Assembly: GCF_014196125.1 (NCBI RefSeq)
Contig: NZ_JACIDA010000002.1
Coordinates: 806,001 to 870,000, forward strand
Source: Brevundimonas mediterranea
GTDB lineage: Bacteria > Pseudomonadota > Alphaproteobacteria > Caulobacterales > Caulobacteraceae
DNA length: 64,000 bases
Direction: 5' to 3'
Position numbers and translations under genes: made by a program. Shown here one piece after another: positions 1 to 64,000 of the stretch (position 1 is its first letter; each line of letters starts with the position of its first letter). The notes under the pieces are model-generated. The model made no database searches and was not told where the DNA came from. It saw nothing but the letters and a program-made list of their open reading frames with translations.

Positions 1-145
1 TCCAGCCGCCGCAGCAGCCGCACCAGGGCGTCTTGTAGGCGGTCATCCGCTTCGGCGGCGCGGCGAGGGCCGGGCCGGCGAAGGCGAGGGCCGGCAGCGC
101 CGTCAGAAGGGCGCGTCGGGAGGGGGAGGGCGAAGAGGCGGGCAT
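1..145 (-). CDS. DUF411 family metal-binding protein, N-terminal part (runs off the left edge)
   Basis: The first 48 codons of a minus-strand gene are present; the rest lies outside the window. The product begins with a signal sequence containing a twin arginine (SRRALLTALPALAFAGPALA) and continues into a TAYKTPWCGCCGGW stretch. The CGCC cysteine cluster right after the signal peptide is the hallmark of DUF411 periplasmic proteins, which often travel with copper and silver resistance genes. The adjoining Cus and Cop genes support a role in metal binding, but the actual function of the family is poorly known. Only the amino end can be judged. Confidence 0.75.
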   Translation of the reverse strand, partial: MPASSPSPSRRALLTALPALAFAGPALAAPPKRMTAYKTPWCGCCGGW

Positions 146-298
146 GACGGCATCCTGGCGAGCGAGGCGACGATCCTAGCCGGATCGCCGGGCGTTGACG
201 ACGCTGACGATGTCGCGGGCCGCCGTCAGGCCTGGCGCCCCCAGGACGCGAGCAGACCGCCCTGGCCCGAAAACCGGCGGGGCGTCGTGCGGGGCGAA

Positions 299-2337
299 CT
301 ATGGGACATTGCGCTTCAGGTCGTCCAGCCAGACCCGGGCGCTCGCGTCCGAGGGCGCCCGCCAGTCGCCGCGCGGCGAAAGGTTGCCGCCCGAAATCAC
401 CTTGGGGCCGTTCGGCATGGCGGAGCGCTTGAACTGGCTGAGGGCGAAAAACCGGGTGACAAACACCTCCAGCCATTGCTTGATCGTCGGCAGATCATAG
501 GCGGCGCGCGAGGCGGCCGGGAAGTGGGCCGGCCACGCCCCCGCCTCGAGATCCCGCCAAGCGTGCCAGGCCAGGAAGGCGACCTTGGAGGGACGCAGGC
601 CGTAGCGCGTCAGGTAGAACAGGTTGAAATCCTGCAGTTCGTAGGGCCCGATCCTGGACTGCGTGCTCTGAAGCGCGTCCGCGGCGGCCTGCGGCACCAG
701 CTCGGGCGAGATCTCCGTGCCCAGCACGCCAAGCAAGGTCGCCGAGGCCGCCTCGTCCAACTGCCCGGTGGCCGCGACCCAGCGGATCAGGTGCTGGATG
801 AGGGTCTTGGGGACCGAGCCGTTGACGTTGTAGTGGCTCATGTGATCGCCGACGCCGTAGGTCTGCCAGCCCAGCGCCGACTCGGACAGGTTGCCTGTGC
901 CGAGCACCAGGCCCTCGCGCTGGTTGGCGAGCCGGAACAGGAAGTCGCTCCTCAGCCCGGCCTGGACGTTTTCGAAGGTGACGTCGTAGACCGGTTCGCC
1001 GCGGGCGAACGGGTGGCCGATCGCCTCCAGCATCGTCCGCGCCGCGGGCCGGATGTCGATCTCTTCGCCCGTCACCCCGAGGCTTCGCATCAGGGCCCAG
1101 GCGTTGCGCTTGGTGCCCTCGCTGGTGGCGAAGCCGGGCATGGTGAAGCCCAGGATGTCCGTGCGCGGACGGCCCAGGGCGTCGAAGGCCTTCGCCGCGA
1201 CCATCAGGGCGTGGGTGGAGTCGAGGCCGCCGGAGACGCCGACCACGACGCGCCTGACGCCCGCCGCGTCGAGGCGCTTGGCGAGGCCCTGCACCTGGAT
1301 GTTGAAGGCTTCATAGCAATCCTGGTCCAGCCGGGCCGGATCGTCCGGCACGAACGGAAACCGGTCGTGCGGCCGCAGCAGCCCGATATCGACGTGCTCC
1401 GCCGCATGCTCGAAGGCGATCCGCCGGAAAGCGTGCTCGGGGTGGCCGGCGGCGGCGGCGGCGTTGTTGAAGGTGGGCGTCCGCAGCCGCTCGAGGCGCA
1501 TGCGTTCGACGTCCACGTCCGCCACGGCCATCTGGGCGACGTCCGGGAAGCGGCGGGTCGCGGCCAGCAGACGGCCGAGCTCGTGGATGGTCGCCTGCCC
1601 GTCCCAGGCCAGGTCGGTGGTGCTCTCGCCGGGCCCGGCCGCGGCGTAGAGGTAGGCGGCCTGGCATCGCATCGACTGCGAGGCGCAGAGCAGCGCGCGC
1701 TCGTCGGCCTTGCCGACCACGATGTTGGACGCCGACAGGTTGCAGAGCAGGGTGGCTCCCGCCAGCGCCGCCAGGGTCGAGGGCGGGGTGGCGGCCCAGA
1801 AGTCCTCGCAGAGCTCCATGTGGAAGACGAAGTCCGGGACGTCGCTGGCCTCGATGATCAGGTCGGTCCCGAACGGCGCCCTCTGCCCGGCGACGGCGAT
1901 GTCCAGGCCGCGCACGCCGGCGCCGGGGGCGAACCAGCGGTTCTCGTAATACTCCCGATAGTTCGGAAGGAAGCTCTTGGGCACGACCCCCAGGACGCGG
2001 CCCCGGGCGAGGGCGACGGCGCAATTGTAGAGCCGTCCGTTGCGGACGAGGGGCGCTCCCACCACCAGCACCGGCTGCAGGTCCCGGCTCGCCTGCACGA
2101 GCTCGGCGAGCGCGGCGTTCACCGCCTGAAGGAGGGCGTCCTGGAGCAGGAGGTCGTCGATCGCATAGGCGGACAGGCCCAGCTCCGGAAACAGCATGAG
2201 GTCGGCGCCGCGGGCGTGTCCCTCCCGCGCCAGTTTCAGGGTCTCGAGGAGGTTGGCCGCCGGATCGGCCACGGCGATGCGCGGCGTGCAAACCGCCACA
2301 CGCACGAACCCCTGCGCCCGGTTGGAATAGAGTTCAT
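299..2337 (-). CDS. nadE: Glutamine-dependent NAD+ synthetase (start codon out of frame with the body)
   Basis: Makes NAD+ from nicotinic acid adenine dinucleotide, ATP and glutamine. About 678 codons fit the long two-domain form. The N-terminal nitrilase-like glutaminase shows [15 protein letters not shown], a lysine in [15 protein letters not shown] and the cysteine in ELCEDFW; the C-terminal synthetase domain has the ATP-pyrophosphatase loop [14 protein letters not shown] and GTGNLSE. The only ATG with a good ribosome site (AGGAGG, 8-base spacer, ATG at 2337-2335) is one base out of frame with the conserved [15 protein letters not shown] start. This implies a one-base loss within the first codons, a sequencing error, or use of another start such as an upstream in-frame ATG near 2443. 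Otherwise the reading frame is intact. Confidence 0.85.
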
Positions 2338-2496
2338 GCGCTCGGCCTCCTTTGGCGTCGACCGGTACAGGAGCGGCCCGGCGCCCGGCAAGTTGCGCCC
2401 TCCGTCGCGCGCCGCGGCCGCCCGAGCTCGGGCCCGCCGTCATCGCGGGCAGGCGGAGCTCGCTGTCGAGGGCGTCGCGGCGCCCCCGACGGCGGC

Positions 2497-3168
2497 CTAC
2501 GGCCGCACGGCCGCGTAGAGGGAGATCGACCCGGTCGGGGTGGGAATCCGCCGCGTCTCGCTCACGGCCTCGAAGCCGGCTTCGCGCATGAGGTCCGGGA
2601 GCACGCCGAGCGCATTGGGCTCGGTGTGCTCGAAGCCGTCCAGCATCTGAACCTGCCGGAAGAGCAGGCGCATCAAGGGATTCGCCTGGCGGCCGGCGTC
2701 GGCCATATGCAGCCGGCCGCCGGGTCGAAGCGCGCCCAGGCAGGCGGCGAGGATCGCCCGCTTCACGGGCATCGGGCATTGATGCAGCACCAGGCTCGAG
2801 ACCACCTTGTCCGCGGCCGCGCCCGGCAGGATCGCGGTCAGCGCGTCCCCGTAGCCGGCTCGCCATTCCACGTGGACCCCGGCCCGGCGAGCCTTGTCGC
2901 GCGCGATCTCCAGCACCGCCTTGTCGGGATCGACGCCGATGAGGCGCGATCCCGGCGACGCCGTCTTGAGCTGGATCGCGAAGGTCCCGGTGCCGCAGCC
3001 GACGTCGAGGATTGTCTCGCCAGGCTGCGGATCGGCTTCCGACAGCAGGGCGCACCGCCAGCGACGCTCCCGGGTCATGACGGCCAGCACCCTGTCGTAG
3101 GCGCCGGTGAGCTCGTGGCGACCGAGCGCGGGGACGAAGTCTCTGTCCTGGTTCATGGCGACGAGCAT
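2497..3168 (-). CDS. Class I SAM-dependent methyltransferase
   Basis: A 223-residue cytosolic protein with a Rossmann-type methyltransferase fold. Motif I is [15 protein letters not shown] near residue 50, the acidic residue binding the ribose of SAM sits in [10 protein letters not shown], and a later [13 protein letters not shown] strand fits motif III. The pattern resembles UbiE/MenG-like and arsenite-type methyltransferases, but no substrate motif settles the choice. The second ATG (codon 5, MNQDRDF) is an equally good start because neither has a strong ribosome site. It lies 159 bases upstream of nadE on the same strand and just downstream of an AraC-type regulator gene, so co-transcription is possible. 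Confidence 0.8.
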
Positions 3169-3207
3169 CGCCTGGATTCGGGCTCGCCGCTTGAACGAAG
3201 CGGCTGC

Positions 3208-3912
3208 TCAGCCGGAGGGGACCAGGCGCCGCGGCTGCACCCCGAACATCGCCTTCATCGTCCGCGCGAGGTGCGCGCCGTCGGAGAAGCCGGCCTCATG
3301 GGCGGCGGTGGTCACGTCGACCCCGCCCGCCAGCAGTGTCGCCGCAAGCTGCAGCCGCCGCCAGAGGACGAACCGCTTGAACGACAAGCCTTGCGCTTCG
3401 GCGAAGACGTGACGGAACCGGTCGGCCGACAAACCCGCGCGGCCCGCAGCCGCATCGAGCCGCACGGGGCCTTCCGAGAGCGCGGCGTCGATGAACGTCA
3501 GGACGCCGGCCATCCAGGACACCGCGGGCGCGGCCGGCTCGCCTCCGGCTCCGCCCGCCTGGTCCGACCAGAACCGCCGACGGCCCTCGGCCGCCAGCAC
3601 GTGGGCGCTGGACGCGCGGACGAGCACGGCCCGAAGCGCCGCGCGCGCCTCCACGCCCAGACTTCCCGGCTCGAAAAACAGGATCTCGGCCTGCGCCGCG
3701 GCGCCGAGCCGATGGCCCACGAGCGGATCGACGAGAAACGCCGTGGCGCGAAGGACGCGGCCGCCCGCAGTCTCGACGGCGATCGGCCGGTCGGCGAACA
3801 CCGCCTGCGCCGCGAGGTGCCGGTGAAGCGCGTTGTCGCCGACCGCGCCGCGCCACCGCGCCCAGCCCGGGCCGATCTGCAGACCCCCGCGCCAGGCGCC
3901 GTCAGGGCTCAC
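3208..3912 (-). CDS. AraC-family transcriptional regulator
   Basis: A 234-residue DNA-binding regulator. The C-terminal third (residues about 140-230) carries the two helix-turn-helix motifs of the AraC family: [19 protein letters not shown] and the second helix pair ending in [21 protein letters not shown], followed by the usual PRRLV end. The N-terminal part is a short sensor-like region with no motif I can name. It is upstream of the methyltransferase gene on the same strand and may control it; ligand and targets are unknown. Confidence 0.85.
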
Positions 3913-3948
3913 CGGCGCGCCACAGGCGGGAAACGACGCCGGATGGGG

Positions 3949-4266
3949 TCAGTCACGGTCCCGGCCCCCGGATCGGCCGCGGCGATCTCGCTCGTCGCGG
4001 CGGTCGGATCGCGCGGGCTCGTCGGCGTCGTCCTCGAGGCGCTCTTCCCGCGCCCCGGACGCCACGCCGGCGGGACCGATTCGCCAGCTCACGACGGCGA
4101 CCACCAGGAGCACCAGCAGCAGGGCGGCGGCCACCGAGCCCCGGCGGGACCGCCCAAGAAGATCCGACGCGGGCGCCCGTCGTTGAGGAGTCAGATCGAT
4201 GGACCTCAGCAGGCACGACAGGCGTGCCTCGCCCGACCTTGAGGGCATTCCGTTCATGTCGCTCAT
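3949..4266 (-). CDS. Small single-span membrane protein with a charged tail
   Basis: About 105 residues starting MSDMNGMPSRSG. The start was chosen because AGGAGG lies 8 bases before this ATG; a longer version beginning at 4317 has no such site. One hydrophobic segment (AALLLVLLVVAVVSWRI) is followed by a highly charged Arg/Asp/Glu-rich tail (RRDERDRRGRSGGRDRD), predicted to be an inner-membrane protein with a disordered end. I do not recognise the family. It may be co-transcribed with the AraC regulator gene 36 bases downstream. Confidence 0.6.
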   Translation of the reverse strand: MSDMNGMPSRSGEARLSCLLRSIDLTPQRRAPASDLLGRSRRGSVAAALLLVLLVVAVVSWRIGPAGVASGAREERLEDDADEPARSDRRDERDRRGRSGGRDRD

Positions 4267-4414
4267 GTCACCCACCTCCTTCAAGATCGAACTCGGGTAC
4301 TCCAAGGCGAGTTCCAACGCTGCGGTCCCTCAGTCCACGGTTCGGCTTGTTCGCACGACATCCCCGCGCCGAGCGCCGCCTCGAAGCCCATTCGGGTTCG
4401 GACCGAAACAACTC

Positions 4415-4432
4415 GGACAGTCGGCACTGTCC
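4415..4432. promoter_or_regulatory. Perfect inverted repeat GGACAGT-N4-ACTGTCC
   Basis: A 7-base perfect inverted repeat with a 4-base spacer (GGACAGT CGGC ACTGTCC), with a second small palindrome TTCGGACCGAA at 4400-4410. Both lie in the roughly 300-base gene-free stretch between the end of the cus operon and the small membrane protein gene, that is, in the probable promoter region of the latter. It could be an operator or a short hairpin; nothing identifies the binding protein. Confidence 0.35.
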
Positions 4433-4476
4433 ATCTTCACGCCGCTTTGAAGCCGTCTGCTGAACCCATAAAGGCT

Positions 4477-4514
4477 CGACGCGGCGGAGAAGCCAAAGGT
4501 TCCCCGCCGCGTCG
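4477..4514 (-). terminator. Probable terminator of the cus operon
   Basis: An 11-base perfect stem (CGACGCGGCGG / CCGCCGCGTCG) with a 16-base loop, 50 bases past the stop codon of the last gene of the minus-strand cus operon. A short T run (CCTTTAT on the minus strand) follows. The stem is strong but the T tract is weak, so it is a terminator candidate rather than a textbook one. Confidence 0.5.
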
Positions 4515-4563
4515 TCAACCCGGACGCCGCCGCCCCGTGCGACGACAGTCCGGCAGCAGGGGA

Positions 4564-4974
4564 TTACTGCGGCCGAATCGCCTTCACTTCGCCCGCGCTG
4601 CCTGTAACGACCAGATCAAACTCGACCCGGTCGCCGACCTTCGCCTGGTCAATCAGGGCGGGTGACGCCGCGAAGCCCATGGTCATCGCGGGCCATTCCA
4701 GACTGGCGATCGGCTCGTGCTCGATCGTGATCTTGCCGCCCTCCGCGTCGATGGCCGAAATCACCCCGCGCGCGGTCGCGGACTCCTCTCCGGCCGCCGA
4801 CGACATGGCGTCCATCTCCGCGGGCGCCGCGGGGGCAACGGCGGAACCGGTGGCGGCTGGGGTTTCCGTCTCCGTCGCCGGCTGCTGACTGCAGGCCGCC
4901 AGGGCAATGACCGCCCCGGCTGACAGGCTCAGGCCGAGGGCGAGCCTGGCCGACTTCACGAACAGGTTTTTCAT
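4564..4974 (-). CDS. CusF-like copper-binding lipoprotein
   Basis: A 136-residue exported protein. The signal ends in a lipobox ([12 protein letters not shown]), so the mature protein should be lipid-anchored facing the periplasm. After an Ala/Pro/Glu-rich linker comes a small beta-barrel domain with [20 protein letters not shown] and [13 protein letters not shown]. The W...MTM arrangement is the metal site of CusF, which binds Cu(I)/Ag(I) and hands it to CusB. It is the last gene of the operon and overlaps the end of the cusA gene by four bases, so it is translationally coupled to the pump. CusF proteins are usually soluble; the lipid anchor is a variation. Confidence 0.85.
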
Positions 4975-7900
4975 AGGGTAGCTCCTTGGGTGGGGGTTTG
5001 GGTGGGACGTGATTTCCGGCGTCTCAGGAGGAGATAGCCGGCTGGGATGACGAGCATCGACAGGAGGGGCGCGGTGATCATGCCGCCAATGACTGGCGCC
5101 GCGATCCGGGTCATGATCTCCGACCCCGCGCCGTGGCCGATCAGGATCGGGAACAGACCGCCCAAGATCACGGCGACCGTCATCGCCTTGGGCCGGACCC
5201 GCAGAAGGGCGCCCTCGCGAACGGCCTCCTCGACCTGCTCCCGGTCGGGATCAGGTCCTCGATCCTTCAGCGCATGTTTGAGATAGATCAGCATCACGAC
5301 GCCGAACTCCGCCGACAGGCCAGCGAGGGCGATGAAGCCAACCCCGGTCGCGACCGACTGATCGAAGCCCATCAGATAGAGCAACCAGAAGCCGCCGGTC
5401 AGGGCGAATGGCAGGGTGCCCATGATGAGGAGGGCTTCGTCGAAGCGCCCGAAGGTCAGATAGAGCAGGATGAAGATGATCACGAGCGTGGCCGGAACCA
5501 CGATCTTTAGCCGCTCGGCCGCCCGTTCCAGATATTCGAACTGGCCGGAGTAGGCGATGCTGACGCCCGGCGCGAGATCCACCTCGCTGGCGACCGCCTG
5601 ACGCAGATCGGCGACGACAGACGCGAGGTCGCGCCCCCGAGTGTCGACATAGACCCAGGTGGTCAGCCTGCCGTTCTCGGACTTGAGCATCGGCGGGCCG
5701 TCCGCGATCTGGATATTGGTGACCGTGCCAAGGGTGATCTGCTGGCCCGACGGCGTCAGCATCGGCAGGGCGCGCAGTTGCTCCAGACTGTCGCGCAATT
5801 CTCTCGGGTAACGGACGCTGATCGGATAGCGGGCGAGCCCCTCCACCGTCTGTCCGATCGTCTCGCCGCCCACGGCGCCCGATACGATCGATTGGACATC
5901 GGCGATGTTCAGGCCGTAGCGGGCCGCCGCGCGCCGGTCGATGTCGATGTCGACATAACGCCCGCCGGTCAGGCGTTCGGCCAAGGCGGAGGTCACGCCC
6001 GGTACGGTCCTGGCGACATCGGCCACCTGGGCCGCGATACGGTCCATCGCGGCCAGGTCAGAGCCGGACACCTTGACGCCGACGGGGCTCTTGATGCCCG
6101 TCGCCAGCATGTCGATGCGATTTCGGATGGGAGGGACCCAGACGTTGGACAGTCCGGGGACCTGAACCGCGCGATCGAGTTCTTCGATCAGTTTTTCCGG
6201 GGTCATGCCCGGCCGCCATTCATCGCGCGGCTTGAACTGGATGGTGGTCTCGAACATCTCCAGCGGAGCCGGATCCGTGGCGGTTTCCGCCCGGCCCGCC
6301 TTGCCGAACACGGTCGCCACTTCGGGCACGGTGCGGATCATCCGGTCCGTCTGTTGCAGCAGTTCCGCGGCCTTGGCCGGGGAGAGACCCGGCTGGGCCG
6401 AAGGCATATACAGCAGGTCGCCCTCGTCCATCGCCGGCATGAATTCGCCGCCGAGCTGGCTAAGAGGCCAGGCGGTGGTGGCGAAGATCAGCAAGGCTGC
6501 CACCAAGGTCTTTCTGGGATGATGCAGCACCCAGTCCAATGGCCCGCGATAGATGCGCGTGAGCCAGCGATTGATCGGATTGCTCTGTTCGGCCGGGATC
6601 CGTCCGCGGATCAGATAGCCCATCAGAACCGGCACGAGAGTGATGGACAGGATCGCCGCCGCCGCCATCGCATAGCTCTTGGTAAAGGCTAGGGGCGCGA
6701 ACAGCCGGCCCTCCTGGGCCTGCAGGCTGAACACCGGGATGAACGACAGGGTGATGATCAGCAGGCTCAGGAACAGCGCGGGGCCGACCTCCACGGCCGC
6801 CTCGGTGATGACCTTCCAGCGATCTTCGCCCGCCAGCTTTTCATCCGGGTGATCGTGTTCCCATCGTTCGATGTGTTTGTGGGCGTTCTCGATCATGACC
6901 ACCGCCGCATCCACCATGGCGCCGATGGCGATGGCGATGCCGCCCAGCGACATGATGTTGGCGTTCACGCCCTGAAGATTCATGATCAGGAAGGCCGCCA
7001 GGACGCCCAGCGGCAGGGTCAGGATGGCGACCAGCGCCGACCGGGCGTGCCAGAGGAACAGGCCGCAGACCAGGGCGACGACTATGAACTCCTCGATCAG
7101 CTTGCCGCTCAGATTGTCGATCGCCCGGTCGATGAGCTGCGAGCGATCGTAGGTCGTCACCACTTCGACTCCCGGGGGCAGTCCGGCTTTGAGCGTCTCG
7201 AGTTTCTCGGTCACGGCCGCGATCGTGGCGCGGGCGTTTGCGCCGGATCGAAGGATGACGACGCCGCCCGCGACCTCGCCTTCGCCGTTGAGCTCGGCTA
7301 TGCCGCGTCTCATCTCCGGGCCGATCTGGATGGTCGCGACATCCCCGAGGCTGATCGGCACGCCTCCAGCCGCCGTGCGGAGCGGCACGGCCCGGAAGTC
7401 GTCGAGCTCGGTCAGATAGCCGTTGGCGCGGATCATGTATTCGGCTTCGGCGAGCTGGAGCACCGAGCCGCCCGTCTCGCCGTTGGCGCGCTGGAGAGCG
7501 TCCACCACCGCCTGATGGGTGACGCCGTAGGACGCGAGCCTGACGGGGTCGAGCACCACCTGGTATTGCCGCACCATGCCGCCCAGGCTGGCGACCTCGG
7601 CGACCCCCGGCACGGTCTTCAGCTCGTAGCGGAGGAACCAATCCTGCAGGCTTCGCAATTGCGCCAGATCGTTGCGGCCTGTGCGATCGACCAGGGCGTA
7701 TTCATAGACCCAGCCTACGCCGGTGGCGTCCGGACCAAGTGCCGGTTGGGCGGTCGCGGGAAGCCGCGCCTGCACCTGGCTGAGGTATTCGAGGACCCGG
7801 GAACGCGCCCAGTAGAGGTCCGTCCCATCTTCGAACAGCACATAGACGAAGCTGTCGCCGAAGAAGGAATAGCCTCGAACCGTTCGCGCGCCGGGTACGG

Positions 7901-8123
7901 ACAGCATGGTGGTCGCCAGAGGATAGGTGACCTGGTTCTCGACGATCTGGGGCGCCTGCCCCGGGTAGCTGGTGCGAATGATGACCTGCACGTCCGACAG
8001 GTCCGGCAAGGCGTCGACCGGCGTACTGCGAACCGCGAACAGGCCGGCGGCGAGCAGGGCGACGGCGGCCATAAGGACGAGGAAGCGCCCCTTGACCGAG
8101 GCGCGAATGACCGCGGCGATCAT
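4971..8123 (-). CDS. cusA: Heavy-metal RND efflux pump, inner-membrane subunit (CusA/CzcA family)
   Basis: A 1050-residue proton-driven exporter with the usual HME-RND architecture: one N-terminal membrane span ([19 protein letters not shown]), a large periplasmic loop, a bundle of spans carrying [23 protein letters not shown], a second periplasmic loop and a terminal span bundle. The acidic proton-relay residue lies in the [12 protein letters not shown] span. Together with the CusF-like and adaptor genes it most likely exports Cu(I)/Ag(I); Zn/Co/Cd export cannot be excluded from sequence alone. It overlaps both neighbouring genes by four bases, giving one operon in the order outer-membrane channel, adaptor, pump, metal chaperone. 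Confidence 0.92.
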
Positions 8124-9421
8124 TGGCTCGACCTCCCGCGCGAGGCGGGCGCGGCCATGGATGCGCCCGTTGGGGCGGCGGTGGCGGGCCGGGACGTCGG
8201 GCCGATCGGCCGCGCCGTTACGCCTGACAGGCTGGCTTCGGAATCGATCAGGAACTGCCCCGACGCGACGATCCGTTCGCCTTCCCTGAGACCGGCGAGG
8301 ATCTCGGTTTGCCCCCCGGCTTCTCGCCCGACACGGACCTCGGCCGGTTGATACCGGCCTTCCGGCCGGGCGAGCATGACAATGTCCCGTTCACCCGTTC
8401 GGATCACCGCCTCGGTCGGCACGAGCAACGCCGTCGTCGAACCGCCGCCGAAGGTGATCCGGCCGAACATGCCGGGGCGCAAACGGCCCCCGCGATTGGC
8501 CATTTCGATCCGTCCCGTGACCGTGCGGCTGTCGCCGACGAGTTCCGGCAACAGGGCGGTCAGACGACCCGTGAACCGCTCTCCCGGGAACGCGGTCAAA
8601 GCCACCTCGACGGACTGTCCGACCCTTAGCCGGCTCCCCAGCGCCTCCGGGATGGCGGCATTGACCCAGACGGTGGCCAGGCCGTTGATCTCGGCCAAGG
8701 TCATGCCTTGGGTCACGCTCATGCCGGCGCGCACGCCCAGGGTCTTGATCACGCCGCCAGTGGGCGTTGAGATCGTGATCGTGTTTCGCGCCCGCCCGCT
8801 GCGCTCCACCGAGGCGATCAGGCTCTCGGACATGCCCATCAGCACCAGTCGCTGCCGCGCCGCCTGGATCAGGGGCGTGTTGCCGGTGCGCCGTACGGCC
8901 AGATATTCCGTCTGGGCGCCGCCCCAGGTCGGGATGAGCAAATCGACCAGAGGCGCGCCCGCAGCGATGACATCGCCCGGCGCGCGGTTGTAGACTCGCT
9001 GCACGAAGCCGTCGGCCCGCGACTGGACCACGGCGATGTCGCGTTCATTGTAATCGACCACCGCCGTGGCGCTCAGATCGCCCTCAAGGTCGCCACGGCG
9101 AGCCGTGGCATACCGGACCCCCAAATTCTGGGCCAGCGCCGGATCGATTCGAACGCCGGGGGTGGCGGTCGTTCCCCCCTCATCGGCATATTTGGGGATG
9201 GTCTCCATGTTCATGGACGACTTCCCCGGCCCCGGGTAGCGTTCGTTTGGAACCATGGGATCGTACCAATAGAGGATCTCGCGCTCCCCTCCCCCCTCGG
9301 CGGTCTCACCGCCGGCCCCATCCAGCCGCGGAGCGACGACGATGCCGGCCCCGACGCCGACCCCGACCAAAAGAAGCGCGCCCATGGCGATGCCCAGGCG
9401 TTTGTTGCGAAGGGCGTTCAT
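8120..9421 (-). CDS. cusB: RND efflux periplasmic adaptor subunit (CusB-like)
   Basis: A 433-residue membrane-fusion protein linking the inner-membrane pump to the outer-membrane channel. An N-terminal membrane anchor ([21 protein letters not shown]) is followed by the heavy-metal-binding segment [24 protein letters not shown], whose methionines match the CusB metal-uptake region. Barrel-sandwich and beta-barrel domains follow ([33 protein letters not shown]). Four-base overlaps with cusA and the channel gene indicate coupled translation. The extra methionines favour Cu/Ag over Zn/Co/Cd. Confidence 0.9.
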
Positions 9422-10794
9422 CGGTCGTCGTTCCCATAGGTGAGAGTGATCTCGACCACTTGACGCATCACGGCGGCCTCGCGATCGAGCGTGTCGAGCC
9501 GGGCGTTGGCCACGGCGGTGAAGGCTTCGAGAACTTCAACGATGCCCGCCCGACCCGCCGCATAGCTCGCGGTTTCGAGATCGGAACGCTGAAGGACACT
9601 GGGCAGAACGACGTCGCGCGACCGGACCCATTGATCGTGAGCGGTCGCGTATTCGGCCAGGGCGCTTCGCAGCGACGCGGTCAACACGCGCTCAGCGTCC
9701 TCACGCTCGGCGGTGACCCGCAGCGCATCAGCGGCGCGCGCGGCGATGACGGGATCCTGCCTTCGACCGGGAAAGATCGGCAGCCGCACGCTCGCTCCGA
9801 CGGAGAACAGATCGCCGAACCGCTCATCGCGGCGGGCGTAGCTGGCTTGGAACGACCAGTCCGGGCGACGTCCGGCGCGGGCCAGGTCGACCTCGGCTTC
9901 GGCGCGGCGCGCGGCGGCTCCATAGGCCCGCACGGTCGGCAGCTGGGCGATGCCGTTCCGCAAGGCGGTCAGGTCGAGATCGTCCTGCGGCGGCGGGCCA
10001 ACCGTCTCGGGATCGGCGTCGCCCGTCCACCGGGCGAGTTCGGCTCGCGCCTTCTCGATGTCGGCGGCGAGACTGCTGCGGCGATCGTCAAGATCGGCTT
10101 TGAGCTGAACGGGCCCGAGAGCGTTGGCGGGCCGATAGGCGCCGGACGCGACTCCGGCCGGGGCGGCGTCCCACAGGGGTTGCAACGTCGCCAGCAGCTC
10201 TTCCAACGCCGCAAAGCGGCGTTCGGCATAGAACAGGTCGATCCACGCAAGGCCCACGGCGACCCGGACCTCTCGTCGCGCGACGGACTCCTCAGCGCCG
10301 GCGACGCCGATCGCCGCCTCGGCGATGTCTCGCTCGGCGCGACGACGCGCGCGGCTGGGCACCTCCTGCTCGACGCCGATCCTGAGCATGGTGAAGTCTT
10401 CATCGAATTGCCCCGCGAACGGCCCGGTCACCGGATATCCGTCGAGACCGACGGAGAGCCGGGGGTCCGGCAGAAGCCCCGCTGCCGGAACGGCCGCACG
10501 AGCGGCGTCGACACCCAATGCGCTGGCGCGCAGACTGGGTGCGCTGAACGCCGCGCGGGCCAGGGCCTCGTCGAACGTCTGGGGGTCAGCCTGGGCCGGC
10601 GCGGTCCAGACGCTCAGGAGCAGAACGGAAGCGGGAAGGATCGCCCAGCTTGCGGTTAGCTCACGGCACCGGGTGGGCGCCGAAGCCTCGGCTCGCCGCG
10701 TCGTGACGCGCGGCAGGCGGACACGGGGCGGCTGACAAGCAGACGCGCGTGTCGCCGTCCTCAAACGAATGGTCATGAAATTCCTCGAAACCAT
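9418..10794 (-). CDS. cusC: TolC-family outer-membrane channel of the Cus system (CusC-like)
   Basis: About 458 residues, first gene of the cus operon. After a signal region (ASVLLLSVWTAPAQA) it shows the repeated coiled-coil, outer-membrane-factor pattern: FDEALARAAFSAPSLRASALGVDAA, LPDPRLSVGL, and a second half with LPIFPGRRQDPVIAARAADA. It forms the exit duct of the efflux pump. The stretch before the signal peptide is unusually long and basic (about 50 residues), so the true start is probably later than the first ATG, perhaps at one of the downstream starts before the hydrophobic segment. Confidence 0.88.
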   Translation of the reverse strand: MVSRNFMTIRLRTATRASACQPPRVRLPRVTTRRAEASAPTRCRELTASWAILPASVLLLSVWTAPAQADPQTFDEALARAAFSAPSLRASALGVDAARAAVPAAGLLPDPRLSVGLDGYPVTGPFAGQFDEDFTMLRIGVEQEVPSRARRRAERDIAEAAIGVAGAEESVARREVRVAVGLAWIDLFYAERRFAALEELLATLQPLWDAAPAGVASGAYRPANALGPVQLKADLDDRRSSLAADIEKARAELARWTGDADPETVGPPPQDDLDLTALRNGIAQLPTVRAYGAAARRAEAEVDLARAGRRPDWSFQASYARRDERFGDLFSVGASVRLPIFPGRRQDPVIAARAADALRVTAEREDAERVLTASLRSALAEYATAHDQWVRSRDVVLPSVLQRSDLETASYAAGRAGIVEVLEAFTAVANARLDTLDREAAVMRQVVEITLTYGNDDR

Positions 10795-10843
10795 CGGACC
10801 CGCCGTGAGGGCAGGACACCGGCGAAGGGCTCAGATCGATCGG

Positions 10844-10857
10844 TTACCGCGGCGTAA
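10844..10857. promoter_or_regulatory. Inverted repeat TTACCGCGGCGTAA before the cus operon
   Basis: A palindromic TTAC-N6-GTAA element about 50 bases upstream of the first cus gene, in the gap between that gene and the divergent-side periplasmic protein gene. Response regulators of the CopR/CzcR type bind related repeats, so it is a plausible metal-responsive operator. No regulator gene of that type is present in this window. Confidence 0.35.
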
Positions 10858-10891
10858 CGTCGCGCACGGCCTACCGTTCAGCGAAAGCGTT

Positions 10892-11254
10892 CTAAGCCAG
10901 CCGTTTCGGCGGATTCTTCAGTGGAAGCGGGCCTGCGCCCTCTCGCACGACATCGACGGCTGCGAACCGGAGTCCCCGCGGAGCCGAAGGCCGTTGAACG
11001 GTCGGCGCCGGCGGCATGGGCGCCGCGACGGCGGCGCAGCCCATCTTGGCGATGCAGTCGGGCGTCATCTCGTCGCAAGGGCTAGTAGCGCCGCCGGAAG
11101 GCCCGTCCGCCATCACCATCATCTCGGCGCAATCCATGTCCGCCATGCCGCCCGTCGCTTCGAATACCTGGAACGGCGTGGCGTGCGCGGACGACTGGCC
11201 GACGAAGCCGGCCACCGCCAGGGCGAACAGAAGGGTGCGGACGAGGTTCCACAT
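10892..11254 (-). CDS. Exported Cys/Met-rich protein of unknown function
   Basis: 120 residues with a clear signal peptide (LVRTLLFALAVAGFVGQSSA). The mature part contains DMDCAEMMVMADG, SPCDEMTPDCIAKMGC and a proline-rich tail. Four cysteines and many methionines in a short secreted protein between cus and cop operons suggest periplasmic copper binding; this is inferred from composition and place only. I do not recognise a named domain. Confidence 0.65.
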   Translation of the reverse strand: MWNLVRTLLFALAVAGFVGQSSAHATPFQVFEATGGMADMDCAEMMVMADGPSGGATSPCDEMTPDCIAKMGCAAVAAPMPPAPTVQRPSAPRGLRFAAVDVVREGAGPLPLKNPPKRLA

Positions 11255-11426
11255 GCGCGTTCATCCCACGCCCGTCGGCCGGCCGTGTCAAGCGACCGAC
11301 GGGCTGGCGTCGGGCGCGCGCAACGCAATGCTCCGGATCAGCGCGCGCCCGCCCGCAGTTCGAACGAGGGATTCAACCCCGGCGCCCGTATAACTCATTG
11401 AACCCCTCTGGTTTCGGAGCCTCCCT

Positions 11427-11789
11427 ATGACCACTCGCAAAATCCTTTCCGTCGTCGGCGCCGTCGGCGCCCTGCTGTTGGGGGCGACGCAGGCTGCCGC
11501 CCACGCGCGCGTCGTCGCCTCCAACCCGGCGGCGAGCGCGAGCATCGCCTCGCCGCGTTCGCTGACGGTCACCTTCAGCGAACGCGTCGTTCCCGCTTTC
11601 TCGGGCCTCGAGGTCGTGAACGCCGCCGGCGCCAAATTCCCGGTCGCGACCACCGTCTCCGATGACGGCATGACCGTTTCGGGACGGACGGCGCGACCGC
11701 TCGCGGCCGGCGCCTACAGCCTCAACTGGCACGCCGCCTCCGCAGACGGCCACCGTATGACCGGCGCCATCGCCTTCACGGTGCGCTGA
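11427..11789 (+). CDS. copC: Periplasmic copper-binding protein CopC
   Basis: 120 residues. The signal peptide ends at AAA and the mature protein begins with HARVVASNPAA, giving the N-terminal histidine used by CopC to bind Cu(II). The rest is the CopC beta-sandwich: SPRSLTVTFSERVVPAFSGLEV and the closing SLNWHAASADGHRMTGAIAFTV, with the His/Asp/His residues of the second part of the copper site. It precedes copD by six bases, the normal CopC-CopD pair for copper uptake or homeostasis. Confidence 0.93.
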   Translation: MTTRKILSVVGAVGALLLGATQAAAHARVVASNPAASASIASPRSLTVTFSERVVPAFSGLEVVNAAGAKFPVATTVSDDGMTVSGRTARPLAAGAYSLNWHAASADGHRMTGAIAFTVR

Positions 11790-11795
11790 CCCATC

Positions 11796-12731
11796 GTGCT
11801 CGACGTTCTGGTCATCCTGCTCCGGCTCGCGCAGTACGGCGGCGCTGTCGTCCTGCTCGGGACGCCGCTGTTCCTCCTCTACGGGTTGCGCGGGTCGGAC
11901 GCGGTGGCCCTCGGCTGGACGAGATCCTTGCTGGTCAGCGCGGCGGCCGTGGTCGCCATAGGCTCCGCCGCCGCCTTCGCGGCCCAGACCGCTGTGATGG
12001 CGGGCTCGCTGACTGAAGGTCTCAAGCCGGCGACGCTCGGCTTCATGCTCACGGGCACGAGCCTCGGACCCGCCTTTCTCGTCCGGACGCTGGCCGCGTT
12101 GCTCGCGCTTCTTGCGCTCATTCAAGACAAGCCGTCCCGCGGCCTGTGGAAATTCGTCGCTGTCGCCGGTCTTATCGTCGGCGCCAGCTTCGCCTGGACG
12201 GGACACGGCGCGGCCACCGAAGGCGCGGGGCGCTATGTTCATCTGACGGCCGCGATCCTGCACAGCTGGGCGGCGGCGGTGTGGCTCGGCGCGCTCGCGG
12301 CCTTGCTGATCCTGACGTTGCGGCGGCGGTCAGAAACGGTCGATGGCGATAGGATCCTCTATCGAGCCCTTCACGGATTCGCCGGCGTCGGATCCGCATC
12401 GGTCGCCGTCCTGGTTCTGAGCGGACTGGTGAACAGCTGGTTCATGGTCGGACCCGATCGTATCGCTGGCCTCTTGAGCACGCCCTACGGCCTGCTGTTG
12501 ACGGGCAAGCTCGTGCTCTTCGCGCTCATGCTGGTTCTGGCGGCCGCGAACCGCTTTTATCTGACGCCCCACCTCGGCAGCGCCCTGGACGATCCCGAGT
12601 ATCTTGGCCCCGCCATTTCACGGCTGAAACGCAGCTTGGTGATGGAGACCCTCCTCGCCCTGGGGCTGCTGGCCCTGGTGTCCATCATGGGAACCCTGGC
12701 TCCGGTCTCGGCCATGGAAATGGCGATGTAG
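11796..12731 (+). CDS. copD: Copper-homeostasis membrane protein CopD
   Basis: A 311-residue integral membrane protein with about eight spans. The conserved histidines lie in the membrane segments, for example FAWTGHGAATEG and the HLTAAILHSWAAAVWLGALAAL region, which match the CopD domain (PF05425). It starts with GTG six bases after copC, without other good starts nearby. CopC presents copper and CopD is thought to move it across the inner membrane. It is the only plus-strand copper pair in a mostly minus-strand copper block. Confidence 0.9.
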   Translation: MLDVLVILLRLAQYGGAVVLLGTPLFLLYGLRGSDAVALGWTRSLLVSAAAVVAIGSAAAFAAQTAVMAGSLTEGLKPATLGFMLTGTSLGPAFLVRTLAALLALLALIQDKPSRGLWKFVAVAGLIVGASFAWTGHGAATEGAGRYVHLTAAILHSWAAAVWLGALAALLILTLRRRSETVDGDRILYRALHGFAGVGSASVAVLVLSGLVNSWFMVGPDRIAGLLSTPYGLLLTGKLVLFALMLVLAAANRFYLTPHLGSALDDPEYLGPAISRLKRSLVMETLLALGLLALVSIMGTLAPVSAMEMAM

Positions 12732-12857
12732 CCGTTGGCGCGCGCCGAACGCGCTGGAGCCAGGTGCGTCGCACGCGCTCTTGGGACCGGCTGCGAATGG
12801 CCGTTGGCCCAGCGACCTGGACCCGCCTAGACTGCTCAAGAATTGAGGGGGCGCGCC

Positions 12858-13067
12858 GTGTCAGATCGAGTTCGTGATCTTATTGAACAGTGGCGGCGCG
12901 ACCCGGCTGCGACCTACCAGACCTGGTTCTTGTGGGACGAGCGTCTGAAGAATTTCCGCTCCATCCGTCGCGGCATCGGCCAGGTCGTCAAGGAGATCGA
13001 AGCAGGCCGGTTCGGCGTGGCCTATCGCGGGTCATCGCTGGAAACGATCCTCCGGCGCGCATTTTAG
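12858..13067 (+). pseudogene. Truncated conserved hypothetical protein, N-terminal fragment
   Basis: About 69 residues starting at GTG with GAGGGG seven bases upstream. The sequence (LIEQWRRDPAATYQTWFLW, ERLKNFRSIRRGIGQVVKEI) looks like the conserved beginning of a longer hypothetical family I have seen in other alphaproteobacteria, and it stops abruptly after YRGSSLETILRRAF. The break coincides with the left edge of the duplicated FNR/PPOX module, at a GAAACGA sequence shared with the other copy's flank. I infer the gene was cut when that module was inserted. Its original function is unknown. Confidence 0.5.
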
Positions 13068-13070
13068 CGA

Positions 13071-13829
13071 ATGATCGCCGTAACGAAGCCCATGCCTGCG
13101 CCGCGATTGCCTCGCCACGGATGTGTCGATCGGCCCAAAGTCAACGATTGCGACAGCTGCGGCGCGCGCGCGCTGAGCATTTGCGGCAGCGTGGCCGACA
13201 GCGATCTTGCACGGCTGGGAGATCTGGCCGAGGTCGTCAAGTTGGCCGCCGGCGCGGTTTTGACCCGGGAAGGCGAACCCGCGCCCTACGTGTTCAATGT
13301 CACCACGGGGTCGCTGCGGGTCTACAAACTGCTGCCGGACGGTCGACGCCAGATCATCGGCTTCCTGTTCGCCGGCGACTTCCTCGGTCTAGCGATCGGT
13401 GAGTTCTACGTGTTCTCCGCCGAAGCCATGGAGCCGACGACCGTCTGCCGGTTCCGCAAGGGACCGTTCCGCGCCCTCGTCGAGAGCAGTTCGCCCCTTG
13501 AGCATATGCTTCTCCACCGCACGTCCCACGAACTGGCCGCCGCCCAAAACCAGATGCTTCTGCTGGGACGCAAGACCGCCATTGAGCGGCTGGCGTCCTT
13601 CCTGCTCGACCTGCCCGGCCACGACCCCGCGCGCCCGACGGTCCCGGGCCATGTCCGCCTGCCCATGAAACGCGGCGAGATCGCCGACTATCTGGGATTG
13701 ACGATCGAGACGGTCAGCCGCGTGCTCACCCGCATGAAGGCCAACGGCATCATCTCGATGCCCTCCCAGAGCGATCTGATCGTCGAACGTCCGGACCTCC
13801 TGCGCGCTCACGCCGGCGGAGAAATCTGA
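13071..13829 (+). CDS. FNR-type Crp-family regulator with four iron-sulfur cysteines (copy A)
   Basis: 252 residues. The N-terminus carries cysteines at 18, 27, 30 and 38 (CDSCGARALSIC), with a fourth-ligand candidate at Cys126 (EPTTVCRF), matching the oxygen-sensing 4Fe-4S arrangement of FNR/FnrL. A cyclic-nucleotide-type beta-roll fills residues 45-160. The DNA-recognition helix is LTIETVSRVLTRMK, with the E-x-x-S-R residues that read TTGAT half-sites. It should activate genes when oxygen is low. Its paralogue is at 43683. Copy A has no FNR box directly upstream, so its expression may differ from copy B. No strong ribosome site precedes the ATG. Confidence 0.92.
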   Translation: MIAVTKPMPAPRLPRHGCVDRPKVNDCDSCGARALSICGSVADSDLARLGDLAEVVKLAAGAVLTREGEPAPYVFNVTTGSLRVYKLLPDGRRQIIGFLFAGDFLGLAIGEFYVFSAEAMEPTTVCRFRKGPFRALVESSSPLEHMLLHRTSHELAAAQNQMLLLGRKTAIERLASFLLDLPGHDPARPTVPGHVRLPMKRGEIADYLGLTIETVSRVLTRMKANGIISMPSQSDLIVERPDLLRAHAGGEI

Positions 13830-13839
13830 AGCCGGCGGG

Positions 13840-13853
13840 TTGAGCCAGATCAA
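13840..13853 (+). promoter_or_regulatory. FNR box TTGAGCCAGATCAA
   Basis: A 14-base match to the FNR palindrome TTGAT-N4-ATCAA with one mismatch, just after the FNR-like gene and upstream of the PPOX-fold gene. The same sequence is conserved at the same place in copy B (44452), although surrounding bases have drifted, which argues for function. Confidence 0.7.
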
Positions 13854-14000
13854 GGCCAACTTTTCTGCCGGGAGGTATAGTCGGGAGGTCGCTGACCCGG
13901 AGGGCGGCGCCACGGACGCGAACTCGAAGATCGACGCCTGCCCGCCGATCAACGGCGTTCGGTCGAAACCATCGTCGACCTTCTCAACCGTGAACGCCTG

Positions 14001-14450
14001 ATGAGCATTGGGGTCAATCGACCCGACGGCTGGCCGCAGGTGACGACGGTCGGTTATCTGAATGACGGCTTGAACCTGTATTTCGTCAGCGGCCGCGACA
14101 GCCAGAAGCTGGCCAACGTTCAGGCCGACGACCGTGTTTCGGTCTCGATCCATTGCGATACGGAGCTGGGTGGCGCCGTCGGCGTTTCGATGGCCGCGCG
14201 CGCGAACGAGGTGACGGACGCCGGCGAAGTCGAACGGCTCAATCAACTGATGTTCAAGCGCTGGCCTGCGGTCAGCGTTTACTGCCCGGCTACGAGTTCC
14301 GTGGTGCTCATTCATGTGAAACCCGAACTGATCTGCGCCATCGCCGCCTCCGGGGGCCGAAGCCGAACGGAATGTTTCTCGCTCGGCAATTCAGCGGAGC
14401 GAGGCGAACAGCGCTCCGCCAAGACGGGCAGGAAAGCCCGGCTGTCCTGA
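14001..14450 (+). CDS. Pyridoxamine 5'-phosphate oxidase-fold protein (copy A, 5' end damaged)
   Basis: 149 residues from an internal ATG (MSIGVNRPDGWPQVTTVGYL). The fold is the flavin-binding split barrel: GYLNDGLNLYFVSGRDSQK, the VSVSIH strand, and TSSVVLIHVKPEL. Such proteins bind FMN, F420 or heme and often act as small reductases. Compared with copy B (44520) the first 27 or so codons are present but shifted: the start codon is ACG instead of GTG, and one base is missing near 13955-13965. The protein is therefore either shorter, beginning at 14001, or inactive. Confidence 0.7.
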   Translation: MSIGVNRPDGWPQVTTVGYLNDGLNLYFVSGRDSQKLANVQADDRVSVSIHCDTELGGAVGVSMAARANEVTDAGEVERLNQLMFKRWPAVSVYCPATSSVVLIHVKPELICAIAASGGRSRTECFSLGNSAERGEQRSAKTGRKARLS

Positions 14451-14488
14451 TCACGGGCGCGATAGCGCGCCGGCGCCCGAGCGCGTCG

Positions 14489-14502
14489 GTGATGTGGATC
14501 AA
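14489..14502 (+). promoter_or_regulatory. FNR-like box GTGATGTGGATCAA
   Basis: One mismatch from TTGAT-N4-ATCAA. It is the copy A counterpart of the box at 45102, which precedes a histidine kinase gene; here it is followed only by a nuclease gene remnant. It marks the right edge of the duplicated module. Confidence 0.5.
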
Positions 14503-14525
14503 GGCGGCTGTCGGCGGCATGCCCG

Positions 14526-14861
14526 ATGTTGTTGCGGCAGGGTCGGGGTGAAATCACTCACGTCGGCCGGTTTCTGACCTGCGCCTGGATTCTCCCGGTT
14601 CCCGCCGCCGCCCGAGCCGACCCTTGCGAAGGGCGGCTGCCCGGGCGCGCGGGCGAGACCTTCGCGGGCATCGTCCGCTACGTCGGCGACGGCGACAGTT
14701 TGTGCGTGGGAAACACCGCCGGTCCCGCTCCCTGGATCGAGGTGCGGCTTTCAGACTTCGACGCCGCTGAACTGCACAGCCGCACCGGCCTACACCCAAC
14801 AGGCTTACCCGTGGCGGCCGGCGGCCACTCCAGGCCTAGCGCCACACCTGAAAACCGATGA
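14526..14861 (+). pseudogene. Thermonuclease-like (SNase family) gene remnant
   Basis: The reading frame encodes a signal-like start, then ADPCEGRLPGRAGETFAG and VRYVGDGDSLCVG, with WIEVRLSDFDAAELHS. The GDGDS and R(L)xDFDAxE pieces match the first half of the staphylococcal-nuclease-like family. The second half, with the remaining catalytic arginine and glutamate, is absent; the frame wanders into unrelated residues and ends inside the 3' end of copB on the other strand. It is therefore a truncated, probably dead gene. Confidence 0.65.
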
Positions 14862-16008
14862 TCCACTGGACCTCGTCATTCGGGTCCCCCGACAGGCGGC
14901 GGAGCTCTCTTGTCTCGCCGAACCCATGGTTCCAGGCCACGCCGATATACGGCGCGAACTCGCGCCGGAACTCGTATCGCAGACGCAGACCCACCTGCGT
15001 GCTGGAGAGCCCGCTGCCTGTGCGACGCGCCGCATCGGATCGGCCGAACAGATTGGCCTCGACATCGGGCCGAAGCACGAGACGCTGCGTGACTCTCAGA
15101 TCGGTAGCGATTTTCAACCGGGCCGCGGTGCGCCCGTCTTCGCCCACATAGGCCGTCGCCTCGACGGCATTCCAGTATGGCGCGACGCCTTGGACGCCCA
15201 ACGCCGCCCAGGTCCGGTTCGGCCCCTCGCCAAAGTCCTGGCGCACCCCCAGTTGCGTGCCCCAGAAGGGATGGAACGGGCGAAACCACAGTGCTTCCAC
15301 GCTGGCCGTTTCGGTTCGGCCGCCGCGGCGATCCCCCTGTGTCCTGAGCCAGGCCTTGTCGAACGGGCCGCCGTACCAGGCCTGCACATCCCAGGCCGAG
15401 CCCGAACCCTGGTTGGTTTCCACAGCTTCGAACTGCTCGACGAAGACGGCCCCGAGCCGCAAGCCGTCGGAGGCCTCGGCCCCGGGCATGACGCTGCGAC
15501 TGAACCCACCGGAATAGTCAAAGGAGTCCCGGGCGTCCGCCGGTGCGGGACCGCCCTGCATCGGCGACATCGGCGATGCGACTGAACCCGGGTTGCCTGG
15601 CCGGGTGTTCATGCCGGGCATGGCCTGCATCGCGGCGCTGTCGGGAGCGGGCGGCGTCAAGACCGGCATCGGCATCGTCGTCATGGGCTCAGGCGACGTG
15701 TGGGCGGGAACGGCTGGCGGTGGCGCTGGCGCTCGGGCTGGAGCCGTCGCCGTGTCGGGACGAGCGTGGGATTGCCTGCGCTCCGATTCCGCCGGCCCCG
15801 GCGGGGGTCGCATGGGCGGGGGAGCCGGACGGGTCTGACGCGGCCGAGTTGGGCGCACAGGCGCTGCCGCGGGGGACGGCGCGGGCATCGCCATCCCGGG
15901 CATCGGGACGGGGGTCTGTGCGGCTGCTACGCCGGGAGCCATGAGCGCCGCAAGGGCCCCCATCACCGCTGAAGTGCGCCGGGCCCCGTGCTGATCTAGC
16001 GTTCTCAT
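14836..16008 (-). CDS. copB: Copper resistance protein B (outer membrane)
   Basis: About 390 residues, start ATG at 16008 overlapping the copA stop codon (ATGA). After a signal peptide comes a long Met/Pro-rich region (MPGMAMPAP, TTMPMPVLTP, AMQAMPGMN) that can bind copper, then the conserved CopB/PcoB beta-barrel domain: GLRLGAVFVEQFEAVET, DVQAWYGGPFDKAWLRTQGD and the closing LRYEFRREFAPYIGVAWNHGFG. CopB is an outer-membrane protein acting with CopA in periplasmic copper sequestration. The linker before the barrel is longer than usual. Confidence 0.92.
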   Translation of the reverse strand: MRTLDQHGARRTSAVMGALAALMAPGVAAAQTPVPMPGMAMPAPSPAAAPVRPTRPRQTRPAPPPMRPPPGPAESERRQSHARPDTATAPARAPAPPPAVPAHTSPEPMTTMPMPVLTPPAPDSAAMQAMPGMNTRPGNPGSVASPMSPMQGGPAPADARDSFDYSGGFSRSVMPGAEASDGLRLGAVFVEQFEAVETNQGSGSAWDVQAWYGGPFDKAWLRTQGDRRGGRTETASVEALWFRPFHPFWGTQLGVRQDFGEGPNRTWAALGVQGVAPYWNAVEATAYVGEDGRTAARLKIATDLRVTQRLVLRPDVEANLFGRSDAARRTGSGLSSTQVGLRLRYEFRREFAPYIGVAWNHGFGETRELRRLSGDPNDEVQWIIGFQVWR

Positions 16009-17678
16009 GCCACGACCACCTCGCGAAACATGCCCGCCGCCATGTGATAAAGGATATGGCAGTGGAACGCCCATCGACCGGGCGCATCGGCATTGATCCC
16101 GATGGCGACCCGTTGAGCCGGCTGGACATTGACGGTGTGCTTGCGCACCCGAAAAGCGCCGTCCGGATCCTCCAGGTCCATCCACATGCCGTGCAGATGC
16201 ATGGGGTGGGTCATCATGGTGTCGTTGACCAACACCATTCGAAGCCGCTCGCCGGTCCGGAACGCGACCGGGGGCGATTCCGAATACCGGATCCCGTCGA
16301 TCGACCAGATGTACTGATCCATGTTCCCGGTCAGATGCAGCTCGATCTCCCGGCCGGCGGGACGCGCGTCCACGACAACGCCCTGCGACCTGAGATCGGC
16401 GTAGGTCAGAACGCGGCGCCCGTTGTCCCGTAGACCGATACCGGGGTCGTCCAGATTGACCCTGGGGGTATCGACCCGCATGTCGACACCGGGACCGTAT
16501 TCGGTTCGCGCGTGCCGGGCGGCCACGGCGGGTGGTCCGACAGAGGCCATTCCCGGCATATCGACCATGGCCATGGCGCCCATCATGTCCTGCGCCGTGA
16601 GCCAGACCCGCGGATCCATGGGAGGCGGGGCAAGGGCTGTCGCTCCCGACCCGCCGAGCGTGCCCCGCGCGAACCCCGAGCGGTCCATGGCCTGCGCAAA
16701 GATCGTATAGGCCGCGTCATCCGGAAGTTCGACGAGAACATCATAGGTCTCGCCTGGTCCGATGCGGAATTCATCGACCCGCACCGGTTCTACGGGCTGA
16801 CCGTCGGCGGCCACTACAGTCAACTTCAAGCCCGGAATGCGAACGTCAAAATAGGTGGCTGCACCCGCGCCGACGAAACGGAGCCTGACGCGTTCGCCGC
16901 GCCTTGCCAAACCGGTCCAGTTGCCCGCCGGCGACACGCCGTTCATCAGATAGGTGAAGGTGTAGCCAGAGATATCACTGAGGTCCGTCGGATCCATGCG
17001 CGCGCGATAGAACATCGCGCGGCGCGCCATGGCTGCGGAGAACCCCGACTTGACGGCATCGTCGACAAAGTCGCCAAGGTTGGGTTGCCCGAAGTTATAG
17101 TAGCCGCCGTACTTCTTGAGCTTCATGAATATGGCGACCGGGTCCTCATCGCTCCACTCGCTGAGCATGACCACATAGTCCCGGTCGACGGTCGGCGGAC
17201 CTCCACCAGCGTCCTCAATGACGATCGCGCCATAGACTCCGGTTTGCTCGTGCAGCGTGTGGGCGTGGTACCAATAGGTCCCTGCCTGAACAACCGGAAA
17301 ACGGTATGTGAAGCTCTCGCCCGGCGCTATGCCGGGAAAGCTTATGCCGGGTACGCCATCCATTTCAGGCGGTACAAGCATCCCGTGCCAATGGATCGAG
17401 GTCATTTCCTCGAGGCGGTTGGTCACGCGGATCGTCGCCGTCTCGCCCTGCCTCAAGCGGAGCAATGGCCCGGGGATTGTGCCGTTGATCGCCGTGGCCG
17501 TCGATGTGCGACCGGAGAAGTTGACGCTCAGCGGCGCGATCGTGAGCTCATATTCGCCGCGCTGCCCGGCGACCTGGCTCCACGCCGGCAGTGTCAGGGC
17601 CGCCGCCCCCGCGACGGTCCCGCCCATGACGAACCTGCGCCGCGTCGCCCCGTCCAGACCCTGGGCGCAGGACGTCAT
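16005..17678 (-). CDS. copA: Multicopper oxidase CopA (copper resistance system)
   Basis: About 557 residues with a Tat signal (TRRRFVMGG). Three cupredoxin domains carry the copper ligands: SIHWHGMLVPPEMDG, TYWYHAHTLHEQTG, HPMHLHGMWMDL and the type-1 site AFHCHILYHMAAGM. It oxidises Cu(I) to Cu(II) in the periplasm, lowering toxicity. An internal methionine-rich piece (MMGAMAMVDMPGM) fits copper binding. The start at 17678 gives the right Tat peptide but has no good ribosome site; a TTG at 17717 is an alternative. It is translated together with copB. Confidence 0.93.
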   Translation of the reverse strand: MTSCAQGLDGATRRRFVMGGTVAGAAALTLPAWSQVAGQRGEYELTIAPLSVNFSGRTSTATAINGTIPGPLLRLRQGETATIRVTNRLEEMTSIHWHGMLVPPEMDGVPGISFPGIAPGESFTYRFPVVQAGTYWYHAHTLHEQTGVYGAIVIEDAGGGPPTVDRDYVVMLSEWSDEDPVAIFMKLKKYGGYYNFGQPNLGDFVDDAVKSGFSAAMARRAMFYRARMDPTDLSDISGYTFTYLMNGVSPAGNWTGLARRGERVRLRFVGAGAATYFDVRIPGLKLTVVAADGQPVEPVRVDEFRIGPGETYDVLVELPDDAAYTIFAQAMDRSGFARGTLGGSGATALAPPPMDPRVWLTAQDMMGAMAMVDMPGMASVGPPAVAARHARTEYGPGVDMRVDTPRVNLDDPGIGLRDNGRRVLTYADLRSQGVVVDARPAGREIELHLTGNMDQYIWSIDGIRYSESPPVAFRTGERLRMVLVNDTMMTHPMHLHGMWMDLEDPDGAFRVRKHTVNVQPAQRVAIGINADAPGRWAFHCHILYHMAAGMFREVVVA

Positions 17679-17722
17679 GTTGGGACGCTGGGAGCGGCAA
17701 TAGCCGGGACCGAACAAGTCAT
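17675..17722 (-). other. Possible leader peptide ORF overlapping the copA start
   Basis: A 15-codon reading frame (MTCSVPAIAAPSVPT) begins at 17722 and ends with a TGA that overlaps the copA ATG (ATGA). Because copA has no ribosome site of its own, this frame could feed ribosomes to copA by translational coupling. It may also be chance. Confidence 0.25.
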
Positions 17723-17799
17723 ACTCATATCTCAGTTCCGATCATCCAAAGGCGAGTCGACAATAGACAATTCCGTGGCGCTCAGACCCCCGCCGGGCC

Positions 17800-17840
17800 G
17801 GTTCTGGCCCGCCGCATACGTGGAGCGGCGGACCAGAACC
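17800..17840. other. Strong hairpin between the lipoprotein gene and copA
   Basis: A 16-base stem with one mismatch (GGTTCTGGCCCGCCGC / GCGGCGGACCAGAACC) and a 9-base loop. It lies between the lipoprotein gene and copA, both read on the minus strand. No T tract follows, so it is not a simple intrinsic terminator; it could be an attenuator, an RNA stability element or a dyad operator. Confidence 0.45.
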
Positions 17841-17884
17841 GAGATTGCATATCCGGCGCGGGGGCATCGTGTTTCATGGCCGGG

Positions 17885-18301
17885 TCAGCGGGGCGCCGGC
17901 ATTTTTCCGTCATTCATCGGCATGCCCATGTGCTCCTCCGTCTGCAGGCCGGGCCGGGCGATCGGAGCCTGGGCGCCCGCCGCCATGCCTTGCGCTTGGG
18001 CTTCACGTTCCATGGCCATTCCGCTGCGATGGTCCTGCGCCCGACCGGCTTCAGAGCAGTTGGCCGCCGCGCTGCGGCAGTCCATGCCTGCCTGACCGTG
18101 GCCGTCGTCATCCGCAGCGGCGCCGTCGGCACTTGTACCGGCGGCCGGCGCAGCGCCGGCAGGATCCACCGACTGCTGCGCAGAGTTCCGGGCCGACGCC
18201 GGGGCTTGATCGCATGCAGCGAGCAGAAGGATGAGCGCGGATGCGGCGGACAGCGGATTGAGTTTTTGGATCATCGCGGTGCTGGGTGTGTTCGTCGTCA
18301 T
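17885..18301 (-). CDS. Small lipoprotein of unknown function upstream of copAB
   Basis: About 138 residues, start at 18301 chosen because GGGG precedes it and the hydrophobic segment then lies near the N-terminus. The signal ends in ALILLLAAC, a lipobox. The mature part is rich in Ala, Asp, Gln and Met, with cysteines (MDCRSAAANCSEAG) and a terminal EEHMGMPMNDGKM that could bind copper. An FNR box lies about 60 bases upstream, suggesting induction at low oxygen. No domain recognised. Confidence 0.65.
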   Translation of the reverse strand: MTTNTPSTAMIQKLNPLSAASALILLLAACDQAPASARNSAQQSVDPAGAAPAAGTSADGAAADDDGHGQAGMDCRSAAANCSEAGRAQDHRSGMAMEREAQAQGMAAGAQAPIARPGLQTEEHMGMPMNDGKMPAPR

Positions 18302-18354
18302 AGTCGATCCCCAAAATCTGATGTCCGGCCTATTGGGCTTATGGGCGGCCTGCC

Positions 18355-18368
18355 TTGACATGGATCAA
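18355..18368 (-). promoter_or_regulatory. FNR box TTGACATGGATCAA
   Basis: One mismatch from TTGAT-N4-ATCAA. The centre is about 60 bases upstream of the lipoprotein start at 18301, compatible with an activator site near -41. It also directly precedes the ftsH remnant on the other strand, so it may once have served a gene there. Confidence 0.6.
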
Positions 18369-18370
18369 CC

Positions 18371-18535
18371 GGCCGGAAGCTACGGGGAGGATCATCGATG
18401 AGGAGATCCGGTGCATCGTCGAGGAAGGCGAAGCCAGGGTCCGCAAGGTGCACACGCGGACGAGCTTCGCCACCTGGCCGAGGCGCTCCTCAAGCATGAG
18501 ACCCTCTCGGGTGACGAGATACGCAGCTCCTCGGC
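18371..18535 (+). pseudogene. ftsH C-terminal remnant (AAA+ zinc protease)
   Basis: Two adjacent frames together encode EATGRIIDEEIRCIVEEGEA, a short VRKV piece, then DELRHLAEALLKHETLSGDE. This is the conserved C-terminal helix region of the FtsH membrane protease. A single-base shift near 18460 separates the pieces, and the AAA and protease domains are missing. The fragment cannot encode an active protease and most likely marks a deletion of a second, accessory ftsH gene. Confidence 0.7.
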
Positions 18536-18790
18536 GTCAGGCCGGCGGCCATCGCCCCTGGACGCCGTGTTGGTCGGCGGACGCCCGCGCCGCGCCAGCC
18601 CCGGCTATCGCGATCGGGCGGGGCTGCATAGTGACTGAGAAACGGGGCGGCGGGAGGCCGACCCGCGCACTGGGCGAGGCTGACCCGCCGTTCTCAATAC
18701 CGGCTTCTGATTACACCTCTATCTGAGGATCTCATGAGCCTTCGAACGTCGGGAACCGCCTGTCCTCGCTGGACGAAGCCGCGCCGCCAA

Positions 18791-19486
18791 TCAGGTCCAA
18801 GGCCGCGGGCGACCACCCGGTGGCTCGTGGCGACCACGGGACGAGGAAAACGGCCGCCACACAAGGTACAACGACATGATCGCGCCGCCGAAGCAGAACA
18901 CCGAGATATAGGCGAACGTGAAGAACAGATAGGTCATCACGAAGACAATGCTGACCAGCACGCCAAATACCTTGGCGTCCTTGCTGGAGCTGAGCAATAG
19001 AGGGCCGATGATCACCAGCAGGTAGATCGCGTAGGTGAACTCGCGACCGATGACGAGACCCAGCAATTCGGTCCCGCCATAGCTGATCGCATGCGACAAG
19101 AAGCGGGTGACCAGCCAGTCCTCATGGGCGAAGTACGGAACATACTGCAACCCGCCCAGAAACCCGCCGAGGATGGCGAAGAGGAGATAAAGTCGATGAC
19201 GGTGCGGAGGCTCGATGAAGTAGGTGGCCAAGGGCACCCAGACCGGCCATGCCAGCCAAGAGAAGAACATGTATCCCAACGAATACCGCGTCACCGCGGC
19301 AAGGTCGCCGGCCTCGCCGGCGCGCCAGACCAACCCTTCGAGCAGCTGCTGAACGGAGAACAGCAGGGGCAACGCCGCCAGGGCGAGATAGCGCCGATCA
19401 CCGCGCCAGGCGCGTCCCAGGCTGATCACGCCGGCTGGGGCGAGCACCGCCGCCGCGGTGAAGCTGGCCGTCGCGGAAAAACACAT
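18791..19486 (-). CDS. DUF6629-like integral membrane protein (copy A)
   Basis: 231 residues beginning MCFSATASFTAAAVLAP, the distinctive start of this family, followed by about six or seven membrane spans (RYSLGYMFFSWLAWPVWVPL, FTYAIYLLVIIGPLLLSS, VLVSIVFVMTYLFFTFAYI). No catalytic motif is evident and the function is unknown. A second member with the same start lies at 38807-39463. Both copies sit beside other duplicated genes of this island. Confidence 0.75.
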   Translation of the reverse strand: MCFSATASFTAAAVLAPAGVISLGRAWRGDRRYLALAALPLLFSVQQLLEGLVWRAGEAGDLAAVTRYSLGYMFFSWLAWPVWVPLATYFIEPPHRHRLYLLFAILGGFLGGLQYVPYFAHEDWLVTRFLSHAISYGGTELLGLVIGREFTYAIYLLVIIGPLLLSSSKDAKVFGVLVSIVFVMTYLFFTFAYISVFCFGGAIMSLYLVWRPFSSSRGRHEPPGGRPRPWT

Positions 19487-19541
19487 TCGCGGTCAACCTT
19501 TGGTTTGCGTTCATCGCGGCCAAGAAGAGTGCTCGAGCAAG

Positions 19542-20753
19542 ATGACTCCTGCTGAGACCACTCGCCCAGACTCCCTGATCAACCTGCAGCTTGCAAGTCC
19601 CCCGGATCTTTTGGCGATGAACGCGGGCTCTTCCAGTTTGAAGTTCGCCCTCTACGCCACGGCCGGCGGGGTCAGCCCCGCCGGCCGTGGCGCGATCTCC
19701 GACCTCGCCGGCGACCAGAGCTGTTCATCGCGCAAGGGCAGGGTGTTGTCCGCGAGGTATTGGAGGGCCCCGTGGCGACGGGCGCGGCGGCGCGCCTGGC
19801 GTGCGAGGCGCTCACGCGCCACGGGCTCGCCCAGTCAATCCGGGTCGTCGCACATCGCATCGTGCATGGCGGGGCCGCCTTCAAGGGCCCGGCCGAGCTG
19901 ACCCCTCCGGCCCTCGCGGATCTGCGGGCGCTCGCCCCCCTGGCGCCGTTGCATCAGCAAGCCGCTCTGGAGGGTGTGGCGGCCGCGCAGCAGATATTGC
20001 CGGCGGCCCGGCAGGTGGGCTGCTTCGACACAGCTTTTCACCAGGACCAGCCAAGGTCCGCGCGCCTCTACGCCCTGCCCCGCCGCCTGATCGCCGAGGG
20101 CGTGCTCGCCTATGGGGTCCACGGGCTATCCTACGCTCACGTCGCACGCTGCTTGCGCGACCTGGATCCGGAGTGTGCGGGCGGCCGCGCCATCGTCGCG
20201 CATCTGGGAAGCGGCGCGAGCTTGTGCGCGCTCGATACGGGCCGCAGCCTGGCCATGACCATGGGCTTTCAGCACGCTGGACCGCGTGCCGATGAGCACG
20301 CGCTGCGGCGCGATCGACCCCGGCGTGATCCTCTATCTCCTGGATCTCGGCATAACCGCGGACGGGGTCCGCCGCATGCTCTACGAAGACTCCGGTCTGC
20401 TGGGGCTCTCCGGCATCTCCCACGACATGCGCAAGCTGCTGGCCAGTCCGGCGCCGGAGGCGGCGGAGGCCGTCGAAGTCTTCGTCTATCGCGGCGGGCG
20501 CGAGATCGGTTCTCTCAGCGCGGCGCTCGGTGGACTCGACACGCTGGTGTTCACGGCGGGCATCGGCGAGGGTTCACCCGAAATCCGACAGCGCATCGCC
20601 CAACAGGCGGCTTGGTTGGGCCTGCGCCTCGATCCTGCTCGCAACGCCGCCGGCGCGACTGAGATCGGCGTGGGGCCGGTTCGGGTGCTGGTGCTTCCCG
20701 CCGACGAAGAACTGGCGACGGCGGAGGCGGTGTACGGCCTCCTTCGATCATAA
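19542..20753 (+). pseudogene. ackA: Acetate kinase, broken by two frameshifts
   Basis: All parts of a full-length acetate kinase are present but in three frames: MNAGSSSLKFALY (frame 1), then VVAHRIVHGG, GCFDTAFHQ and HLGSGASLCALDTGRSLAMT (frame 2), then MSTRCGAIDPGVILYLLD and FTAGIGEGSPEIR (frame 3). The shifts lie near 19719 and 20268 and each is repaired by one base. If real they abolish acetyl phosphate/ATP interconversion by this copy. An intact paralogue is at 54332-55501. Confidence 0.85.
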
Positions 20754-20852
20754 GGGGTCTCAAGCGGTCTCAGGAGCCTTGTGACGCCAGCACCGGCCGG
20801 GGGCCGGCTGCTACGCGCGCTCGGCCAAACAGTTCGGTGGCAGACGACGCGA

Positions 20853-21554
20853 TCATGATCGGGTGGGCGGTGTCTCGATCAGTGCGTTGGGCAGCTCATT
20901 GGGGTTTTCTGGTCCCGCAGGAAAGTGCTCCGCGAGGAGACGGCCGCAACGCTCGATGGCGGCTACCAACCCACGGCAAGGTTCTCCCACCTTCACGCCT
21001 GACAGGAGATCTTCGATCGCCCTGTCCCAAGCCGCGGCGCCGACCTTGGCGTTGATCCCCGAATCGGCGAGCACCTCAGCCCTGCGGTCTTTCAGGGATA
21101 CGAAGATCAGCACGCCGGTATGCTCTCGGGTCTTGTCCAGGCCGCGCGCAAAGAACTGTTCCAGGGCGCGTTCGCGCACCCGGGTCCGCTTCAACGCGGG
21201 CGGGGTCAACGCCCGACGGATTGGCGGAAGCGACACGAGCGCGAAAATGCTCGCGAACAACAAGCATTGCAGCAACGCGTAGCCGGCAAGAGCCGTCAGC
21301 ACCGCGGCGTGCATGGCCGCCACGTGAGCCGCCGACCAACCGCCGAGCGCATAGTCGAAGTGTCCCGCGGCGCGGGCGATGGCGAGAGCGAGCAGGGGGA
21401 GCGCCAGCGCTCCGGTCGCCGCCCAGGCCAAAGGGACTTCGGCATAGGTCGCCGCCTCGTCCGTCACGGAGCAGACAATCTCGCCGCGCGTCGTCGCCTC
21501 GGCGGCCGCGACGGCCCGTTCGATGCGATCATGGTCATCTCGATTTAGCAGCAT
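20853..21554 (-). CDS. TPM-domain membrane protein
   Basis: About 233 residues, starting MLLNRDDHDRIERAVAAAE one base after the preceding gene's stop, with GGGGG upstream. A TPM fold (TRGEIVCSV, GVLIFVSLKDRRAEVLADSG, WDRAIEDLLSG) is interrupted by two membrane spans (WAATGALALPLLALAIA, AAVLTALAGYALLQCLLFASI). TPM proteins are often linked to membrane protein turnover or respiratory-complex repair. It forms an operon with the upstream TPM and LemA genes. Confidence 0.8.
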   Translation of the reverse strand: MLLNRDDHDRIERAVAAAEATTRGEIVCSVTDEAATYAEVPLAWAATGALALPLLALAIARAAGHFDYALGGWSAAHVAAMHAAVLTALAGYALLQCLLFASIFALVSLPPIRRALTPPALKRTRVRERALEQFFARGLDKTREHTGVLIFVSLKDRRAEVLADSGINAKVGAAAWDRAIEDLLSGVKVGEPCRGLVAAIERCGRLLAEHFPAGPENPNELPNALIETPPTRS

Positions 21555-21555
21555 T

Positions 21556-22335
21556 CTACCAACCCCCTGAGGCGCCGCCGCCTCCGAAAGAGCCGCCGCC
21601 GCCGCGGAAGCCGCCGCCGCGACCGCCACGCCCGTGGCCGGAGCCGCTCATCATCAGCAGGAGCAGCGGCAGCATCCAAAGGTCCATGCGATGGCCGGGT
21701 CGGCCGGTAATCGTCCCAAACAGCCCGAGCAGCACCCAGAGCCCGAGGAGAACCAGAACCACGGTCGGAACCGAGCCGTTCGAGGCCCTCTGCGGCTCGG
21801 CGCTGGCCGCGACCCTGGCCTTGGCCTGGTCGTCCGGCAGCGACAGCTGCTCGATCAGCGCGTCGGCGCCGCCGACGACGCCGCCTTCGAAGTCCCCTGT
21901 CCGAAACCTGGGCAAAACCCGGTCCTGAAGGATGACAGTCGAAAGCGCGTCGGTGAGCACCCCCTCCAGCCCGTAGCCGACCTCGATGCGGACCCGGCGC
22001 TCGGTCGGCGCGACGATCATGAGCGCGCCCGTGTCGCGGCCCTTTTCGCCAATGCCCCAAGCGCGGCCAAGCTGGTAGCCGTAGTCCTCGATCTCGTAAC
22101 CTTGCAGCGACGGGACGGTGACGATCACCAGCTGCCGGGAGGTCTTGGCTTCGAGCCCCTCGAGCTTGGCGGTGAGCGCCGCCTCTGTCTGAGGCGACAG
22201 GATGTTGGCGTCGTCCACCACCCGCCCCGTAAGGCTGGGAAAGGTCGGAGCCGCCACCGCCGCCGCGGCCCAGAGCAGCAGTCCCGCAAGCAGTGACAGG
22301 ACGGCCGCCAGGACCGGGCGACCCCGCGCGGTCAT
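21556..22335 (-). CDS. TPM-domain exported protein (YgcG family)
   Basis: 259 residues: signal peptide (VLAAVLSLLAGLLLWAAAAVAA), then the TPM domain LTGRVVDDANILSP, RQLVIVTVPSLQGYEIEDYG and RVRIEVGYGLEGVLTDALS. A membrane span (VVLVLLGLWVLLGLFGTI) and a glycine-rich tail ending GGGGSFGGGGASGGW follow. This architecture usually accompanies LemA, encoded immediately upstream with a four-base overlap. It is probably anchored in the inner membrane with the TPM domain outside. Confidence 0.88.
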   Translation of the reverse strand: MTARGRPVLAAVLSLLAGLLLWAAAAVAAPTFPSLTGRVVDDANILSPQTEAALTAKLEGLEAKTSRQLVIVTVPSLQGYEIEDYGYQLGRAWGIGEKGRDTGALMIVAPTERRVRIEVGYGLEGVLTDALSTVILQDRVLPRFRTGDFEGGVVGGADALIEQLSLPDDQAKARVAASAEPQRASNGSVPTVVLVLLGLWVLLGLFGTITGRPGHRMDLWMLPLLLLMMSGSGHGRGGRGGGFRGGGGSFGGGGASGGW

Positions 22336-22982
22336 TGGGCGGGGGCGCGCGGTGCGGGGGCGGAGTTAGCCGCCGGCGCCGGCGCGAAGCTGACGCTCGG
22401 CGCGGCCTGGGAAGTTTCGGCGGCCTGGAACAGCTGCATCGGCGTGGCGGAGGAATAGGCGGTCTTGGCCCAGATGATGGTGGGGAATGTGCGCAGGCTT
22501 GTATTGTAGTCGCGCACCGCTTCGTTGTAGTCGCGGCGGGCGACGGCGATCCGGTTCTCGGTGCCCTCCAACTGGCTCTGAAGGGCCAGGAAGTTCTGGT
22601 TGGACTTCAGATCGGGATAGTTCTCGCTGATCGCTAGCAGACGACCGAGCACGCCGGTGAGCTGGTTCTGGGCCGCCTGGTAGCGCTGGAACGCCGCCGG
22701 GTCGGTGACGGTCGAAGCATCGACCTTGACCTGGGTCGCCGAGGCGCGGGCCTGCGTCACCTGGGTGAGCACGGTCCGCTCCTGCACGGCGTAACCCTGC
22801 ACGGTGGCCACCAGGTTCGGGACCAGATCGGCCCGCCGCTGGTACTGGCTCTGGACATCCGCCCATGAGGCCTTGGCCTTTTCCTGCTTGGTGGGGATGG
22901 TGTTCACGCCGCAACCGGCCAGCAGGACCGGGAAGAGCATCAGCGCTCCGAGACGTGCGAAACGTCGCAGGAAATTGGTCAC
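22332..22982 (-). CDS. LemA family protein
   Basis: About 216 residues, GTG start at 22982 with GGGAG six bases upstream. A lipobox (LMLFPVLLAGC) makes it a probable lipoprotein. The LemA core is clear: ASWADVQSQYQRRADLVPNL, then a long helical region and FLALQSQLEGTENRIAVARR with YNEAVRDYNTSLRTFP. LemA proteins form helical bundles at the membrane; their exact function is unresolved. First gene of the LemA-TPM-TPM operon. Confidence 0.9.
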   Translation of the reverse strand: MTNFLRRFARLGALMLFPVLLAGCGVNTIPTKQEKAKASWADVQSQYQRRADLVPNLVATVQGYAVQERTVLTQVTQARASATQVKVDASTVTDPAAFQRYQAAQNQLTGVLGRLLAISENYPDLKSNQNFLALQSQLEGTENRIAVARRDYNEAVRDYNTSLRTFPTIIWAKTAYSSATPMQLFQAAETSQAAPSVSFAPAPAANSAPAPRAPAQ

Positions 22983-23330
22983 ATCGGTCTCCCATAAATC
23001 CGTTTCGGTGAAGCCTGATGTGGCCGCCAAGCTGACCCGTCGCGTCTGGGGTGAGACCCTCTCCGGCGAGGCTCGGACGCCGGGCGCCGCGCGATGAGGG
23101 CGGGTGGATCACTGGCGGGACTCGACTGGGCGAGCGCCTGGTCGAGACGAGCCGATTCCTGCGCCTTGGCGCAGGCCGCGCCGTGACGACCAACACTTGG
23201 CGATGGCTTGGCTTGACTATGGGCGTGGTCTCGCATTCGGCGGTTCCCCAAGCTTGGCGCTCAGAAGGCCCTGAGCGTCGCTCTACCGCTAGACGCTGCG
23301 CCGGCCCAGCGCTTACACCGGTCGGCCGCC
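22983..23330. other. Gene-free stretch
   Basis: About 350 bases between the LemA operon start and the end of the MgtC-like gene. It should hold the LemA promoter. I see no coding frame with family features, no FNR box and no strong hairpin here. Confidence 0.4.
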
Positions 23331-24590
23331 TCAGATCCGCAGGACGAGGATGAGGGCGGCCGCCGCCACGGCCGCTAAACTGGCGCCGCCCATGAGGAGG
23401 CCGTGCTTTCGTCCGCCGACGACGGCCGCAATGACCGCCTTCGACAGCGTATTGGACGCCACAGCCAGGCTCACCGCAAGCACGGCGGCCGATGCCGCCA
23501 GGTCGCGCCCGGCCAGCTCGGAGACCGACAGGGTCAGAGCGTCCACGTCCGCCACGCCCGACAGCGCGGCCAGACCGTAAACCCCCATCGCGCCAAAGGC
23601 GCGCGAGAGCACCTTGCCCAGCAGCATGATCACCGCGATCAGTCCGGCGAACTTGAGGGCTGAGGCCAGCTCGAGCGGATTGGTCAACGTCGTGATCGTC
23701 TGCGGTTCAGCACCCGCCGGGCGCCTGGTCATCAGGAGCGCTCCCGCTGCGCCCAACACCAGGGCGAACGCGCCCATCGGCCACGCGAGGGCCAGAGCGA
23801 AAGGTCGGTTGATGGCGCCCGCGAGCACGAGAACCCGCAGGGCCATCAGCCCGCTGGAGATGAGACTGCCGCCCGCGAGCCACGTGCAGAGCGCGGGGTT
23901 TGAGCGCACCAGCCGCGCAAAGCTCAAGGTCGTCGCCGTCGATGAGGCCAGGCCCCCGGCGAGGGCGGAGAGCAGCAGGCCGCCGCGCGCGCCAGCGATG
24001 CGGACGGCGGCGTAACCCAGAAATGACACGCCGGCGATCAACACCGCCAACAGCCAGATCCGCCGGGGATTGAGCGCTTGCCAAGGATCAAAGGTGCGAT
24101 CCGGCAGCACCGGCAGGATGAGAGCGGTCATGACCAGCAAGACGAGGAGCGCGCGGAGCTCCGCCCAACTCAGAGCACGCACCCAGGCGTGCAAGGGCCG
24201 CTTGAAAGCGAGAAGGGCGGTGGCGGCGACGGCGCCGCCGACCGCCACGAGGAGCGACCCGCGGGCGGCGTAGGCGCCCAGGGCGAACGCCAGCAGCCCC
24301 GCAATCACACCGGTCGCGCTCGCATCGCGGGTGCGACGGGCCTCGAGCAGTTGGAACACGCCGAGCACGAGCGCGAGGGAGAGGAATGCGCCAGCCAGCA
24401 GAGCGTCCGCCGCGCCCCCTGTGGTCGACGCCACCACGCCGCCCAGCAGTCCGGTCAAGCCCAAGGTCCGAAGGCCCGCCGCGCGGCGGCCCTCGCCCGC
24501 GCTACGACGTCGCCAGCCGCGTTCGAGCCCGATCAGGAGTCCGATCGCCAGAGACACGCCCAGCCGCCCCAAGACTTCAAGTTCTGACAC
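23331..24590 (-). CDS. MgtC/DUF4010-family membrane protein
   Basis: 419 residues with about a dozen hydrophobic segments. The N-terminal third is the MgtC/SapB domain (LGVSLAIGLLIGLERGWRRR, then GLRTLGLTGLLGG), and the rest is the DUF4010 region with AVLIAGVSFLGYAAVRIAG and ALAGGLASSTATTLSFAR. Members are linked to magnesium limitation and membrane potential control, but the biochemical role is unknown. Stands alone on the minus strand. Confidence 0.85.
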   Translation of the reverse strand: MSELEVLGRLGVSLAIGLLIGLERGWRRRSAGEGRRAAGLRTLGLTGLLGGVVASTTGGAADALLAGAFLSLALVLGVFQLLEARRTRDASATGVIAGLLAFALGAYAARGSLLVAVGGAVAATALLAFKRPLHAWVRALSWAELRALLVLLVMTALILPVLPDRTFDPWQALNPRRIWLLAVLIAGVSFLGYAAVRIAGARGGLLLSALAGGLASSTATTLSFARLVRSNPALCTWLAGGSLISSGLMALRVLVLAGAINRPFALALAWPMGAFALVLGAAGALLMTRRPAGAEPQTITTLTNPLELASALKFAGLIAVIMLLGKVLSRAFGAMGVYGLAALSGVADVDALTLSVSELAGRDLAASAAVLAVSLAVASNTLSKAVIAAVVGGRKHGLLMGGASLAAVAAAALILVLRI

Positions 24591-24805
24591 GTCTGAACAA
24601 CCTCACCCGGGGCCGAGGTTCCTAGGGGCCCCGGCAAGCAGACGCTGCGCTGCGACCCACCCTTACAGCCCACACGAGAGCCCGCCGCTGCGCACCTGTA
24701 ATCGGGTGCGGGACGCATCGTCCTTTAGCGGAATGCAGGCGGCCGCCGGACGCGCTTGCGCGCCGCGACGGGGCTCGGGGAACGGATTTGCGAAAGGTAT
24801 CGCAT

Positions 24806-25195
24806 ATGACGAGGGCACGCCGGTTCGCGCGGTCAGGGCAGATCCTCAGCCTGGCGCTGGGTTTGCTGGCCTCGCCTGCATCAGCGGAAACCTGGGCGAA
24901 GCGCTGGATGCGGCTTACCGGACGACCCCGGCCTGGTGGCCCGCCGGGAGAATCAGCGCGCGGTCGATGAAGTCGTGTCGCAGGCGCGATCCGGCTATCA
25001 GCCCACGCTCGGCCTCACCGGTGGCGTCCTGGGCAGCGAAACAGCCCTGCCCTTGCTCGGCCAGATCAACGCTTCAGGGGTCGGCCCTGGTCCTTGAGCA
25101 ACCGCCCTACACCGGCGGGCGGGTCGCACAGGCGTATGATCCGGCGTCGCGAGCGGCCGCGGTCGCGTCTCGCCAAAAATCCGCGCCCTGGACCC
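24806..25195 (+). pseudogene. TolC-family outer-membrane protein, N-terminal remnant with frameshifts
   Basis: The ATG at 24806 opens a signal peptide (SGQILSLALGLLASPASA). Three frames must then be joined to read LGEALDAAYRT, VDEVVSQARSGYQPTLGLTG, SALVLEQPPYTGGRVAQAYD. This is the beginning of a TolC-type (type I secretion) outer-membrane factor. At least three one-base shifts are needed (two between about 24890 and 24950, one near 25075), and the remaining two thirds of the gene is absent. Dead remnant. Confidence 0.7.
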
Positions 25196-25329
25196 CGATG
25201 ATCGAAGCCCTCGACCGGGTGGGGGATGGCCAGCCCTCCCACCGCTGAGGGGCTTGATTTGATAGCGCGCGTCGTGTGTCCCCGACAACGGCAGCGCCTT
25301 GCGGCCTCACCGAACCCAGCGCTGCGGGT

Positions 25330-26004
25330 TCAGGTCAGCGCGCCTTCGATCGCCGTCTCCGCCCGTCGCACGAATTCCGCCGCCGGCAGGTCCGGCGGCA
25401 TTGCGGCCAACAGCGTCACCGTGACGACCCCACGCCCAGTGGGGCCGCCGCCGGGCGGCCAGAACCGACCCGCATCCCAGGCGACCGGCGTCGCCTCGAC
25501 GTCCAGGCCCCGATAGAGCCACTCCACGCCACGCTTGAAGCGGATCGCGCCACCGGGCGGTGTCCGGGTACCCTCCGGGAAGATCAACACCGAACGGCCG
25601 GTCTTCAACGCGGTGCGGCTTTGCACCAGCATCTCCCGCACCGCGCGCCGGTCATCACGGTCGATGATGATCATCGGGGAGCGGCGCAGGTACCAACTCA
25701 TCACCGGGATGCGCAGGAGTTCGCGTTTGGCGACGATCGCCACGTCCGGAAACAGGACCAGGGCCGCCACCGTCTCCCACGTGGATTGATGGTTGGCGAC
25801 GATCAGCCGGGGCGCGACGGGCGCCGACGGCCCGCCGCGCACGATGAAGCGCAAGCCGACCACGACGGCGAGCAGCGCGAGCACGCCCCGCGCCCACACC
25901 CGCGAGAACCTGCGGATCGCCATCGGGGGCGACCCGCGCACCCACAACAGCGGAATGGTCAGGCCGAACAATCCGGTCCAGGCGGCCCATATAGCTATGA
26001 ACAC
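25330..26004 (-). CDS. 1-acyl-sn-glycerol-3-phosphate acyltransferase (PlsC-like, copy A)
   Basis: 224 residues. Acylates lysophosphatidic acid in phospholipid synthesis at the inner membrane. The catalytic block reads VANHQSTWETVAAL; the usual Asp of NHxxxxD is Glu, as in many proteobacterial members. The substrate-binding block is LIFPEGTRTPPGG, and KRELLRIPVMSWYLRRSPMI is the second motif. N-terminal hydrophobic segments anchor it. A close paralogue is at 36543. The linkage to cfa and oleate hydratase genes suggests membrane-lipid remodelling. Confidence 0.88.
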   Translation of the reverse strand: MFIAIWAAWTGLFGLTIPLLWVRGSPPMAIRRFSRVWARGVLALLAVVVGLRFIVRGGPSAPVAPRLIVANHQSTWETVAALVLFPDVAIVAKRELLRIPVMSWYLRRSPMIIIDRDDRRAVREMLVQSRTALKTGRSVLIFPEGTRTPPGGAIRFKRGVEWLYRGLDVEATPVAWDAGRFWPPGGGPTGRGVVTVTLLAAMPPDLPAAEFVRRAETAIEGALT

Positions 26005-26286
26005 GGCAGACCGGAGTGTGCGCGCATCGCCTCCATGGGGCGCTCGCCCCTACGCCTCAGACGCGCCTCCGCGCAAACCATTCCGATGCGAGACGATCGA
26101 AGGAGTGCAGCGGACCTCTCTCAGCGGACGCCCGGGCGCCGCGCCCTGACGCGATCAGGCCTGCGACCTTCGGAGCCAGGCCTGCCGCATCTGGGCCTGG
26201 ATCGGGGCGGCCATCCTCGCCAGCCGCTGTAATGGGCAGGTCCGAGCGACGTCCAGTTTCTGGTCATCGGCAGCGGCGGGGCGGGC
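26005..26286. other. Intergenic stretch between divergent plsC and ubiB-like genes
   Basis: About 280 bases that should contain two divergent promoters. No reading frame with recognisable features, no FNR box and no repeat was found. Confidence 0.4.
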
Positions 26287-27879
26287 ATGATCATCCTCAG
26301 GGCGCTTCAGATCGGCCTGGCGGCGTTTGGACTGCTGATCGCGGCGCTCTGGGCGCGCGTTCGGCCGCAAACCGCCGCCGCCCTGCCGCAGCGGGTTCGA
26401 CGCTTGCTGGAGCAGCTCGGGCCGACGTTCGTCAAGCTGGGGCAAGCGCTCAGCCAGCGCCGCGACCTGCTCTCCTCCGCCTGGACGATCGAGCTGGGCC
26501 GTCTACAGGCGGCGGCGCAGCCCTTCTCGGCCGAGGTCGCCGCAATGGCCGTCGAAGCGGCGCTCGGCAAGGCGCCTAAAGACTTGTTCATGGAATTCGA
26601 GACGGCGCCGCTCGCCGCGGCCTCTGTCGCCCAGGTCCATCGCGCCCGCCTGCACGACGGCCGCTGGGTAGTGGTCAAGGTTCTGCGCCCAGGCGTGCGC
26701 CGCCAGATCGACCGCGACATGCGCATCGTAGTCGCGGTCGCCTGGTTGGGAACGGTGCTCGTGCCGTTCTTGCGCCGGCGGCGCGTGGTGCTTTTGGCCC
26801 GGGAAATCTGGCGCAACCTGCGCCGCGAGACGGACCTCGATGAGGAAGCGCGGAACATCCGTCGCTTTGCACGCGCCTTTCAGGACTCCTCGACAGTCTT
26901 CATCCCCGATGTGATTGACACTCTGAGCGCCCGCGGCGTTCTGGTTCAGGAAATGAGCCATGGGCGCGACATCGGCGATGCGACCTTGGCGGGTGAGGCC
27001 AAGGCGCTCGCTCAGGCCTTCGTGAACTTCTATCTGGAGCAGTTCTTCCGGGTGGGGGTGTTCCACGCGGATCCGCATCCGGGCAACATCTTTGTGCTCG
27101 AAGACGGGCGCCTCTGCTTTCACGACTTCGGCGCGGTGGGCATGCTGGATTCGGTCTCGCGGCGCGCGCTCATGGCCTTTGTCCAGGCCTTTGCGGCGCA
27201 AGATCCCGATTGGCTCGCAGACGCGGCCAGCGATCTCGGCTTGCTCACGCTGGGCGTCGACCGCACCGCGGTCGTCCGCGGCGTCGAGGCGATCCTGGTC
27301 GAGCTTGAGGGCATGCCGCTCGGGTCCTGGTCCATCGCCGGCCTCATGGTCGACATCGCCCGCTTAGGCGGCGGCGACGCGGTCGCGCTGCCGCCCCACC
27401 TCGGCGTGCTGATGCGCACGGTGTTCATCGCGGAAGGAACCCTGCGCACGCTGGATCCGGGGTTGAACGTGACCGAGATGTTGAGCGAAAGCGCGCCCAA
27501 GGTGCTGCAGAGCCTCGACCATGCCAAAGGCGGGGCCGCGCCCACGCTCGGCCGGTTTCGCTGGGAATTGGCCACGGCGGCGCGGGACCTTCCCCAGGCA
27601 GCCGCCCGCTGGCTGCACGATGGGCGCCAAGGCGGCGGCCTTGCGATCCGGCTTCCCGACGCGACCGCTGCGGCCGATCGTCTGGGACGCTCCGCCGATC
27701 GCATCGCGCTGGCCCTCGTCGCCCTTGGCCTCTACATCGCCGCCTCACTGCTGATGCAACACAGCATCGGTCCGCGGATCCTCGGCGACCTGCCCCTCCT
27801 GGCCGCGCTGGGCTACGGTCTTGCGCTCTGGTTCACATTTCGCCTCGTACGCAATCTCGGCCGGACCGATCGGTCCTAG
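26287..27879 (+). CDS. ABC1/UbiB-type atypical protein kinase
   Basis: 530 residues. Carries the family signatures in order: LGPTFVKLGQALSQRRDLL (KxGQ motif, residues about 40-60), AAASVAQVHRARL (the Ala-rich loop), the lysine in WVVVKVLRPG, HADPHPGNIFVL (catalytic loop) and HDFGAVGML (metal-binding DFG). Two C-terminal membrane spans follow, as in UbiB. Family members support ubiquinone synthesis or lipid homeostasis through an ATPase activity. It need not be the housekeeping ubiB because no ubi genes are nearby. Confidence 0.9.
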   Translation: MIILRALQIGLAAFGLLIAALWARVRPQTAAALPQRVRRLLEQLGPTFVKLGQALSQRRDLLSSAWTIELGRLQAAAQPFSAEVAAMAVEAALGKAPKDLFMEFETAPLAAASVAQVHRARLHDGRWVVVKVLRPGVRRQIDRDMRIVVAVAWLGTVLVPFLRRRRVVLLAREIWRNLRRETDLDEEARNIRRFARAFQDSSTVFIPDVIDTLSARGVLVQEMSHGRDIGDATLAGEAKALAQAFVNFYLEQFFRVGVFHADPHPGNIFVLEDGRLCFHDFGAVGMLDSVSRRALMAFVQAFAAQDPDWLADAASDLGLLTLGVDRTAVVRGVEAILVELEGMPLGSWSIAGLMVDIARLGGGDAVALPPHLGVLMRTVFIAEGTLRTLDPGLNVTEMLSESAPKVLQSLDHAKGGAAPTLGRFRWELATAARDLPQAAARWLHDGRQGGGLAIRLPDATAAADRLGRSADRIALALVALGLYIAASLLMQHSIGPRILGDLPLLAALGYGLALWFTFRLVRNLGRTDRS

Positions 27880-28048
27880 CCGCCACCGTCGAGCGACCGC
27901 CTTGCGAACCTCGGTCACGCCCACCGGTCTGACATCTTCACGTGCCGTCCGAGGACGCGCGTTCGGCTACGCCCGTGCGTCTAAAGACCAGAGGCGCAGG
28001 CGCGTTGGCGGTGCTTCGGCCTCGGACCGTCAAAGAGGAGGTCTTCTC

Positions 28049-28291
28049 ATGAGCAAAGCGACAGCCTTGGCGGACGCCGTGATCCTGGCCGAGACCGTTT
28101 CGGCGTGCGCCAGCCAGCCGCATACGGACGCCACCATGTTGTCCAGCTCTCACGCGATGCCACCCCAGGGCGGCTACATGAGCGACCGGTCCATGCCGGC
28201 CTGGAGCGCCGATTGCACCAAGGAAGCCCTCGACAAGATGCCGCCCGAGCACCGTGGCGCCTGCGAGAAGGCGCAATTCCACAACCCCTAG
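28049..28291 (+). CDS. Small exported-like protein of unknown function
   Basis: 80 residues behind a strong AGGAGG ribosome site. The N-terminus (MSKATALADAVILAETVSAC) resembles a weakened lipoprotein signal. The remainder is Met/His-containing and hydrophilic (QPHTDATMLSSSHAMPPQGG) and ends CTKEALDKMPPEHRGACEKA. Unrecognised family; the position before a DUF2933-like gene suggests a small stress or metal operon. Confidence 0.5.
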   Translation: MSKATALADAVILAETVSACASQPHTDATMLSSSHAMPPQGGYMSDRSMPAWSADCTKEALDKMPPEHRGACEKAQFHNP

Positions 28292-28375
28292 CGGCCGCTG
28301 CGGCGGACGGCGTCAAAGACCTTCGCGTCTCACGCGGCCCGGGCGCCACCGACCGCCCCATCTGAGGATTCCGCC

Positions 28376-28585
28376 ATGAGCTGGCTTGCAAACAACTGGA
28401 TCTGGGTCGTTCTTGTGGCCGGATTCCTCGCCTTTCATCTATTCGGACATGGGCATGGACACGGCGGTCATCGCCGCGCGCAGCAACTGCCTCGGCAGGA
28501 GCCCGAGCCTGGAGTCCCGGACGGTCAGAAGACGACGCCTGGCCAAGCGCCCGAACGCGAACACCGCCGGCACGGCGGCTGCTGA
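28376..28585 (+). CDS. DUF2933-like small His-rich membrane protein (copy A)
   Basis: 69 residues: a single membrane span (NNWIWVVLVAGFLAFHLFG) followed at once by a His/Gly-rich stretch (HGHGHGGH) and a hydrophilic tail. This layout matches small DUF2933-type proteins often next to copper genes. Similar proteins are encoded at 39802 and 55699. A metal-binding role is suggested by the histidines only. Confidence 0.65.
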   Translation: MSWLANNWIWVVLVAGFLAFHLFGHGHGHGGHRRAQQLPRQEPEPGVPDGQKTTPGQAPEREHRRHGGC

Positions 28586-28619
28586 GCCGCCTGAGCCAGA
28601 ATGAGCCGGCGCTTCTCGA

Positions 28620-28800
28620 CTACGACAACCGCCTGCGCGCAAACCCATTGGGCTCGACGGCCCCGGCTTCCCAACGCCAGATCATGCTGGTGCTGACATT
28701 GAGACGGGCGAACATTGACTGACTGGCCTTCTGAGTCTCGCGGACTTGTTTGATGCCGCTGGGGCGAAGAACAGCGTGATTGGCGGTTCGACAGGGCGTT
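28620..28800 (-). pseudogene. XRE-type antitoxin remnant (NadS/HigA-like)
   Basis: A minus-strand frame encodes IKQVRETQKASQSMFARLNV, then STSMIWRWEAGAVEPNG and a premature stop (TAG at 28622-28620). This is the helix-turn-helix of a NadS/HigA-type antitoxin; the DNA-recognition turn (ASQSMFARLNVSTSMI) is readable. No start codon or toxin partner is preserved. Remnant only. Confidence 0.6.
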
Positions 28801-28812
28801 CATTGGCGGGAC

Positions 28813-29135
28813 TCAAGCCGGCGTGGCTGTGAAATTTCCGATCTCGACCGAACGGTCGGGAAAGGTCGCAGTGATGTGCAGCTCGCCGCCCATCGCCGCG
28901 ATCAGGCCGCGCAATGTGCAGACTTTCATGTCAGGACGGCGGACCAGCTTCGAGATGGCCGGCTGCTCACCTCCATGACGTTCGCCAGTTCCTCCTGGCT
29001 GATGCCCAGACCTTCGCGGAGTTGCTCCAGGCTGACCATTTCGGCCACCAGCTTCGCCTTCCGCGTTTCATTCGCGGCGAGCCGGTCGGGGCTCCAACCC
29101 TTCTTGAGGTCGGAAAACGGGCGATGTCCGCTCAT
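28813..29135 (-). pseudogene. XRE-family antitoxin (HigA-like), frameshifted
   Basis: Starts MSGHRPFSDLKKGWSPDR with an ATG that overlaps the toxin remnant's stop codon (ATGA), the classic toxin-antitoxin arrangement. The helix-turn-helix EQLREGLGISQEELANVM is intact. Near 28968 a one-base shift separates it from the rest, EQPAISKLVRRPDMKVCTLR followed by LIAAMGGELHITATFPDR in the next frame. Without the shift the protein would be full length. Confidence 0.7.
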
Positions 29136-29452
29136 TTCAACAATCCTTCCTGTTTCAATTCCTTCAGACGCACGTCGTAAAGCTCGTCCGCGATGGGGTC
29201 AGCCGCGCATAGAAACGGTCGTCCCCCGTTTTGTCGCCTCCGATCAACAGGATCGCCGACCGACGCGGATCGAAGGCGTGAAAACACGCAGCGGCCCTCC
29301 TTCGCTCTGAATCCGCAGCTCGCGCATGTGAGAGCGCCGCGAATTGCCGATCCCCGACGAATGCGGAAAGCGCAGGTTCGGCCCTTGCGCAATCAGCAGG
29401 TCGACCGTGAAGTCGATCGCATCCTGATCGGTCTCGCTCAGATCTGGGCCCC
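29132..29452 (-). pseudogene. RelE/HigB-like toxin, frameshifted and 5'-truncated
   Basis: Three frames give SETDQDAIDFTVDLLIAQG, PNLRFPHSSGIGNSRRSHMR, GPLRVFHAFDPRRSAILLIG and PIADELYDVRLKELKQEGLL. This is a phage-derived Gp49-like/HigB ribosome-dependent RNase. Shifts lie near 29285 and 29196. The 5' end is cut where an MFS transporter remnant begins. The toxin should be inactive. Confidence 0.65.
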
Positions 29453-29455
29453 GCC

Positions 29456-30230
29456 CTCAGCGTCTGGATCAGCGCACCAGCCGTCGTCTCGGCAGGGCTT
29501 GGCGCCGCGGCCTCTACGCCGTTCGCTGGCGCGGCCCTGCTGGCGGTGATCGGCGGCGGATGGATCTGGCTGACCTTGCGCCGTTCCGCGGCGCCGGCCG
29601 CGCCCGCTGCGGACCGGCGGCCGAGTTAAAGCGTCCTCACCAACGCTCTCCTGGCCTTGAGCTTCGCCGTCGCGGCCATCGTCGGCGTCTTCAAGGTCGG
29701 CGTTTCACTGCGGAGCGGCCGCCTCGCCGGCGCCACGCAAGGCGAGATCGCCGCCATGTTCGCCGTGTGCAGCTGGTCATGTTCGTGACCCAGGCCGTCC
29801 TCTTCTCTCCGCTGGTGCGCGCCGAACGCACTTGGCGCTTCCTCGCGCCGGGCTTCGCCTTGCTCGCGGCCGGGCTCTTCTTGGCGTCTTCGGTGGCCGG
29901 ATTCGCGCCAAGGATGACGTGGTCAGCCTGATCGCCGCCAGCGCCGGGGCGGTCAGCCCGACGCTCGCCTACTGGCTCTCGGTGCACGCGGGAAAGCGCC
30001 AAGGCGCCCAGTTGGGGCGTCAGACAGCGGCGTCGAGCTTGGGCCAAGCGGCATGCGCCGCCGCCGGCGGGTGGCTCTTCGGCCAACTCGGCGCGGGCGC
30101 GCCATTCTTGTGGAGCGCAGGCCTGGCCGCGGTTAGCGCCGTCGCCACCTATCTGATCGCCCCACGGGTCGGCGGCGTCTCGCCAGGATCGGCCCGGCCA
30201 CGCCGATCGGCGATGTGTAATCCGCGCTGA
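29456..30230 (+). pseudogene. MFS transporter remnant
   Basis: Hydrophobic segments typical of a major facilitator are spread over three frames: [74 protein letters not shown] and GQAACAAAGGWLFGQLGAGA. Shifts or stops occur near 29626, 29770 and 29910, and the N-terminal half is missing. Substrate unknown. It is joined directly to the toxin remnant, so a deletion created the junction. Confidence 0.65.
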
Positions 30231-30275
30231 TGCGCGGCGTCTAGAAGACCATCAACATCCTTCAGGAACAAGCTC

Positions 30276-31526
30276 ATGCTCCGAGAAGCCTTTGGTTCCG
30301 TCCTCCCCGACCGCGCGGCCTTCGATCTGCTGGCCAAGGTGCTTGACCGCTCGGTCCGCTACGGCACCCTCGCGGTGATCGATCCGTGGGATGGGCGCCA
30401 TGCCTTCGGCACCGGCGACGCGCCATTCGCCACGATCCGTTTCACCGATCCCGACGAGGCGGGGCGGCTGCTGGGAAACCCCAGTCTCCACATTGGCGAG
30501 GCCTATATGGACGGTCGGCTTGTTATCGAGGACGGCGACCTACGCGATTTCCTGCTGATCGCGGTGGCCGCCTCGGACGTGCTTGTCGAGCAGGTCGGCG
30601 GCCTGACCGAGTTCGCCGCGCCCCTGCGCAGGCTGCGCCGGGCCAATCCGATCGCCCGCGCCCGCGCGAACGTCGCCCATCACTATGACCTCTCCGAAGA
30701 GTTCTATCGGCTCTTCCTCGATCCGGACCTGCAATATTCCTGCGCCTATTTCGAGACCGGCGACGAGCCGCTCGAGACCGCCCAGGCCCGCAAGAAGCGC
30801 CATATCGCCGCAAAACTTCGGCTCAGGCCTGGCGCTCGCGTGCTGGACATCGGATCAGGGTGGGGCGGCCTGGCGCTCGAGCTGGCCCGTGGGTACGGGG
30901 CGCAAGTCGATGGTCTCACTCTCTCGCGGGAACAGTTGACGGTCGCCCAGGACCGGGCCGCCGCCGAGCGACTGGATGAGCGGGTGCGGTTTCATCTGCG
31001 CGACTATCGACACGAAACCGGCGTCTACGACCGGATCGTCTCGGTCGGCATGTTCGAGCATGTCGGACAGCCCCACTATCGCGAGTTCTTCGAAACCGTC
31101 CGAGACCGCCTGGCGCCCGACGGGGTCGCGCTCATCCACGCCATCGGCCGCCGGGCGGCCCCGGCGGACAGCGACCCATGGATCGACAAATACATCTTCC
31201 CAGGCGGCTACTGCCCTTCGCTCTCGGAGGTCTTCGCGGCCGTCGAAAAGGCGGGGCTATGGGTGACCGATGTCGAGGTTCTTCGCCTGCACTACGCCGA
31301 GACCCTGAAGCGCTGGTACAACCGCTTCCAGGCGAGGCGGGCGACCGCCGCGCAGATCTATGACGAGCGCTTCTGCCGCATGTGGGAATATTACCTAGCC
31401 GCCTGCGAAGCGGGCTTCCGGGTGGGCGGGCTGATGGTCTTCCAGCTGCAACTGAGCCGCGACGTCGGGGCCTTGCCGCTGACCCGCGACTATATGGTCG
31501 ACGACGAACGCCGCGCCAGCGCCTGA
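30276..31526 (+). CDS. cfa: Cyclopropane-fatty-acyl-phospholipid synthase
   Basis: 416 residues. Adds a methylene group from SAM across double bonds of membrane phospholipid acyl chains, stiffening membranes under acid, anoxia or stationary stress. The N-terminal lipid-binding part is followed by NVAHHYDLSEEFYRLFLDPD, YSCAYFE, the SAM motif VLDIGSGWGGLALELAR and VSVGMFEHVG with the active-site region. Length and motifs are complete. A damaged second copy is at 35806-36324. Confidence 0.93.
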   Translation: MLREAFGSVLPDRAAFDLLAKVLDRSVRYGTLAVIDPWDGRHAFGTGDAPFATIRFTDPDEAGRLLGNPSLHIGEAYMDGRLVIEDGDLRDFLLIAVAASDVLVEQVGGLTEFAAPLRRLRRANPIARARANVAHHYDLSEEFYRLFLDPDLQYSCAYFETGDEPLETAQARKKRHIAAKLRLRPGARVLDIGSGWGGLALELARGYGAQVDGLTLSREQLTVAQDRAAAERLDERVRFHLRDYRHETGVYDRIVSVGMFEHVGQPHYREFFETVRDRLAPDGVALIHAIGRRAAPADSDPWIDKYIFPGGYCPSLSEVFAAVEKAGLWVTDVEVLRLHYAETLKRWYNRFQARRATAAQIYDERFCRMWEYYLAACEAGFRVGGLMVFQLQLSRDVGALPLTRDYMVDDERRASA

Positions 31527-31567
31527 GCCTCCCCCTCCCCACAGTTCTTGCAGAACGAGGCCAAATC

Positions 31568-32617
31568 ATGAGCGGGGCCCACAAGATCCGCGTTGCGGTC
31601 AATGGCTATGGCGTCATCGGCAAGCGGGTGGCCGCGGCCGTCGCCCGACAGAGTGATATGGTGCTGGTCGGCATCGGCGATGTCACCGCCGACTGGCGGT
31701 TACGCGACGCCGCGCGACGCGGCTTCTCGCTCTATGGCGTAACGGCGGGGCATTCCGAGGCCATGCTTAAGGCGGGGCTGGCGCCCGCCGGCGTGCTTGC
31801 GGACCTGATCGGCGCGGCCGACATCATCGTCGACTGCACGCCAAAACATGTCGGCGCCGCCAACGCTGCGCTCTACCGCCAAGCCGGCAAGCCTTTCATC
31901 GTGCAGGGCGGCGAGAAACACGAGGCGACCGGACATTCGTTCGTCGCCGAGGCCAGATAGGCGGGGGCGCTCTCCCGGCCAGCGACCCGGGTGGTCTCCT
32001 GCAACACCACCTCTATCGTGCGCATCTTGTCGGTGCTCAAACGCGCCGGCCCCCTGCGGCGCGCGCGCGGCACATTGCTGCGGCGGGCGACCGATCCCTG
32101 GGAGAACGACCACAGCGGCATCATGAACACCCTGGTTCCGGAGCCGGAGATCCCGAGCCATCAGGGGCCCGACGCACAGAGCGTAGACCCCGAGTTGGAC
32201 GTACTGACCATGGCCGTGAAGGTTCCCGAGACCATAGGCCATCTGCACTACTGGGCCGTGCAGCTGACGCGGCCCGCCGATAGGGCCGAGGTGCTGGCGG
32301 CCTTCGCGACTTCGACGCGCATCGCGCAAGTCTCCATGGGGGACGGCCTCGTCGCGCTCAATGTCGTCAAGGAGATGACCGCCGACCTCGGCCGTCCGCA
32401 TGGTGATCTCTATGAGGTGGCGCTTTGGGCCGACATGCTGCGGGTCGAGGGCGACGAGCTCTTCTACGCCTATATGGTGGACAACCAGGCGATCGTCATT
32501 CCCGAGACGATCGACGCCATCCGCGCCTTGTCCGGTGCGGTGGACGATCCGGCCGCCTCCATCGCCCAGACCAATGCGAGCCTCGGCATCGGCGAGCTGG
32601 CCGCCGTGGGCTCGTGA
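31568..32617 (+). pseudogene. Type II (archaeal-type) glyceraldehyde-3-phosphate dehydrogenase with an in-frame amber codon
   Basis: Read as one frame this is a complete type II GAPDH of about 350 codons: KIRVAVNGYGVIGKRVAAAV (NAD(P) fold), DIIVDCTPKHVGAANAALY, the catalytic cysteine in VVSCNTTSIVRIL and an intact C-terminal half (GHLHYWAVQLTRPADRAEV). A single TAG at 31958-31960 sits between FVAEAR and AGALSRPATR, where relatives have a tyrosine. No frameshift is needed. One base change from TAC or TAT would restore it, so it is a recent nonsense mutation, a sequence error, or read through. Confidence 0.85.
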
Positions 32618-32670
32618 GCGGGGACCCGTCTCGGACAGGGAGCCGGCGGCGGGCAGGCCGTAACCTGGCC

Positions 32671-32936
32671 CTACCGCACCGCGCGCTTCAGCCGCAGCAG
32701 CTCGGCGCTCGCCTCATGAGAGGCCGCCCCGCCCCCACGTGCGTCGGCCAGCCAGGCGTCGACCAGCGACTGCAGCACCTCCACCTCGACGCGGGCGAGC
32801 GCGGCGCGCGTCGCCTGCAGCTACGTCAGCAAGTCCTCTCGGTCGCGATCCTCGTCGAGCACCCGCGTGATGCCGCCAATCTGCCCTTGAGCCGGCGCAA
32901 CCGGGTGCGAAGTGTGGCTTTGTCGGACGAGATCAT
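32671..32936 (-). pseudogene. CsoR/FrmR-family (DUF156) regulator remnant
   Basis: Begins [18 protein letters not shown]; after a one-base shift near 32885 it continues [20 protein letters not shown], then a TAG at 32823-32821 where relatives have Gln, and LQATRAALARVEVEVLQSLV. This is the all-helical metal- or formaldehyde-sensing repressor fold. The usual metal-binding cysteines are not visible. It lies divergent to the copper ATPase gene, the normal place for its repressor. Confidence 0.65.
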
Positions 32937-33020
32937 CGGTGTGATCGAGGCTGTACCCAGATCCGCAAATTGCAAGCCGACGTCTCCGCCCCAGCGGCCC
33001 CAACCGAGCGGGAGCTAACC

Positions 33021-35501
33021 GTGACCAGCCTCCACCATCATCTCCCCTCCGACGCGGCCGCCTCCCAGGGCCCTGCGACCGCGGCGATCGATCCCGTCTG
33101 CGGGATGACGGTCGACCCGGCGACGACGCCGCACCACGCGGAGCATGCCGGCCGCGCCTACCACTTCTGCTCGGCCGGGTGCCGCGACAAGTTCATCGCC
33201 GAGCCCGCGCGCTACCTGACCTCGAGCGCGGCGGCCAAGCCGCCCCCGGCGCCAGCGGGGACCCTCTACACCTGCCCGATGCACCCTCAGATCCGCAAGG
33301 TCGGCCCTGGATCCTGTCCGATCTGCGGCATGGCCCTGGAGCCGGAGACGGTCGACGCCGAGGCCAAGCCCAATCCCGAGCTCGCCGACATGACGCGCCG
33401 CTTCTGGATCGGGCTGGTGCTCGCGCTTCCCGTGCTCGCCCTGGAGATGGGCGGTCACCTCACCGGTCTGATGATGCGGGTCGATGGCCACGTCTCGGAC
33501 TGGATCCAGTTCGCGCTGGCCACCCCCGTGGTCTGGTGGGCCGGGTGGCCCTTCTTCGCACGCGGCTGGGCCTCCTTGCGCACCCGCCACCTCAACATGT
33601 TCACGCTGATCGCCATGGGCGTCGGCGTCGCCTGGGCCTATAGCATGGTGGCGCTGCTAGCGCCGCACACCTTCCCAGCGGCGATCCGCAGCGCCCAGGG
33701 CGCGGTCCCGGTCTATTTCGAGGCCGCCGCGGTGATCACCGTCCTCGTCCTGCTGGGCCAGGTCCTGGAGCTCAGGGCCCGCGAGCAGACCTCCGGCGCC
33801 ATCCGCGCCCTCCTCGACCTGGCTCCAAAGACCGCCCGCCGGATCCGCGGCGATGGCAGCGACGAGGAAGTGACCCTGGACCAGATCGGGGTCGGCGACC
33901 GGTTGCGGGTACGGCCTGGCGAGAAGGTGCCCGTCGATGGCGAATTGGTCGAAGGCCGCGCCGCCGTCGATGAGTCCATGGTGACCGGCGAGTCGATGCC
34001 GGTGACCAAGGAGCCCGGCGCCAAGGTGATCGGCGCCTCGCTCAACACCACGGGGTCGTTCGTCATGCGCGCCGAGCGCGTCGGCGCCGACACCCTCCTC
34101 TCACAGATCGTGCAACTGGTGGCCCAGGCGCAGCGCAGCCGCGCGCCCATCCAGCGGCTGGCGGACCAGGTCTCCGGCTGGTTCGTGCCGGCGGTCATCG
34201 CCGTGGCCCTCGTCGCCTTCGCGGTGTGGTGGGCGCTCGGGCCCGAGCCGCGCTTCGGCTATGCGCTGATCGCCGCCGTCTCGGTCCTGATCATCGCCTG
34301 TCCTTGCGCGCTGGGCCTAGCCACGCCCATGTCGATCATGGTGGGCGTCGGCCGCGGGGCGCGCAGCGGAATCCTGATCCGCAATGCCGAAGCGCTGGAA
34401 CGGTTCGAAAAGGTGGACACCCTCGTCGTCGACAAGACCGGGACCTTGACCGAAGGCCATCCCGCCGTCACCGCGCTCAAGCCCGCCGAGGGGCAGGATG
34501 AGACAGAACTCCTGAGGCTTGCCGCGAGTCTGGAGCGCGCCAGCAAGCACCCGCTGGGCGAGGCCATCGTCCGCGCGGCCCTCGAACGCAAGCTCGCCTT
34601 GAGCGATCCCGCCGACTTCGACTCCCCCGTGGGCCGCGGCGTCCTCGGCCAGGTCGAGGGTCGCCGCCTCGTTCTGGGAAACCCGAAGTTTTTGAAGGCG
34701 CAGGGCGTGGACACCGCATCCATGGACGCGAGTGCCGAAGCCCTGCGCCAGGAGGGCGCCACCGCGATCTTCGTCGCTATCGACGGTCGCCTGGCTGGCG
34801 TCATCGGCATCGCCGACCCGATCAAGGCCACCAGCGCCGAGGCGGTGAGGGCCCTCAAGGCGGCCAATGTCCGCGTCGTCATGATGACCGGCGACAATCA
34901 GACCACGGCCCACGCCGTGGCCAAACGGCTCGGCATCGAGGAGGTCGCCGCCGAGGTCCTGCCCCAGGACAAGGCCTCGGTGGTGGCGAAGTTCCGCAAG
35001 GAGGGCCGCGTCGTGGCCATGGCCGGCGATGGCGTCAATGATGCGCCGGCGCTGGCGGCCGCCGATGTGGGGGTGGCCATGGGCGCGGGAGCGGACGTGG
35101 CGATCGAGAGCGCCGGCGTCACCCTCCTGACCGGCGACTTGCAGGCTCTGGTGCGCGCCCGGCGGCTCTCGCATGCGGTGATGCGCAACATCCGCCAGAA
35201 TCTGATCTTCGCGTTCGCCTACAACGTCGCCGGGATTCCGATCGCCGCTGGTGTGCTGTATCCCGTCTTCGGCCTTCTCTTGTCGCCGATCGTTGCGGTC
35301 GCCGCGATGGCCGTCTCATCGGTGAGCGTCATCGGCAACGCGTTGCGATGCGGGCGGTCAAGATCTGAGTGCTCGCCGACGCGACTGCGAGAGCATCAAG
35401 GAGACCGGTCGGCTGGGCCGCCGGACGCACAAGACCTCCCAATGGCCCACGGCGGAGGGCGAAGAAAGTCCGGGCGTCGTCATCGGCCCGCCGGGACTTA
35501 A
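33021..35501 (+). CDS. Copper-translocating P1B-type ATPase (3' end frameshifted)
   Basis: About 826 residues from a GTG with GGGAG six bases upstream. Domains: YHS metal domain ([23 protein letters not shown]), a heavy-metal-binding domain ([20 protein letters not shown]), membrane spans, the CPC ion channel ([12 protein letters not shown]), phosphorylation site DKTGTLTEG and hinge [12 protein letters not shown] in span 7 and MAVSS in span 8 indicate Cu(I). At the end, NALR should be followed by MRAVKI and stop (35368); loss of one base near 35349 adds about 45 unrelated residues instead. The core is intact, so export may still work. Confidence 0.9.
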
Positions 35502-35530
35502 GGGCTCTCGATACGCCGATTGCGACGCGC

Positions 35531-35806
35531 TCACCTGAGAACGAACATGCCGACCGCCACGGCCGCCATCACCAGGGTGGCGACCCATCCCAGCAGACGC
35601 TGGATCAGGGGCGCCGTGAACGGCCCCATCACCGAGGCCCGCCCGACGACGATCATCATCGTCGCCATGATCGGTACGGAGATCAGGCCGTTCAGGACCG
35701 CGCTCCAGAACAGCGCCTTGATCGGATCCAGCGGCGAGTTGTGTAGGGCGAAGCCCAAAAGGGTGGCAAACCCGATGACAGCGTAGAAGCCGAGCGCCCG
35801 GTCTCC
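35531..35806 (-). pseudogene. NRAMP-type metal transporter, C-terminal remnant
   Basis: The minus strand reads ALGFYAVIGFATLLGFALHN, SPLDPIKALFWSAVLNGLIS, then two more membrane spans and a stop. This is the C-terminal end of an NRAMP (Mn/Fe) transporter. It begins directly at the break point of a cfa fragment, in a different frame. Only about 90 codons remain. Confidence 0.65.
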
Positions 35807-36324
35807 AGACGCAGCTTCGCGGCGATGTGACGCTTCTTCTTGGCCTGGGCCAGTTCAAGACTTTCGTCGCCATCCTGGAAATAGGCGCAGGAGTACTGCA
35901 GGTCGGGGTCGAGGAAGAGGCGATAGAGTTCCTCGGAGAGGTCATAGTGGTGGGCGACATTGGCGCGAGCCCGTTCGACCGGGTTGGGCCGTTGGGGCTT
36001 CTGGGACGGGCTGGCGAAATCACTGGCGATGGAAGCACCCATCATCAGGAAATCGCGCAGCGAACCCTGTTCCAGGACAAGCGTGCCGTCCATGTAGGCT
36101 TCACCCACGCCCAGCATGGGGTCGGCCAGTACGCGCCCTGGAATTCGGGGATCCGTGAGCCGGATGCTCGCCGTTGGCGTCTCGTCCGGGCCGAAGACAT
36201 GCCGCTGTCCCCAGGGATCGACAACCACGAGCGAGCCATGCTGTACGGCACGCCCGAGCGCCGTGGCGAGAAGGTGGAATGCGGTGCGGTCGGGCAGAAT
36301 TGACCGGAGGGCTTCCTTGATCAT
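35806..36324 (-). pseudogene. Second cfa gene, N-terminal fragment
   Basis: Starts MIKEALRSILPDRTAFHLLA and follows the intact CFA synthase closely (VGEAYMDGTLVLEQGSLRDF, NVAHHYDLSEELYRLFLDPD, KKKRHIAAKLRLETG) up to about residue 173, then breaks off into NRAMP sequence. The SAM-binding and catalytic halves are missing. It lies on the opposite strand to the intact cfa (30276). Probably a deletion scar from a duplicated region. Confidence 0.8.
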
Positions 36325-36542
36325 CAGGCTCACCGTGGTGGAGAGGGGGCGCACGGTGAGACGCCGGAGTCCGGGGGACATTACAGGCAACGCGGTTTGC
36401 GAACCAAACCCAACGTCCAACGCTTGCCTTGCTCCTTGGGGGTCAGGGGCACGCCACCCCGACATGTAATGGAAGGGCCGCCGCAGCGTCCCTTGTAGTG
36501 ATTGGAGCGTTCCTCCCAGTCGTCGCGTGAACGGAGGGTCTC

Positions 36543-37322
36543 GTGTCTACGCTACGTTCATTGGCGTTTGGCGGCCTGTGGGGGCTCTGGACCGCGCTTT
36601 TTGGTCTGGCGATCCCGCTCGTATCGATCGCCGGGTCCCCGCCGGCGACGGTGCGAATGCTGTCGCGGGTCTGGGCCCGCGGCGTTCTGGCCCTGCTGGC
36701 TGGCGTCGTCGGTTTGCGGCATCGGGAGCGGGGCCGGGAGCACGTTCATCCTATGCCGGGCCTGATTGTCTCCAACCATCAATCGACCTGGGAAACCCTG
36801 GCGGCCCTCATCCTGTTTCCTGATGTTGCGATTGTGGCCAAGCGCGAACTCCTGCGTATCCCGGTGATGGGCTGGTACCTGAGGCACTCGCCGATGATCC
36901 TGATCGATCGGGCATCGGCGGCCGCCTCCCTCCGGGAGATGACATTGCAAAGTCGGGCGGCCCTGGCGCTCGGACGCCCCGTGCTGATCTTTCCGGAAGG
37001 CACCCGCAAGGCGGTCGGCGAACCGATCGAATTCCGGCGTGGTGTGGAGTTTCTCTACAAGGCGCTCGGCGTCCCGACCCTCCCCGTTGTCCTGGATTCG
37101 GGGCGCTTCTGGGGTCTCGGCGGCCTTCCCCAGCGGTCAGGGGTCATCACCGTGTCGCTGCTGGAGCCGATCAACCCAGGCCTCAGCGCAAAGGATTTCA
37201 CCCGGACGGCGCAAGCCGCCATGCAAGCCGAGGTCGGTGCGATCGAGAAGCGGCGGGTGGCGGCGCCCGGCTTGTCGGCGGGTTGGCTCGCATCTCCTCA
37301 AATGCCGGAGCTCCGTCCATGA
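36543..37322 (+). CDS. 1-acyl-sn-glycerol-3-phosphate acyltransferase (PlsC-like, copy B)
   Basis: 259 residues from GTG with GGAGGG four bases upstream. Same layout as copy A: membrane anchor (LALLAGVVGLRHRER), catalytic SNHQSTWETLAALILFPDVA, KRELLRIPVMGWYLRHSPMI and LIFPEGTRKAVG. The HxxxxE variant of the catalytic motif is shared. It overlaps the following glycosyltransferase gene by four bases (ATGA), so the two are translated together. Confidence 0.88.
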   Translation: MSTLRSLAFGGLWGLWTALFGLAIPLVSIAGSPPATVRMLSRVWARGVLALLAGVVGLRHRERGREHVHPMPGLIVSNHQSTWETLAALILFPDVAIVAKRELLRIPVMGWYLRHSPMILIDRASAAASLREMTLQSRAALALGRPVLIFPEGTRKAVGEPIEFRRGVEFLYKALGVPTLPVVLDSGRFWGLGGLPQRSGVITVSLLEPINPGLSAKDFTRTAQAAMQAEVGAIEKRRVAAPGLSAGWLASPQMPELRP

Positions 37323-38425
37323 AGATCGCCCAGGTCACGCCGCTGTACGAAGCCGTGCCACCCAGGCTGTATGGCGGCACCGAGCGGGTCGTCGCCCACC
37401 TGACCGACGCTCTGGTCGATCTGGGCCACGACGTCACCCTGTTCGCCTCGGCCGACGCCGAGACGCGCGCGCGGCTCATCCCCGTACGCGATCAGGCGAT
37501 CCGGCTGGATCCGGCGCCGTTCAAGTCGGACCTGGCCGCACACATGGTCATGCTGTCGGAGGTGCTGAAGCGCGCCGACGACTTCGACGTCATCCACTTC
37601 CACACCGACATGATCCAGTTCCCGATGTTCGAGCGGTACGCCGATCGGACCCTCACCACCCTGCACGGGCGCCTGGACATGAAGGATATCGGCGGCGTCT
37701 ACGAGCGCTGGCCGCAGTTCGGCCTCGTCTCGATCTCGGACGACCAGCGACGCCCCCTGCCCTTCGCCAACTGGAAGGCCACGGTGCACCACGGCATGCC
37801 GGGCGAACTCTACCGGTTCTCGCCGAAGCCGGAGGGCTATCTGGCCTTCCTGGGCCGGATTTCACCCGAGAAACGCCCCGACCGCGCCATCGAGATCGCT
37901 ACCCGGCTGAACAAGCCGCTGAAGATGGCCGCCAAGATCGACGCGGCCGACAAGGTCTATTGGGAAACCGTCATCCGGCCGCTGGTCGAAGGCAATCCGC
38001 TGGTCGAGTTCGTCGGCGAGATCGGCGACCACCAGAAGTCAGCCTTCCTCGGCGGCGCCGAGGCCCTGCTGTTCCCCATCGACTGGCCCGAACCCTTCGG
38101 CCTGGTGATGATCGAAGCCATGGCCTGCGGCACGCCGGTGGTGGCCTTCCGGTGCGGCTCGACGCCCGAGGTCATCGAGGACGGGGAGACCGGCTACCTC
38201 GTCGACACCCTGGAACAGGCCGTCGCGGCCGCCGGCCGGGCGCATCTGCTGGACCGCGAGGCGGTCCGCGCCCGGTTCGACCTGCGGTTCTCGGCCACGG
38301 CCATGGCGAGGCGCTATCTGGACGTCTATGGCGACCTGTCGGCGCAACGGCCTTTTGCCGAACAATTGATCGACGGCTACGCGGCGCCCCGGCACGAACC
38401 GTTGAGCTTCGCAGTCCTGGCCTGA
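37319..38425 (+). CDS. GT4-family glycosyltransferase
   Basis: 368 residues. GT-B fold: N-terminal MKIAQVTPLYEAVPPRLYGG and ERVVAHLTDALVDLGHDVTL, and the C-terminal nucleotide-sugar-binding part LAFLGRISPEKRPDRAIEIA with EPFGLVMIEAMACGTPVVAF (the EX7E motif) and the STPEVIEDGETGYLV loop. It transfers a sugar from an activated donor to an unknown acceptor; pairing with PlsC hints at a glycolipid, which is inference only. Confidence 0.88.
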   Translation: MKIAQVTPLYEAVPPRLYGGTERVVAHLTDALVDLGHDVTLFASADAETRARLIPVRDQAIRLDPAPFKSDLAAHMVMLSEVLKRADDFDVIHFHTDMIQFPMFERYADRTLTTLHGRLDMKDIGGVYERWPQFGLVSISDDQRRPLPFANWKATVHHGMPGELYRFSPKPEGYLAFLGRISPEKRPDRAIEIATRLNKPLKMAAKIDAADKVYWETVIRPLVEGNPLVEFVGEIGDHQKSAFLGGAEALLFPIDWPEPFGLVMIEAMACGTPVVAFRCGSTPEVIEDGETGYLVDTLEQAVAAAGRAHLLDREAVRARFDLRFSATAMARRYLDVYGDLSAQRPFAEQLIDGYAAPRHEPLSFAVLA

Positions 38426-38806
38426 GACAAGCCCGCCAGTATCGCTCTTGCCCGGTCCGGCGCTCCGGCCAGAAGACATGACCGGCGCGCCGGATCATGC
38501 GGCTGTGCTGACCTCAGGTGGTCGCCGCCCCCTTCCACGCCCCGGCGCCACCACAGCCTTGGCGGCATGAGCGTCGCGAGCGTGACACCCGCGCGGGCAG
38601 GTCAGGGGCGAGTTTGTCGCGGGATCCGGCACAGGATCAGTTCGAGGCAGAGGACGGTTCGAAGGACGCGGACGCCGGAGCGCGGCGCGGACCCCTTCCT
38701 TTTCTCACAAAGGCCTGGCTCTGGCTTCAGCCCCAGCCCGCGAGTTTCGGGAGTCAGGCGTAGCGAGCGACTGAACGCCTTTCGCGCCCGCATCCGCAAC
38801 GCCCTG
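38426..38806. other. Gene-free stretch between convergent genes
   Basis: About 380 bases separating the glycosyltransferase and the DUF6629-like gene, which read toward each other. I see no supported coding sequence, no FNR box and no strong terminator hairpin. Reading frames here have the composition of shadows. Confidence 0.4.
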
Positions 38807-39463
38807 TCAAACAGCGGGCGAGCGAAGCTGTGAGGTCGGAGGTCGCCGAGGGAAGTGCAGCAACACGATGACACTGAGCACTGCCGCGAAAAAGCACCAC
38901 ACGGAGATCAACCATACGGCGTAAAAAACATAGGCCCCGACGAAGGCCACGAAGGCCGCGAGACCAAAAAGCCTGACCCTGGAGTGGCTCGAAAAGAGCA
39001 TGCTGACGCAGGTGCCGAGGACGTAGAGCAGCATTACAACGGCGGCATAGAAGTGCGGGGACACATAGGCGATGTGCCCGCCCTGCACCTGCGAAACGAT
39101 CGGCAGGCTGACGATGAAATACAGGAGGTAGAGACCCACTGCGCCCCCGACGAACGCGATGGCCAGCAACACCCGGCGACGCCACGGTATGGGCTCAAGC
39201 AGCAGAACCGCGATCGGAACATAGATCGGCCAAAGCACGTGCGAGAAAACGGAATAGATCACGGTTAGAACTGTGTTCAACAGGGGAGCCTTGTCGGGAA
39301 ACGTCAGCCGGATGGCTCCCTCGATCAGCTGTTGAATGCCGAACAAGACCGGAATCAAAGCAAAGGGCAGCTCGGCGCGCCGCCGTGCGCGCCGAACCGT
39401 CACCGTGCCGATGATCAGCAGCGCGGCGCCTGCTGAGAAACTGGCCGTGGCTGAAAAGCACAT
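38807..39463 (-). CDS. DUF6629-like integral membrane protein (copy B)
   Basis: 218 residues starting MCFSATASFSAGAALLIIG, the same family start as the 18791-19486 gene. About seven membrane spans, including LPFALIPVLFGIQQLIEGAI, SHVLWPIYVPIAVLLLEPIP and FYAAVVMLLYVLGTCVSMLF. The IQQLIEGAI versus VQQLLEGLV match shows the two are paralogues. Function unknown; the repeated placement near small His-rich proteins suggests a shared module. Confidence 0.75.
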   Translation of the reverse strand: MCFSATASFSAGAALLIIGTVTVRRARRRAELPFALIPVLFGIQQLIEGAIRLTFPDKAPLLNTVLTVIYSVFSHVLWPIYVPIAVLLLEPIPWRRRVLLAIAFVGGAVGLYLLYFIVSLPIVSQVQGGHIAYVSPHFYAAVVMLLYVLGTCVSMLFSSHSRVRLFGLAAFVAFVGAYVFYAVWLISVWCFFAAVLSVIVLLHFPRRPPTSQLRSPAV

Positions 39464-39801
39464 GCGTGTTCAATCCCAAACGCTCGACAGTCTCGGGGAC
39501 GGGTTGGCGGGGCTATATCCCGCCGGCCAATAAAGTCCCGAGCCAAAAAGCCGGCGGCGACCAATCTCAAACGACACGGGTCCGGTCAGACACCCAGAGA
39601 CGCGATCTGTCCGTGCGGAACCGTCCTGACCCCGAGACTTCAAAAGCGGCGGCCCCCGAAGCGCTCCTGGCGTGATCCGCCCCTGTTCTGTAAGGAGCCT
39701 GGATCGGCCGCGTCATAGGTTTCATCGGAGCGATCCTGACAAGACTTCGGCCATGCCGGAGATCGGACCGAACGCTCCACCAAAAGATCCAGGAAAGACC
39801 G
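39464..39801. other. Intergenic stretch between divergent genes
   Basis: About 340 bases between the DUF6629-like gene and the small His-rich protein gene. It should carry both promoters. No coding features and no FNR palindrome were found. Confidence 0.4.
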
Positions 39802-39981
39802 ATGAATTGGGTGGTGGACAACTGGCCTTGGCTCCTGTTCGGGGCAGCCTTCATAGGGCTGCACCTTGTGGGGCATGGCGGTCATGGCGGGCACGGCGGT
39901 CGTGGGTCGCGCCGAGCCGAGGAGGACAGCGATGGCGGCGTTTCGCGAGAGGACGACCGAAAACCGCCCCATGTCCACTGA
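39802..39981 (+). CDS. DUF2933-like small His-rich membrane protein (copy B)
   Basis: 59 residues: MNWVVDNWPWLLFGAAFIGL, HLVGHGGHGGHGG, then a charged tail ending KPPHVH. One membrane span followed by a His/Gly cluster, like the protein at 28376. An AGGAAAGACCG stretch provides a ribosome site. It is short and easily missed, but the close match in architecture to its paralogue supports it. Confidence 0.65.
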   Translation: MNWVVDNWPWLLFGAAFIGLHLVGHGGHGGHGGRGSRRAEEDSDGGVSREDDRKPPHVH

Positions 39982-40035
39982 GCGGGATCGGGCCCGGGCC
40001 CGGCCAAGTTGCAGAACCATCGAAGGAAACGCCGA

Positions 40036-40296
40036 ATGATGGACACTAAAATTGTGAGCTGGGCCCTCGGCATATGGGCGTCCGTGACGTTCCTCCTGTG
40101 CGTGGTCTACGGTTTGATCGCGCCCGAGAATTTGCATGCGCAGGCTCTGCTGGAGCAGCTGTTGCCCGCCTTCCAGTGGCTGACATGGCCCGGATTCCTG
40201 TTGGGCCTTGCCGAGAGCTTTCTCTACGGGGCCTACGCCGGATTGGTTTTTTGCCCCGTCTACAACTGGCTGAACCGGCGCTGGGGTCGGGGTTAG
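40036..40296 (+). CDS. DUF5676-like small membrane protein
   Basis: About 86 residues beginning MMDTKIVSWALGIWASVTFL. Two membrane spans with LLCVVYGLIAPEN between and a terminal GAYAGLVFCPVYNWLNRRWG. The size, the Trp/Leu-rich first span and the Y-N end of the second span resemble DUF5676 proteins, which often sit in low-oxygen or copper gene sets. A similar protein is encoded at 42304. Function unknown. Confidence 0.6.
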   Translation: MMDTKIVSWALGIWASVTFLLCVVYGLIAPENLHAQALLEQLLPAFQWLTWPGFLLGLAESFLYGAYAGLVFCPVYNWLNRRWGRG

Positions 40297-40474
40297 ATAC
40301 GGAAGGCCATCGGGCTTTCGGGACTCCCGGGATCGGGCGACGCTTAGCGCGCGCGTCACGGTCCCGTTGCTGACGCGATAAGAGAATCACGAGTGGGAAA
40401 CCACTGACCGGCGTCGTCACGGCGTCCGCAGATGGGCATTGAAGCGCAAGTCATCCCAACAGGAGTCTTCGGCC

Positions 40475-42109
40475 ATGGCAGAAAACGTCCGCTCCATCGA
40501 CACCTCCCTGGGCGAGGATCGTGACACGGATCGACGCCCTCCCAAGGCGTATCTGGTCGGGGGGGGCATCGCTTCGTTGGCAGCGGCCGCATTCATGATC
40601 CGCGACGGCGACATTCCTGGCCAGCAGATCACGATCCTGGAGGAACTGAACACCATCGGCGGCAGCCTCGACGGTTCCGGATCGCCTGAGGAAGGCTATG
40701 TGTTGCGCGGCGGCCGGATGCTGGAGAGCAAATACCTTTGCACATTCGAGCTGTTCTCTTCCATTCCCGCGCTCACCGGCGACAAGACAGTCACCCAGGA
40801 GATCTTCGAATGGAATGAGACGATAAAGACATCGTCGAAATCACGCTTGTTCCGAAACGGCAAGAGGCAGACCGCACCGGAGTTCGGCCTCCGCGAGACG
40901 CATATCTTGACGATTGAGCGGCTCGCGATCGAACCGGAAGCCATGCTGGGCAGAAGCACTATCGCGGATCAATTCGATCCGACGTTCTTCAAAACGGATT
41001 TCTGGTTCATGTGGTGCACGACCTTCGCTTTCCAGCCGTGGCACAGCGCCGTTGAGTTCAAGCGCTATCTGGTGCGGTTCGCCCATATGGTGGGGGGTTT
41101 CGAGCGTCTCGAAGGCATTCTGCGAACCGTCTACAACCAGTACGATTCGCTCGTGCGGCCGCTGCGAAAATGGCTCGACGACCGCGGGGTGGTGTTCGAG
41201 ATGAACTGCCGCGTCACCGATCTCGTCTTTGGCGGACCGACCGGCCGGGAGACCGTCGCACGCATTGCGTGCGCTCGAAACGGCGTGCCGGAGGAGATTG
41301 TGATCGACACGGACGACCTCGTGCTGGTGACCCTCGGTTCAATGACCGAGGCGTCAAGCCTGGGCTCAATGGACCACGCGGCGTCGCTCAACGGCAAACG
41401 CGACGGCGGCGCCTGGACGCTCTGGGAGACGATCTCGGCGGGTCGGCCTGCATTTGGACGACCTTCCGCCTTCGCCGATCATATCGGCGAGTCCAAATGG
41501 CTGTCATTCACCACGACCCAGAGCGATCCAACGTTCCTGCACATCGTCCGCGACCTCACAGGCAATGTGCCGGGCGAAGGGGGCCTGATCACATTCCCCG
41601 AGTCGAGCTGGCTAGCGTCCATCGTCATCCCCCACCAGCCACACTTCACCGGTCAGCCTGAAGACGTCAGCGTCTTCTGGGGCTATGGCCTCGCGGTTGA
41701 TCAGCCGGGCGATTTCGTCAGAAAGCCGATGTCGGCCTGCAACGGCCGCGAAATCTTGACAGAGGTGTTCGGTCACCTCGGCATCGGTTCGGTGGCGCCA
41801 GGGATTCTGGAGAGCTCCATCTGCATTCCCTGCATGATGCCGTTCATCACCAGTCAGTTCCTCCCTCGCGGGAGGGGGGACCGCCCGCACGTGATCCCGC
41901 CGGGATTCACGAATCTGGCGTTCATCGGCCAGTTCTGTGAATTGCCGGATGATGTCGTGTTCACGGTCGAATATTCGATCCGTTCGGCACAGGTCGCGGT
42001 ATATGAACTCCTGAATCTGAAGCTGACTCCACCCGCGGTTTACAAAGGGCAATCGGACCCGCGCGTACTCTACCGAGCGTTCAAGGCGCTGCACGACATT
42101 CGATCCTGA
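40475..42109 (+). CDS. ohyA: Oleate hydratase (MCRA family flavoprotein)
   Basis: About 544 residues, ATG at 40475 with CAGGAG nine bases upstream. FAD-dependent addition of water to unsaturated fatty acids, giving 10-hydroxy fatty acids. FAD-binding motif AYLVGGGIASLAAAAFMIRD, the conserved EELNTIGGSLDGSG and GYVLRGGRMLESKY, then FWFMWCTTFAFQPWHSAVEF and the C-terminal GFTNLAFIGQFCELPDDVVF. Full length. It fits the membrane and fatty-acid theme of the island (cfa, plsC) and detoxifies free unsaturated fatty acids. Confidence 0.93.
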   Translation: MAENVRSIDTSLGEDRDTDRRPPKAYLVGGGIASLAAAAFMIRDGDIPGQQITILEELNTIGGSLDGSGSPEEGYVLRGGRMLESKYLCTFELFSSIPALTGDKTVTQEIFEWNETIKTSSKSRLFRNGKRQTAPEFGLRETHILTIERLAIEPEAMLGRSTIADQFDPTFFKTDFWFMWCTTFAFQPWHSAVEFKRYLVRFAHMVGGFERLEGILRTVYNQYDSLVRPLRKWLDDRGVVFEMNCRVTDLVFGGPTGRETVARIACARNGVPEEIVIDTDDLVLVTLGSMTEASSLGSMDHAASLNGKRDGGAWTLWETISAGRPAFGRPSAFADHIGESKWLSFTTTQSDPTFLHIVRDLTGNVPGEGGLITFPESSWLASIVIPHQPHFTGQPEDVSVFWGYGLAVDQPGDFVRKPMSACNGREILTEVFGHLGIGSVAPGILESSICIPCMMPFITSQFLPRGRGDRPHVIPPGFTNLAFIGQFCELPDDVVFTVEYSIRSAQVAVYELLNLKLTPPAVYKGQSDPRVLYRAFKALHDIRS

Positions 42110-42303
42110 GGGCTGCAGCCGCCCTCGCGCGCGATCCCTGGTGCGAACGCCCACCTTCAGGCCGTGTCCCGACCGGCACGGCCTCACCATCGAAGGCGAT
42201 GCTTGGGATAGTCCCGTAATCTCTCAGCCCGCCATGCGTCATTGTTTTTTCGAGCGGGCCGGCGATTGTCGCCGATCCGACGAGCCCCTCAAAGAGGATC
42301 GCC

Positions 42304-42597
42304 ATGACTGAAGCCAAGGTATTTCCCGGACGCACCCGTCTGCGTGTCCTGCGTGTCGCAAGCACCGGTGCATTCGCGACGCTCTGGCTATTCGTTCTGG
42401 GGTGGATATGGGCCGCGCTGAGCCTGCCCGGAGCCGACGCCTTCGTCGGCCTTTTCACAACGCAACTCACAGACCAATCGGTGGGTTCTGTCGCCGCGCT
42501 TGGGATCGGGAGCCTGTGCGCCTTCGTCGTGGGCGGAATCTTCGGCGTGCTGATAGCCCACTGCTACAATCTGGCGGGACGGGTGCTCGGCGAGTGA
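42304..42597 (+). CDS. Small two-span membrane protein (DUF5676-like)
   Basis: 97 residues: FATLWLFVLGWIWAALSLPG forms one span and SVAALGIGSLCAFVVGGIFG the second, ending in LIAHCYNLAGRVLGE. The H-C-Y-N end of span two resembles the CPVYN end of the protein at 40036, so the two may be distant relatives flanking oleate hydratase. A short AGAGGATCGCC ribosome site precedes the ATG. Function unknown. Confidence 0.55.
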   Translation: MTEAKVFPGRTRLRVLRVASTGAFATLWLFVLGWIWAALSLPGADAFVGLFTTQLTDQSVGSVAALGIGSLCAFVVGGIFGVLIAHCYNLAGRVLGE

Positions 42598-42739
42598 GAA
42601 CGCCGATCTGTATCAATGGAGACTCCGCCACCGCTGCGCCGATGGCCTCGGTCCCGTTAGACCACTCCCGGAGCGCACGCGGAGGCGCCTGGAGGCTCAT
42701 GGAGACGCAAAGGCAAATGCGCTGTAGCCGAGGCCGGGC

Positions 42740-42784
42740 CCGATGATCAACGGGTGGTGGACCCCGCGGTAATCCATTCGGCCA
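42740..42784 (-). pseudogene. Remnant of a second PRPP synthetase gene
   Basis: Forty-five bases match an internal part of the intact prs gene (near 52043-52088): CCGATGATCAACGGGTG and ATCCATTCGGCCA are identical, encoding the LAEWI...PLIIG segment. The intervening bases have drifted and one base is missing. The rest of the 42598-42932 gap shows no gene. It lies in front of a lipoprotein gene whose own remnant lies beside the intact prs. Confidence 0.55.
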
Positions 42785-42932
42785 ATAGAAGCCGCGATCC
42801 GGCTGATTTTACGCCGGAGCGGCCGGTTCGGAGCGGTCGTCCGGCCACGCCGGGACCGAAGCCCTGTAATGTCGGGCCGCGGGCGCGCGTCATTCGATGT
42901 TCAGTTCAGCTCGTCGCGAAAAAGGCCGGAAG

Positions 42933-43457
42933 ATGTCTGTCGTCCCCTCCCTGCGCCACCGGGCGCGCCCGCTCCTGTTGGGCGCCGTTGTCGCGCTGAC
43001 GCTCGCTTCCTGCCAGGCCGAGCCGGCCGACGGCCAGTCGCACCCCGTTGACGACCAGTCGCAGACCTTTGTTGGTCAGTCTCAGACCGTTGACGGACTG
43101 CGACTTGAGTACGGCGTGGTCGATAGCGCGACCGTGGCCGGTCACCCCCGGTCCCACCCCGAGTCCCGAATGCACGACGGGCCGCCGCCAAGGGCCGATC
43201 ACGTCACGCTCGCTGTGTTCGACGCCGCAACAAACCGGCGCATCGATGACGCCGAGGTATCCCTGAGCATCAGCGGGCCACACAACCCCGGCCCCGGAGC
43301 CGGGCCGCTGGAACTCATGCCCCTGGAAGGTTTCGCCACCTACGGCGGCTATGTGTCGCTTCAGCGTCCCGGGCGCTACGTGCTGACCTTCAACGTGGAG
43401 CGCCGTGGTCGGCGTGACGAGCCGGTCAGGGCCGTCTTCACCTATGAACGGTCGTGA
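42933..43457 (+). CDS. Lipoprotein with an immunoglobulin-like/YtkA-like domain
   Basis: About 174 residues, start ATG at 42933 (AAAGGCCGGAAG upstream). Lipobox LTLASC. A short repeat region (DGQSHPVDDQSQTFVGQSQT) leads into a beta-sandwich-like domain: DHVTLAVFDAATNRRIDDAE, GFATYGGYVSLQRPGRYVLT and RRDEPVRAVFTYERS. This resembles FixH/YtkA-type periplasmic proteins, but I cannot confirm the family. An internally deleted copy is at 52856-52939. Confidence 0.55.
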   Translation: MSVVPSLRHRARPLLLGAVVALTLASCQAEPADGQSHPVDDQSQTFVGQSQTVDGLRLEYGVVDSATVAGHPRSHPESRMHDGPPPRADHVTLAVFDAATNRRIDDAEVSLSISGPHNPGPGAGPLELMPLEGFATYGGYVSLQRPGRYVLTFNVERRGRRDEPVRAVFTYERS

Positions 43458-43626
43458 CAGGTCGCGCCGGATGTCAACCATCTCCGATCAAACAAACCGC
43501 GAAGCTTGACAGTAGTAAACTGACGTGAATGTCTCGATGAGACGATCTCGGTCGCGTGTTAGTGCGTTGTTCTGCTCATTATATCCGGTCACTAATGACG
43601 ATTGCAGCACCAACTGCGCTGATTAT

Positions 43627-43640
43627 TTGATCTGAATCAA
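43627..43640 (+). promoter_or_regulatory. Perfect FNR box TTGATCTGAATCAA
   Basis: Exact match to TTGAT-N4-ATCAA, inside a longer palindrome (ATTTGATCTGAATCAAAT). It is about 43 bases before the ATG of the copy B FNR-like regulator, in an AT-rich promoter stretch. This placement suggests autoregulation by oxygen. The equivalent region is absent upstream of copy A. Confidence 0.85.
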
Positions 43641-43682
43641 ATAATCGTTAGGTGAAACGAGCTCCTGCGCGCACTTTAGCGA

Positions 43683-44441
43683 ATGATCGCCGTAACGAAG
43701 CCCATGCTTGCGCCGCGATCGCTTCCTCACGGATGTGTCGACCGGCCTGAAGTCAACGATTGCGACAGCTGCGGCGCGCGGGCGCTGAGCGTCTGCGGCA
43801 GCGTCGCCGATCGCGATCTTGAACGCCTGGGAGGCCTGGCTGAAGTCGTCAAGCTGGCGGCCGGAGCGGTTCTGACGCGGGAAGGCGAACCTGCGCCCCA
43901 TGTGTTCAACATCACGTCGGGGTCGCTCCGGGTCTACAAACTGCTGCCGGACGGTCGACGCCAGATCACCGGCTTTCTGTTCGCCGGCGACTTTCTGGGC
44001 CTGGCGATAGGTGAGTTCTACGTGTTTTCCGCCGAGGCGATCGAACCGACGACAGTCTGCCGGTTCCGCAAGGGTCCATTCCGCGCCCTCGTCGAAAGTT
44101 CGCAGCCCCTGGAGCATATGCTTCTCCACCGTACGTCGCATGAGCTGGCCGCCGCCCAGAATCAGATGCTTCTGCTCGGCAGAAAGACGGCCATTGAGCG
44201 CCTGGCGTCCTTCCTTCTCGACCTGCCGGGCCACGACCCCGCGCGGCCGACGGCCCCTGGCCACGTCCGCCTGCCCATGAAACGCGGCGAGATCGCCGAC
44301 TATCTGGGACTGACGATCGAGACGGTTAGCCGCGTGCTGACCCGCATGAAGGCCAAAGGCATCATCTCGATGCCCTCCCAGAGCGATCTGATCGTCGAAC
44401 GTCCGGACCTGCTGCGCGCCCACGCCGGCGGAGAGATCTGA
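43683..44441 (+). CDS. FNR-type Crp-family regulator with four iron-sulfur cysteines (copy B)
   Basis: 252 residues, nearly identical to the 13071 gene. Cysteines 18, 27, 30 and 38 (CDSCGARALSVC) plus Cys126 (EPTTVCRF) fit an oxygen-labile 4Fe-4S cluster. Recognition helix LTIETVSRVLTRMKAKG contains the E-x-x-S-R code for TTGAT sites. Expected to dimerise and activate the FNR boxes in this window when oxygen is scarce. Preceded by a perfect FNR box, so probably autoregulated. Confidence 0.93.
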   Translation: MIAVTKPMLAPRSLPHGCVDRPEVNDCDSCGARALSVCGSVADRDLERLGGLAEVVKLAAGAVLTREGEPAPHVFNITSGSLRVYKLLPDGRRQITGFLFAGDFLGLAIGEFYVFSAEAIEPTTVCRFRKGPFRALVESSQPLEHMLLHRTSHELAAAQNQMLLLGRKTAIERLASFLLDLPGHDPARPTAPGHVRLPMKRGEIADYLGLTIETVSRVLTRMKAKGIISMPSQSDLIVERPDLLRAHAGGEI

Positions 44442-44451
44442 AGTCGGCGGA

Positions 44452-44465
44452 TTGAGCCAGATCAA
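44452..44465 (+). promoter_or_regulatory. FNR box TTGAGCCAGATCAA
   Basis: Same 14 bases as at 13840, one mismatch from consensus, about 55 bases before the GTG start of the PPOX-fold gene. Conservation between the two diverged copies supports function. Confidence 0.72.
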
Positions 44466-44519
44466 GGCCAGCGTTCCGCGGGGAAGTTAGTGGGAGGTGC
44501 TGATCAGGAGAACGGCACC

Positions 44520-45053
44520 GTGGACGCCAACCCGACTATTGACGCCTACCCGCCGATCAACGGCGCCGCGGTCGACACCATCGTCGACCTTCTCAACCGT
44601 GAACGCCTGATGAGCATTGGGGTCAATCGACCCGACGGCTGGCCCCAGGTGACGACGGTCGGTTATCTGAATGACGGGCTGAACCTGTATTTCGTCAGCG
44701 GACGCGACAGCCAGAAGCTGGCCAATCTCCAGGCCGACGCGCGCGTTTCGGTCTCGATCCATTCGCTCGCCGAAAGGGGCGGCGCTGTCGGGGTTTCGAT
44801 GGCCGCGCGCGCCACCGAGGTGGCGGACGCCGGCGAAGTCGAACGGCTCAATCAGATGATGTTCAAGCGTTGGCCGATGGTGAGCGTCTACTGCCCGGCC
44901 ACCAGTTCGGTGGCCATCATCCATGTGAAGCCCGAGCTGATCTGCGCGATCACGGCCATCGATGGGCGAAGCCGAACGGAATGTTTCTCGCTTGGCGAAT
45001 CCGCAGGGCAGGCGACCGAAGGCCCGCCACGACGGGCTCAGGCGCCCCTCTGA
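44520..45053 (+). CDS. Pyridoxamine 5'-phosphate oxidase-fold protein (copy B)
   Basis: About 177 residues, GTG start at 44520 with AGGAG nine bases upstream. Split-barrel flavin-binding fold: RLMSIGVNRPDGWPQVTTVG, LYFVSGRDSQKLANLQADA, VSVSIHSLAERGGAVGVSMA and SSVAIIHVKPELICAIT. Probably binds a flavin, F420 or heme; substrate unknown. Lies between two FNR boxes, directly after the FNR-like regulator, and should be induced at low oxygen. Confidence 0.82.
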   Translation: MDANPTIDAYPPINGAAVDTIVDLLNRERLMSIGVNRPDGWPQVTTVGYLNDGLNLYFVSGRDSQKLANLQADARVSVSIHSLAERGGAVGVSMAARATEVADAGEVERLNQMMFKRWPMVSVYCPATSSVAIIHVKPELICAITAIDGRSRTECFSLGESAGQATEGPPRRAQAPL

Positions 45054-45101
45054 TTTAATCGCTTTCGTGCCGTTAGAGGCGCGCCGGTCGCCAACGCGCC
45101 G

Positions 45102-45115
45102 GTGATCTGGATCAA
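45102..45115 (+). promoter_or_regulatory. FNR-like box GTGATCTGGATCAA
   Basis: One mismatch from TTGAT-N4-ATCAA, about 95 bases before the histidine kinase start at 45205. Conserved at the equivalent place in copy A (14489). Confidence 0.6.
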
Positions 45116-45204
45116 GGCGGCTGTCAGTCCGCATGGATAGCCTGCGGGGACCAGGTCGGGCCCTGGGGCCCCGCCGCTTCGGCGACATTCGACAGGGATC
45201 GTTC

Positions 45205-46272
45205 ATGCCGACATCGACCGCGCCCGTCCCCGACATATCCATGTCTCTTGCGCTGTCGCTCATAAACGCTTCGGTCGCCCCCGTGCTTCTGCTGGACGGT
45301 GATCTCGAGATCGTGGCCGCCAGTCAGTCGTTTCTTGAGGATTTCGACGTCGAGCCGAACGTTATCCCGGGATGCCGGCTGGCGGATCTGGGCGCGGGCG
45401 AATGGAATGTGCCGCAGCTCTGGTCCCTGCTGAAGGCGACGGCCTATGGCAACGCCGACATACGCGCTTACGAAATGGACATGGTGCTCGCCGACCGGCC
45501 GCCCAGGCATCTGATCTTTCACGCGCGGCGCTTGAGCCCGGGCGTTGGTCAGGGGGTGCGGCTCCTGTTGACGATCACGGACGTGACGATCTCACGGGCG
45601 AAGGATCGTCAGAAGGACGAACTCATTCGGGAAAACGCGTTACTGTACCAGGAGGTGCAGCACCGGGTCGCCAACAGCCTCCAGATCATCGCCAGCGTCC
45701 TGATGCAGGGCGTTCGAACCGTCGGCTCGGACGAAAGCCGAAGCCACCTGCGCGACGCCCACCAGCGCATCATGTCGGTCGCAGCCGTGCAGCGACACCT
45801 GGCCGGATCGACGACAGGGGACGTGGAGCTTCGAGCCTATTTCACCGACTTGTGCCGAAGCATCGGAGACTCGATGATCAGAGACCACAACCAACTGGCG
45901 CTGACGGTCACGGTCGACGACAGCATCGCGACATCCGGCATGTCCGTCAGCCTGGGCTTGATCGTCACCGAGTTGGTCATCAACGGGCTGAAACACGCCT
46001 TTCCCGACGACCGGAACGGCGAAATCGCCGTCGACTACCGCGCTGCGGGCGATGGATGGACGCTGAGCGTGACCGACAACGGCGTCGGCATGCTCAGTGG
46101 TTTGAAGACGGCCAAGGCAGGCTTGGGCACCGGAATCATTCAGGCTCTTGCCAATCAGCTGCGCGCCCGCATCGAGATCGCAGACGCTCAGCCCGGCACA
46201 CGTGTATCAATCACTCACGACTCCGACACAGACACAGCGGGCTCTGTCAGCCAAAACGAGGCTTGGCGGTAA
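45205..46272 (+). CDS. Sensor histidine kinase (PAS plus HisKA_2/HATPase)
   Basis: About 355 residues from ATG 45205. An N-terminal PAS-like sensor (NASVAPVLLLDGDLEIVAAS) is followed by the H-box EVQHRVANSLQIIASVLMQG of the HisKA_2 family, and an ATPase domain with VTELVINGLKHAFPDD (N box) and SVTDNGVGM (G1 box). No membrane span, so it is soluble. HisKA_2 kinases in alphaproteobacteria commonly feed general stress signalling. No response regulator gene is adjacent. It lies behind an FNR-like box. Confidence 0.9.
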   Translation: MPTSTAPVPDISMSLALSLINASVAPVLLLDGDLEIVAASQSFLEDFDVEPNVIPGCRLADLGAGEWNVPQLWSLLKATAYGNADIRAYEMDMVLADRPPRHLIFHARRLSPGVGQGVRLLLTITDVTISRAKDRQKDELIRENALLYQEVQHRVANSLQIIASVLMQGVRTVGSDESRSHLRDAHQRIMSVAAVQRHLAGSTTGDVELRAYFTDLCRSIGDSMIRDHNQLALTVTVDDSIATSGMSVSLGLIVTELVINGLKHAFPDDRNGEIAVDYRAAGDGWTLSVTDNGVGMLSGLKTAKAGLGTGIIQALANQLRARIEIADAQPGTRVSITHDSDTDTAGSVSQNEAWR

Positions 46273-46516
46273 GGCCGGCCAGCGCCAGGGCGGCATGGTC
46301 AAATCGATCAACGCGTTTCGCTCCTCCCCCTGTTCGCATGAGGTGATTGTCTCGTGTTGAAGATCTCCGTTCTTTAATTGAGGTGAGCAGTTTCGTTCGA
46401 TTGGCTTCCTCACACCTGGATCAAGGTTTTTTCGACGTCGCTCTCAAGCGAGCGCGTCATGGCAGCATGCAAGGATCGCTCTTAAACTCCGTGCGTCGAA
46501 CTCCGAGAGCCTCCTG

Positions 46517-46550
46517 ATCGTGCCGCAAACTGTACTTCTTGCAGCACGAT
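46517..46550. other. Imperfect 12-base hairpin between convergent genes
   Basis: ATCGTGCCGCAA and TTGCAGCACGAT pair at 11 of 12 positions around a 10-base loop. It lies in the 350-base gap between the histidine kinase and the gnd-like gene, which point toward each other. A bidirectional terminator is possible, although no T tract follows. Nothing else was seen in this gap. Confidence 0.4.
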
Positions 46551-46625
46551 GACCTGCCTCCGCAGAGTGGACGCACACGGGGTGAACCCGCTTCGTTTCC
46601 CCCGGGCTGACAACACCTCTCGACC

Positions 46626-47603
46626 CTAGGGCGCCGGTTCCACGTGGCCACCGAACGCTAGCCGCATCGCCGACAACAGCTTTTCACCGAACGTGTGTTG
46701 TTGGCGGGATCGAAAACGGACGAAGAGGGCTGTCGCCAACACATCAGCGGGAACGGCTTCCTCAATGGCGGCTTCAACCACCCAGCGGGCCTCACCGCTG
46801 TCCATCACGCTGCCAGAAAAGCCCGCCAGGTGCGGGTCATCGGCAAGGGCCTGAGCGGCGAGGTCCAGAAGCCAGGATTGGACGACGCTGCCTCTGCGCC
46901 AAACCTCGGCGATATCCGCAAGGTTCAGATCGTAGCGCTCCTCCGGCGGCAGGGCAGCGGACCCCTTCCCTCGCAGAACATCGAAGCCTTCAGCATAGGC
47001 CTGCATGAGCCCATACTCGATACCATTGTGAACCATCTTGACGAAATGACCCGCACCGACGGGTCCTGCGTGGATATACCCCCGCTCGGCCCTGGGGTCG
47101 GAGCCGGGTTCCCGCCGCGTCATCGTCGTCGCGCCTCGTCCCGGAGCGAGTGATCGAAGGACCGGATCAATACTCTCCACAACCTCACCAGCCCCGCCCA
47201 CCATCAGGCAGTAACCGCGTTCCAGTCCCCAAATTCCTCCCGAGGTGCCGACATCAAGATAGAACAGGCCCTTGGCCTTCAAGGCTTTTTCTCGCCGGAT
47301 GTCGTCGCGGTAATAAGTGTTTCCGCCGTCAATTATCGTATCGCCGGGCGCCATCGCGGCCGCCAGCTGACTGATGACATCCTCGGTGACCCCACCGGCT
47401 GGCAACATGACCCACACGCGTCGCGGGAGCGCCAGACGACGCGTTAAGTCGACCAAGCTTTTGGCCGCCGCCGCCCCTTGGGCAACCAAGGCGTCGAGAG
47501 CAGTCGGGTCAAGATCGTAGACGACGCACGTGTGGCCGTCGGCCAGCAAGCGTCTGGCAATGTCGCCTCCCATCCGGCCCAGGCCCACAATTCCTAGCTG
47601 CAT
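46626..47603 (-). CDS. gnd: 6-phosphogluconate dehydrogenase, decarboxylating (short YqeC/GntZ type)
   Basis: About 325 residues from [20 protein letters not shown] (NAD(P)-binding). Further motifs: [14 protein letters not shown], the substrate segment [20 protein letters not shown] and the catalytic lysine in [20 protein letters not shown]. Converts 6-phosphogluconate to ribulose 5-phosphate plus CO2; the short form is often NAD-dependent. It would supply pentose phosphate for the phosphoketolase encoded downstream. Divergent from the alcohol dehydrogenase gene with an FNR box between. Confidence 0.9.
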
Positions 47604-47861
47604 CGGAGCACCGACACTCCTCGCCGCCGTAGCGGCGGCGGCAATCTGCGAGTCGAAGCGTGCGGACGTTTGGGTCGCCGCTCGCCGATACACGATCGTT
47701 CTGCGCACAGAGCAGGCCTGCTTCGTGCGTGATCTCTGCCGACAACCTCAACGCCTCGTCCTCGCGTTCCAAGCCGCGCCCGAGAGAGGGTTGCCTCCCG
47801 GAAATCTTTGATCGAGAGGATTGCCATGCTGAGGCCATGTCAAACGAGCCCTTGCCTGGCA

Positions 47862-47875
47862 TTGATTCACATCAA
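47862..47875 (+). promoter_or_regulatory. Perfect FNR box TTGATTCACATCAA
   Basis: Exact match to TTGAT-N4-ATCAA in the 357-base region between the divergent gnd and alcohol dehydrogenase genes, about 92 bases before the latter's ATG. It could control either or both. Confidence 0.82.
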
Positions 47876-47960
47876 CGCGCGCAACGGAGGGGCGATCTAG
47901 TTCCGCACTGGTCCGCTGGTTGAGCTACGCCAATCCGGATCCGGTGCGTGGAGCCTTCCC

Positions 47961-49034
47961 ATGAGCAAGATGCGGGCAGCCGTTTTCGTAGAGCCGGGTC
48001 GCGTCGTCCTTGAGGACAAGACGATCCCGGAGATTGGTCCGCTCGATGCGCTGATACGGATCACGACGACCACGATCTGCGGCACGGATGTGCACATCCT
48101 GAAGGGAGAGTACCCCGTGGCCCGGGGTCTCACCGTAGGACACGAGCCTGTCGGGGTTATCGAAAAGCTCGGACGGGAGGTGCGCGGGCTGAAGGAGGGG
48201 CAGCGGGTCATTTCGGGCGCGATCACCCCGAGCGGCTACAGCAACGCCTGCCTTTGCGGTCACCACTCCCAGGACGGCGCCGGCGCCGAGCATGGCTGGA
48301 AGCCGGCAGGCGGCTGGAAGCTCGGCAACACCATTGATGGTTGCCAGGCTGAATATGTCCTCATACCCGATGCGATGGTGAACCTGGCCGTGATCCCGAA
48401 AGGTCTCACCGACGAACAGGTTTTGATGTGCCCGGACATCATGTCGACCGGCTTCAGCGGCGCGCAAAGCGGGGAGGTCAGCATCGGCGACACGGTCGCC
48501 GTGATGGCCCAAGGTCCCATCGGCCTTTGCGCGACTGCCGGAGCCAGGCTTATGGGCGCGGCCGTCATTATCGTCGTCGACCGGATCGCTTCGAGACTCG
48601 AAGTCTCACGGAGACTGGGCGCCGATCATGTCATTGACGCAAGCAAAACCAACCCCGTCGAAGAGATCATGCGGATCACCCGCGGGCGCGGCGTCGATGT
48701 GGCGATCGAGGCTTTAGGGACCCAGGCGACGTTCGAGGCCGCCTTGCGGGTCCTGCGGCCGGGCGGTGTGCTGTCGAGCCTCGGCGTCTACTCGACCGAC
48801 CTCAAGATTCCCATGGATGCCTTCACCTCGGGGCTCGGCAACCACAAGATCATCACCACGCTATGTCCGGGCGGCAAGGAACGGATGCGCCGACTGCTGG
48901 CCGTCATCGAGTCCGGGCGGGTGGATCTGAGCGCCATGGTGACCCACCGCTTCAAGCTCGATGAGATTGAAGCGGCCTATGATCTATTCTCGCATCAGAG
49001 AGACGGCGTGCTAAAGGTCGCGATAACGCCCTAG
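47961..49034 (+). CDS. Zn-dependent alcohol dehydrogenase (MDR family)
   Basis: 357 residues. Zinc-type MDR signature GHEPVGVIEKLGREVRGLKE, catalytic Cys in TTTICGTDVHIL, and the nucleotide fold DTVAVMAQGPIGLCATAGAR. The usual four-cysteine structural zinc loop is replaced by a shorter ACLCGHHSQDGAGAEHGW stretch. Relatives act on isopropanol, butanediol or ethanol with NAD(P). A perfect FNR box upstream suggests use in anaerobic redox balancing, reoxidising NADH by reducing an aldehyde or ketone. Confidence 0.9.
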   Translation: MSKMRAAVFVEPGRVVLEDKTIPEIGPLDALIRITTTTICGTDVHILKGEYPVARGLTVGHEPVGVIEKLGREVRGLKEGQRVISGAITPSGYSNACLCGHHSQDGAGAEHGWKPAGGWKLGNTIDGCQAEYVLIPDAMVNLAVIPKGLTDEQVLMCPDIMSTGFSGAQSGEVSIGDTVAVMAQGPIGLCATAGARLMGAAVIIVVDRIASRLEVSRRLGADHVIDASKTNPVEEIMRITRGRGVDVAIEALGTQATFEAALRVLRPGGVLSSLGVYSTDLKIPMDAFTSGLGNHKIITTLCPGGKERMRRLLAVIESGRVDLSAMVTHRFKLDEIEAAYDLFSHQRDGVLKVAITP

Positions 49035-49076
49035 CGCCGTCTTCAGCGATACGACCAGGCTTACGGACCGCGCGAC

Positions 49077-49598
49077 ATGACCCTCCAAATCCGCCAGGAC
49101 GAGCTCTCCCTGGGACTGCTCGGCGTGCCCTATGCCGATCTTACTCCAGTGCAGAGAAGCGTCGTCGATCTGATGGTCACAGAAGCGCCATCGGGCGTCA
49201 GTCCGATTCTGGAGATCGACGATCGGACGTTCTGGGAACGGCTGGCGGACACCGTCGCCGATGTCGGGGGCTCGTGGACCTTCATCGGCGTGTTCAGCTG
49301 CGTCCTGCTCGGCTGGGCGGCTCTCAACCTCGTCCTCGCGCGCTTCACCGCGGCCTTCGATCCCTACCCCTTCATCTTCCTCAACCTGATGCTGTCGGCG
49401 GTGGCCGCGCTGCAGGCCCCGGTGATCATGATGAGCCAGAAGCGCCAGGCGGTCCGCGATCGTATCGCGGCAGAGCATGACTACACGGTCAATCTGCGCG
49501 CCGAGCTGGAGATCATGCGTCTGCACGACCGGCTCCAGCTCAGCCAGGGCCAGATGGAGCGCATCGAGGCCGCCTTGGCGGCGCTTGCAAGGCCCTGA
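49077..49598 (+). CDS. DUF1003 membrane protein
   Basis: 173 residues with two membrane spans (FIGVFSCVLLGWAALNLVLA and PFIFLNLMLSAVAALQAPVI) followed by MMSQKRQAVRDRIAAEHDY, the conserved DUF1003 block, and a coiled-coil-like tail. Function unknown. It follows the alcohol dehydrogenase by 42 bases and may share its FNR-controlled transcript. Confidence 0.88.
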   Translation: MTLQIRQDELSLGLLGVPYADLTPVQRSVVDLMVTEAPSGVSPILEIDDRTFWERLADTVADVGGSWTFIGVFSCVLLGWAALNLVLARFTAAFDPYPFIFLNLMLSAVAALQAPVIMMSQKRQAVRDRIAAEHDYTVNLRAELEIMRLHDRLQLSQGQMERIEAALAALARP

Positions 49599-49689
49599 AC
49601 CGTCTCGTCGTCAGCGCGCTTTCCTACTGCCCGGCCGGCCGAACCGCATGCGAGGACAAGGCCCCGTCGAGCAGCATGGCGGTCCACAG

Positions 49690-49850
49690 GTTGCAGGCCA
49701 CAGAATCCTCTGAGGACGCGTTGGTAGTAGTCTTCCAACGTCAGTCTAAAGTCCGGGTGGGCGCAGGTCGATGACGACGCGCGCCCACTGCATGGGCGAC
49801 AGGCCGCGAAGGTTGGCCAGGCCTGTTCGGTCAGGATAGCTGAGTGTGTG
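49690..49850 (-). pseudogene. Acetyl-CoA hydrolase/CoA-transferase remnant
   Basis: Joining frames on the minus strand gives SAILTEQ, GLANLRGLSPMQWARVVIDL and HPDFRLTLEDYYQRVLRGF. The TEQGxAxLRGLSxxxxA...HPDF pattern is the C-terminal signature of the acetyl-CoA hydrolase/CoA-transferase family. Two one-base shifts (near 49825 and 49762) and the loss of the remainder make it a dead remnant. The rest of the gap from 49599 to 50248 shows no gene. Confidence 0.5.
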
Positions 49851-50248
49851 GCCTGGGTCATGGATCCGGGTCATGGGCATGCTGGGCATCCTTGACGTGA
49901 CGGCCCTGCGTATTTCGGGCCTCATCGCGCGGCGGGCGTGTTGTATGCGATCAGCGTTGTTCCGGCCAACATCAAGCACGCCATGGATTCAGCGGCTGCC
50001 GCCAAAGCATGTCCGGGCTGGTGAATCACAGCCCCCGGCTGGTATTTCAGCCGTCGTTGCCCGGCGTCTCCATGGACTCCGACGTTACCGAATGGCCTTT
50101 CCGGAAGGGCGTTCGTCGCCCGATTAAAAGCGTCCATCGTCGCGTGACGCGGCTCTATCGTGCTTAAGCTGGAGATGCACGGCGACTGTAATGTCCAGGG
50201 AGTATGGGCGTCCTGATATCCGGGCATTGAGCCCAGAGGATAAGACCG

Positions 50249-50449
50249 ATGGCGACTGACTGTCACACGCAAGCGGCCGAAAGCCACGAGGCATCCGCGA
50301 AATGTCACCGGTCCGCCTCCGAGAACCACAAAAATGGTGAGCATGCCGCGTGTCACCAGCACTCGAGCCAGGCGCACGCGCTTTCCGCGGCGGCGCATCG
50401 GTTGTCTACCGAAGCGCATGAAGAGAGCACCGCGCAAATCCAAAAGTGA
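50249..50449 (+). CDS. Small helical His/Cys/Ala-rich protein
   Basis: 66 residues with AGAGG upstream. Repeating HExxAxCH-like blocks (AAESHEASAKCHRSASENHK, EHAACHQHSSQAHALSAAAH, TEAHEESTAQ) predict one or two long helices with histidines and cysteines on repeated faces. It resembles small proteins with repeated AAxHHE units seen in other bacteria. Metal binding or cytosolic buffering is possible but unproven. Confidence 0.6.
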   Translation: MATDCHTQAAESHEASAKCHRSASENHKNGEHAACHQHSSQAHALSAAAHRLSTEAHEESTAQIQK

Positions 50450-50653
50450 AGTCCAGGTCTGGATCAACGGCTGCTCTGTGCTTGCAGATCCCCCTACCCC
50501 ATAGGCCACGCAAAGCTGAGCAGATGGCGCTGCTGATGCGAAAGCCGATGCGGTCACCTGGGTAGGGGCTATCTGAAATGCCCCTTGCAGGCGACGTCTT
50601 CAGGTCGGCGCGGCAACGACCCCGCTGCGGGCGGTTTGCGCAGGGAGTCCTTT

Positions 50654-51523
50654 ATGTCCTTCAAATGTATGCTGGTCCACGTCGAAGGTCGGCCTTTGCC
50701 GGATCCACGACTGGCGCTGGCTGTCGATCTCGCCAATCAGTTCGGCGCCAGGCTGCTCGGCGTCGGCGCCGAACTCTACGAGAGTTCCTATTATGGCGGT
50801 GATGGCTACGGCGGCGACAGATATGGCGGCGAGGGTTTCGGCTACGGGGGAGACGACCTGACCGAGGCGAAACTAAAAGCTGTAGAGGCCGGCCTGAAGC
50901 GTGCAGAGGAGAAATTCAGGCACGCGGCCCTGCAGGTACAGGCGGGATCGGAATGGCGGGCAAGGGTGGAGTTCCCGTTGGCCACAATTTCCGCGGAAGC
51001 TCGTTCAGCCGATCTCCTCATCACCAGCCGCAGCGAGCGACGCGGGGCGTCGGAATACGACGTTGCCCACCCCGGCGCTTTGATAATGCAGACCGGCCGC
51101 CCCGTGTTGGTGACACCTCCCGGCGCGCCCGAGCTTAAAGTCAGAAGCGTGGTGGTGGCATGGAAGGACACGCGAGAGGCGCGGCGCGCCCTCGTGGATG
51201 CCTTGCCCTTCTTGCAGCGAGCTGAAACCGTCCTGGTGGCGGAAATCTGCGACAACAAGAGCGCGGAGCCGGCGACGATGGATCGCTTGACTGATGTAGC
51301 CAGCTATTTGCTTGATCATGGCGTGCAGGCAACCGTCGATGCGGCCATTGGAGAAAGGGACGCTGGCGCCGCCGACCAGTTTCTGGATCTTGCTGAACGA
51401 CAGAAGGCGGACCTCATTGTCGCCGGCGCCTTTGGCCACAGCCGTCTCCAGCAATGGGTGTTCGGCGGGTTCACGCGAACCTTGCTTGCGCAAACCACCC
51501 GTGCGGTACTTTTGAGTCATTGA
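50654..51523 (+). CDS. Universal stress protein, two tandem Usp domains
   Basis: About 289 residues, AGGGAG six bases before ATG 50654. The first Usp-like domain (MSFKCMLVHVEGRPLPDPRL) is interrupted by a Gly/Tyr/Asp-rich insertion around residues 48-70 (ESSYYGGDGYGGDRYGG then EGFGYGGDD). The second domain ends with ADLIVAGAFGHSRLQQWVFG and GFTRTLLAQTTRAVLLSH, the G-x2-G-x9-G-S/T type ATP-binding tail. Tandem Usp proteins are typical of hypoxia and stress regulons. Confidence 0.9.
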   Translation: MSFKCMLVHVEGRPLPDPRLALAVDLANQFGARLLGVGAELYESSYYGGDGYGGDRYGGEGFGYGGDDLTEAKLKAVEAGLKRAEEKFRHAALQVQAGSEWRARVEFPLATISAEARSADLLITSRSERRGASEYDVAHPGALIMQTGRPVLVTPPGAPELKVRSVVVAWKDTREARRALVDALPFLQRAETVLVAEICDNKSAEPATMDRLTDVASYLLDHGVQATVDAAIGERDAGAADQFLDLAERQKADLIVAGAFGHSRLQQWVFGGFTRTLLAQTTRAVLLSH

Positions 51524-51619
51524 CACTGATCGGCCGTGGCGGCGCACCCCTGGCTCGGCGGCGACGCCGCTTGGGGTCGGTCAGGACCAAAAAACTTCGT
51601 GCCGCTTGGTCAATTCTGC

Positions 51620-52537
51620 TTAGTCCGCCTCGCGACGTCGGCGCCGGACCGGGCCATCCGACTCCAGGGTCTGCAGCGCCGCCGCTACAAGCGGCGCGAG
51701 CCTGATGGCATTGCTGGCATGCAGGACGCTGTCGCTTGACACGACCCTTTCGGAGACGCGGGAGAGCTCTGCGAAGGCCTCCCCCGCAAAGATACCGTGA
51801 ACGACGACGCAGACGGGCGGCGGCAGGCCTCGTTGTTGCAGTTGGCGAGCGGCCTCGATGAGTGTTCGTCCGGAGGACGCAATGTCGTCGAGCAGGACCG
51901 GGCGGCGGTCTGGCCACGGCGTGAGGTCCGGAAACTCGATCTCGACCTCGCGATCCCCGCGCCGGATTTTGCTCAGCACGACATGGGGCGCACCGACTGC
52001 TGCGGCGACCGCCTGGACCCACTGCTCGCTTTCCTCATCGGGACCGATGATCAACGGGTGAGGAACTTCGGCGGCGATCCATTCGGCCAGCGCGGGCGCG
52101 GCATGCAGCGTGCGGGTGGGAATGGCGTACAGGGCGGTCAGTGCCGGATAGCGGTGCAGATGCGGGTCGACCGTGACGAGGCGGTCAAAGCTGCTTGAGA
52201 TGAGCCGGGCGAACGGACGCGAGGTTACGGCCTCGCCGGTCGCGAAGCGCCGGTCCTGACGCATGTAGGCCAGATAGGGCGCGACCAGATTCACCTCCGC
52301 CGCGCCGAGATCCCGGGCTGCGTCGGCTGCAAAGATCAAGCTCAGGAACCCCGGATCCGGACGGGCCAGACTACAGACCACATCGACGGGGCGTCCGACT
52401 ACGTCGGACAAAAGCCGGACATAGCTCTCGCCGTCCGGAAAATGGCGGGTTTCTAGCCGTCCGAGCTCAAATCCACCCGCCTTGGCCAGCTGCTCGCCGA
52501 AGGCCTCATTCCCCGGCATGGGCAGGATCAATCGCAT
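51620..52537 (-). CDS. prs: Ribose-phosphate pyrophosphokinase (PRPP synthetase)
   Basis: About 305 residues from MRLILPMPGNEAFGEQLAKA. Interconverts ribose 5-phosphate + ATP and PRPP + AMP. Motifs: HFPDGESYVR, the ATP/Mg site VDPHLHRYPAL, the flexible loop KIRRGDREVEIEF and the PRPP loop VLLDDIASSGRTLIEAA. The SSGRT loop and short length fit the class found in archaea and accessory bacterial clusters rather than the housekeeping Prs. It may therefore work in catabolic nucleotide turnover here. Confidence 0.9.
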   Translation of the reverse strand: MRLILPMPGNEAFGEQLAKAGGFELGRLETRHFPDGESYVRLLSDVVGRPVDVVCSLARPDPGFLSLIFAADAARDLGAAEVNLVAPYLAYMRQDRRFATGEAVTSRPFARLISSSFDRLVTVDPHLHRYPALTALYAIPTRTLHAAPALAEWIAAEVPHPLIIGPDEESEQWVQAVAAAVGAPHVVLSKIRRGDREVEIEFPDLTPWPDRRPVLLDDIASSGRTLIEAARQLQQRGLPPPVCVVVHGIFAGEAFAELSRVSERVVSSDSVLHASNAIRLAPLVAAALQTLESDGPVRRRRREAD

Positions 52538-52855
52538 GTGGACTCCCGAAAACAGAATTGAAGACCTTAGCCCATCGCCGCCGCCGGGGAACTTGCGCCC
52601 TTGCCGCGTCATCACGGGACGCTAGCTCAGACGCGGCAGCCGGGTCGCCCTTACAATGGGTGCGCTTGCCTTGGGACCGCAGTTCGCGACCTTCCCGGCC
52701 GGGCGCGCCGACCGGTTGTCTCAGGTATCGCCGACCCGAACCCGGTCGTGGTCACCACTGACGCCGGAACAGAAGCCAGCCTCCGAGGAACATGGCGCCG
52801 CTGATCCCGCCAGGGCCAAGGCGTAAGATCAGAGCTCGGCCAGGCCGGCTCCCTT
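52538..52855. other. Intergenic stretch upstream of prs
   Basis: About 320 bases between the prs start and the lipoprotein remnant. On the minus strand around 52755-52830 a short hydrophobic piece (GGISGAMFLGGWLLFRRQW) ends in a stop and could be the tail of a lost membrane protein gene. Otherwise nothing recognisable. Confidence 0.3.
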
Positions 52856-52939
52856 GAGAAAAAGGCCGGATCCCATGTCGCGCGCCCCGGTCGGCGCGAC
52901 GATCCGGTCAGGGCCGTCTCCGCCTATGAACAGCCGTGA
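52856..52939 (+). pseudogene. Internally deleted copy of the 42933 lipoprotein gene
   Basis: GAAAAAGGCCGGA and an ATG, as before the intact gene, are followed directly by the last codons of that gene in another frame: GRRDDPVRAVSAYEQP and stop, against GRRDEPVRAVFTYERS in the intact copy. The middle of the gene is gone. The remnant lies next to the intact prs gene, the mirror image of the 42.7 kb locus. Confidence 0.65.
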
Positions 52940-54282
52940 CAGGCCGTGCCGGGCGACGGTGTGGCGGCGCCCGTGCACGGATCAATGTTCGCAACGGCTG
53001 CCGGCAGAACGAGGACCGGCGCGAACCCGCCGCCCGGCGTGCGCATGTTGGTGGTCTGCCCCTGGTAGAGCCGGGCGGCCGCGAGCAGCATCCTTCCTCC
53101 GTAGGTGTAGAGGCGCACATCGACCTTCAGACTGACCGGCTCGGCAGCGGGCGGAATGCGTCGTTCTCCCGGAGCGGCATAGGTCTGGGCGACGTAGGTG
53201 GAGTTCTTGATCTCTTCCCAGACCCGCCGGGTGAGTTTGGCGCCGCGGTAGGTCGCCTTGCTGGCGTGGCCCCGGGCCGGCTTGAAGAACCAGTTGCGCC
53301 GGTCCGCCCAAAGCTCGGCGGCGTTTTCCGGCCCTACGAGGACGGTCCGGGGAACGGCCGCCGCAAGGACCGCGGCCTGCTCCGCCGCCAGTCCCCAGCT
53401 GCGGAGTCTGTCCGGGTCGGACAGCAGGGTGAGGTTCTGCTTGTCTGCGAGGCGGCTATAGATGTGCGGGTTGGGCGTGACCACCACAAGGCCTCGCTCA
53501 TAGGCCTGCCTGAGGACCGCGTGGGTCGGCTGCTCCAGCAGGAAATCGACGAGGCGATTGTAGACGATGTCCACCCGGACGCCGCCGAGCATCAGCGCAT
53601 CACCTACGATCGTCAGATCGCGAGGGTCCGCGACCAGGGCTTCAAGGCCGGCCGCCCGAAGCTGAGCCTGAGCGAGCCTGAACTCCGGGTACAGCGGCTG
53701 CGCCTGCGGATCATCATCGAGGATGGCCACCGTTGCGGGCGTCCCTTTCCCGTTTTGCAGTCGCCACTCTTTACGGAACATCTCGCCGACCTGCTGCTGG
53801 AACGCAGCGGGTCCGGGCGTTTCGACACCGGCGACGACGCCGGCGCAACAGATCTGCTGCGAGCGGGCGAGAACCGCGTTCAGGAAGGCGCCTCCGGCGT
53901 TGGTGTTGATCTCGATGAGCTTGGGGCCGGACGGCGTGACGTGGAAGTCATACCCCATGAAGACACCATGAGGACCGGGATCCCGACGTGCGAGCGGGGG
54001 CGTCCATGCAGCCGCCGCTTCGCGATAGCCGGGTAGCATTACCGCCGTTTCCGCGGCCGCGACCACGGCCATCATCCGGTCGAGCGTCTCCGCGGGCAGG
54101 AAGACGGGGGACCGCGCGAACAGCCAGGGGTGGGTTTCCGCCAGGTCCGCGGCAAATCCGGGGATCCCCGTCTCACGATCAAGCGCGGCCGCGAGGGCCG
54201 TCTGATCCACCCCCACGCAGAAGCAGCCGCCGTTCAGCTGGTCTGCGCGGACGGAGCCGGCCGAGGGCGACAGGTCGGTCAT
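52924..54282 (-). CDS. ATP-grasp-like protein of unknown function
   Basis: About 452 residues from MTDLSPSAGSVRADQLNGG (AAGGAGG eleven bases upstream). Segments suggest an ATP-grasp fold: GYDFHVTPSGPKLIEINTNA, VDIVYNRLVDFLLEQPTHAV, WFFKPARGHASKATYRGAKL and LKVDVRLYTYGGRMLLAAAR with YQGQTTNMRTPGGGF. These resemble nucleotide- and metal-binding elements of carboxylate-amine ligases, but I do not recognise the family. It follows acetate kinase on the same strand by 50 bases, so it is probably part of the acetyl-phosphate/ATP operon. Confidence 0.6.
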   Translation of the reverse strand: MTDLSPSAGSVRADQLNGGCFCVGVDQTALAAALDRETGIPGFAADLAETHPWLFARSPVFLPAETLDRMMAVVAAAETAVMLPGYREAAAAWTPPLARRDPGPHGVFMGYDFHVTPSGPKLIEINTNAGGAFLNAVLARSQQICCAGVVAGVETPGPAAFQQQVGEMFRKEWRLQNGKGTPATVAILDDDPQAQPLYPEFRLAQAQLRAAGLEALVADPRDLTIVGDALMLGGVRVDIVYNRLVDFLLEQPTHAVLRQAYERGLVVVTPNPHIYSRLADKQNLTLLSDPDRLRSWGLAAEQAAVLAAAVPRTVLVGPENAAELWADRRNWFFKPARGHASKATYRGAKLTRRVWEEIKNSTYVAQTYAAPGERRIPPAAEPVSLKVDVRLYTYGGRMLLAAARLYQGQTTNMRTPGGGFAPVLVLPAAVANIDPCTGAATPSPGTACHGCS

Positions 54283-54331
54283 CAATGAACGGGCCTCCTT
54301 GTGGTGGCGAACCGGCGTGAACTGCGCCGAG

Positions 54332-55501
54332 TCACCGGTCAAGGCCAAGCAGCCGGGACACGTGGCGCGCGATCACGCGTTCTTCGTCCGTGCGGATCAT
54401 CCAGACGGTGACGGGAGCGCCGACCGCGCTCAGGCGTCCAGTACCGCGACGATTGGCGGCCGGGTCGAGTTCGACCCCCAACCAGGCGAGCCGTGCGCAG
54501 ATCTCCGCCCGGATCCGCGGCGAATTCTCGCCGATGCCCGCGGTGAAGACCAGACCGTCGAGACCCTCCAGGCTCCCCGCCAGGGCCGCGACCTCGCGCG
54601 CCGCCCGATAGACGAACAGATCGACCGCCTCCCGCGCGGCCGGGCTGTCGCTTTCCAGCAAAACCCGCATGTCGCCACTGAGACCCGAGACGCCCAGCAG
54701 GCCGGAGCGCCGATAGAGCAGATCGACCAATCCGGCGGCGTCGAGGCCCCCGGCTTGCTGCAGATAGAGCACCACCCCAGGGTCCAGGCTCCCACAGCGC
54801 GTGCCCATGACCAGGCCGTCGAGCGGCGTGGCGCCCATGGTGGTGTCGATGCTCCGGCCGTTCCTCAGCGCGCAAAGGCTCGCGCCCGAACCCAGATGGG
54901 CCGCAACCACGCGTCCCTCAGCCATCGACGGATCGAGCATCGCAAGCTGTCCGGCCACAGACTCGTAGGACAGGCCGTGGAAGCCGTAGCGGCGAAGCCC
55001 TCTGGCTTCCCAGAGCCGGGGCAGACCCAGCCGATCCGCCACCGGTTCGTGACCGCCATGGAAGGCGGTATCGAACGTCAGGACCTGAGGCAGATCGGGA
55101 CACGCCTTGCGGAGCGCCCGGACCCCCGCAAGTCCTTGCTGCTGGTGCAGGGGCGCAAGCGGGGCAAGGGCCTCAAGGCTCTCGAGAACCGGTTCGGAGG
55201 CGGCGACCGCCTGGCTGAAGTCGGGGCCGCCGTGGACCACGCGATGTCCGACCGCGGCCACGGGTCCGGCCAGTCGCGCCTCCACCCAACGCAACAGATC
55301 TGACGTCGCGTCGTCGCCCCCGGCGACCCAGGGCGTTTCGGACAGGACGCCGCCGGCGGCGTCCTGGCTCACGAGCCGTCGACCCGCGCCGTTAGATTCG
55401 ATCCGGCCCCGCAACACCGGTGCAAGGTGTCCCCGGGCGGCTTCGAACACGCCGAACTTGACCGTGGAGGAGCCGACGTTGAGGGCGAGGACAGGCGGCA
55501 T
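54332..55501 (-). CDS. ackA: Acetate kinase
   Basis: About 389 residues. Transfers phosphate from acetyl phosphate to ADP, giving ATP and acetate. Motifs: LALNVGSSTVKFGVF, GHRVVHGG, LTFDTAFHGG, AAHLGSGASLCALRNGRSID and MGTRCGSLDPGVV, and FTAGIGENSPRIRAEI near the end. The start is either ATG 55501, which begins at the conserved strand, or GTG 55546. Intact counterpart of the broken gene at 19542. It would use acetyl phosphate made by the phosphoketolase encoded 5 kb away. Confidence 0.93.
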   Translation of the reverse strand: MPPVLALNVGSSTVKFGVFEAARGHLAPVLRGRIESNGAGRRLVSQDAAGGVLSETPWVAGGDDATSDLLRWVEARLAGPVAAVGHRVVHGGPDFSQAVAASEPVLESLEALAPLAPLHQQQGLAGVRALRKACPDLPQVLTFDTAFHGGHEPVADRLGLPRLWEARGLRRYGFHGLSYESVAGQLAMLDPSMAEGRVVAAHLGSGASLCALRNGRSIDTTMGATPLDGLVMGTRCGSLDPGVVLYLQQAGGLDAAGLVDLLYRRSGLLGVSGLSGDMRVLLESDSPAAREAVDLFVYRAAREVAALAGSLEGLDGLVFTAGIGENSPRIRAEICARLAWLGVELDPAANRRGTGRLSAVGAPVTVWMIRTDEERVIARHVSRLLGLDR

Positions 55502-55698
55502 CCTGGCGTTGACCTCGGGCTGGCGCACGCCGGGCGTGCTGTTCACGTCCTGACGCAGCCAATCCTCGCCCGTTACAGACCCGACCGCGCCGGCCGCCTC
55601 GCCGCCCTCACCCTCGATCCGGGCGCGGCGTAATACTTTGCCGCCGGCGGCGTCTGACAGGCAGCGATGTTCAGTCTCTCCCGAAAGGATTCAGCCCC

Positions 55699-55938
55699 AT
55701 GGCTTCGAACCGACCAGGACGCATCCTGAATCTCCTCACCTTCGCAGCCTTCGGCGCAGGGTTGGCCTATCTGCTCATCGGGGAGCATCGTGTTCATCTC
55801 CTCGGCTGGCTGCCGTTCCTCCTGATCCTGCTCTGCCCGCTGCTGCACATGACCATGCACGGCGGTCATGGGCGCGGGCATCGTCAGGGACCGCCGGGCC
55901 CTTCGGCCGCCGATTCCTCCCGTCCGCACCAATCCTGA
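55699..55938 (+). CDS. DUF2933-like small His-rich membrane protein (copy C)
   Basis: 79 residues: two hydrophobic segments (LLTFAAFGAGLAYLLIGEHR, LGWLPFLLILLCPLLHMTMH) followed by GGHGRGHRQG. The double span plus the LLCPLLHMxMH-His cluster is the classic DUF2933 layout, often next to an ICMT-type methyltransferase, as here (11 bases downstream). Suggested role in copper or metal handling is from context. Confidence 0.8.
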   Translation: MASNRPGRILNLLTFAAFGAGLAYLLIGEHRVHLLGWLPFLLILLCPLLHMTMHGGHGRGHRQGPPGPSAADSSRPHQS

Positions 55939-55949
55939 GCGAGGTTCCC

Positions 55950-56609
55950 ATGCCCGAACCGCAAGCCTACGGCCTCTGGTCCCTCGTCATCCTGAACTCG
56001 GTCCTCTTCATCTTTTTCGCCTTCACCTTCTTCAAGCCGAGGACGGGCCGGGACTGGCGCTCGTTCGGCGCCTTCAGCGCCTTCCTGGTGGCGCTCTTCA
56101 CCGAGATGTACGGTTTCCCGCTCACCCTCTATTTCCTGTCCGGCTGGCTGCAAACGCGCTTCCCCGGCGTCGATTGGTGGTCGCACGACGCCGGCCACCT
56201 CCTGGAGACGATGTTCGGCTGGAGGGCGAACCCCCATTTCGGACCCTTCCACATCCTCAGCTTCGCCTTCATCGGCGGCGGCTTCTGGCTCATCTCCGCG
56301 GCCTGGCCGGTGCTCTATCGCGCTCAGCAGGAAGGCGCATTGGCCGCCAGCGGACCCTATCGGTCCATCCGCCATCCGCAATACGTCGGCTTCGTCCTGG
56401 TGATGTTCGGCTTCCTGTTGCAGTGGCCGACGGTTCTCACCCTGGGCATGTTCCCGGTCCTGGTCTTCATGTACTGGCGGCTGGCAAGGAGCGAGGAACG
56501 CGAGACCGAAGCCCGCTTCGGCCCGGAGTACGCAACCTACAGGCGGGCCACGCCGGCCTTCATTCCGCGGCTGCGCTCCCGGGCGGCCCCGGCGCCTTCC
56601 CGCCTCTGA
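55950..56609 (+). CDS. Isoprenylcysteine carboxyl methyltransferase (ICMT)-type membrane protein
   Basis: 219 residues, ATG preceded by GAGG. About five membrane spans; the C-terminal ASGPYRSIRHPQYVGFVLVM and RSEERETEARFGPEYATYRR match the SAM-binding ICMT/PEMT motif (HPxYxG ... E.. ..FG..Y..Y). Bacterial substrates of this family are unknown. Its pairing with the DUF2933-like gene recurs near copper genes in other bacteria. Confidence 0.85.
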   Translation: MPEPQAYGLWSLVILNSVLFIFFAFTFFKPRTGRDWRSFGAFSAFLVALFTEMYGFPLTLYFLSGWLQTRFPGVDWWSHDAGHLLETMFGWRANPHFGPFHILSFAFIGGGFWLISAAWPVLYRAQQEGALAASGPYRSIRHPQYVGFVLVMFGFLLQWPTVLTLGMFPVLVFMYWRLARSEERETEARFGPEYATYRRATPAFIPRLRSRAAPAPSRL

Positions 56610-56888
56610 TATTCCGTTCGGGTCCCGATCTCAAAGCTCCCTACGCCCATTACAGGTCGGCGATTGGCGCCGCCTGCATCCGAAGGGCGCTCACCACACG
56701 ACCGCAGGATTCGTTTCAGCTTTCGCCGGACGGCCTTGCCTCGCTCACAGCGCCAATACGCGCCGCAAAGGACAATCCCTCGGAATATCGGCTGCAAATA
56801 TTCTTGATCTGACCGTTTGATCTATCGCAATCCCGGCCGACATTTCCGGACCGATCCTGCCTTCATGTTGAAGAGCGGGACTTGTCAG

Positions 56889-57575
56889 ATGAGCCTGAAT
56901 TGCGCCTCCATATTGACCGCGCCCGGGACAGCGCGCGCTCCGATCCGCCTTGTCCCGGCGTCGGCCCGTCCCGACGACATTCACCAGCTCGTGGAACTCC
57001 GGCTTCGAAAGGGCCGGGCCGGCCATTTGCGTTTCCTCAGGCGACGCCTCCGGTCCCAGGAAGACGCCGAAGACGTTCTGCAGGAGTTCGCCCTGAAGGC
57101 CACCCAGGGTGCAGGACACCTGACCAACCCCGGCAAGATTGATGCATGGCTCGGCATCGCGCTGCGCAACGCCCTGTTCGACCGCTACAGGCGCAATGCG
57201 AGCCGTACACGGCTGAATGAGGCCATGCTGTCGGAGTTTCCTGTACCCGCCGCAGATGATGCGCCCGAGGGTCTGGACCGGGCTTTGCAATGCTTGGCGG
57301 GAGCACTGGACGAGCTCAGGCCCGAGGCCGCCCAGCTCGTGCGGCGCGCCGAGCTCCAGGAGACGCCGCTGAAGGTGATCGCCGTCGAGATGCAGCTGAC
57401 CACCAACAACATCGGTGTTCGGGTCCACCGCGCCCGGGCGGCGCTGCGTGAACGCATGCAGGCGCGTTGCGGCGCCTGCCCGGAGCCCTGCGCCCTCGCG
57501 GCGCGGTGGAGGCAAGCCGTCGATACGGCGGGTCAGGCCTCGATCTCGATCATATCGCCATGCGACGCCGCATAG
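56889..57575 (+). CDS. ECF-type RNA polymerase sigma factor
   Basis: About 228 residues from MSLNCASILTAPG (ATG 56865 is an alternative; neither has a strong ribosome site). Region 2: RFLRRRLRSQEDAEDVLQEF and KIDAWLGIALRNALFDRYRR. Region 4: ETPLKVIAVEMQLTTNNIGV and RVHRARAALRERMQ. The C-terminus has CGACPEPC, a possible metal- or redox-sensing cysteine group. No anti-sigma gene is adjacent. The last 43 bases overlap, tail to tail, the end of the AMP phosphorylase gene. Confidence 0.88.
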   Translation: MSLNCASILTAPGTARAPIRLVPASARPDDIHQLVELRLRKGRAGHLRFLRRRLRSQEDAEDVLQEFALKATQGAGHLTNPGKIDAWLGIALRNALFDRYRRNASRTRLNEAMLSEFPVPAADDAPEGLDRALQCLAGALDELRPEAAQLVRRAELQETPLKVIAVEMQLTTNNIGVRVHRARAALRERMQARCGACPEPCALAARWRQAVDTAGQASISIISPCDAA

Positions 57576-59059
57576 TCGAGCGCATAGGCGAGTTCGCCCG
57601 CCGTCTCGGCGTGCACCGTCAACAATGGCTGGCCCGCTGAGACTTCCGTGCCCAGGCGCACCTGCATCTGGACGCCGGCGGCCTTGCGTTCAGGCGCGCC
57701 AGCCAGCTTGGCCAGCGTAGCGACCTGGCGGTTGTTGATGAGGATGACGCGGCCGGATCGGGTCGCCTGGATGGGCGCCCGCTGGGCCGCGACGGGCGGT
57801 GTGCGCATGCCCCCTTGCGCCTCGCAGATCCGCTCAAATCGCGCCCAGGCGCGACCATCAGCGAGAACAGCCTCGGCCGCTTCGGCGCCCCGACCGGCTT
57901 TCGCCACGCCGGCAAGTTCGAGCGCGGCGCCCGCCAGCAGGCAGGCGCGCTGGCGCAGGTCCTGCGGCGCTTCGGGTCGGTTCTGCAGCACCGCCAGAAC
58001 ATCAAGCGCTTCCAGCGCCGGGCCGATGCCGACGCCGACCGGCTGCTCCCCGTCGGTCTGAACGCAGAGGGCCTTCAGGTCGAACCGGGCCGCGATCTCG
58101 ACGAGCCGTTGCGCCAACTTCGCGGCCGCCTCTCTCGTCCGCACCTTGGCGGTGGCGCCTACGGGAATGTCCAGCACCACATGGGTGGAACCCGCCGCGA
58201 TCTTCTTGGACAGGACCGAGGCGATCAGCTGGCCTTCGGTGTCGACGTCGAGGACCCGCTCCACGCGGATAAAGATGTCGTCGACCGGGCTGAGCTTCAC
58301 AGCCCCGCCCCAGACGACGCAGCCGTTCTCGGCTTCCACCACGCGGCGCATGGCGGGCAGATCGAGATCGACCGGCGCCAGGGTCTCCATGGTGTCGGCC
58401 GTGCCGGCCGGTGAAGTGATGGCCCGCGAGGAGGTCTTGGGCGTGACCAGGCCGCAGGCGGCGAGGATGGCGACGACGATCGGCGTCGTGCGGTTGCCGG
58501 GAAGTCCGCCGATGCAGTGTTTGTCCATGACGATATCCGACGGCCAGCTCAGGCGGTCGCCGACGTCCACCATGGCCCGGGTCAGCGCCCCCGTCTCGGC
58601 GTCGTCCATCGGCAGCACCGATGTCGCGGTCAGAAAGGCCGCGAGATGGATCGGCGTGTATCGCCCGGCGGCCACGTCCCTGACGACACCCCGGATCGCG
58701 GCCTCATCCAGCCGCGCTCCATAGATCCGGCGGCGAACGCTGGACATGGATTCGATGGCCGGAGCGTGTCGCACGACGACGGGATCGCCCGGCGCCACCG
58801 CCAACTGCCGCCAGGCCTCTTCGGAGAGCGCCGCCTCGTCGAGGCCGAGAACGTCGCCGTCCATCTGGTACAGGGTGGCGTAGACCTCCCGGCCGGCGGC
58901 CGAAAGCACCACCTGGGAGCGGGACGACAGGCCTTCGGAGCGGCAGACGTGGCAGTCGCGCCGCATCAGCACGATCGACTCGTGCTGGGCGTACAGGCCG
59001 AAGCGGCGCGCCTTGAGGGGCGCCGCCGCATGGGGTGCAGTCTTGACCACTTTGCTCAC
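57533..59059 (-). CDS. AMP phosphorylase / thymidine phosphorylase-type enzyme (archaeal-like long form)
   Basis: About 508 residues from a GTG overlapping the previous stop (GTGA). The length and an N-terminal extra domain before DEAAIRGVVRDVAAGRYTPI match archaeal AMP phosphorylase rather than the shorter DeoA. Core motifs: MDKHCIGGLPGNRTTPIVVA, TSSRAITSPAGTADTMETL and GGAVKLSPVDDIFIRVE. Expected reaction: AMP (or another nucleoside monophosphate) + phosphate to ribose 1,5-bisphosphate + base. Third gene of the phosphoketolase operon; the substrate needs testing. Confidence 0.88.
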   Translation of the reverse strand: MSKVVKTAPHAAAPLKARRFGLYAQHESIVLMRRDCHVCRSEGLSSRSQVVLSAAGREVYATLYQMDGDVLGLDEAALSEEAWRQLAVAPGDPVVVRHAPAIESMSSVRRRIYGARLDEAAIRGVVRDVAAGRYTPIHLAAFLTATSVLPMDDAETGALTRAMVDVGDRLSWPSDIVMDKHCIGGLPGNRTTPIVVAILAACGLVTPKTSSRAITSPAGTADTMETLAPVDLDLPAMRRVVEAENGCVVWGGAVKLSPVDDIFIRVERVLDVDTEGQLIASVLSKKIAAGSTHVVLDIPVGATAKVRTREAAAKLAQRLVEIAARFDLKALCVQTDGEQPVGVGIGPALEALDVLAVLQNRPEAPQDLRQRACLLAGAALELAGVAKAGRGAEAAEAVLADGRAWARFERICEAQGGMRTPPVAAQRAPIQATRSGRVILINNRQVATLAKLAGAPERKAAGVQMQVRLGTEVSAGQPLLTVHAETAGELAYALDYAASHGDMIEIEA

Positions 59060-60414
59060 AGCTCGTGCCGCTCCATCATCTGCGGGATGACGCAGTCCCA
59101 TCCGAGCCGGTCCTGAATCCGGACCCGTAGGGCGTCCGCCGCATGGGGCTCGCCGTGAACGATGAAGGTCTTGCGCGGCGGTCGCTTGAGGCCGGAAAGC
59201 CAGCGCAGGATTTCCTCGTAGTCGGCGTGGGCCGAGAGCATCGGCAGGTTGGCCACCTCCGCTTTGACCTGAACCCACTGACCGTGGATCTTCACCTCCT
59301 TGGCGCCCTCGACCATCGAACGCCCGCGGGTTCCCGCCGCCTGGAAGCCTGAAAACAGGATGGTGTTGCGCCGGTCCGGGCCGAAGGCCTTGATATGGTG
59401 GAGCACCCGCCCGCCGGTGGCCATGCCGCTGGCCGAAAGGATGACCTTGGGCATGGGGCTGGCGGTGAGTTTCTTGGAGGCGTCCACATCGCGCACATAG
59501 GTGGCGATGCCGCAGGCGGCGTCGCACACGTCGGCCGGCATGCGATGGTCCTCCAGGTGCGCGCACAGGAGGTCGGTGGCGTTGATCGCCATGGGGCTGT
59601 CCATATAGATCGGCGTCAGGCCGATCCGCCCCGCCTGCTTCAGCCGCCAGATGTGGTACAGCAGCGACTGGGCCCGGCCGACGGCGAAGGTGGGAATGAC
59701 CACGGTCCCGCCGCGCGCGGTGGTGCGTTCGATGATCTCGCCGAGGGCTTCCGTGGGGTCCTGGGGGTCATGGAGCCGGTCGCCATAGGTCGATTCCACG
59801 ACCACATAGTCGGCCTCCGCCACCGGCTCGGGATCGACCATGGTGGCGTCGCCGTAGCGGCCGAGATCGCCGGAAAACAGGATCTTCGTCCCGTTCCAGG
59901 TCACCTCGGCGGTGGCCGCGCCGAGGATGTGCCCGGCGCGCCGCAGCGTCAGGCTGGCTCCGCCCGGCAGCTGGACCGACGTGTGGAACGCGATCGGGGT
60001 AAAGCGCTCCACCGCGCGTTCGGCGTCGTGCACGCCATAGAGCGGCAAGGCCGGCTTGTGTTTGCCGTAGCCGTAGCGGTTGGCCTGTTCGGCGTCCTTC
60101 TCCTGGATATGGCCGCTGTCGCGCAGGATGATCTCCGCGACATCCCGCGTCGCGGCGCTGGCCAGGATGGGCCCGCGAAAACCGTCCTTCACCAGTTTCG
60201 GCAGGTAGCCTGAGTGGTCCAGGTGGGCGTGGGTCAGGACCACCGCGTCGATGCTTGAGGGCTCGACCTGGAGGGGGGCCCAGTTCTGTTCGCGCAGGGT
60301 CTTGAGGCCCTGGAAAAGGCCGCAGTCGATCAGGATGCGGCGGCCATCGGCCTCCAGCAGGTGTTTTGATCCGGTGACGGTGCCGGCGCCGCCGAGGCTG
60401 GTGAGACTGATCAC
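59056..60414 (-). CDS. Metallo-beta-lactamase/beta-CASP nuclease (RNA exonuclease-like)
   Basis: About 452 residues from GTG 60414 (AAGGA upstream), overlapping the phosphoketolase stop by four bases. Zinc ligands in VVLTHAHLDHSGYLPKLV, RRAGHILGAATAEV and FSGDLGRYGD; the beta-CASP block VESTYGDRLHDPQDP, SASGMATGGRVLHHI and SAHADYEEIL. Members cleave RNA (CPSF73/RNase J-like). Its place between carbon-metabolism genes hints at RNA turnover supplying nucleotides to the AMP phosphorylase. Confidence 0.9.
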   Translation of the reverse strand: MISLTSLGGAGTVTGSKHLLEADGRRILIDCGLFQGLKTLREQNWAPLQVEPSSIDAVVLTHAHLDHSGYLPKLVKDGFRGPILASAATRDVAEIILRDSGHIQEKDAEQANRYGYGKHKPALPLYGVHDAERAVERFTPIAFHTSVQLPGGASLTLRRAGHILGAATAEVTWNGTKILFSGDLGRYGDATMVDPEPVAEADYVVVESTYGDRLHDPQDPTEALGEIIERTTARGGTVVIPTFAVGRAQSLLYHIWRLKQAGRIGLTPIYMDSPMAINATDLLCAHLEDHRMPADVCDAACGIATYVRDVDASKKLTASPMPKVILSASGMATGGRVLHHIKAFGPDRRNTILFSGFQAAGTRGRSMVEGAKEVKIHGQWVQVKAEVANLPMLSAHADYEEILRWLSGLKRPPRKTFIVHGEPHAADALRVRIQDRLGWDCVIPQMMERHEL

Positions 60415-62792
60415 GATGGAGATCCTTCCGGGGGTGAGATTTGCAGGATGCGGGGGTGTGCTTCGCCGCGGACGGCGGCCATCTCCCCGGGTGTCAGGAC
60501 GTCGGCCGCGTCGGCGCCGAGGAGGTCCGCACAGGCGACCGCGGCGTGAGCCCAGGTGCACCGGTTGGCGAACAGCATGCCGGGGGTGTCGAGCGTCCCG
60601 CCACGGCTGAGGTAGCCGAGCGCCCGGGTGCGCTCGGGCCCTCCGTCGAGGCGGCGCAGCAGTCCGAGCATCGGCTCCGGGCGGGTGTGGGTGAGGATCA
60701 GACGGGGCAGGCGTTGGGGAAAGAGCGCTTCCAGCGCCTCGGCCGAGACCACGTGCGCCGCCTCGATCTCGTCCCTCGGGGCCCGGAATCGTCCCGGTTC
60801 GAGCAGAGCCGTGACACAGGCGCGGCGGCCATGATGCGTGAGTCGCGCAGCCGCCGCCAGCGCCTCCCGCGCCTGATAGGCGCCGACCGCAACGATCTGG
60901 ATCTCGGCCCTGTCCAGGTCCCCGCCGATGAGCGCCGCGCCGCGCTCCCAAAGATCCTGGGCCGCGGCCCCGTCGAGCACCTGCGGCAGCGTCCGTTTGG
61001 GCGTGATCAGACACGCGACCTCTCCGCGCCGGCCATAGACCCCGCGGAGCGCGGCGACGGCGCTGTTGGCGTCCACCGGGAACAGCACCCGGGCGGTGTC
61101 CGACATCTCCCCGAGCAGGGCCTCGGCGAGCGTGGGATCCTGGTGCGACTGTTCGTTCTTGCCGTTCTCCCAGGTGTGGGATGTGGCCAGCAACGGGACG
61201 GCGAGCCATCCCGGGACCTGGCCGCTCTCGCGCTGATGGCGCGCGAAAATCACCTCCTGGCGCAGGAGACCCAGCATCTTCACCGCAAACGCTTCGTAGC
61301 TGACGATGAGATTGAGCCCGCCCTTGTTGCCCAGCGCGGCGCCGGCCACCGCCTCTTCATTGAGGGCGGTGATCACCGCCCCGTCGATCGCCTCGGGAAC
61401 GCCGGGTTCCGGTCGGTTCACCCGGTGGCCAAGCCGGTCGAGCGTACGCCCCATGCCATTGCTGCGAAGCTCGTCGGGATTGCCGAGGCGGACGCGCAAG
61501 CCCGGGTTGGCGTCGACGAATTCCACGAACCAGACGTCGATCGCCTCCATCGGGGACCTCGCCGTGTCCGACCAGTCCGGAATGGGCCGCACGGGCGGCG
61601 GCGGCGCGCGCCGCGCGGCCGGATGGCGGCTTTCCAAAGGCCGGCGCTGCAGGTCGTGGGTCGTGAGAACCCCCAGGGCGGCGTCGAGCTCGCTTCCCTG
61701 TACGAACAGCGCCGCCGCCGCGGCGTTGAACGCCGCCCGCGCCTGCTCGTCCGTTCGAGGATCGCCGTCCAGTGGCAGATTGTGGGCGCGGTTCGTCCCG
61801 GCGCCTGGAAAGCCGAACCCCTTGACCGCCCGGGCGATCACATAGGGCAATGGCGCCGGATAGGCCCGGTCGGGATCCGCTGTGAAGCGCTTCAATCGCT
61901 CCTCGGAGTCGAGAATGGCCCACGCCACGGCGGCTGGATCGTGACCGTCGATCTGGATCGGGTCGAAACCGTTCAGGCGCAGGTGTCGTTCGAGCCAGCC
62001 CGCGCCGCCGTCCTGGGCGATCTCCGTGCGTTCCTCTATGCGCCGCCCGTTGAGGATCATGAGGGGCGTCACCAGGCCGCTGTCCTCCGCCCGCCACCAG
62101 CGCGGGGACCAGTCGGAGCCACGCTGCTCCTCGAAGGCGCCGTCGCTCAGGAAGGCGACCAGACTCTCGCCGGCCAGCGGCATATGGACATATTCGAGCT
62201 CGGCGAACCCGAGATAGCCGCCCTCCGAGACGGCCCCGGCCGTGTCCGGCCCGGCATGGCTGCCAAGCGGCGCGGCGGGCCGGCCGTCGGCGCCAATGGC
62301 GTAGCTGTAGAAGTCCGAAACGAGCTGGGACAGGCCGGCGTCCGAGCGGCTGTACCGACCCTTTTGCCGGGCAGAGACATCGCCGGTCAGCGCGTTGACC
62401 GCCTCGATCGCAGCCACGCAGTGCCCCTGGCCCATGATCCAGGACCGCGTGACGCCGGACAGGGCGTTCGCCAGCAAATAGCCGACGAAGGCCGGGACCA
62501 TGTTCAGCGAGCCGCCGGTATGGCCCTCCGGCAAGTCCTTGAAGGCTTCCGTCGGCAAGGGCGCTCCGGACAGATCCACCCGGCGTACATAGGTCATGTG
62601 CGCCACCAGCCACATGCCGGCGCTCGCCAGCCGATCGGCGGCGGCCACCAGACGGTAGACCGACTCCTCGTCCGGCCAGACGCCTCGGCGCACGAGACGC
62701 TGCGCCATGTCCTCGATCCGCGTGACGGTGTCGGCTTGCCGGACCAGAGGCCCATAGCCGGGTTTCCACGTTTCAGCCCAGGTGATCGACAC
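60411..62792 (-). CDS. xfp: Phosphoketolase (xylulose-5-phosphate/fructose-6-phosphate)
   Basis: About 793 residues from GTG 62792 (AAGG upstream). Thiamine diphosphate enzyme that splits xylulose 5-phosphate (or fructose 6-phosphate) with phosphate into acetyl phosphate and glyceraldehyde 3-phosphate (or erythrose 4-phosphate). Signature EGHTGGSLNMVPAFVGYL, the cofactor segment AFLSDGAFEEQRGSDWSPR, PFGFPGAG-like VKGFGFPGAGTNRAHNLPL and SHTWENGKNEQSHQDPT. First gene of the operon; with acetate kinase it yields ATP from pentose phosphate without respiration. Confidence 0.94.
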   Translation of the reverse strand: MSITWAETWKPGYGPLVRQADTVTRIEDMAQRLVRRGVWPDEESVYRLVAAADRLASAGMWLVAHMTYVRRVDLSGAPLPTEAFKDLPEGHTGGSLNMVPAFVGYLLANALSGVTRSWIMGQGHCVAAIEAVNALTGDVSARQKGRYSRSDAGLSQLVSDFYSYAIGADGRPAAPLGSHAGPDTAGAVSEGGYLGFAELEYVHMPLAGESLVAFLSDGAFEEQRGSDWSPRWWRAEDSGLVTPLMILNGRRIEERTEIAQDGGAGWLERHLRLNGFDPIQIDGHDPAAVAWAILDSEERLKRFTADPDRAYPAPLPYVIARAVKGFGFPGAGTNRAHNLPLDGDPRTDEQARAAFNAAAAALFVQGSELDAALGVLTTHDLQRRPLESRHPAARRAPPPPVRPIPDWSDTARSPMEAIDVWFVEFVDANPGLRVRLGNPDELRSNGMGRTLDRLGHRVNRPEPGVPEAIDGAVITALNEEAVAGAALGNKGGLNLIVSYEAFAVKMLGLLRQEVIFARHQRESGQVPGWLAVPLLATSHTWENGKNEQSHQDPTLAEALLGEMSDTARVLFPVDANSAVAALRGVYGRRGEVACLITPKRTLPQVLDGAAAQDLWERGAALIGGDLDRAEIQIVAVGAYQAREALAAAARLTHHGRRACVTALLEPGRFRAPRDEIEAAHVVSAEALEALFPQRLPRLILTHTRPEPMLGLLRRLDGGPERTRALGYLSRGGTLDTPGMLFANRCTWAHAAVACADLLGADAADVLTPGEMAAVRGEAHPRILQISPPEGSPS

Positions 62793-62937
62793 GATAGCGC
62801 CTTGCCACGAACAGACGGGCGCCGTGCCCGCTCCGGAGATATGACGCCCGCCCCCCGGAACGCTTACATCTGGCGGATAGACGGCCGACAGGATCACCGG
62901 CTCCAGGACCGGCGCCTGCCGCCTGAGTGACCGACCC

Positions 62938-63147
62938 CGGTCCTGACATCCCGGTTTTCATCGCCCACGCCCGGCGCGCCGCGACAGCTCATGCGCCTGG
63001 GTCCATGCGCCTCGCGTCGGCCCGGGACAGCGCAAGGGCCACCACCCACGGCAGGGTGAAGGCCAACAGCATGCGTAATCGGGCGGTCCTGCGGAGGGGC
63101 AAGCTCCCATAGGGTTCTCGGCTCAGTCCGAGATGAAGGAGACGACG
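62938..63147 (+). mobile_element. Left flank of an IS110-family element (possible bridge RNA region)
   Basis: Non-coding stretch upstream of the IS110 transposase. In IS110-group elements the left-end non-coding region encodes a structured bridge RNA that pairs with target and donor DNA. No inverted terminal repeat is expected, so the exact left end cannot be set from this sequence alone; the region from about 62940 to 63147 is the candidate. Confidence 0.4.
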
Positions 63148-64000
63148 ATGTTCTACGCTGCATTGGATGTGTCGCTGCGCTCAGTGGCGGTCTGCGTCAT
63201 CGACGAGGAAGGGAAGGTCCGCCTCGAGCGGTCCGTGCCGTCGGATGTCCCGGACCTGGTCCGCTGCCTGAACGAGTTCGGGGAGCCGATCCATCAGGTC
63301 GGTCTGGAGGCCGGCACGCTCACCCAGCACCTGACCTATGGGCTTCGCGAGGCCGGCTTCGACGTTGTGTGCATGGAGGCGCGACAGGTCGCGGCGGCGC
63401 TGTCGGCCATGCGCAACAAGACGGACAAGCACGACGCCCGCGGCATCGCCCAGATTCTTCGCTCCGGCTGGTACAGTCGGGTCCACGTGAAGAGCGTCGA
63501 GAGCCACCATCTGCGGGCCCTGCTGACCAGCCGCAAGGTGATGCAGCGCAAGTGCATCGACCTGGAGAACGAGATCCGCGGCCTGCTGAAGGTCTTCGGC
63601 GTGAAGTTGCCGATGCGCCTGTCGCGCGGGGCCTTCGACGTCGCCGTGCGCGAGACCATCGAGAGCGATCCGGCGCTGAGCCGGGCTCTGCTGCCGATGC
63701 TGCATGCGCGCCAGATGCTGTTCGAGACCTTCATGGAGCTGGACCGGCGCGTGAGGAAGGCGGCTCACGAAGACGAGGTCTGCACCCGGTTCATGGGCAT
63801 CCCCGGCGTCGGCGAGATCACCGCCCTGAGCTTTAAGGCCGCCGTCGACGATCCCGCCCGCTTCAAGAGCTCGCGCACCGTCGGCGCGCACTTCGGACTG
63901 ACGCCCAGACGCTTCCAGTCCGGCGAGAAGGACAATCCCGGCCGGATCTCCCACGCCGGCGACTCCGACGTGCGCGCCACCCTCTACGCCGCCGCCAACG
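63148..64000 (+). CDS. IS110-family transposase (cut by the right edge)
   Basis: About 284 codons are present, open to the last base. Start at ATG 63148 with AAGGAG six bases upstream (ATG 63133 is in frame too). N-terminal RuvC-like DEDD domain: FYAALDVSLRSVAVCVIDEE, VGLEAGTLTQHLTYGL and MRNKTDKHDARGIAQILRSG. The Tnp domain begins FMGIPGVGEITALSFKAAVD and runs into ARFKSSRTVGAHFGLTPRRF. The catalytic serine region is at the very end (FQSGEKDNPGRISHAGD). Recombinase guided by a bridge RNA; apparently intact as far as seen. Confidence 0.92.
   Translation, partial: MFYAALDVSLRSVAVCVIDEEGKVRLERSVPSDVPDLVRCLNEFGEPIHQVGLEAGTLTQHLTYGLREAGFDVVCMEARQVAAALSAMRNKTDKHDARGIAQILRSGWYSRVHVKSVESHHLRALLTSRKVMQRKCIDLENEIRGLLKVFGVKLPMRLSRGAFDVAVRETIESDPALSRALLPMLHARQMLFETFMELDRRVRKAAHEDEVCTRFMGIPGVGEITALSFKAAVDDPARFKSSRTVGAHFGLTPRRFQSGEKDNPGRISHAGDSDVRATLYAAAN

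What the first reader, a model, noticed from the sequence alone, without database searches (positions are those of the whole stretch)
51620..62792. Candidate nucleotide-to-acetate ATP pathway: AMP phosphorylase, PRPP synthetase, phosphoketolase, acetate kinase and a beta-CASP nuclease
Phosphoketolase, an RNA-nuclease-like enzyme and an archaeal-length AMP/thymidine phosphorylase are fused into one operon by GTGA overlaps. Acetate kinase, an accessory-class PRPP synthetase and an ATP-grasp-like protein lie just beside it, and 6-phosphogluconate dehydrogenase 5 kb away. Known reactions allow RNA to NMP to ribose phosphate to xylulose 5-phosphate to acetyl phosphate to ATP. No ribose-1,5-bisphosphate isomerase is visible, so the link from phosphorylase to pentose phosphate is unknown; PRPP synthetase or the ATP-grasp-like protein could fill it. 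This is the best candidate here for an undescribed energy-salvage system.
Basis: partly seen in the sequence, partly recalled or inferred. Interest (0 to 1): 0.85.

Follow-up and report, generated by a model that had tools for sequence, protein, structure and literature searches.

The report
Low-oxygen RNA-to-acetate energy gene set
A mobile set of bacterial genes, of a kind switched on at low oxygen in a relative, may break RNA building blocks into sugar phosphate and acetate to make ATP, with an odd PRPP-synthetase-like enzyme as the probable missing step.

Summary
The genes are real. A divergent phosphoketolase, a beta-CASP nuclease and an NMP-phosphorylase-like enzyme overlap by GTGA; acetate kinase and a PRPP-synthetase-like gene (PRS) lie beside them. 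Published Bradyrhizobium tables show both operons induced by low oxygen and dependent on FixK2. New here: 92 of 92 distinct PRS of this family replace the glycine two residues after catalytic Asp170 by glutamate, while most other catalytic residues stay. The host genome shows no R15P isomerase, no Rubisco and no PhnN above cut-off. So this PRS is the best candidate for the missing step, perhaps R15P + AMP -> R5P + ADP; that reaction is inferred, not shown. The ATP-grasp protein looks like a glutathione-synthetase-type ligase, not the link. Surroundings fit emergency fermentation: lactate dehydrogenase, archaeal-type GAPDH, NAD-type 6-phosphogluconate dehydrogenase and FNR-type boxes (15 seen, 0.7 expected), inside a copper-resistance island.

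The parts
60411..62792 (-). divergent phosphoketolase-like enzyme (XFP), 793 aa
   Evidence: Pfam XFP 130 bits and XFP_N 47.6 bits, no XFP_C; model matches phosphoketolases first, TM 0.72 at 20% identity; catalytic residues kept
59056..60414 (-). beta-CASP metallo-hydrolase (putative RNase), 452 aa; GTGA overlap with XFP
   Evidence: Pfam Beta-Casp 109.5 and RMMBL 66.5 bits; closest solved relative Ribonuclease TTHA0252, E 5.7e-78
57533..59059 (-). NMP(AMP)-phosphorylase-like enzyme, 508 aa; GTGA overlap with the nuclease
   Evidence: TIGR02645 and PRK04350 over cut-off, TIGR03327 below; best solved relative 4ga5, E 2.2e-95; archaeal-type motifs kept
54332..55501 (-). acetate/propionate kinase
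   Evidence: Pfam PF00871 325.8 bits; TIGR00016 320.2 over cut-off 293.4; PRK07058 438.4 below its 486
52924..54282 (-). ATP-grasp ligase of glutathione-synthetase type, downstream of acetate kinase; probably not part of the pathway
   Evidence: no Pfam match, no NCBIfam match better than E 0.13; AF2 pLDDT 80.8; Foldseek glutathione synthetase / glutathionylspermidine synthase
51620..52537 (-). PRPP-synthetase-like enzyme, PRK07199 family, with altered loop P-D-E-E-S
   Evidence: PRK07199 419.9 bits, cut-off 322; active-site comparison
46626..47603 (-). NAD-type 6-phosphogluconate dehydrogenase; local neighbour, not a conserved companion
   Evidence: TIGR00872 378.1 bits, cut-off 297.2
47961..49034 (+). 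zinc-type alcohol dehydrogenase; local neighbour
   Evidence: Pfam ADH_zinc_N 101.8 bits
47862..47875 (+). FNR/FixK-type box TTGATTCACATCAA between 6-phosphogluconate dehydrogenase and alcohol dehydrogenase
56817..56830 (+). FNR/FixK-type box TTGATCTATCGCAA upstream of the ECF sigma gene
56865..57575 (+). ECF sigma factor, possible relay of the oxygen signal (guess)
   Evidence: Pfam Sigma70_r2 and r4_2; start taken at the first ATG after the box
55950..56609 (+). PEMT/ICMT-type methyltransferase, frequent neighbour
   Evidence: Pfam PEMT 35.2 bits; match in 23 of 80 loci; start read by eye
50654..51523 (+). universal stress protein; local neighbour (5 weak matches in 80 loci)
   Evidence: Pfam Usp 36 bits

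Best explanation
This is a mobile emergency-fermentation module, probably for low oxygen, that burns RNA/nucleotide ribose. The beta-CASP nuclease frees 5'-NMPs. The phosphorylase splits NMP + Pi into base + ribose-1,5-bisphosphate (R15P). The PRPP-synthetase-like enzyme, changed at the loop thought to hold the transferred diphosphate, returns R15P to ribose-5-phosphate, most likely by passing the C1 phosphate to AMP (R15P + AMP -> R5P + ADP). Housekeeping isomerase and epimerase give xylulose-5-phosphate. The phosphoketolase makes acetyl phosphate + glyceraldehyde-3-phosphate, acetate kinase makes ATP, and archaeal-type GAPDH plus lactate or alcohol dehydrogenases finish the triose and balance NADH. 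SHOWN by computation: gene identities, linkage, co-inheritance, conserved catalytic residues, the PRS change, absence of matches to the archaeal link enzymes. SHOWN by others in a relative: co-induction at low oxygen of genes with these names and order. INFERRED: all reactions, their direction, and the PRS chemistry.
For: Linkage: 17 of 17 genomes with PRS over cut-off (the host is one) hold the phosphorylase against 35 of 240 overall, 13 of 17 adjacent; distance correlation of the two proteins 0.90, n=84, best of 500 permutations 0.237. In 80 phosphorylase loci: nuclease 70, PRS 63, divergent XFP 35, acetate kinase 28 at 200 bits or more, and a canonical phosphoketolase in 8 others. A chlamydial plasmid has phosphoketolase, glgP, ATP-cone protein, nuclease, phosphorylase, PRS and acetate kinase in a row. 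Plasmids: type II GAPDH matches 37 of 72,556 records, yet 11 of the 15 with the divergent XFP. Regulation: Bradyrhizobium tables; 15 FNR-type boxes against 0.7 expected in 122 kb of the host, two of them just upstream of type II GAPDH and beta-phosphoglucomutase genes. Link: E for G172 and S/A for G173 in 92 of 92; no R15P isomerase or Rubisco match, PhnN only below cut-off; epimerase Rpe present. Enzymes: phosphorylase motifs of archaeal type; XFP catalytic residues kept.
Against: No activity is measured. The phosphorylase is below the strict AMP_phos cut-off. 18 of 35 phosphorylase genomes lack this PRS over cut-off, so PRS is not always needed; G200 has a PRS of the family just under cut-off and no phosphorylase. 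The divergent XFP was in only the host of 240 genomes. In the window no FNR-type box lies directly upstream of the XFP operon, acetate kinase or PRS, and only 10 of 80 loci have a box near the operon start. The Bradyrhizobium genes are not changed in soybean nodule bacteroids ('-' in that column). Three XFP active-site positions differ from known phosphoketolases, so its substrate may differ. R15P + AMP -> R5P + ADP is probably somewhat uphill (recalled energetics) and would need pulling by the phosphoketolase.
Confidence: 0.5

Rival explanations
1. Metal-stress bypass. In a copper/metal island the set replaces metal-sensitive sugar catabolism: 6-phosphogluconate dehydrogenase, phosphoketolase, acetate kinase and type II GAPDH go round the Fe-S dehydratase of the Entner-Doudoroff pathway and ordinary GAPDH; phosphorylase, nuclease and PRS only recycle nucleotides.
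For: The host's 122 kb holds copper-type P-type ATPases and a copper-resistance multicopper oxidase; a P-type ATPase cluster whose representative is of zinc/cadmium type occurs in 34 of 80 loci and a heavy-metal P-type ATPase lies directly upstream of PRS on a Rhizobium plasmid; cueR/copCD beside it in Sphingobium.
Against: Bradyrhizobium control is by oxygen through FixK2; in the stretches shown for Novosphingobium, Sulfitobacter and Criblamydia no gene is annotated as copper-related, though Criblamydia has a cation P-type ATPase; 6-phosphogluconate dehydrogenase is not a conserved companion; Entner-Doudoroff dependence and metal sensitivity are recalled, not tested.
Confidence: 0.17
2. Base-salvage or PRPP-recycling unit: the PRS is a normal PRPP synthetase, or turns R15P into PRPP, and the phosphorylase supplies or uses R15P to rebuild nucleotides; phosphoketolase and acetate kinase are merely co-regulated.
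For: PRS keeps the nucleotide, R5P and catalytic residues, and PhnN-type R15P to PRPP chemistry is known in E. coli (passage in PMC9700705).
Against: Making PRPP spends ATP, odd in a low-energy regulon; the loop after Asp170 carries an acidic residue in 92 of 92; an ordinary PRS is also in the host genome (third hit).
Confidence: 0.2
3. AMP drain: the phosphorylase mainly removes AMP under energy stress to pull adenylate kinase towards ATP, and the ribose is a by-product.
For: An ATP-cone gene, a domain known (recalled) to sense adenylates, lies in the chlamydial operon; AMP is a substrate of the archaeal enzyme (PMC9700705 passage).
Against: Does not explain the tight nuclease fusion, nor the phosphoketolase and acetate kinase.
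Confidence: 0.08

Closest known systems
Archaeal NMP shunt / pentose bisphosphate pathway (Thermococcus NMP phosphorylase, R15P isomerase, form III Rubisco)
   Same: Same phosphorylase family, hence NMP to R15P expected
   Different: No match to R15P isomerase or Rubisco models in the host genome; the carbon is expected to go to phosphoketolase, with a PRPP-synthetase-like protein as the link
FixK2 low-oxygen regulon of Bradyrhizobium diazoefficiens (bll3117-bll3116-bll3115 and bll2518-bll2517)
   Same: Same five named functions, induced at 0.5% oxygen and lower without fixK2 (tables seen; bll3116 only in the first, bll2517 only in the second)
   Different: There two separate operons; orthology to the window genes rests on names and order; in the passages I read no pathway is proposed
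Heterofermentative phosphoketolase pathway
   Same: Phosphoketolase, acetate kinase and, in this window, 6-phosphogluconate dehydrogenase
   Different: Feed from nucleotides proposed; divergent phosphoketolase, about 20-29% identical to known ones
PRPP synthetase (E. coli Prs)
   Same: Family, nucleotide and R5P residues, K-x-R loop
   Different: G172 to E, G173 to S/A, D224 to S/A/T

Membership tests
NMP (AMP) phosphorylase | full-length family match | tested here: met
   TIGR02645 561.5 bits over 434.6; PRK04350 657.7 over 434
NMP (AMP) phosphorylase | strict AMP phosphorylase equivalog cut-off | tested here: not met
   TIGR03327 467.8 against 535; so called NMP-phosphorylase-like
NMP (AMP) phosphorylase | activity on 5'-NMPs rather than nucleosides | not testable with these tools
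   only motif similarity to the archaeal type
PRPP synthetase | family match and residues F35, D37, R96, Q97, H131, D170, K194, R196, D221 | tested here: met
   92 of 92; D170 and H131 roles from PMC9232217 passages; K194/R196 numbering recalled
PRPP synthetase | glycine pair after D170 (diphosphate loop; name recalled) | tested here: not met
   E at the first and S/A at the second in 92 of 92; canonical set G in 12 of 12 and 11 of 12
PRPP synthetase | PRPP formation from R5P + ATP | not testable with these tools
   -
Phosphoketolase | overall fold | tested here: met
   the first 20 PDB matches are phosphoketolases, TM up to 0.72; model pLDDT 77.7, with several loops under 50
Phosphoketolase | residues with catalytic roles (BbPK H64, H97, H142, G155, E437, E479, Y501, N549, H553) | tested here: met
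   all among positions identical in at least 90% of both groups, 31 divergent plus window and 7 canonical; roles from passages of PMC6435721 and PMC10547157; mapped by me via the alignment
Phosphoketolase | active-site residues Q321, Q546, H548 and XFP_C domain | tested here: not met
   fixed as N, N, K; no XFP_C match
Archaeal NMP shunt | R15P isomerase and Rubisco | tested here: not met
   no PF01008 and no PF00016 match at E 0.001 in the 99.7% complete genome; controls rang
Beta-CASP ribonuclease | MBL + beta-CASP + RMMBL domains | tested here: met
   TTHA0252 relative
FNR/FixK regulon | box at the promoter of the core operon | tested here: not met
   none at the XFP operon; boxes at an ECF sigma gene and other island genes
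Glutathione-synthetase-type ATP-grasp ligase | overall fold | tested here: met
   the 20 best PDB matches are 18 glutathione/homoglutathione synthetases or effectors like them, Ligase Cp1B and a putative glutathionylspermidine synthase; TM 0.47-0.61

The most novel reading that the evidence does not exclude
The PRPP-synthetase-like enzyme is an undescribed R15P:AMP phosphotransferase (R15P + AMP -> R5P + ADP). Together with the phosphorylase it would fix inorganic phosphate straight into ADP from RNA: substrate-level phosphorylation that turns the cell's own ribosomes into an anaerobic fuel, carried between bacteria on plasmids.
Probability: 0.2. Interest if true: 0.92.

Novelty: new variant of a known kind. 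Interest (0 to 1): 0.76.

Why it matters
If true it gives bacteria a third exit for ribose-1,5-bisphosphate, besides Rubisco and the haloarchaeal route. It would explain why a low-oxygen regulon such as that of Bradyrhizobium carries a 'thymidine phosphorylase' and a 'PRPP synthetase', add an enzyme activity to a family thought to be uniform, and show a plasmid-borne way to live off one's own RNA without oxygen. The question is directly testable with three purified proteins.

Tried and rejected
ATP-grasp as R15P enzyme: rejected after structure search. PhnN as link: one 49-bit hit under the 156-bit cut-off, probably a related kinase. 6-phosphogluconate dehydrogenase, alcohol dehydrogenase and universal stress protein as conserved members: 1, 3 and 5 of 80 loci with any match, so they are local neighbours only. 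Direct FNR control of the XFP operon: no box; an ECF relay is only a guess. Metal-gene enrichment could not be measured well: 26 of 56 loci of 16 kb or more hold a P-type ATPase signature, but the only background was 45 kb (0 hits) and my P1B pattern missed the host's known copper ATPases, so I do not use that number. Neighbourhoods of the 18 phosphorylase genomes without PRS were only partly read because the output was cut; among those seen, some small genomes have the phosphorylase among housekeeping genes without nuclease, others (L162, L163) have a nuclease-like neighbour. Literature: no paper with 'AMP phosphorylase' + 'phosphoketolase', none with the four- and three-term sets; only two Bradyrhizobium papers surfaced; R15P and NMP-phosphorylase searches listed mainly archaeal or unrelated work (one search showed 30 of 38). 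Only open-licence PMC papers were searched. Looking for the diphosphate loop by name or residue number in two PRPP synthetase papers gave nothing, so that name stays recalled.
Full report
WHAT IS THERE. The window lies in a 3.41-Mb, 99.7% complete genome whose nearest named loci are from Brevundimonas and other Caulobacteraceae. On the minus strand, XFP (60411-62792), nuclease (59056-60414) and phosphorylase (57533-59059) overlap by GTGA twice; acetate kinase (54332-55501) and an ATP-grasp gene (52924-54282) form a second unit; PRS (51620-52537) stands apart. Family searches confirm each name except the ATP-grasp protein, which has no Pfam or meaningful NCBIfam match. The genome carries a second set about 40 kb further on (phosphorylase C2:907632-909104, XFP 910501-912875 split over two frames, PRS 893575-894441).

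CO-OCCURRENCE. I took the 80 best phosphorylase loci of named genomes (of 326 found) and searched them with the window proteins. At 200 bits or more: nuclease in 70 of 80, PRS in 63, divergent XFP in 35, acetate kinase in 28, methyltransferase in 23, ATP-grasp in 17. A canonical phosphoketolase is in 8 others. The sigma gene matches in 21 (9 at 200 bits). Clustering of predicted genes adds a P-type ATPase in 34 and type II GAPDH in 14; many loci are truncated, so these are lower bounds. 6-phosphogluconate dehydrogenase, alcohol dehydrogenase and universal stress protein match in only 1, 3 and 5 of 80 and are not conserved companions. Orders differ: PRS-XFP-nuclease-phosphorylase, XFP-nuclease-phosphorylase-PRS, or canonical phosphoketolase-PRS-nuclease-phosphorylase followed by PhaC, Pta and acetate kinase (L109, and further off in L110 and L112).

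In an even draw of 240 Alphaproteobacteria, phosphorylase PRK04350 is in 35 and PRS PRK07199 over cut-off in 17, the host included in both; all 17 are among the 35, and in 13 the two matches lie within 100 bases. Against this: 18 of the 35 have no such PRS, and G200 has a PRS of 312 bits (cut-off 322) without phosphorylase. The divergent XFP is rare: the host only, of 240; the other six genomes with hits show 25-29% identity. Within the genus 10 of 91 genomes have a phosphorylase over the TIGR02645 cut-off, so the set is accessory.

MOBILITY. On plasmids (72,556 records) the divergent XFP covers at least 80% of the query on 15 records, type II GAPDH matches on 37, and 11 of the 15 carry both. 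Of the 60 best PRS records shown (of 84), 52 are among the 60 best phosphorylase records shown (of 99). Annotated examples: Novosphingobium pLA4, Rhizobium sp. ZX09 (P-type ATPase-PRS-XFP-nuclease-phosphorylase), Sulfitobacter (phosphorylase-PRS-XFP, no nuclease beside them), Acidovorax (nuclease-phosphorylase-PRS, then type II GAPDH and XFP; PPK2 nearby), Sinorhizobium pSinB (phosphorylase-PRS only), Sphingobium pSLPG (nuclease-phosphorylase-PRS) and, from another phylum, Criblamydia sequanensis with canonical phosphoketolase, glgP, ATP-cone protein, nuclease, phosphorylase, PRS and acetate kinase (its phosphoketolase is over several cut-offs). The public name of the divergent XFP there, 'xylulose 5-phosphate 3-epimerase', is not supported by the fold.

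THE LINK. Archaea pass R15P to R15P isomerase and Rubisco (passages of PMC9700705). The host shows neither, and no PhnN above cut-off; ribulose-5-phosphate epimerase is present (the R5P isomerase was not searched). That leaves PRS as the best candidate. In E. coli Prs, Asp170 and a Mg2+ hold the C1-C3 hydroxyls of R5P and His131 the nucleotide Mg2+ (passage of PMC9232217). I compared 92 distinct sequences scoring at least 130 bits to the window PRS (the family; a few come from places where no phosphorylase was seen, such as G200) with 12 ordinary alphaproteobacterial ones. The position two after Asp170 is Glu in 92 of 92 (Gly in 12 of 12), the next Ser/Ala in 92 (Gly in 11 of 12), and position 224 Ser/Ala/Thr in 92 (Asp in 12 of 12), while F35, D37, E39, R96, Q97, H131, D170, K194, R196 and D221 are unchanged in 92 of 92; R99 and G227 vary. 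Three plasmid-borne PRS, one of them chlamydial, show the same P-D-x-E-S. From recall, this loop holds the diphosphate in PRPP synthetases. A negative side chain there fits a substrate with one phosphate on C1, that is R15P, and the reverse of the normal chemistry with one phosphate less is R15P + AMP -> R5P + ADP. This is inference. Protein distances of phosphorylase and PRS correlate at 0.90 (84 loci; 500 permutations reach at most 0.237); part of that is shared ancestry.

THE OTHER ENZYMES. The phosphorylase keeps the archaeal-type motifs (G-G-x-P-G-N, K-T-S-S-R-A-I-T-S-P-A-G-T-A-D) that the four ordinary thymidine phosphorylases shown in the alignment lack. The nuclease is closest to RNase TTHA0252. 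The XFP keeps the residues given catalytic roles in the Bifidobacterium enzyme, but has N, N, K for Q321, Q546, H548, and its model matches phosphoketolases ahead of transketolases. The ATP-grasp model resembles glutathione synthetase and glutathionylspermidine synthase.

REGULATION AND SETTING. In B. diazoefficiens Table 2 of PMC6515984 lists nuclease, PRS, phosphorylase and phosphoketolase (bll3115, bll3116, bll3117, bll2518) up at 0.5% oxygen in protein (log2 2.9, 4.4, 2.1, 4.3) and transcript (15.4, 7.7, 5.1, 8.2-fold), but with no change in soybean bacteroids and '-' as FixK2 targets by an older definition. A table in PMC9104804 gives FixK2-type motifs for two predicted operons, bll3117-bll3116-bll3115 and phosphoketolase-acetate kinase bll2518-bll2517, and changes of -6.6 to -30.6 in the fixK2 mutant for the four genes listed, bll3116 not among them. 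I saw passages and tables only, and orthology to the window genes rests on product names and gene order, not on an alignment.

In the host, window plus the next 58 kb contain 15 FNR-type boxes where shuffles give 0.7. Seven were read with their flanks: between 6-phosphogluconate and alcohol dehydrogenase, and upstream of two ECF sigma genes, a type II GAPDH, a beta-phosphoglucomutase-like gene next to a GH65 gene, an FNR-family regulator and a cytochrome c (gene names). The island also holds L-lactate dehydrogenase and a D-2-hydroxyacid dehydrogenase and copper-type P-ATPases, a copper multicopper oxidase and a cyclopropane fatty acid synthase. Across the 80 loci there are 91 boxes against 22 expected, but only 10 loci have one near the operon start, so control must differ between lineages.

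VERDICT. I rate it a new variant of the known NMP-to-central-carbon pathways, with a real chance of a new enzyme activity in the PRPP synthetase family.

Noticed in passing
L115 region, genome C2:910501-912875: The second XFP copy of the host is split over two frames (residues 189-793 and 2-196 in different frames), so it is probably inactive or a sequencing error.
   Followed up: partly
L113:7712-8794, genome C2:905610-906662, window 31991-32614: Up to three archaeal-type (type II) GAPDH genes in the host: the first confirmed by family search, the other two by eye only, the window one partial. Cyclopropane-fatty-acid-synthase-like genes lie next to the first and, by eye, the second.
   Followed up: partly
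L114:1684-2469: FNR-family regulator with a cysteine-containing N-terminus in the same island, with an FNR-type box just upstream.
   Followed up: partly
L113:15661-18704: Beta-phosphoglucomutase-like gene beside a GH65 gene behind an FNR-type box; glgP lies in the chlamydial operon. Phosphorolytic sugar use may be a common theme.
   Followed up: no
window 52924-54282: Large family (7854 of 7998 scored candidates) of glutathione-synthetase-type ATP-grasp ligases; the window member has no Pfam or meaningful NCBIfam match.
   Followed up: partly
plasmid records: Public annotation calls the divergent XFP 'xylulose 5-phosphate 3-epimerase' in 14 of the 15 best records, probably a misnomer.
   Followed up: partly
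window 63133-64173: Gene reading MKETTMFYAALDVSLRSVAVCVIDEEG, looking like an IS110-type transposase (from recall), next to the XFP operon.
   Followed up: no
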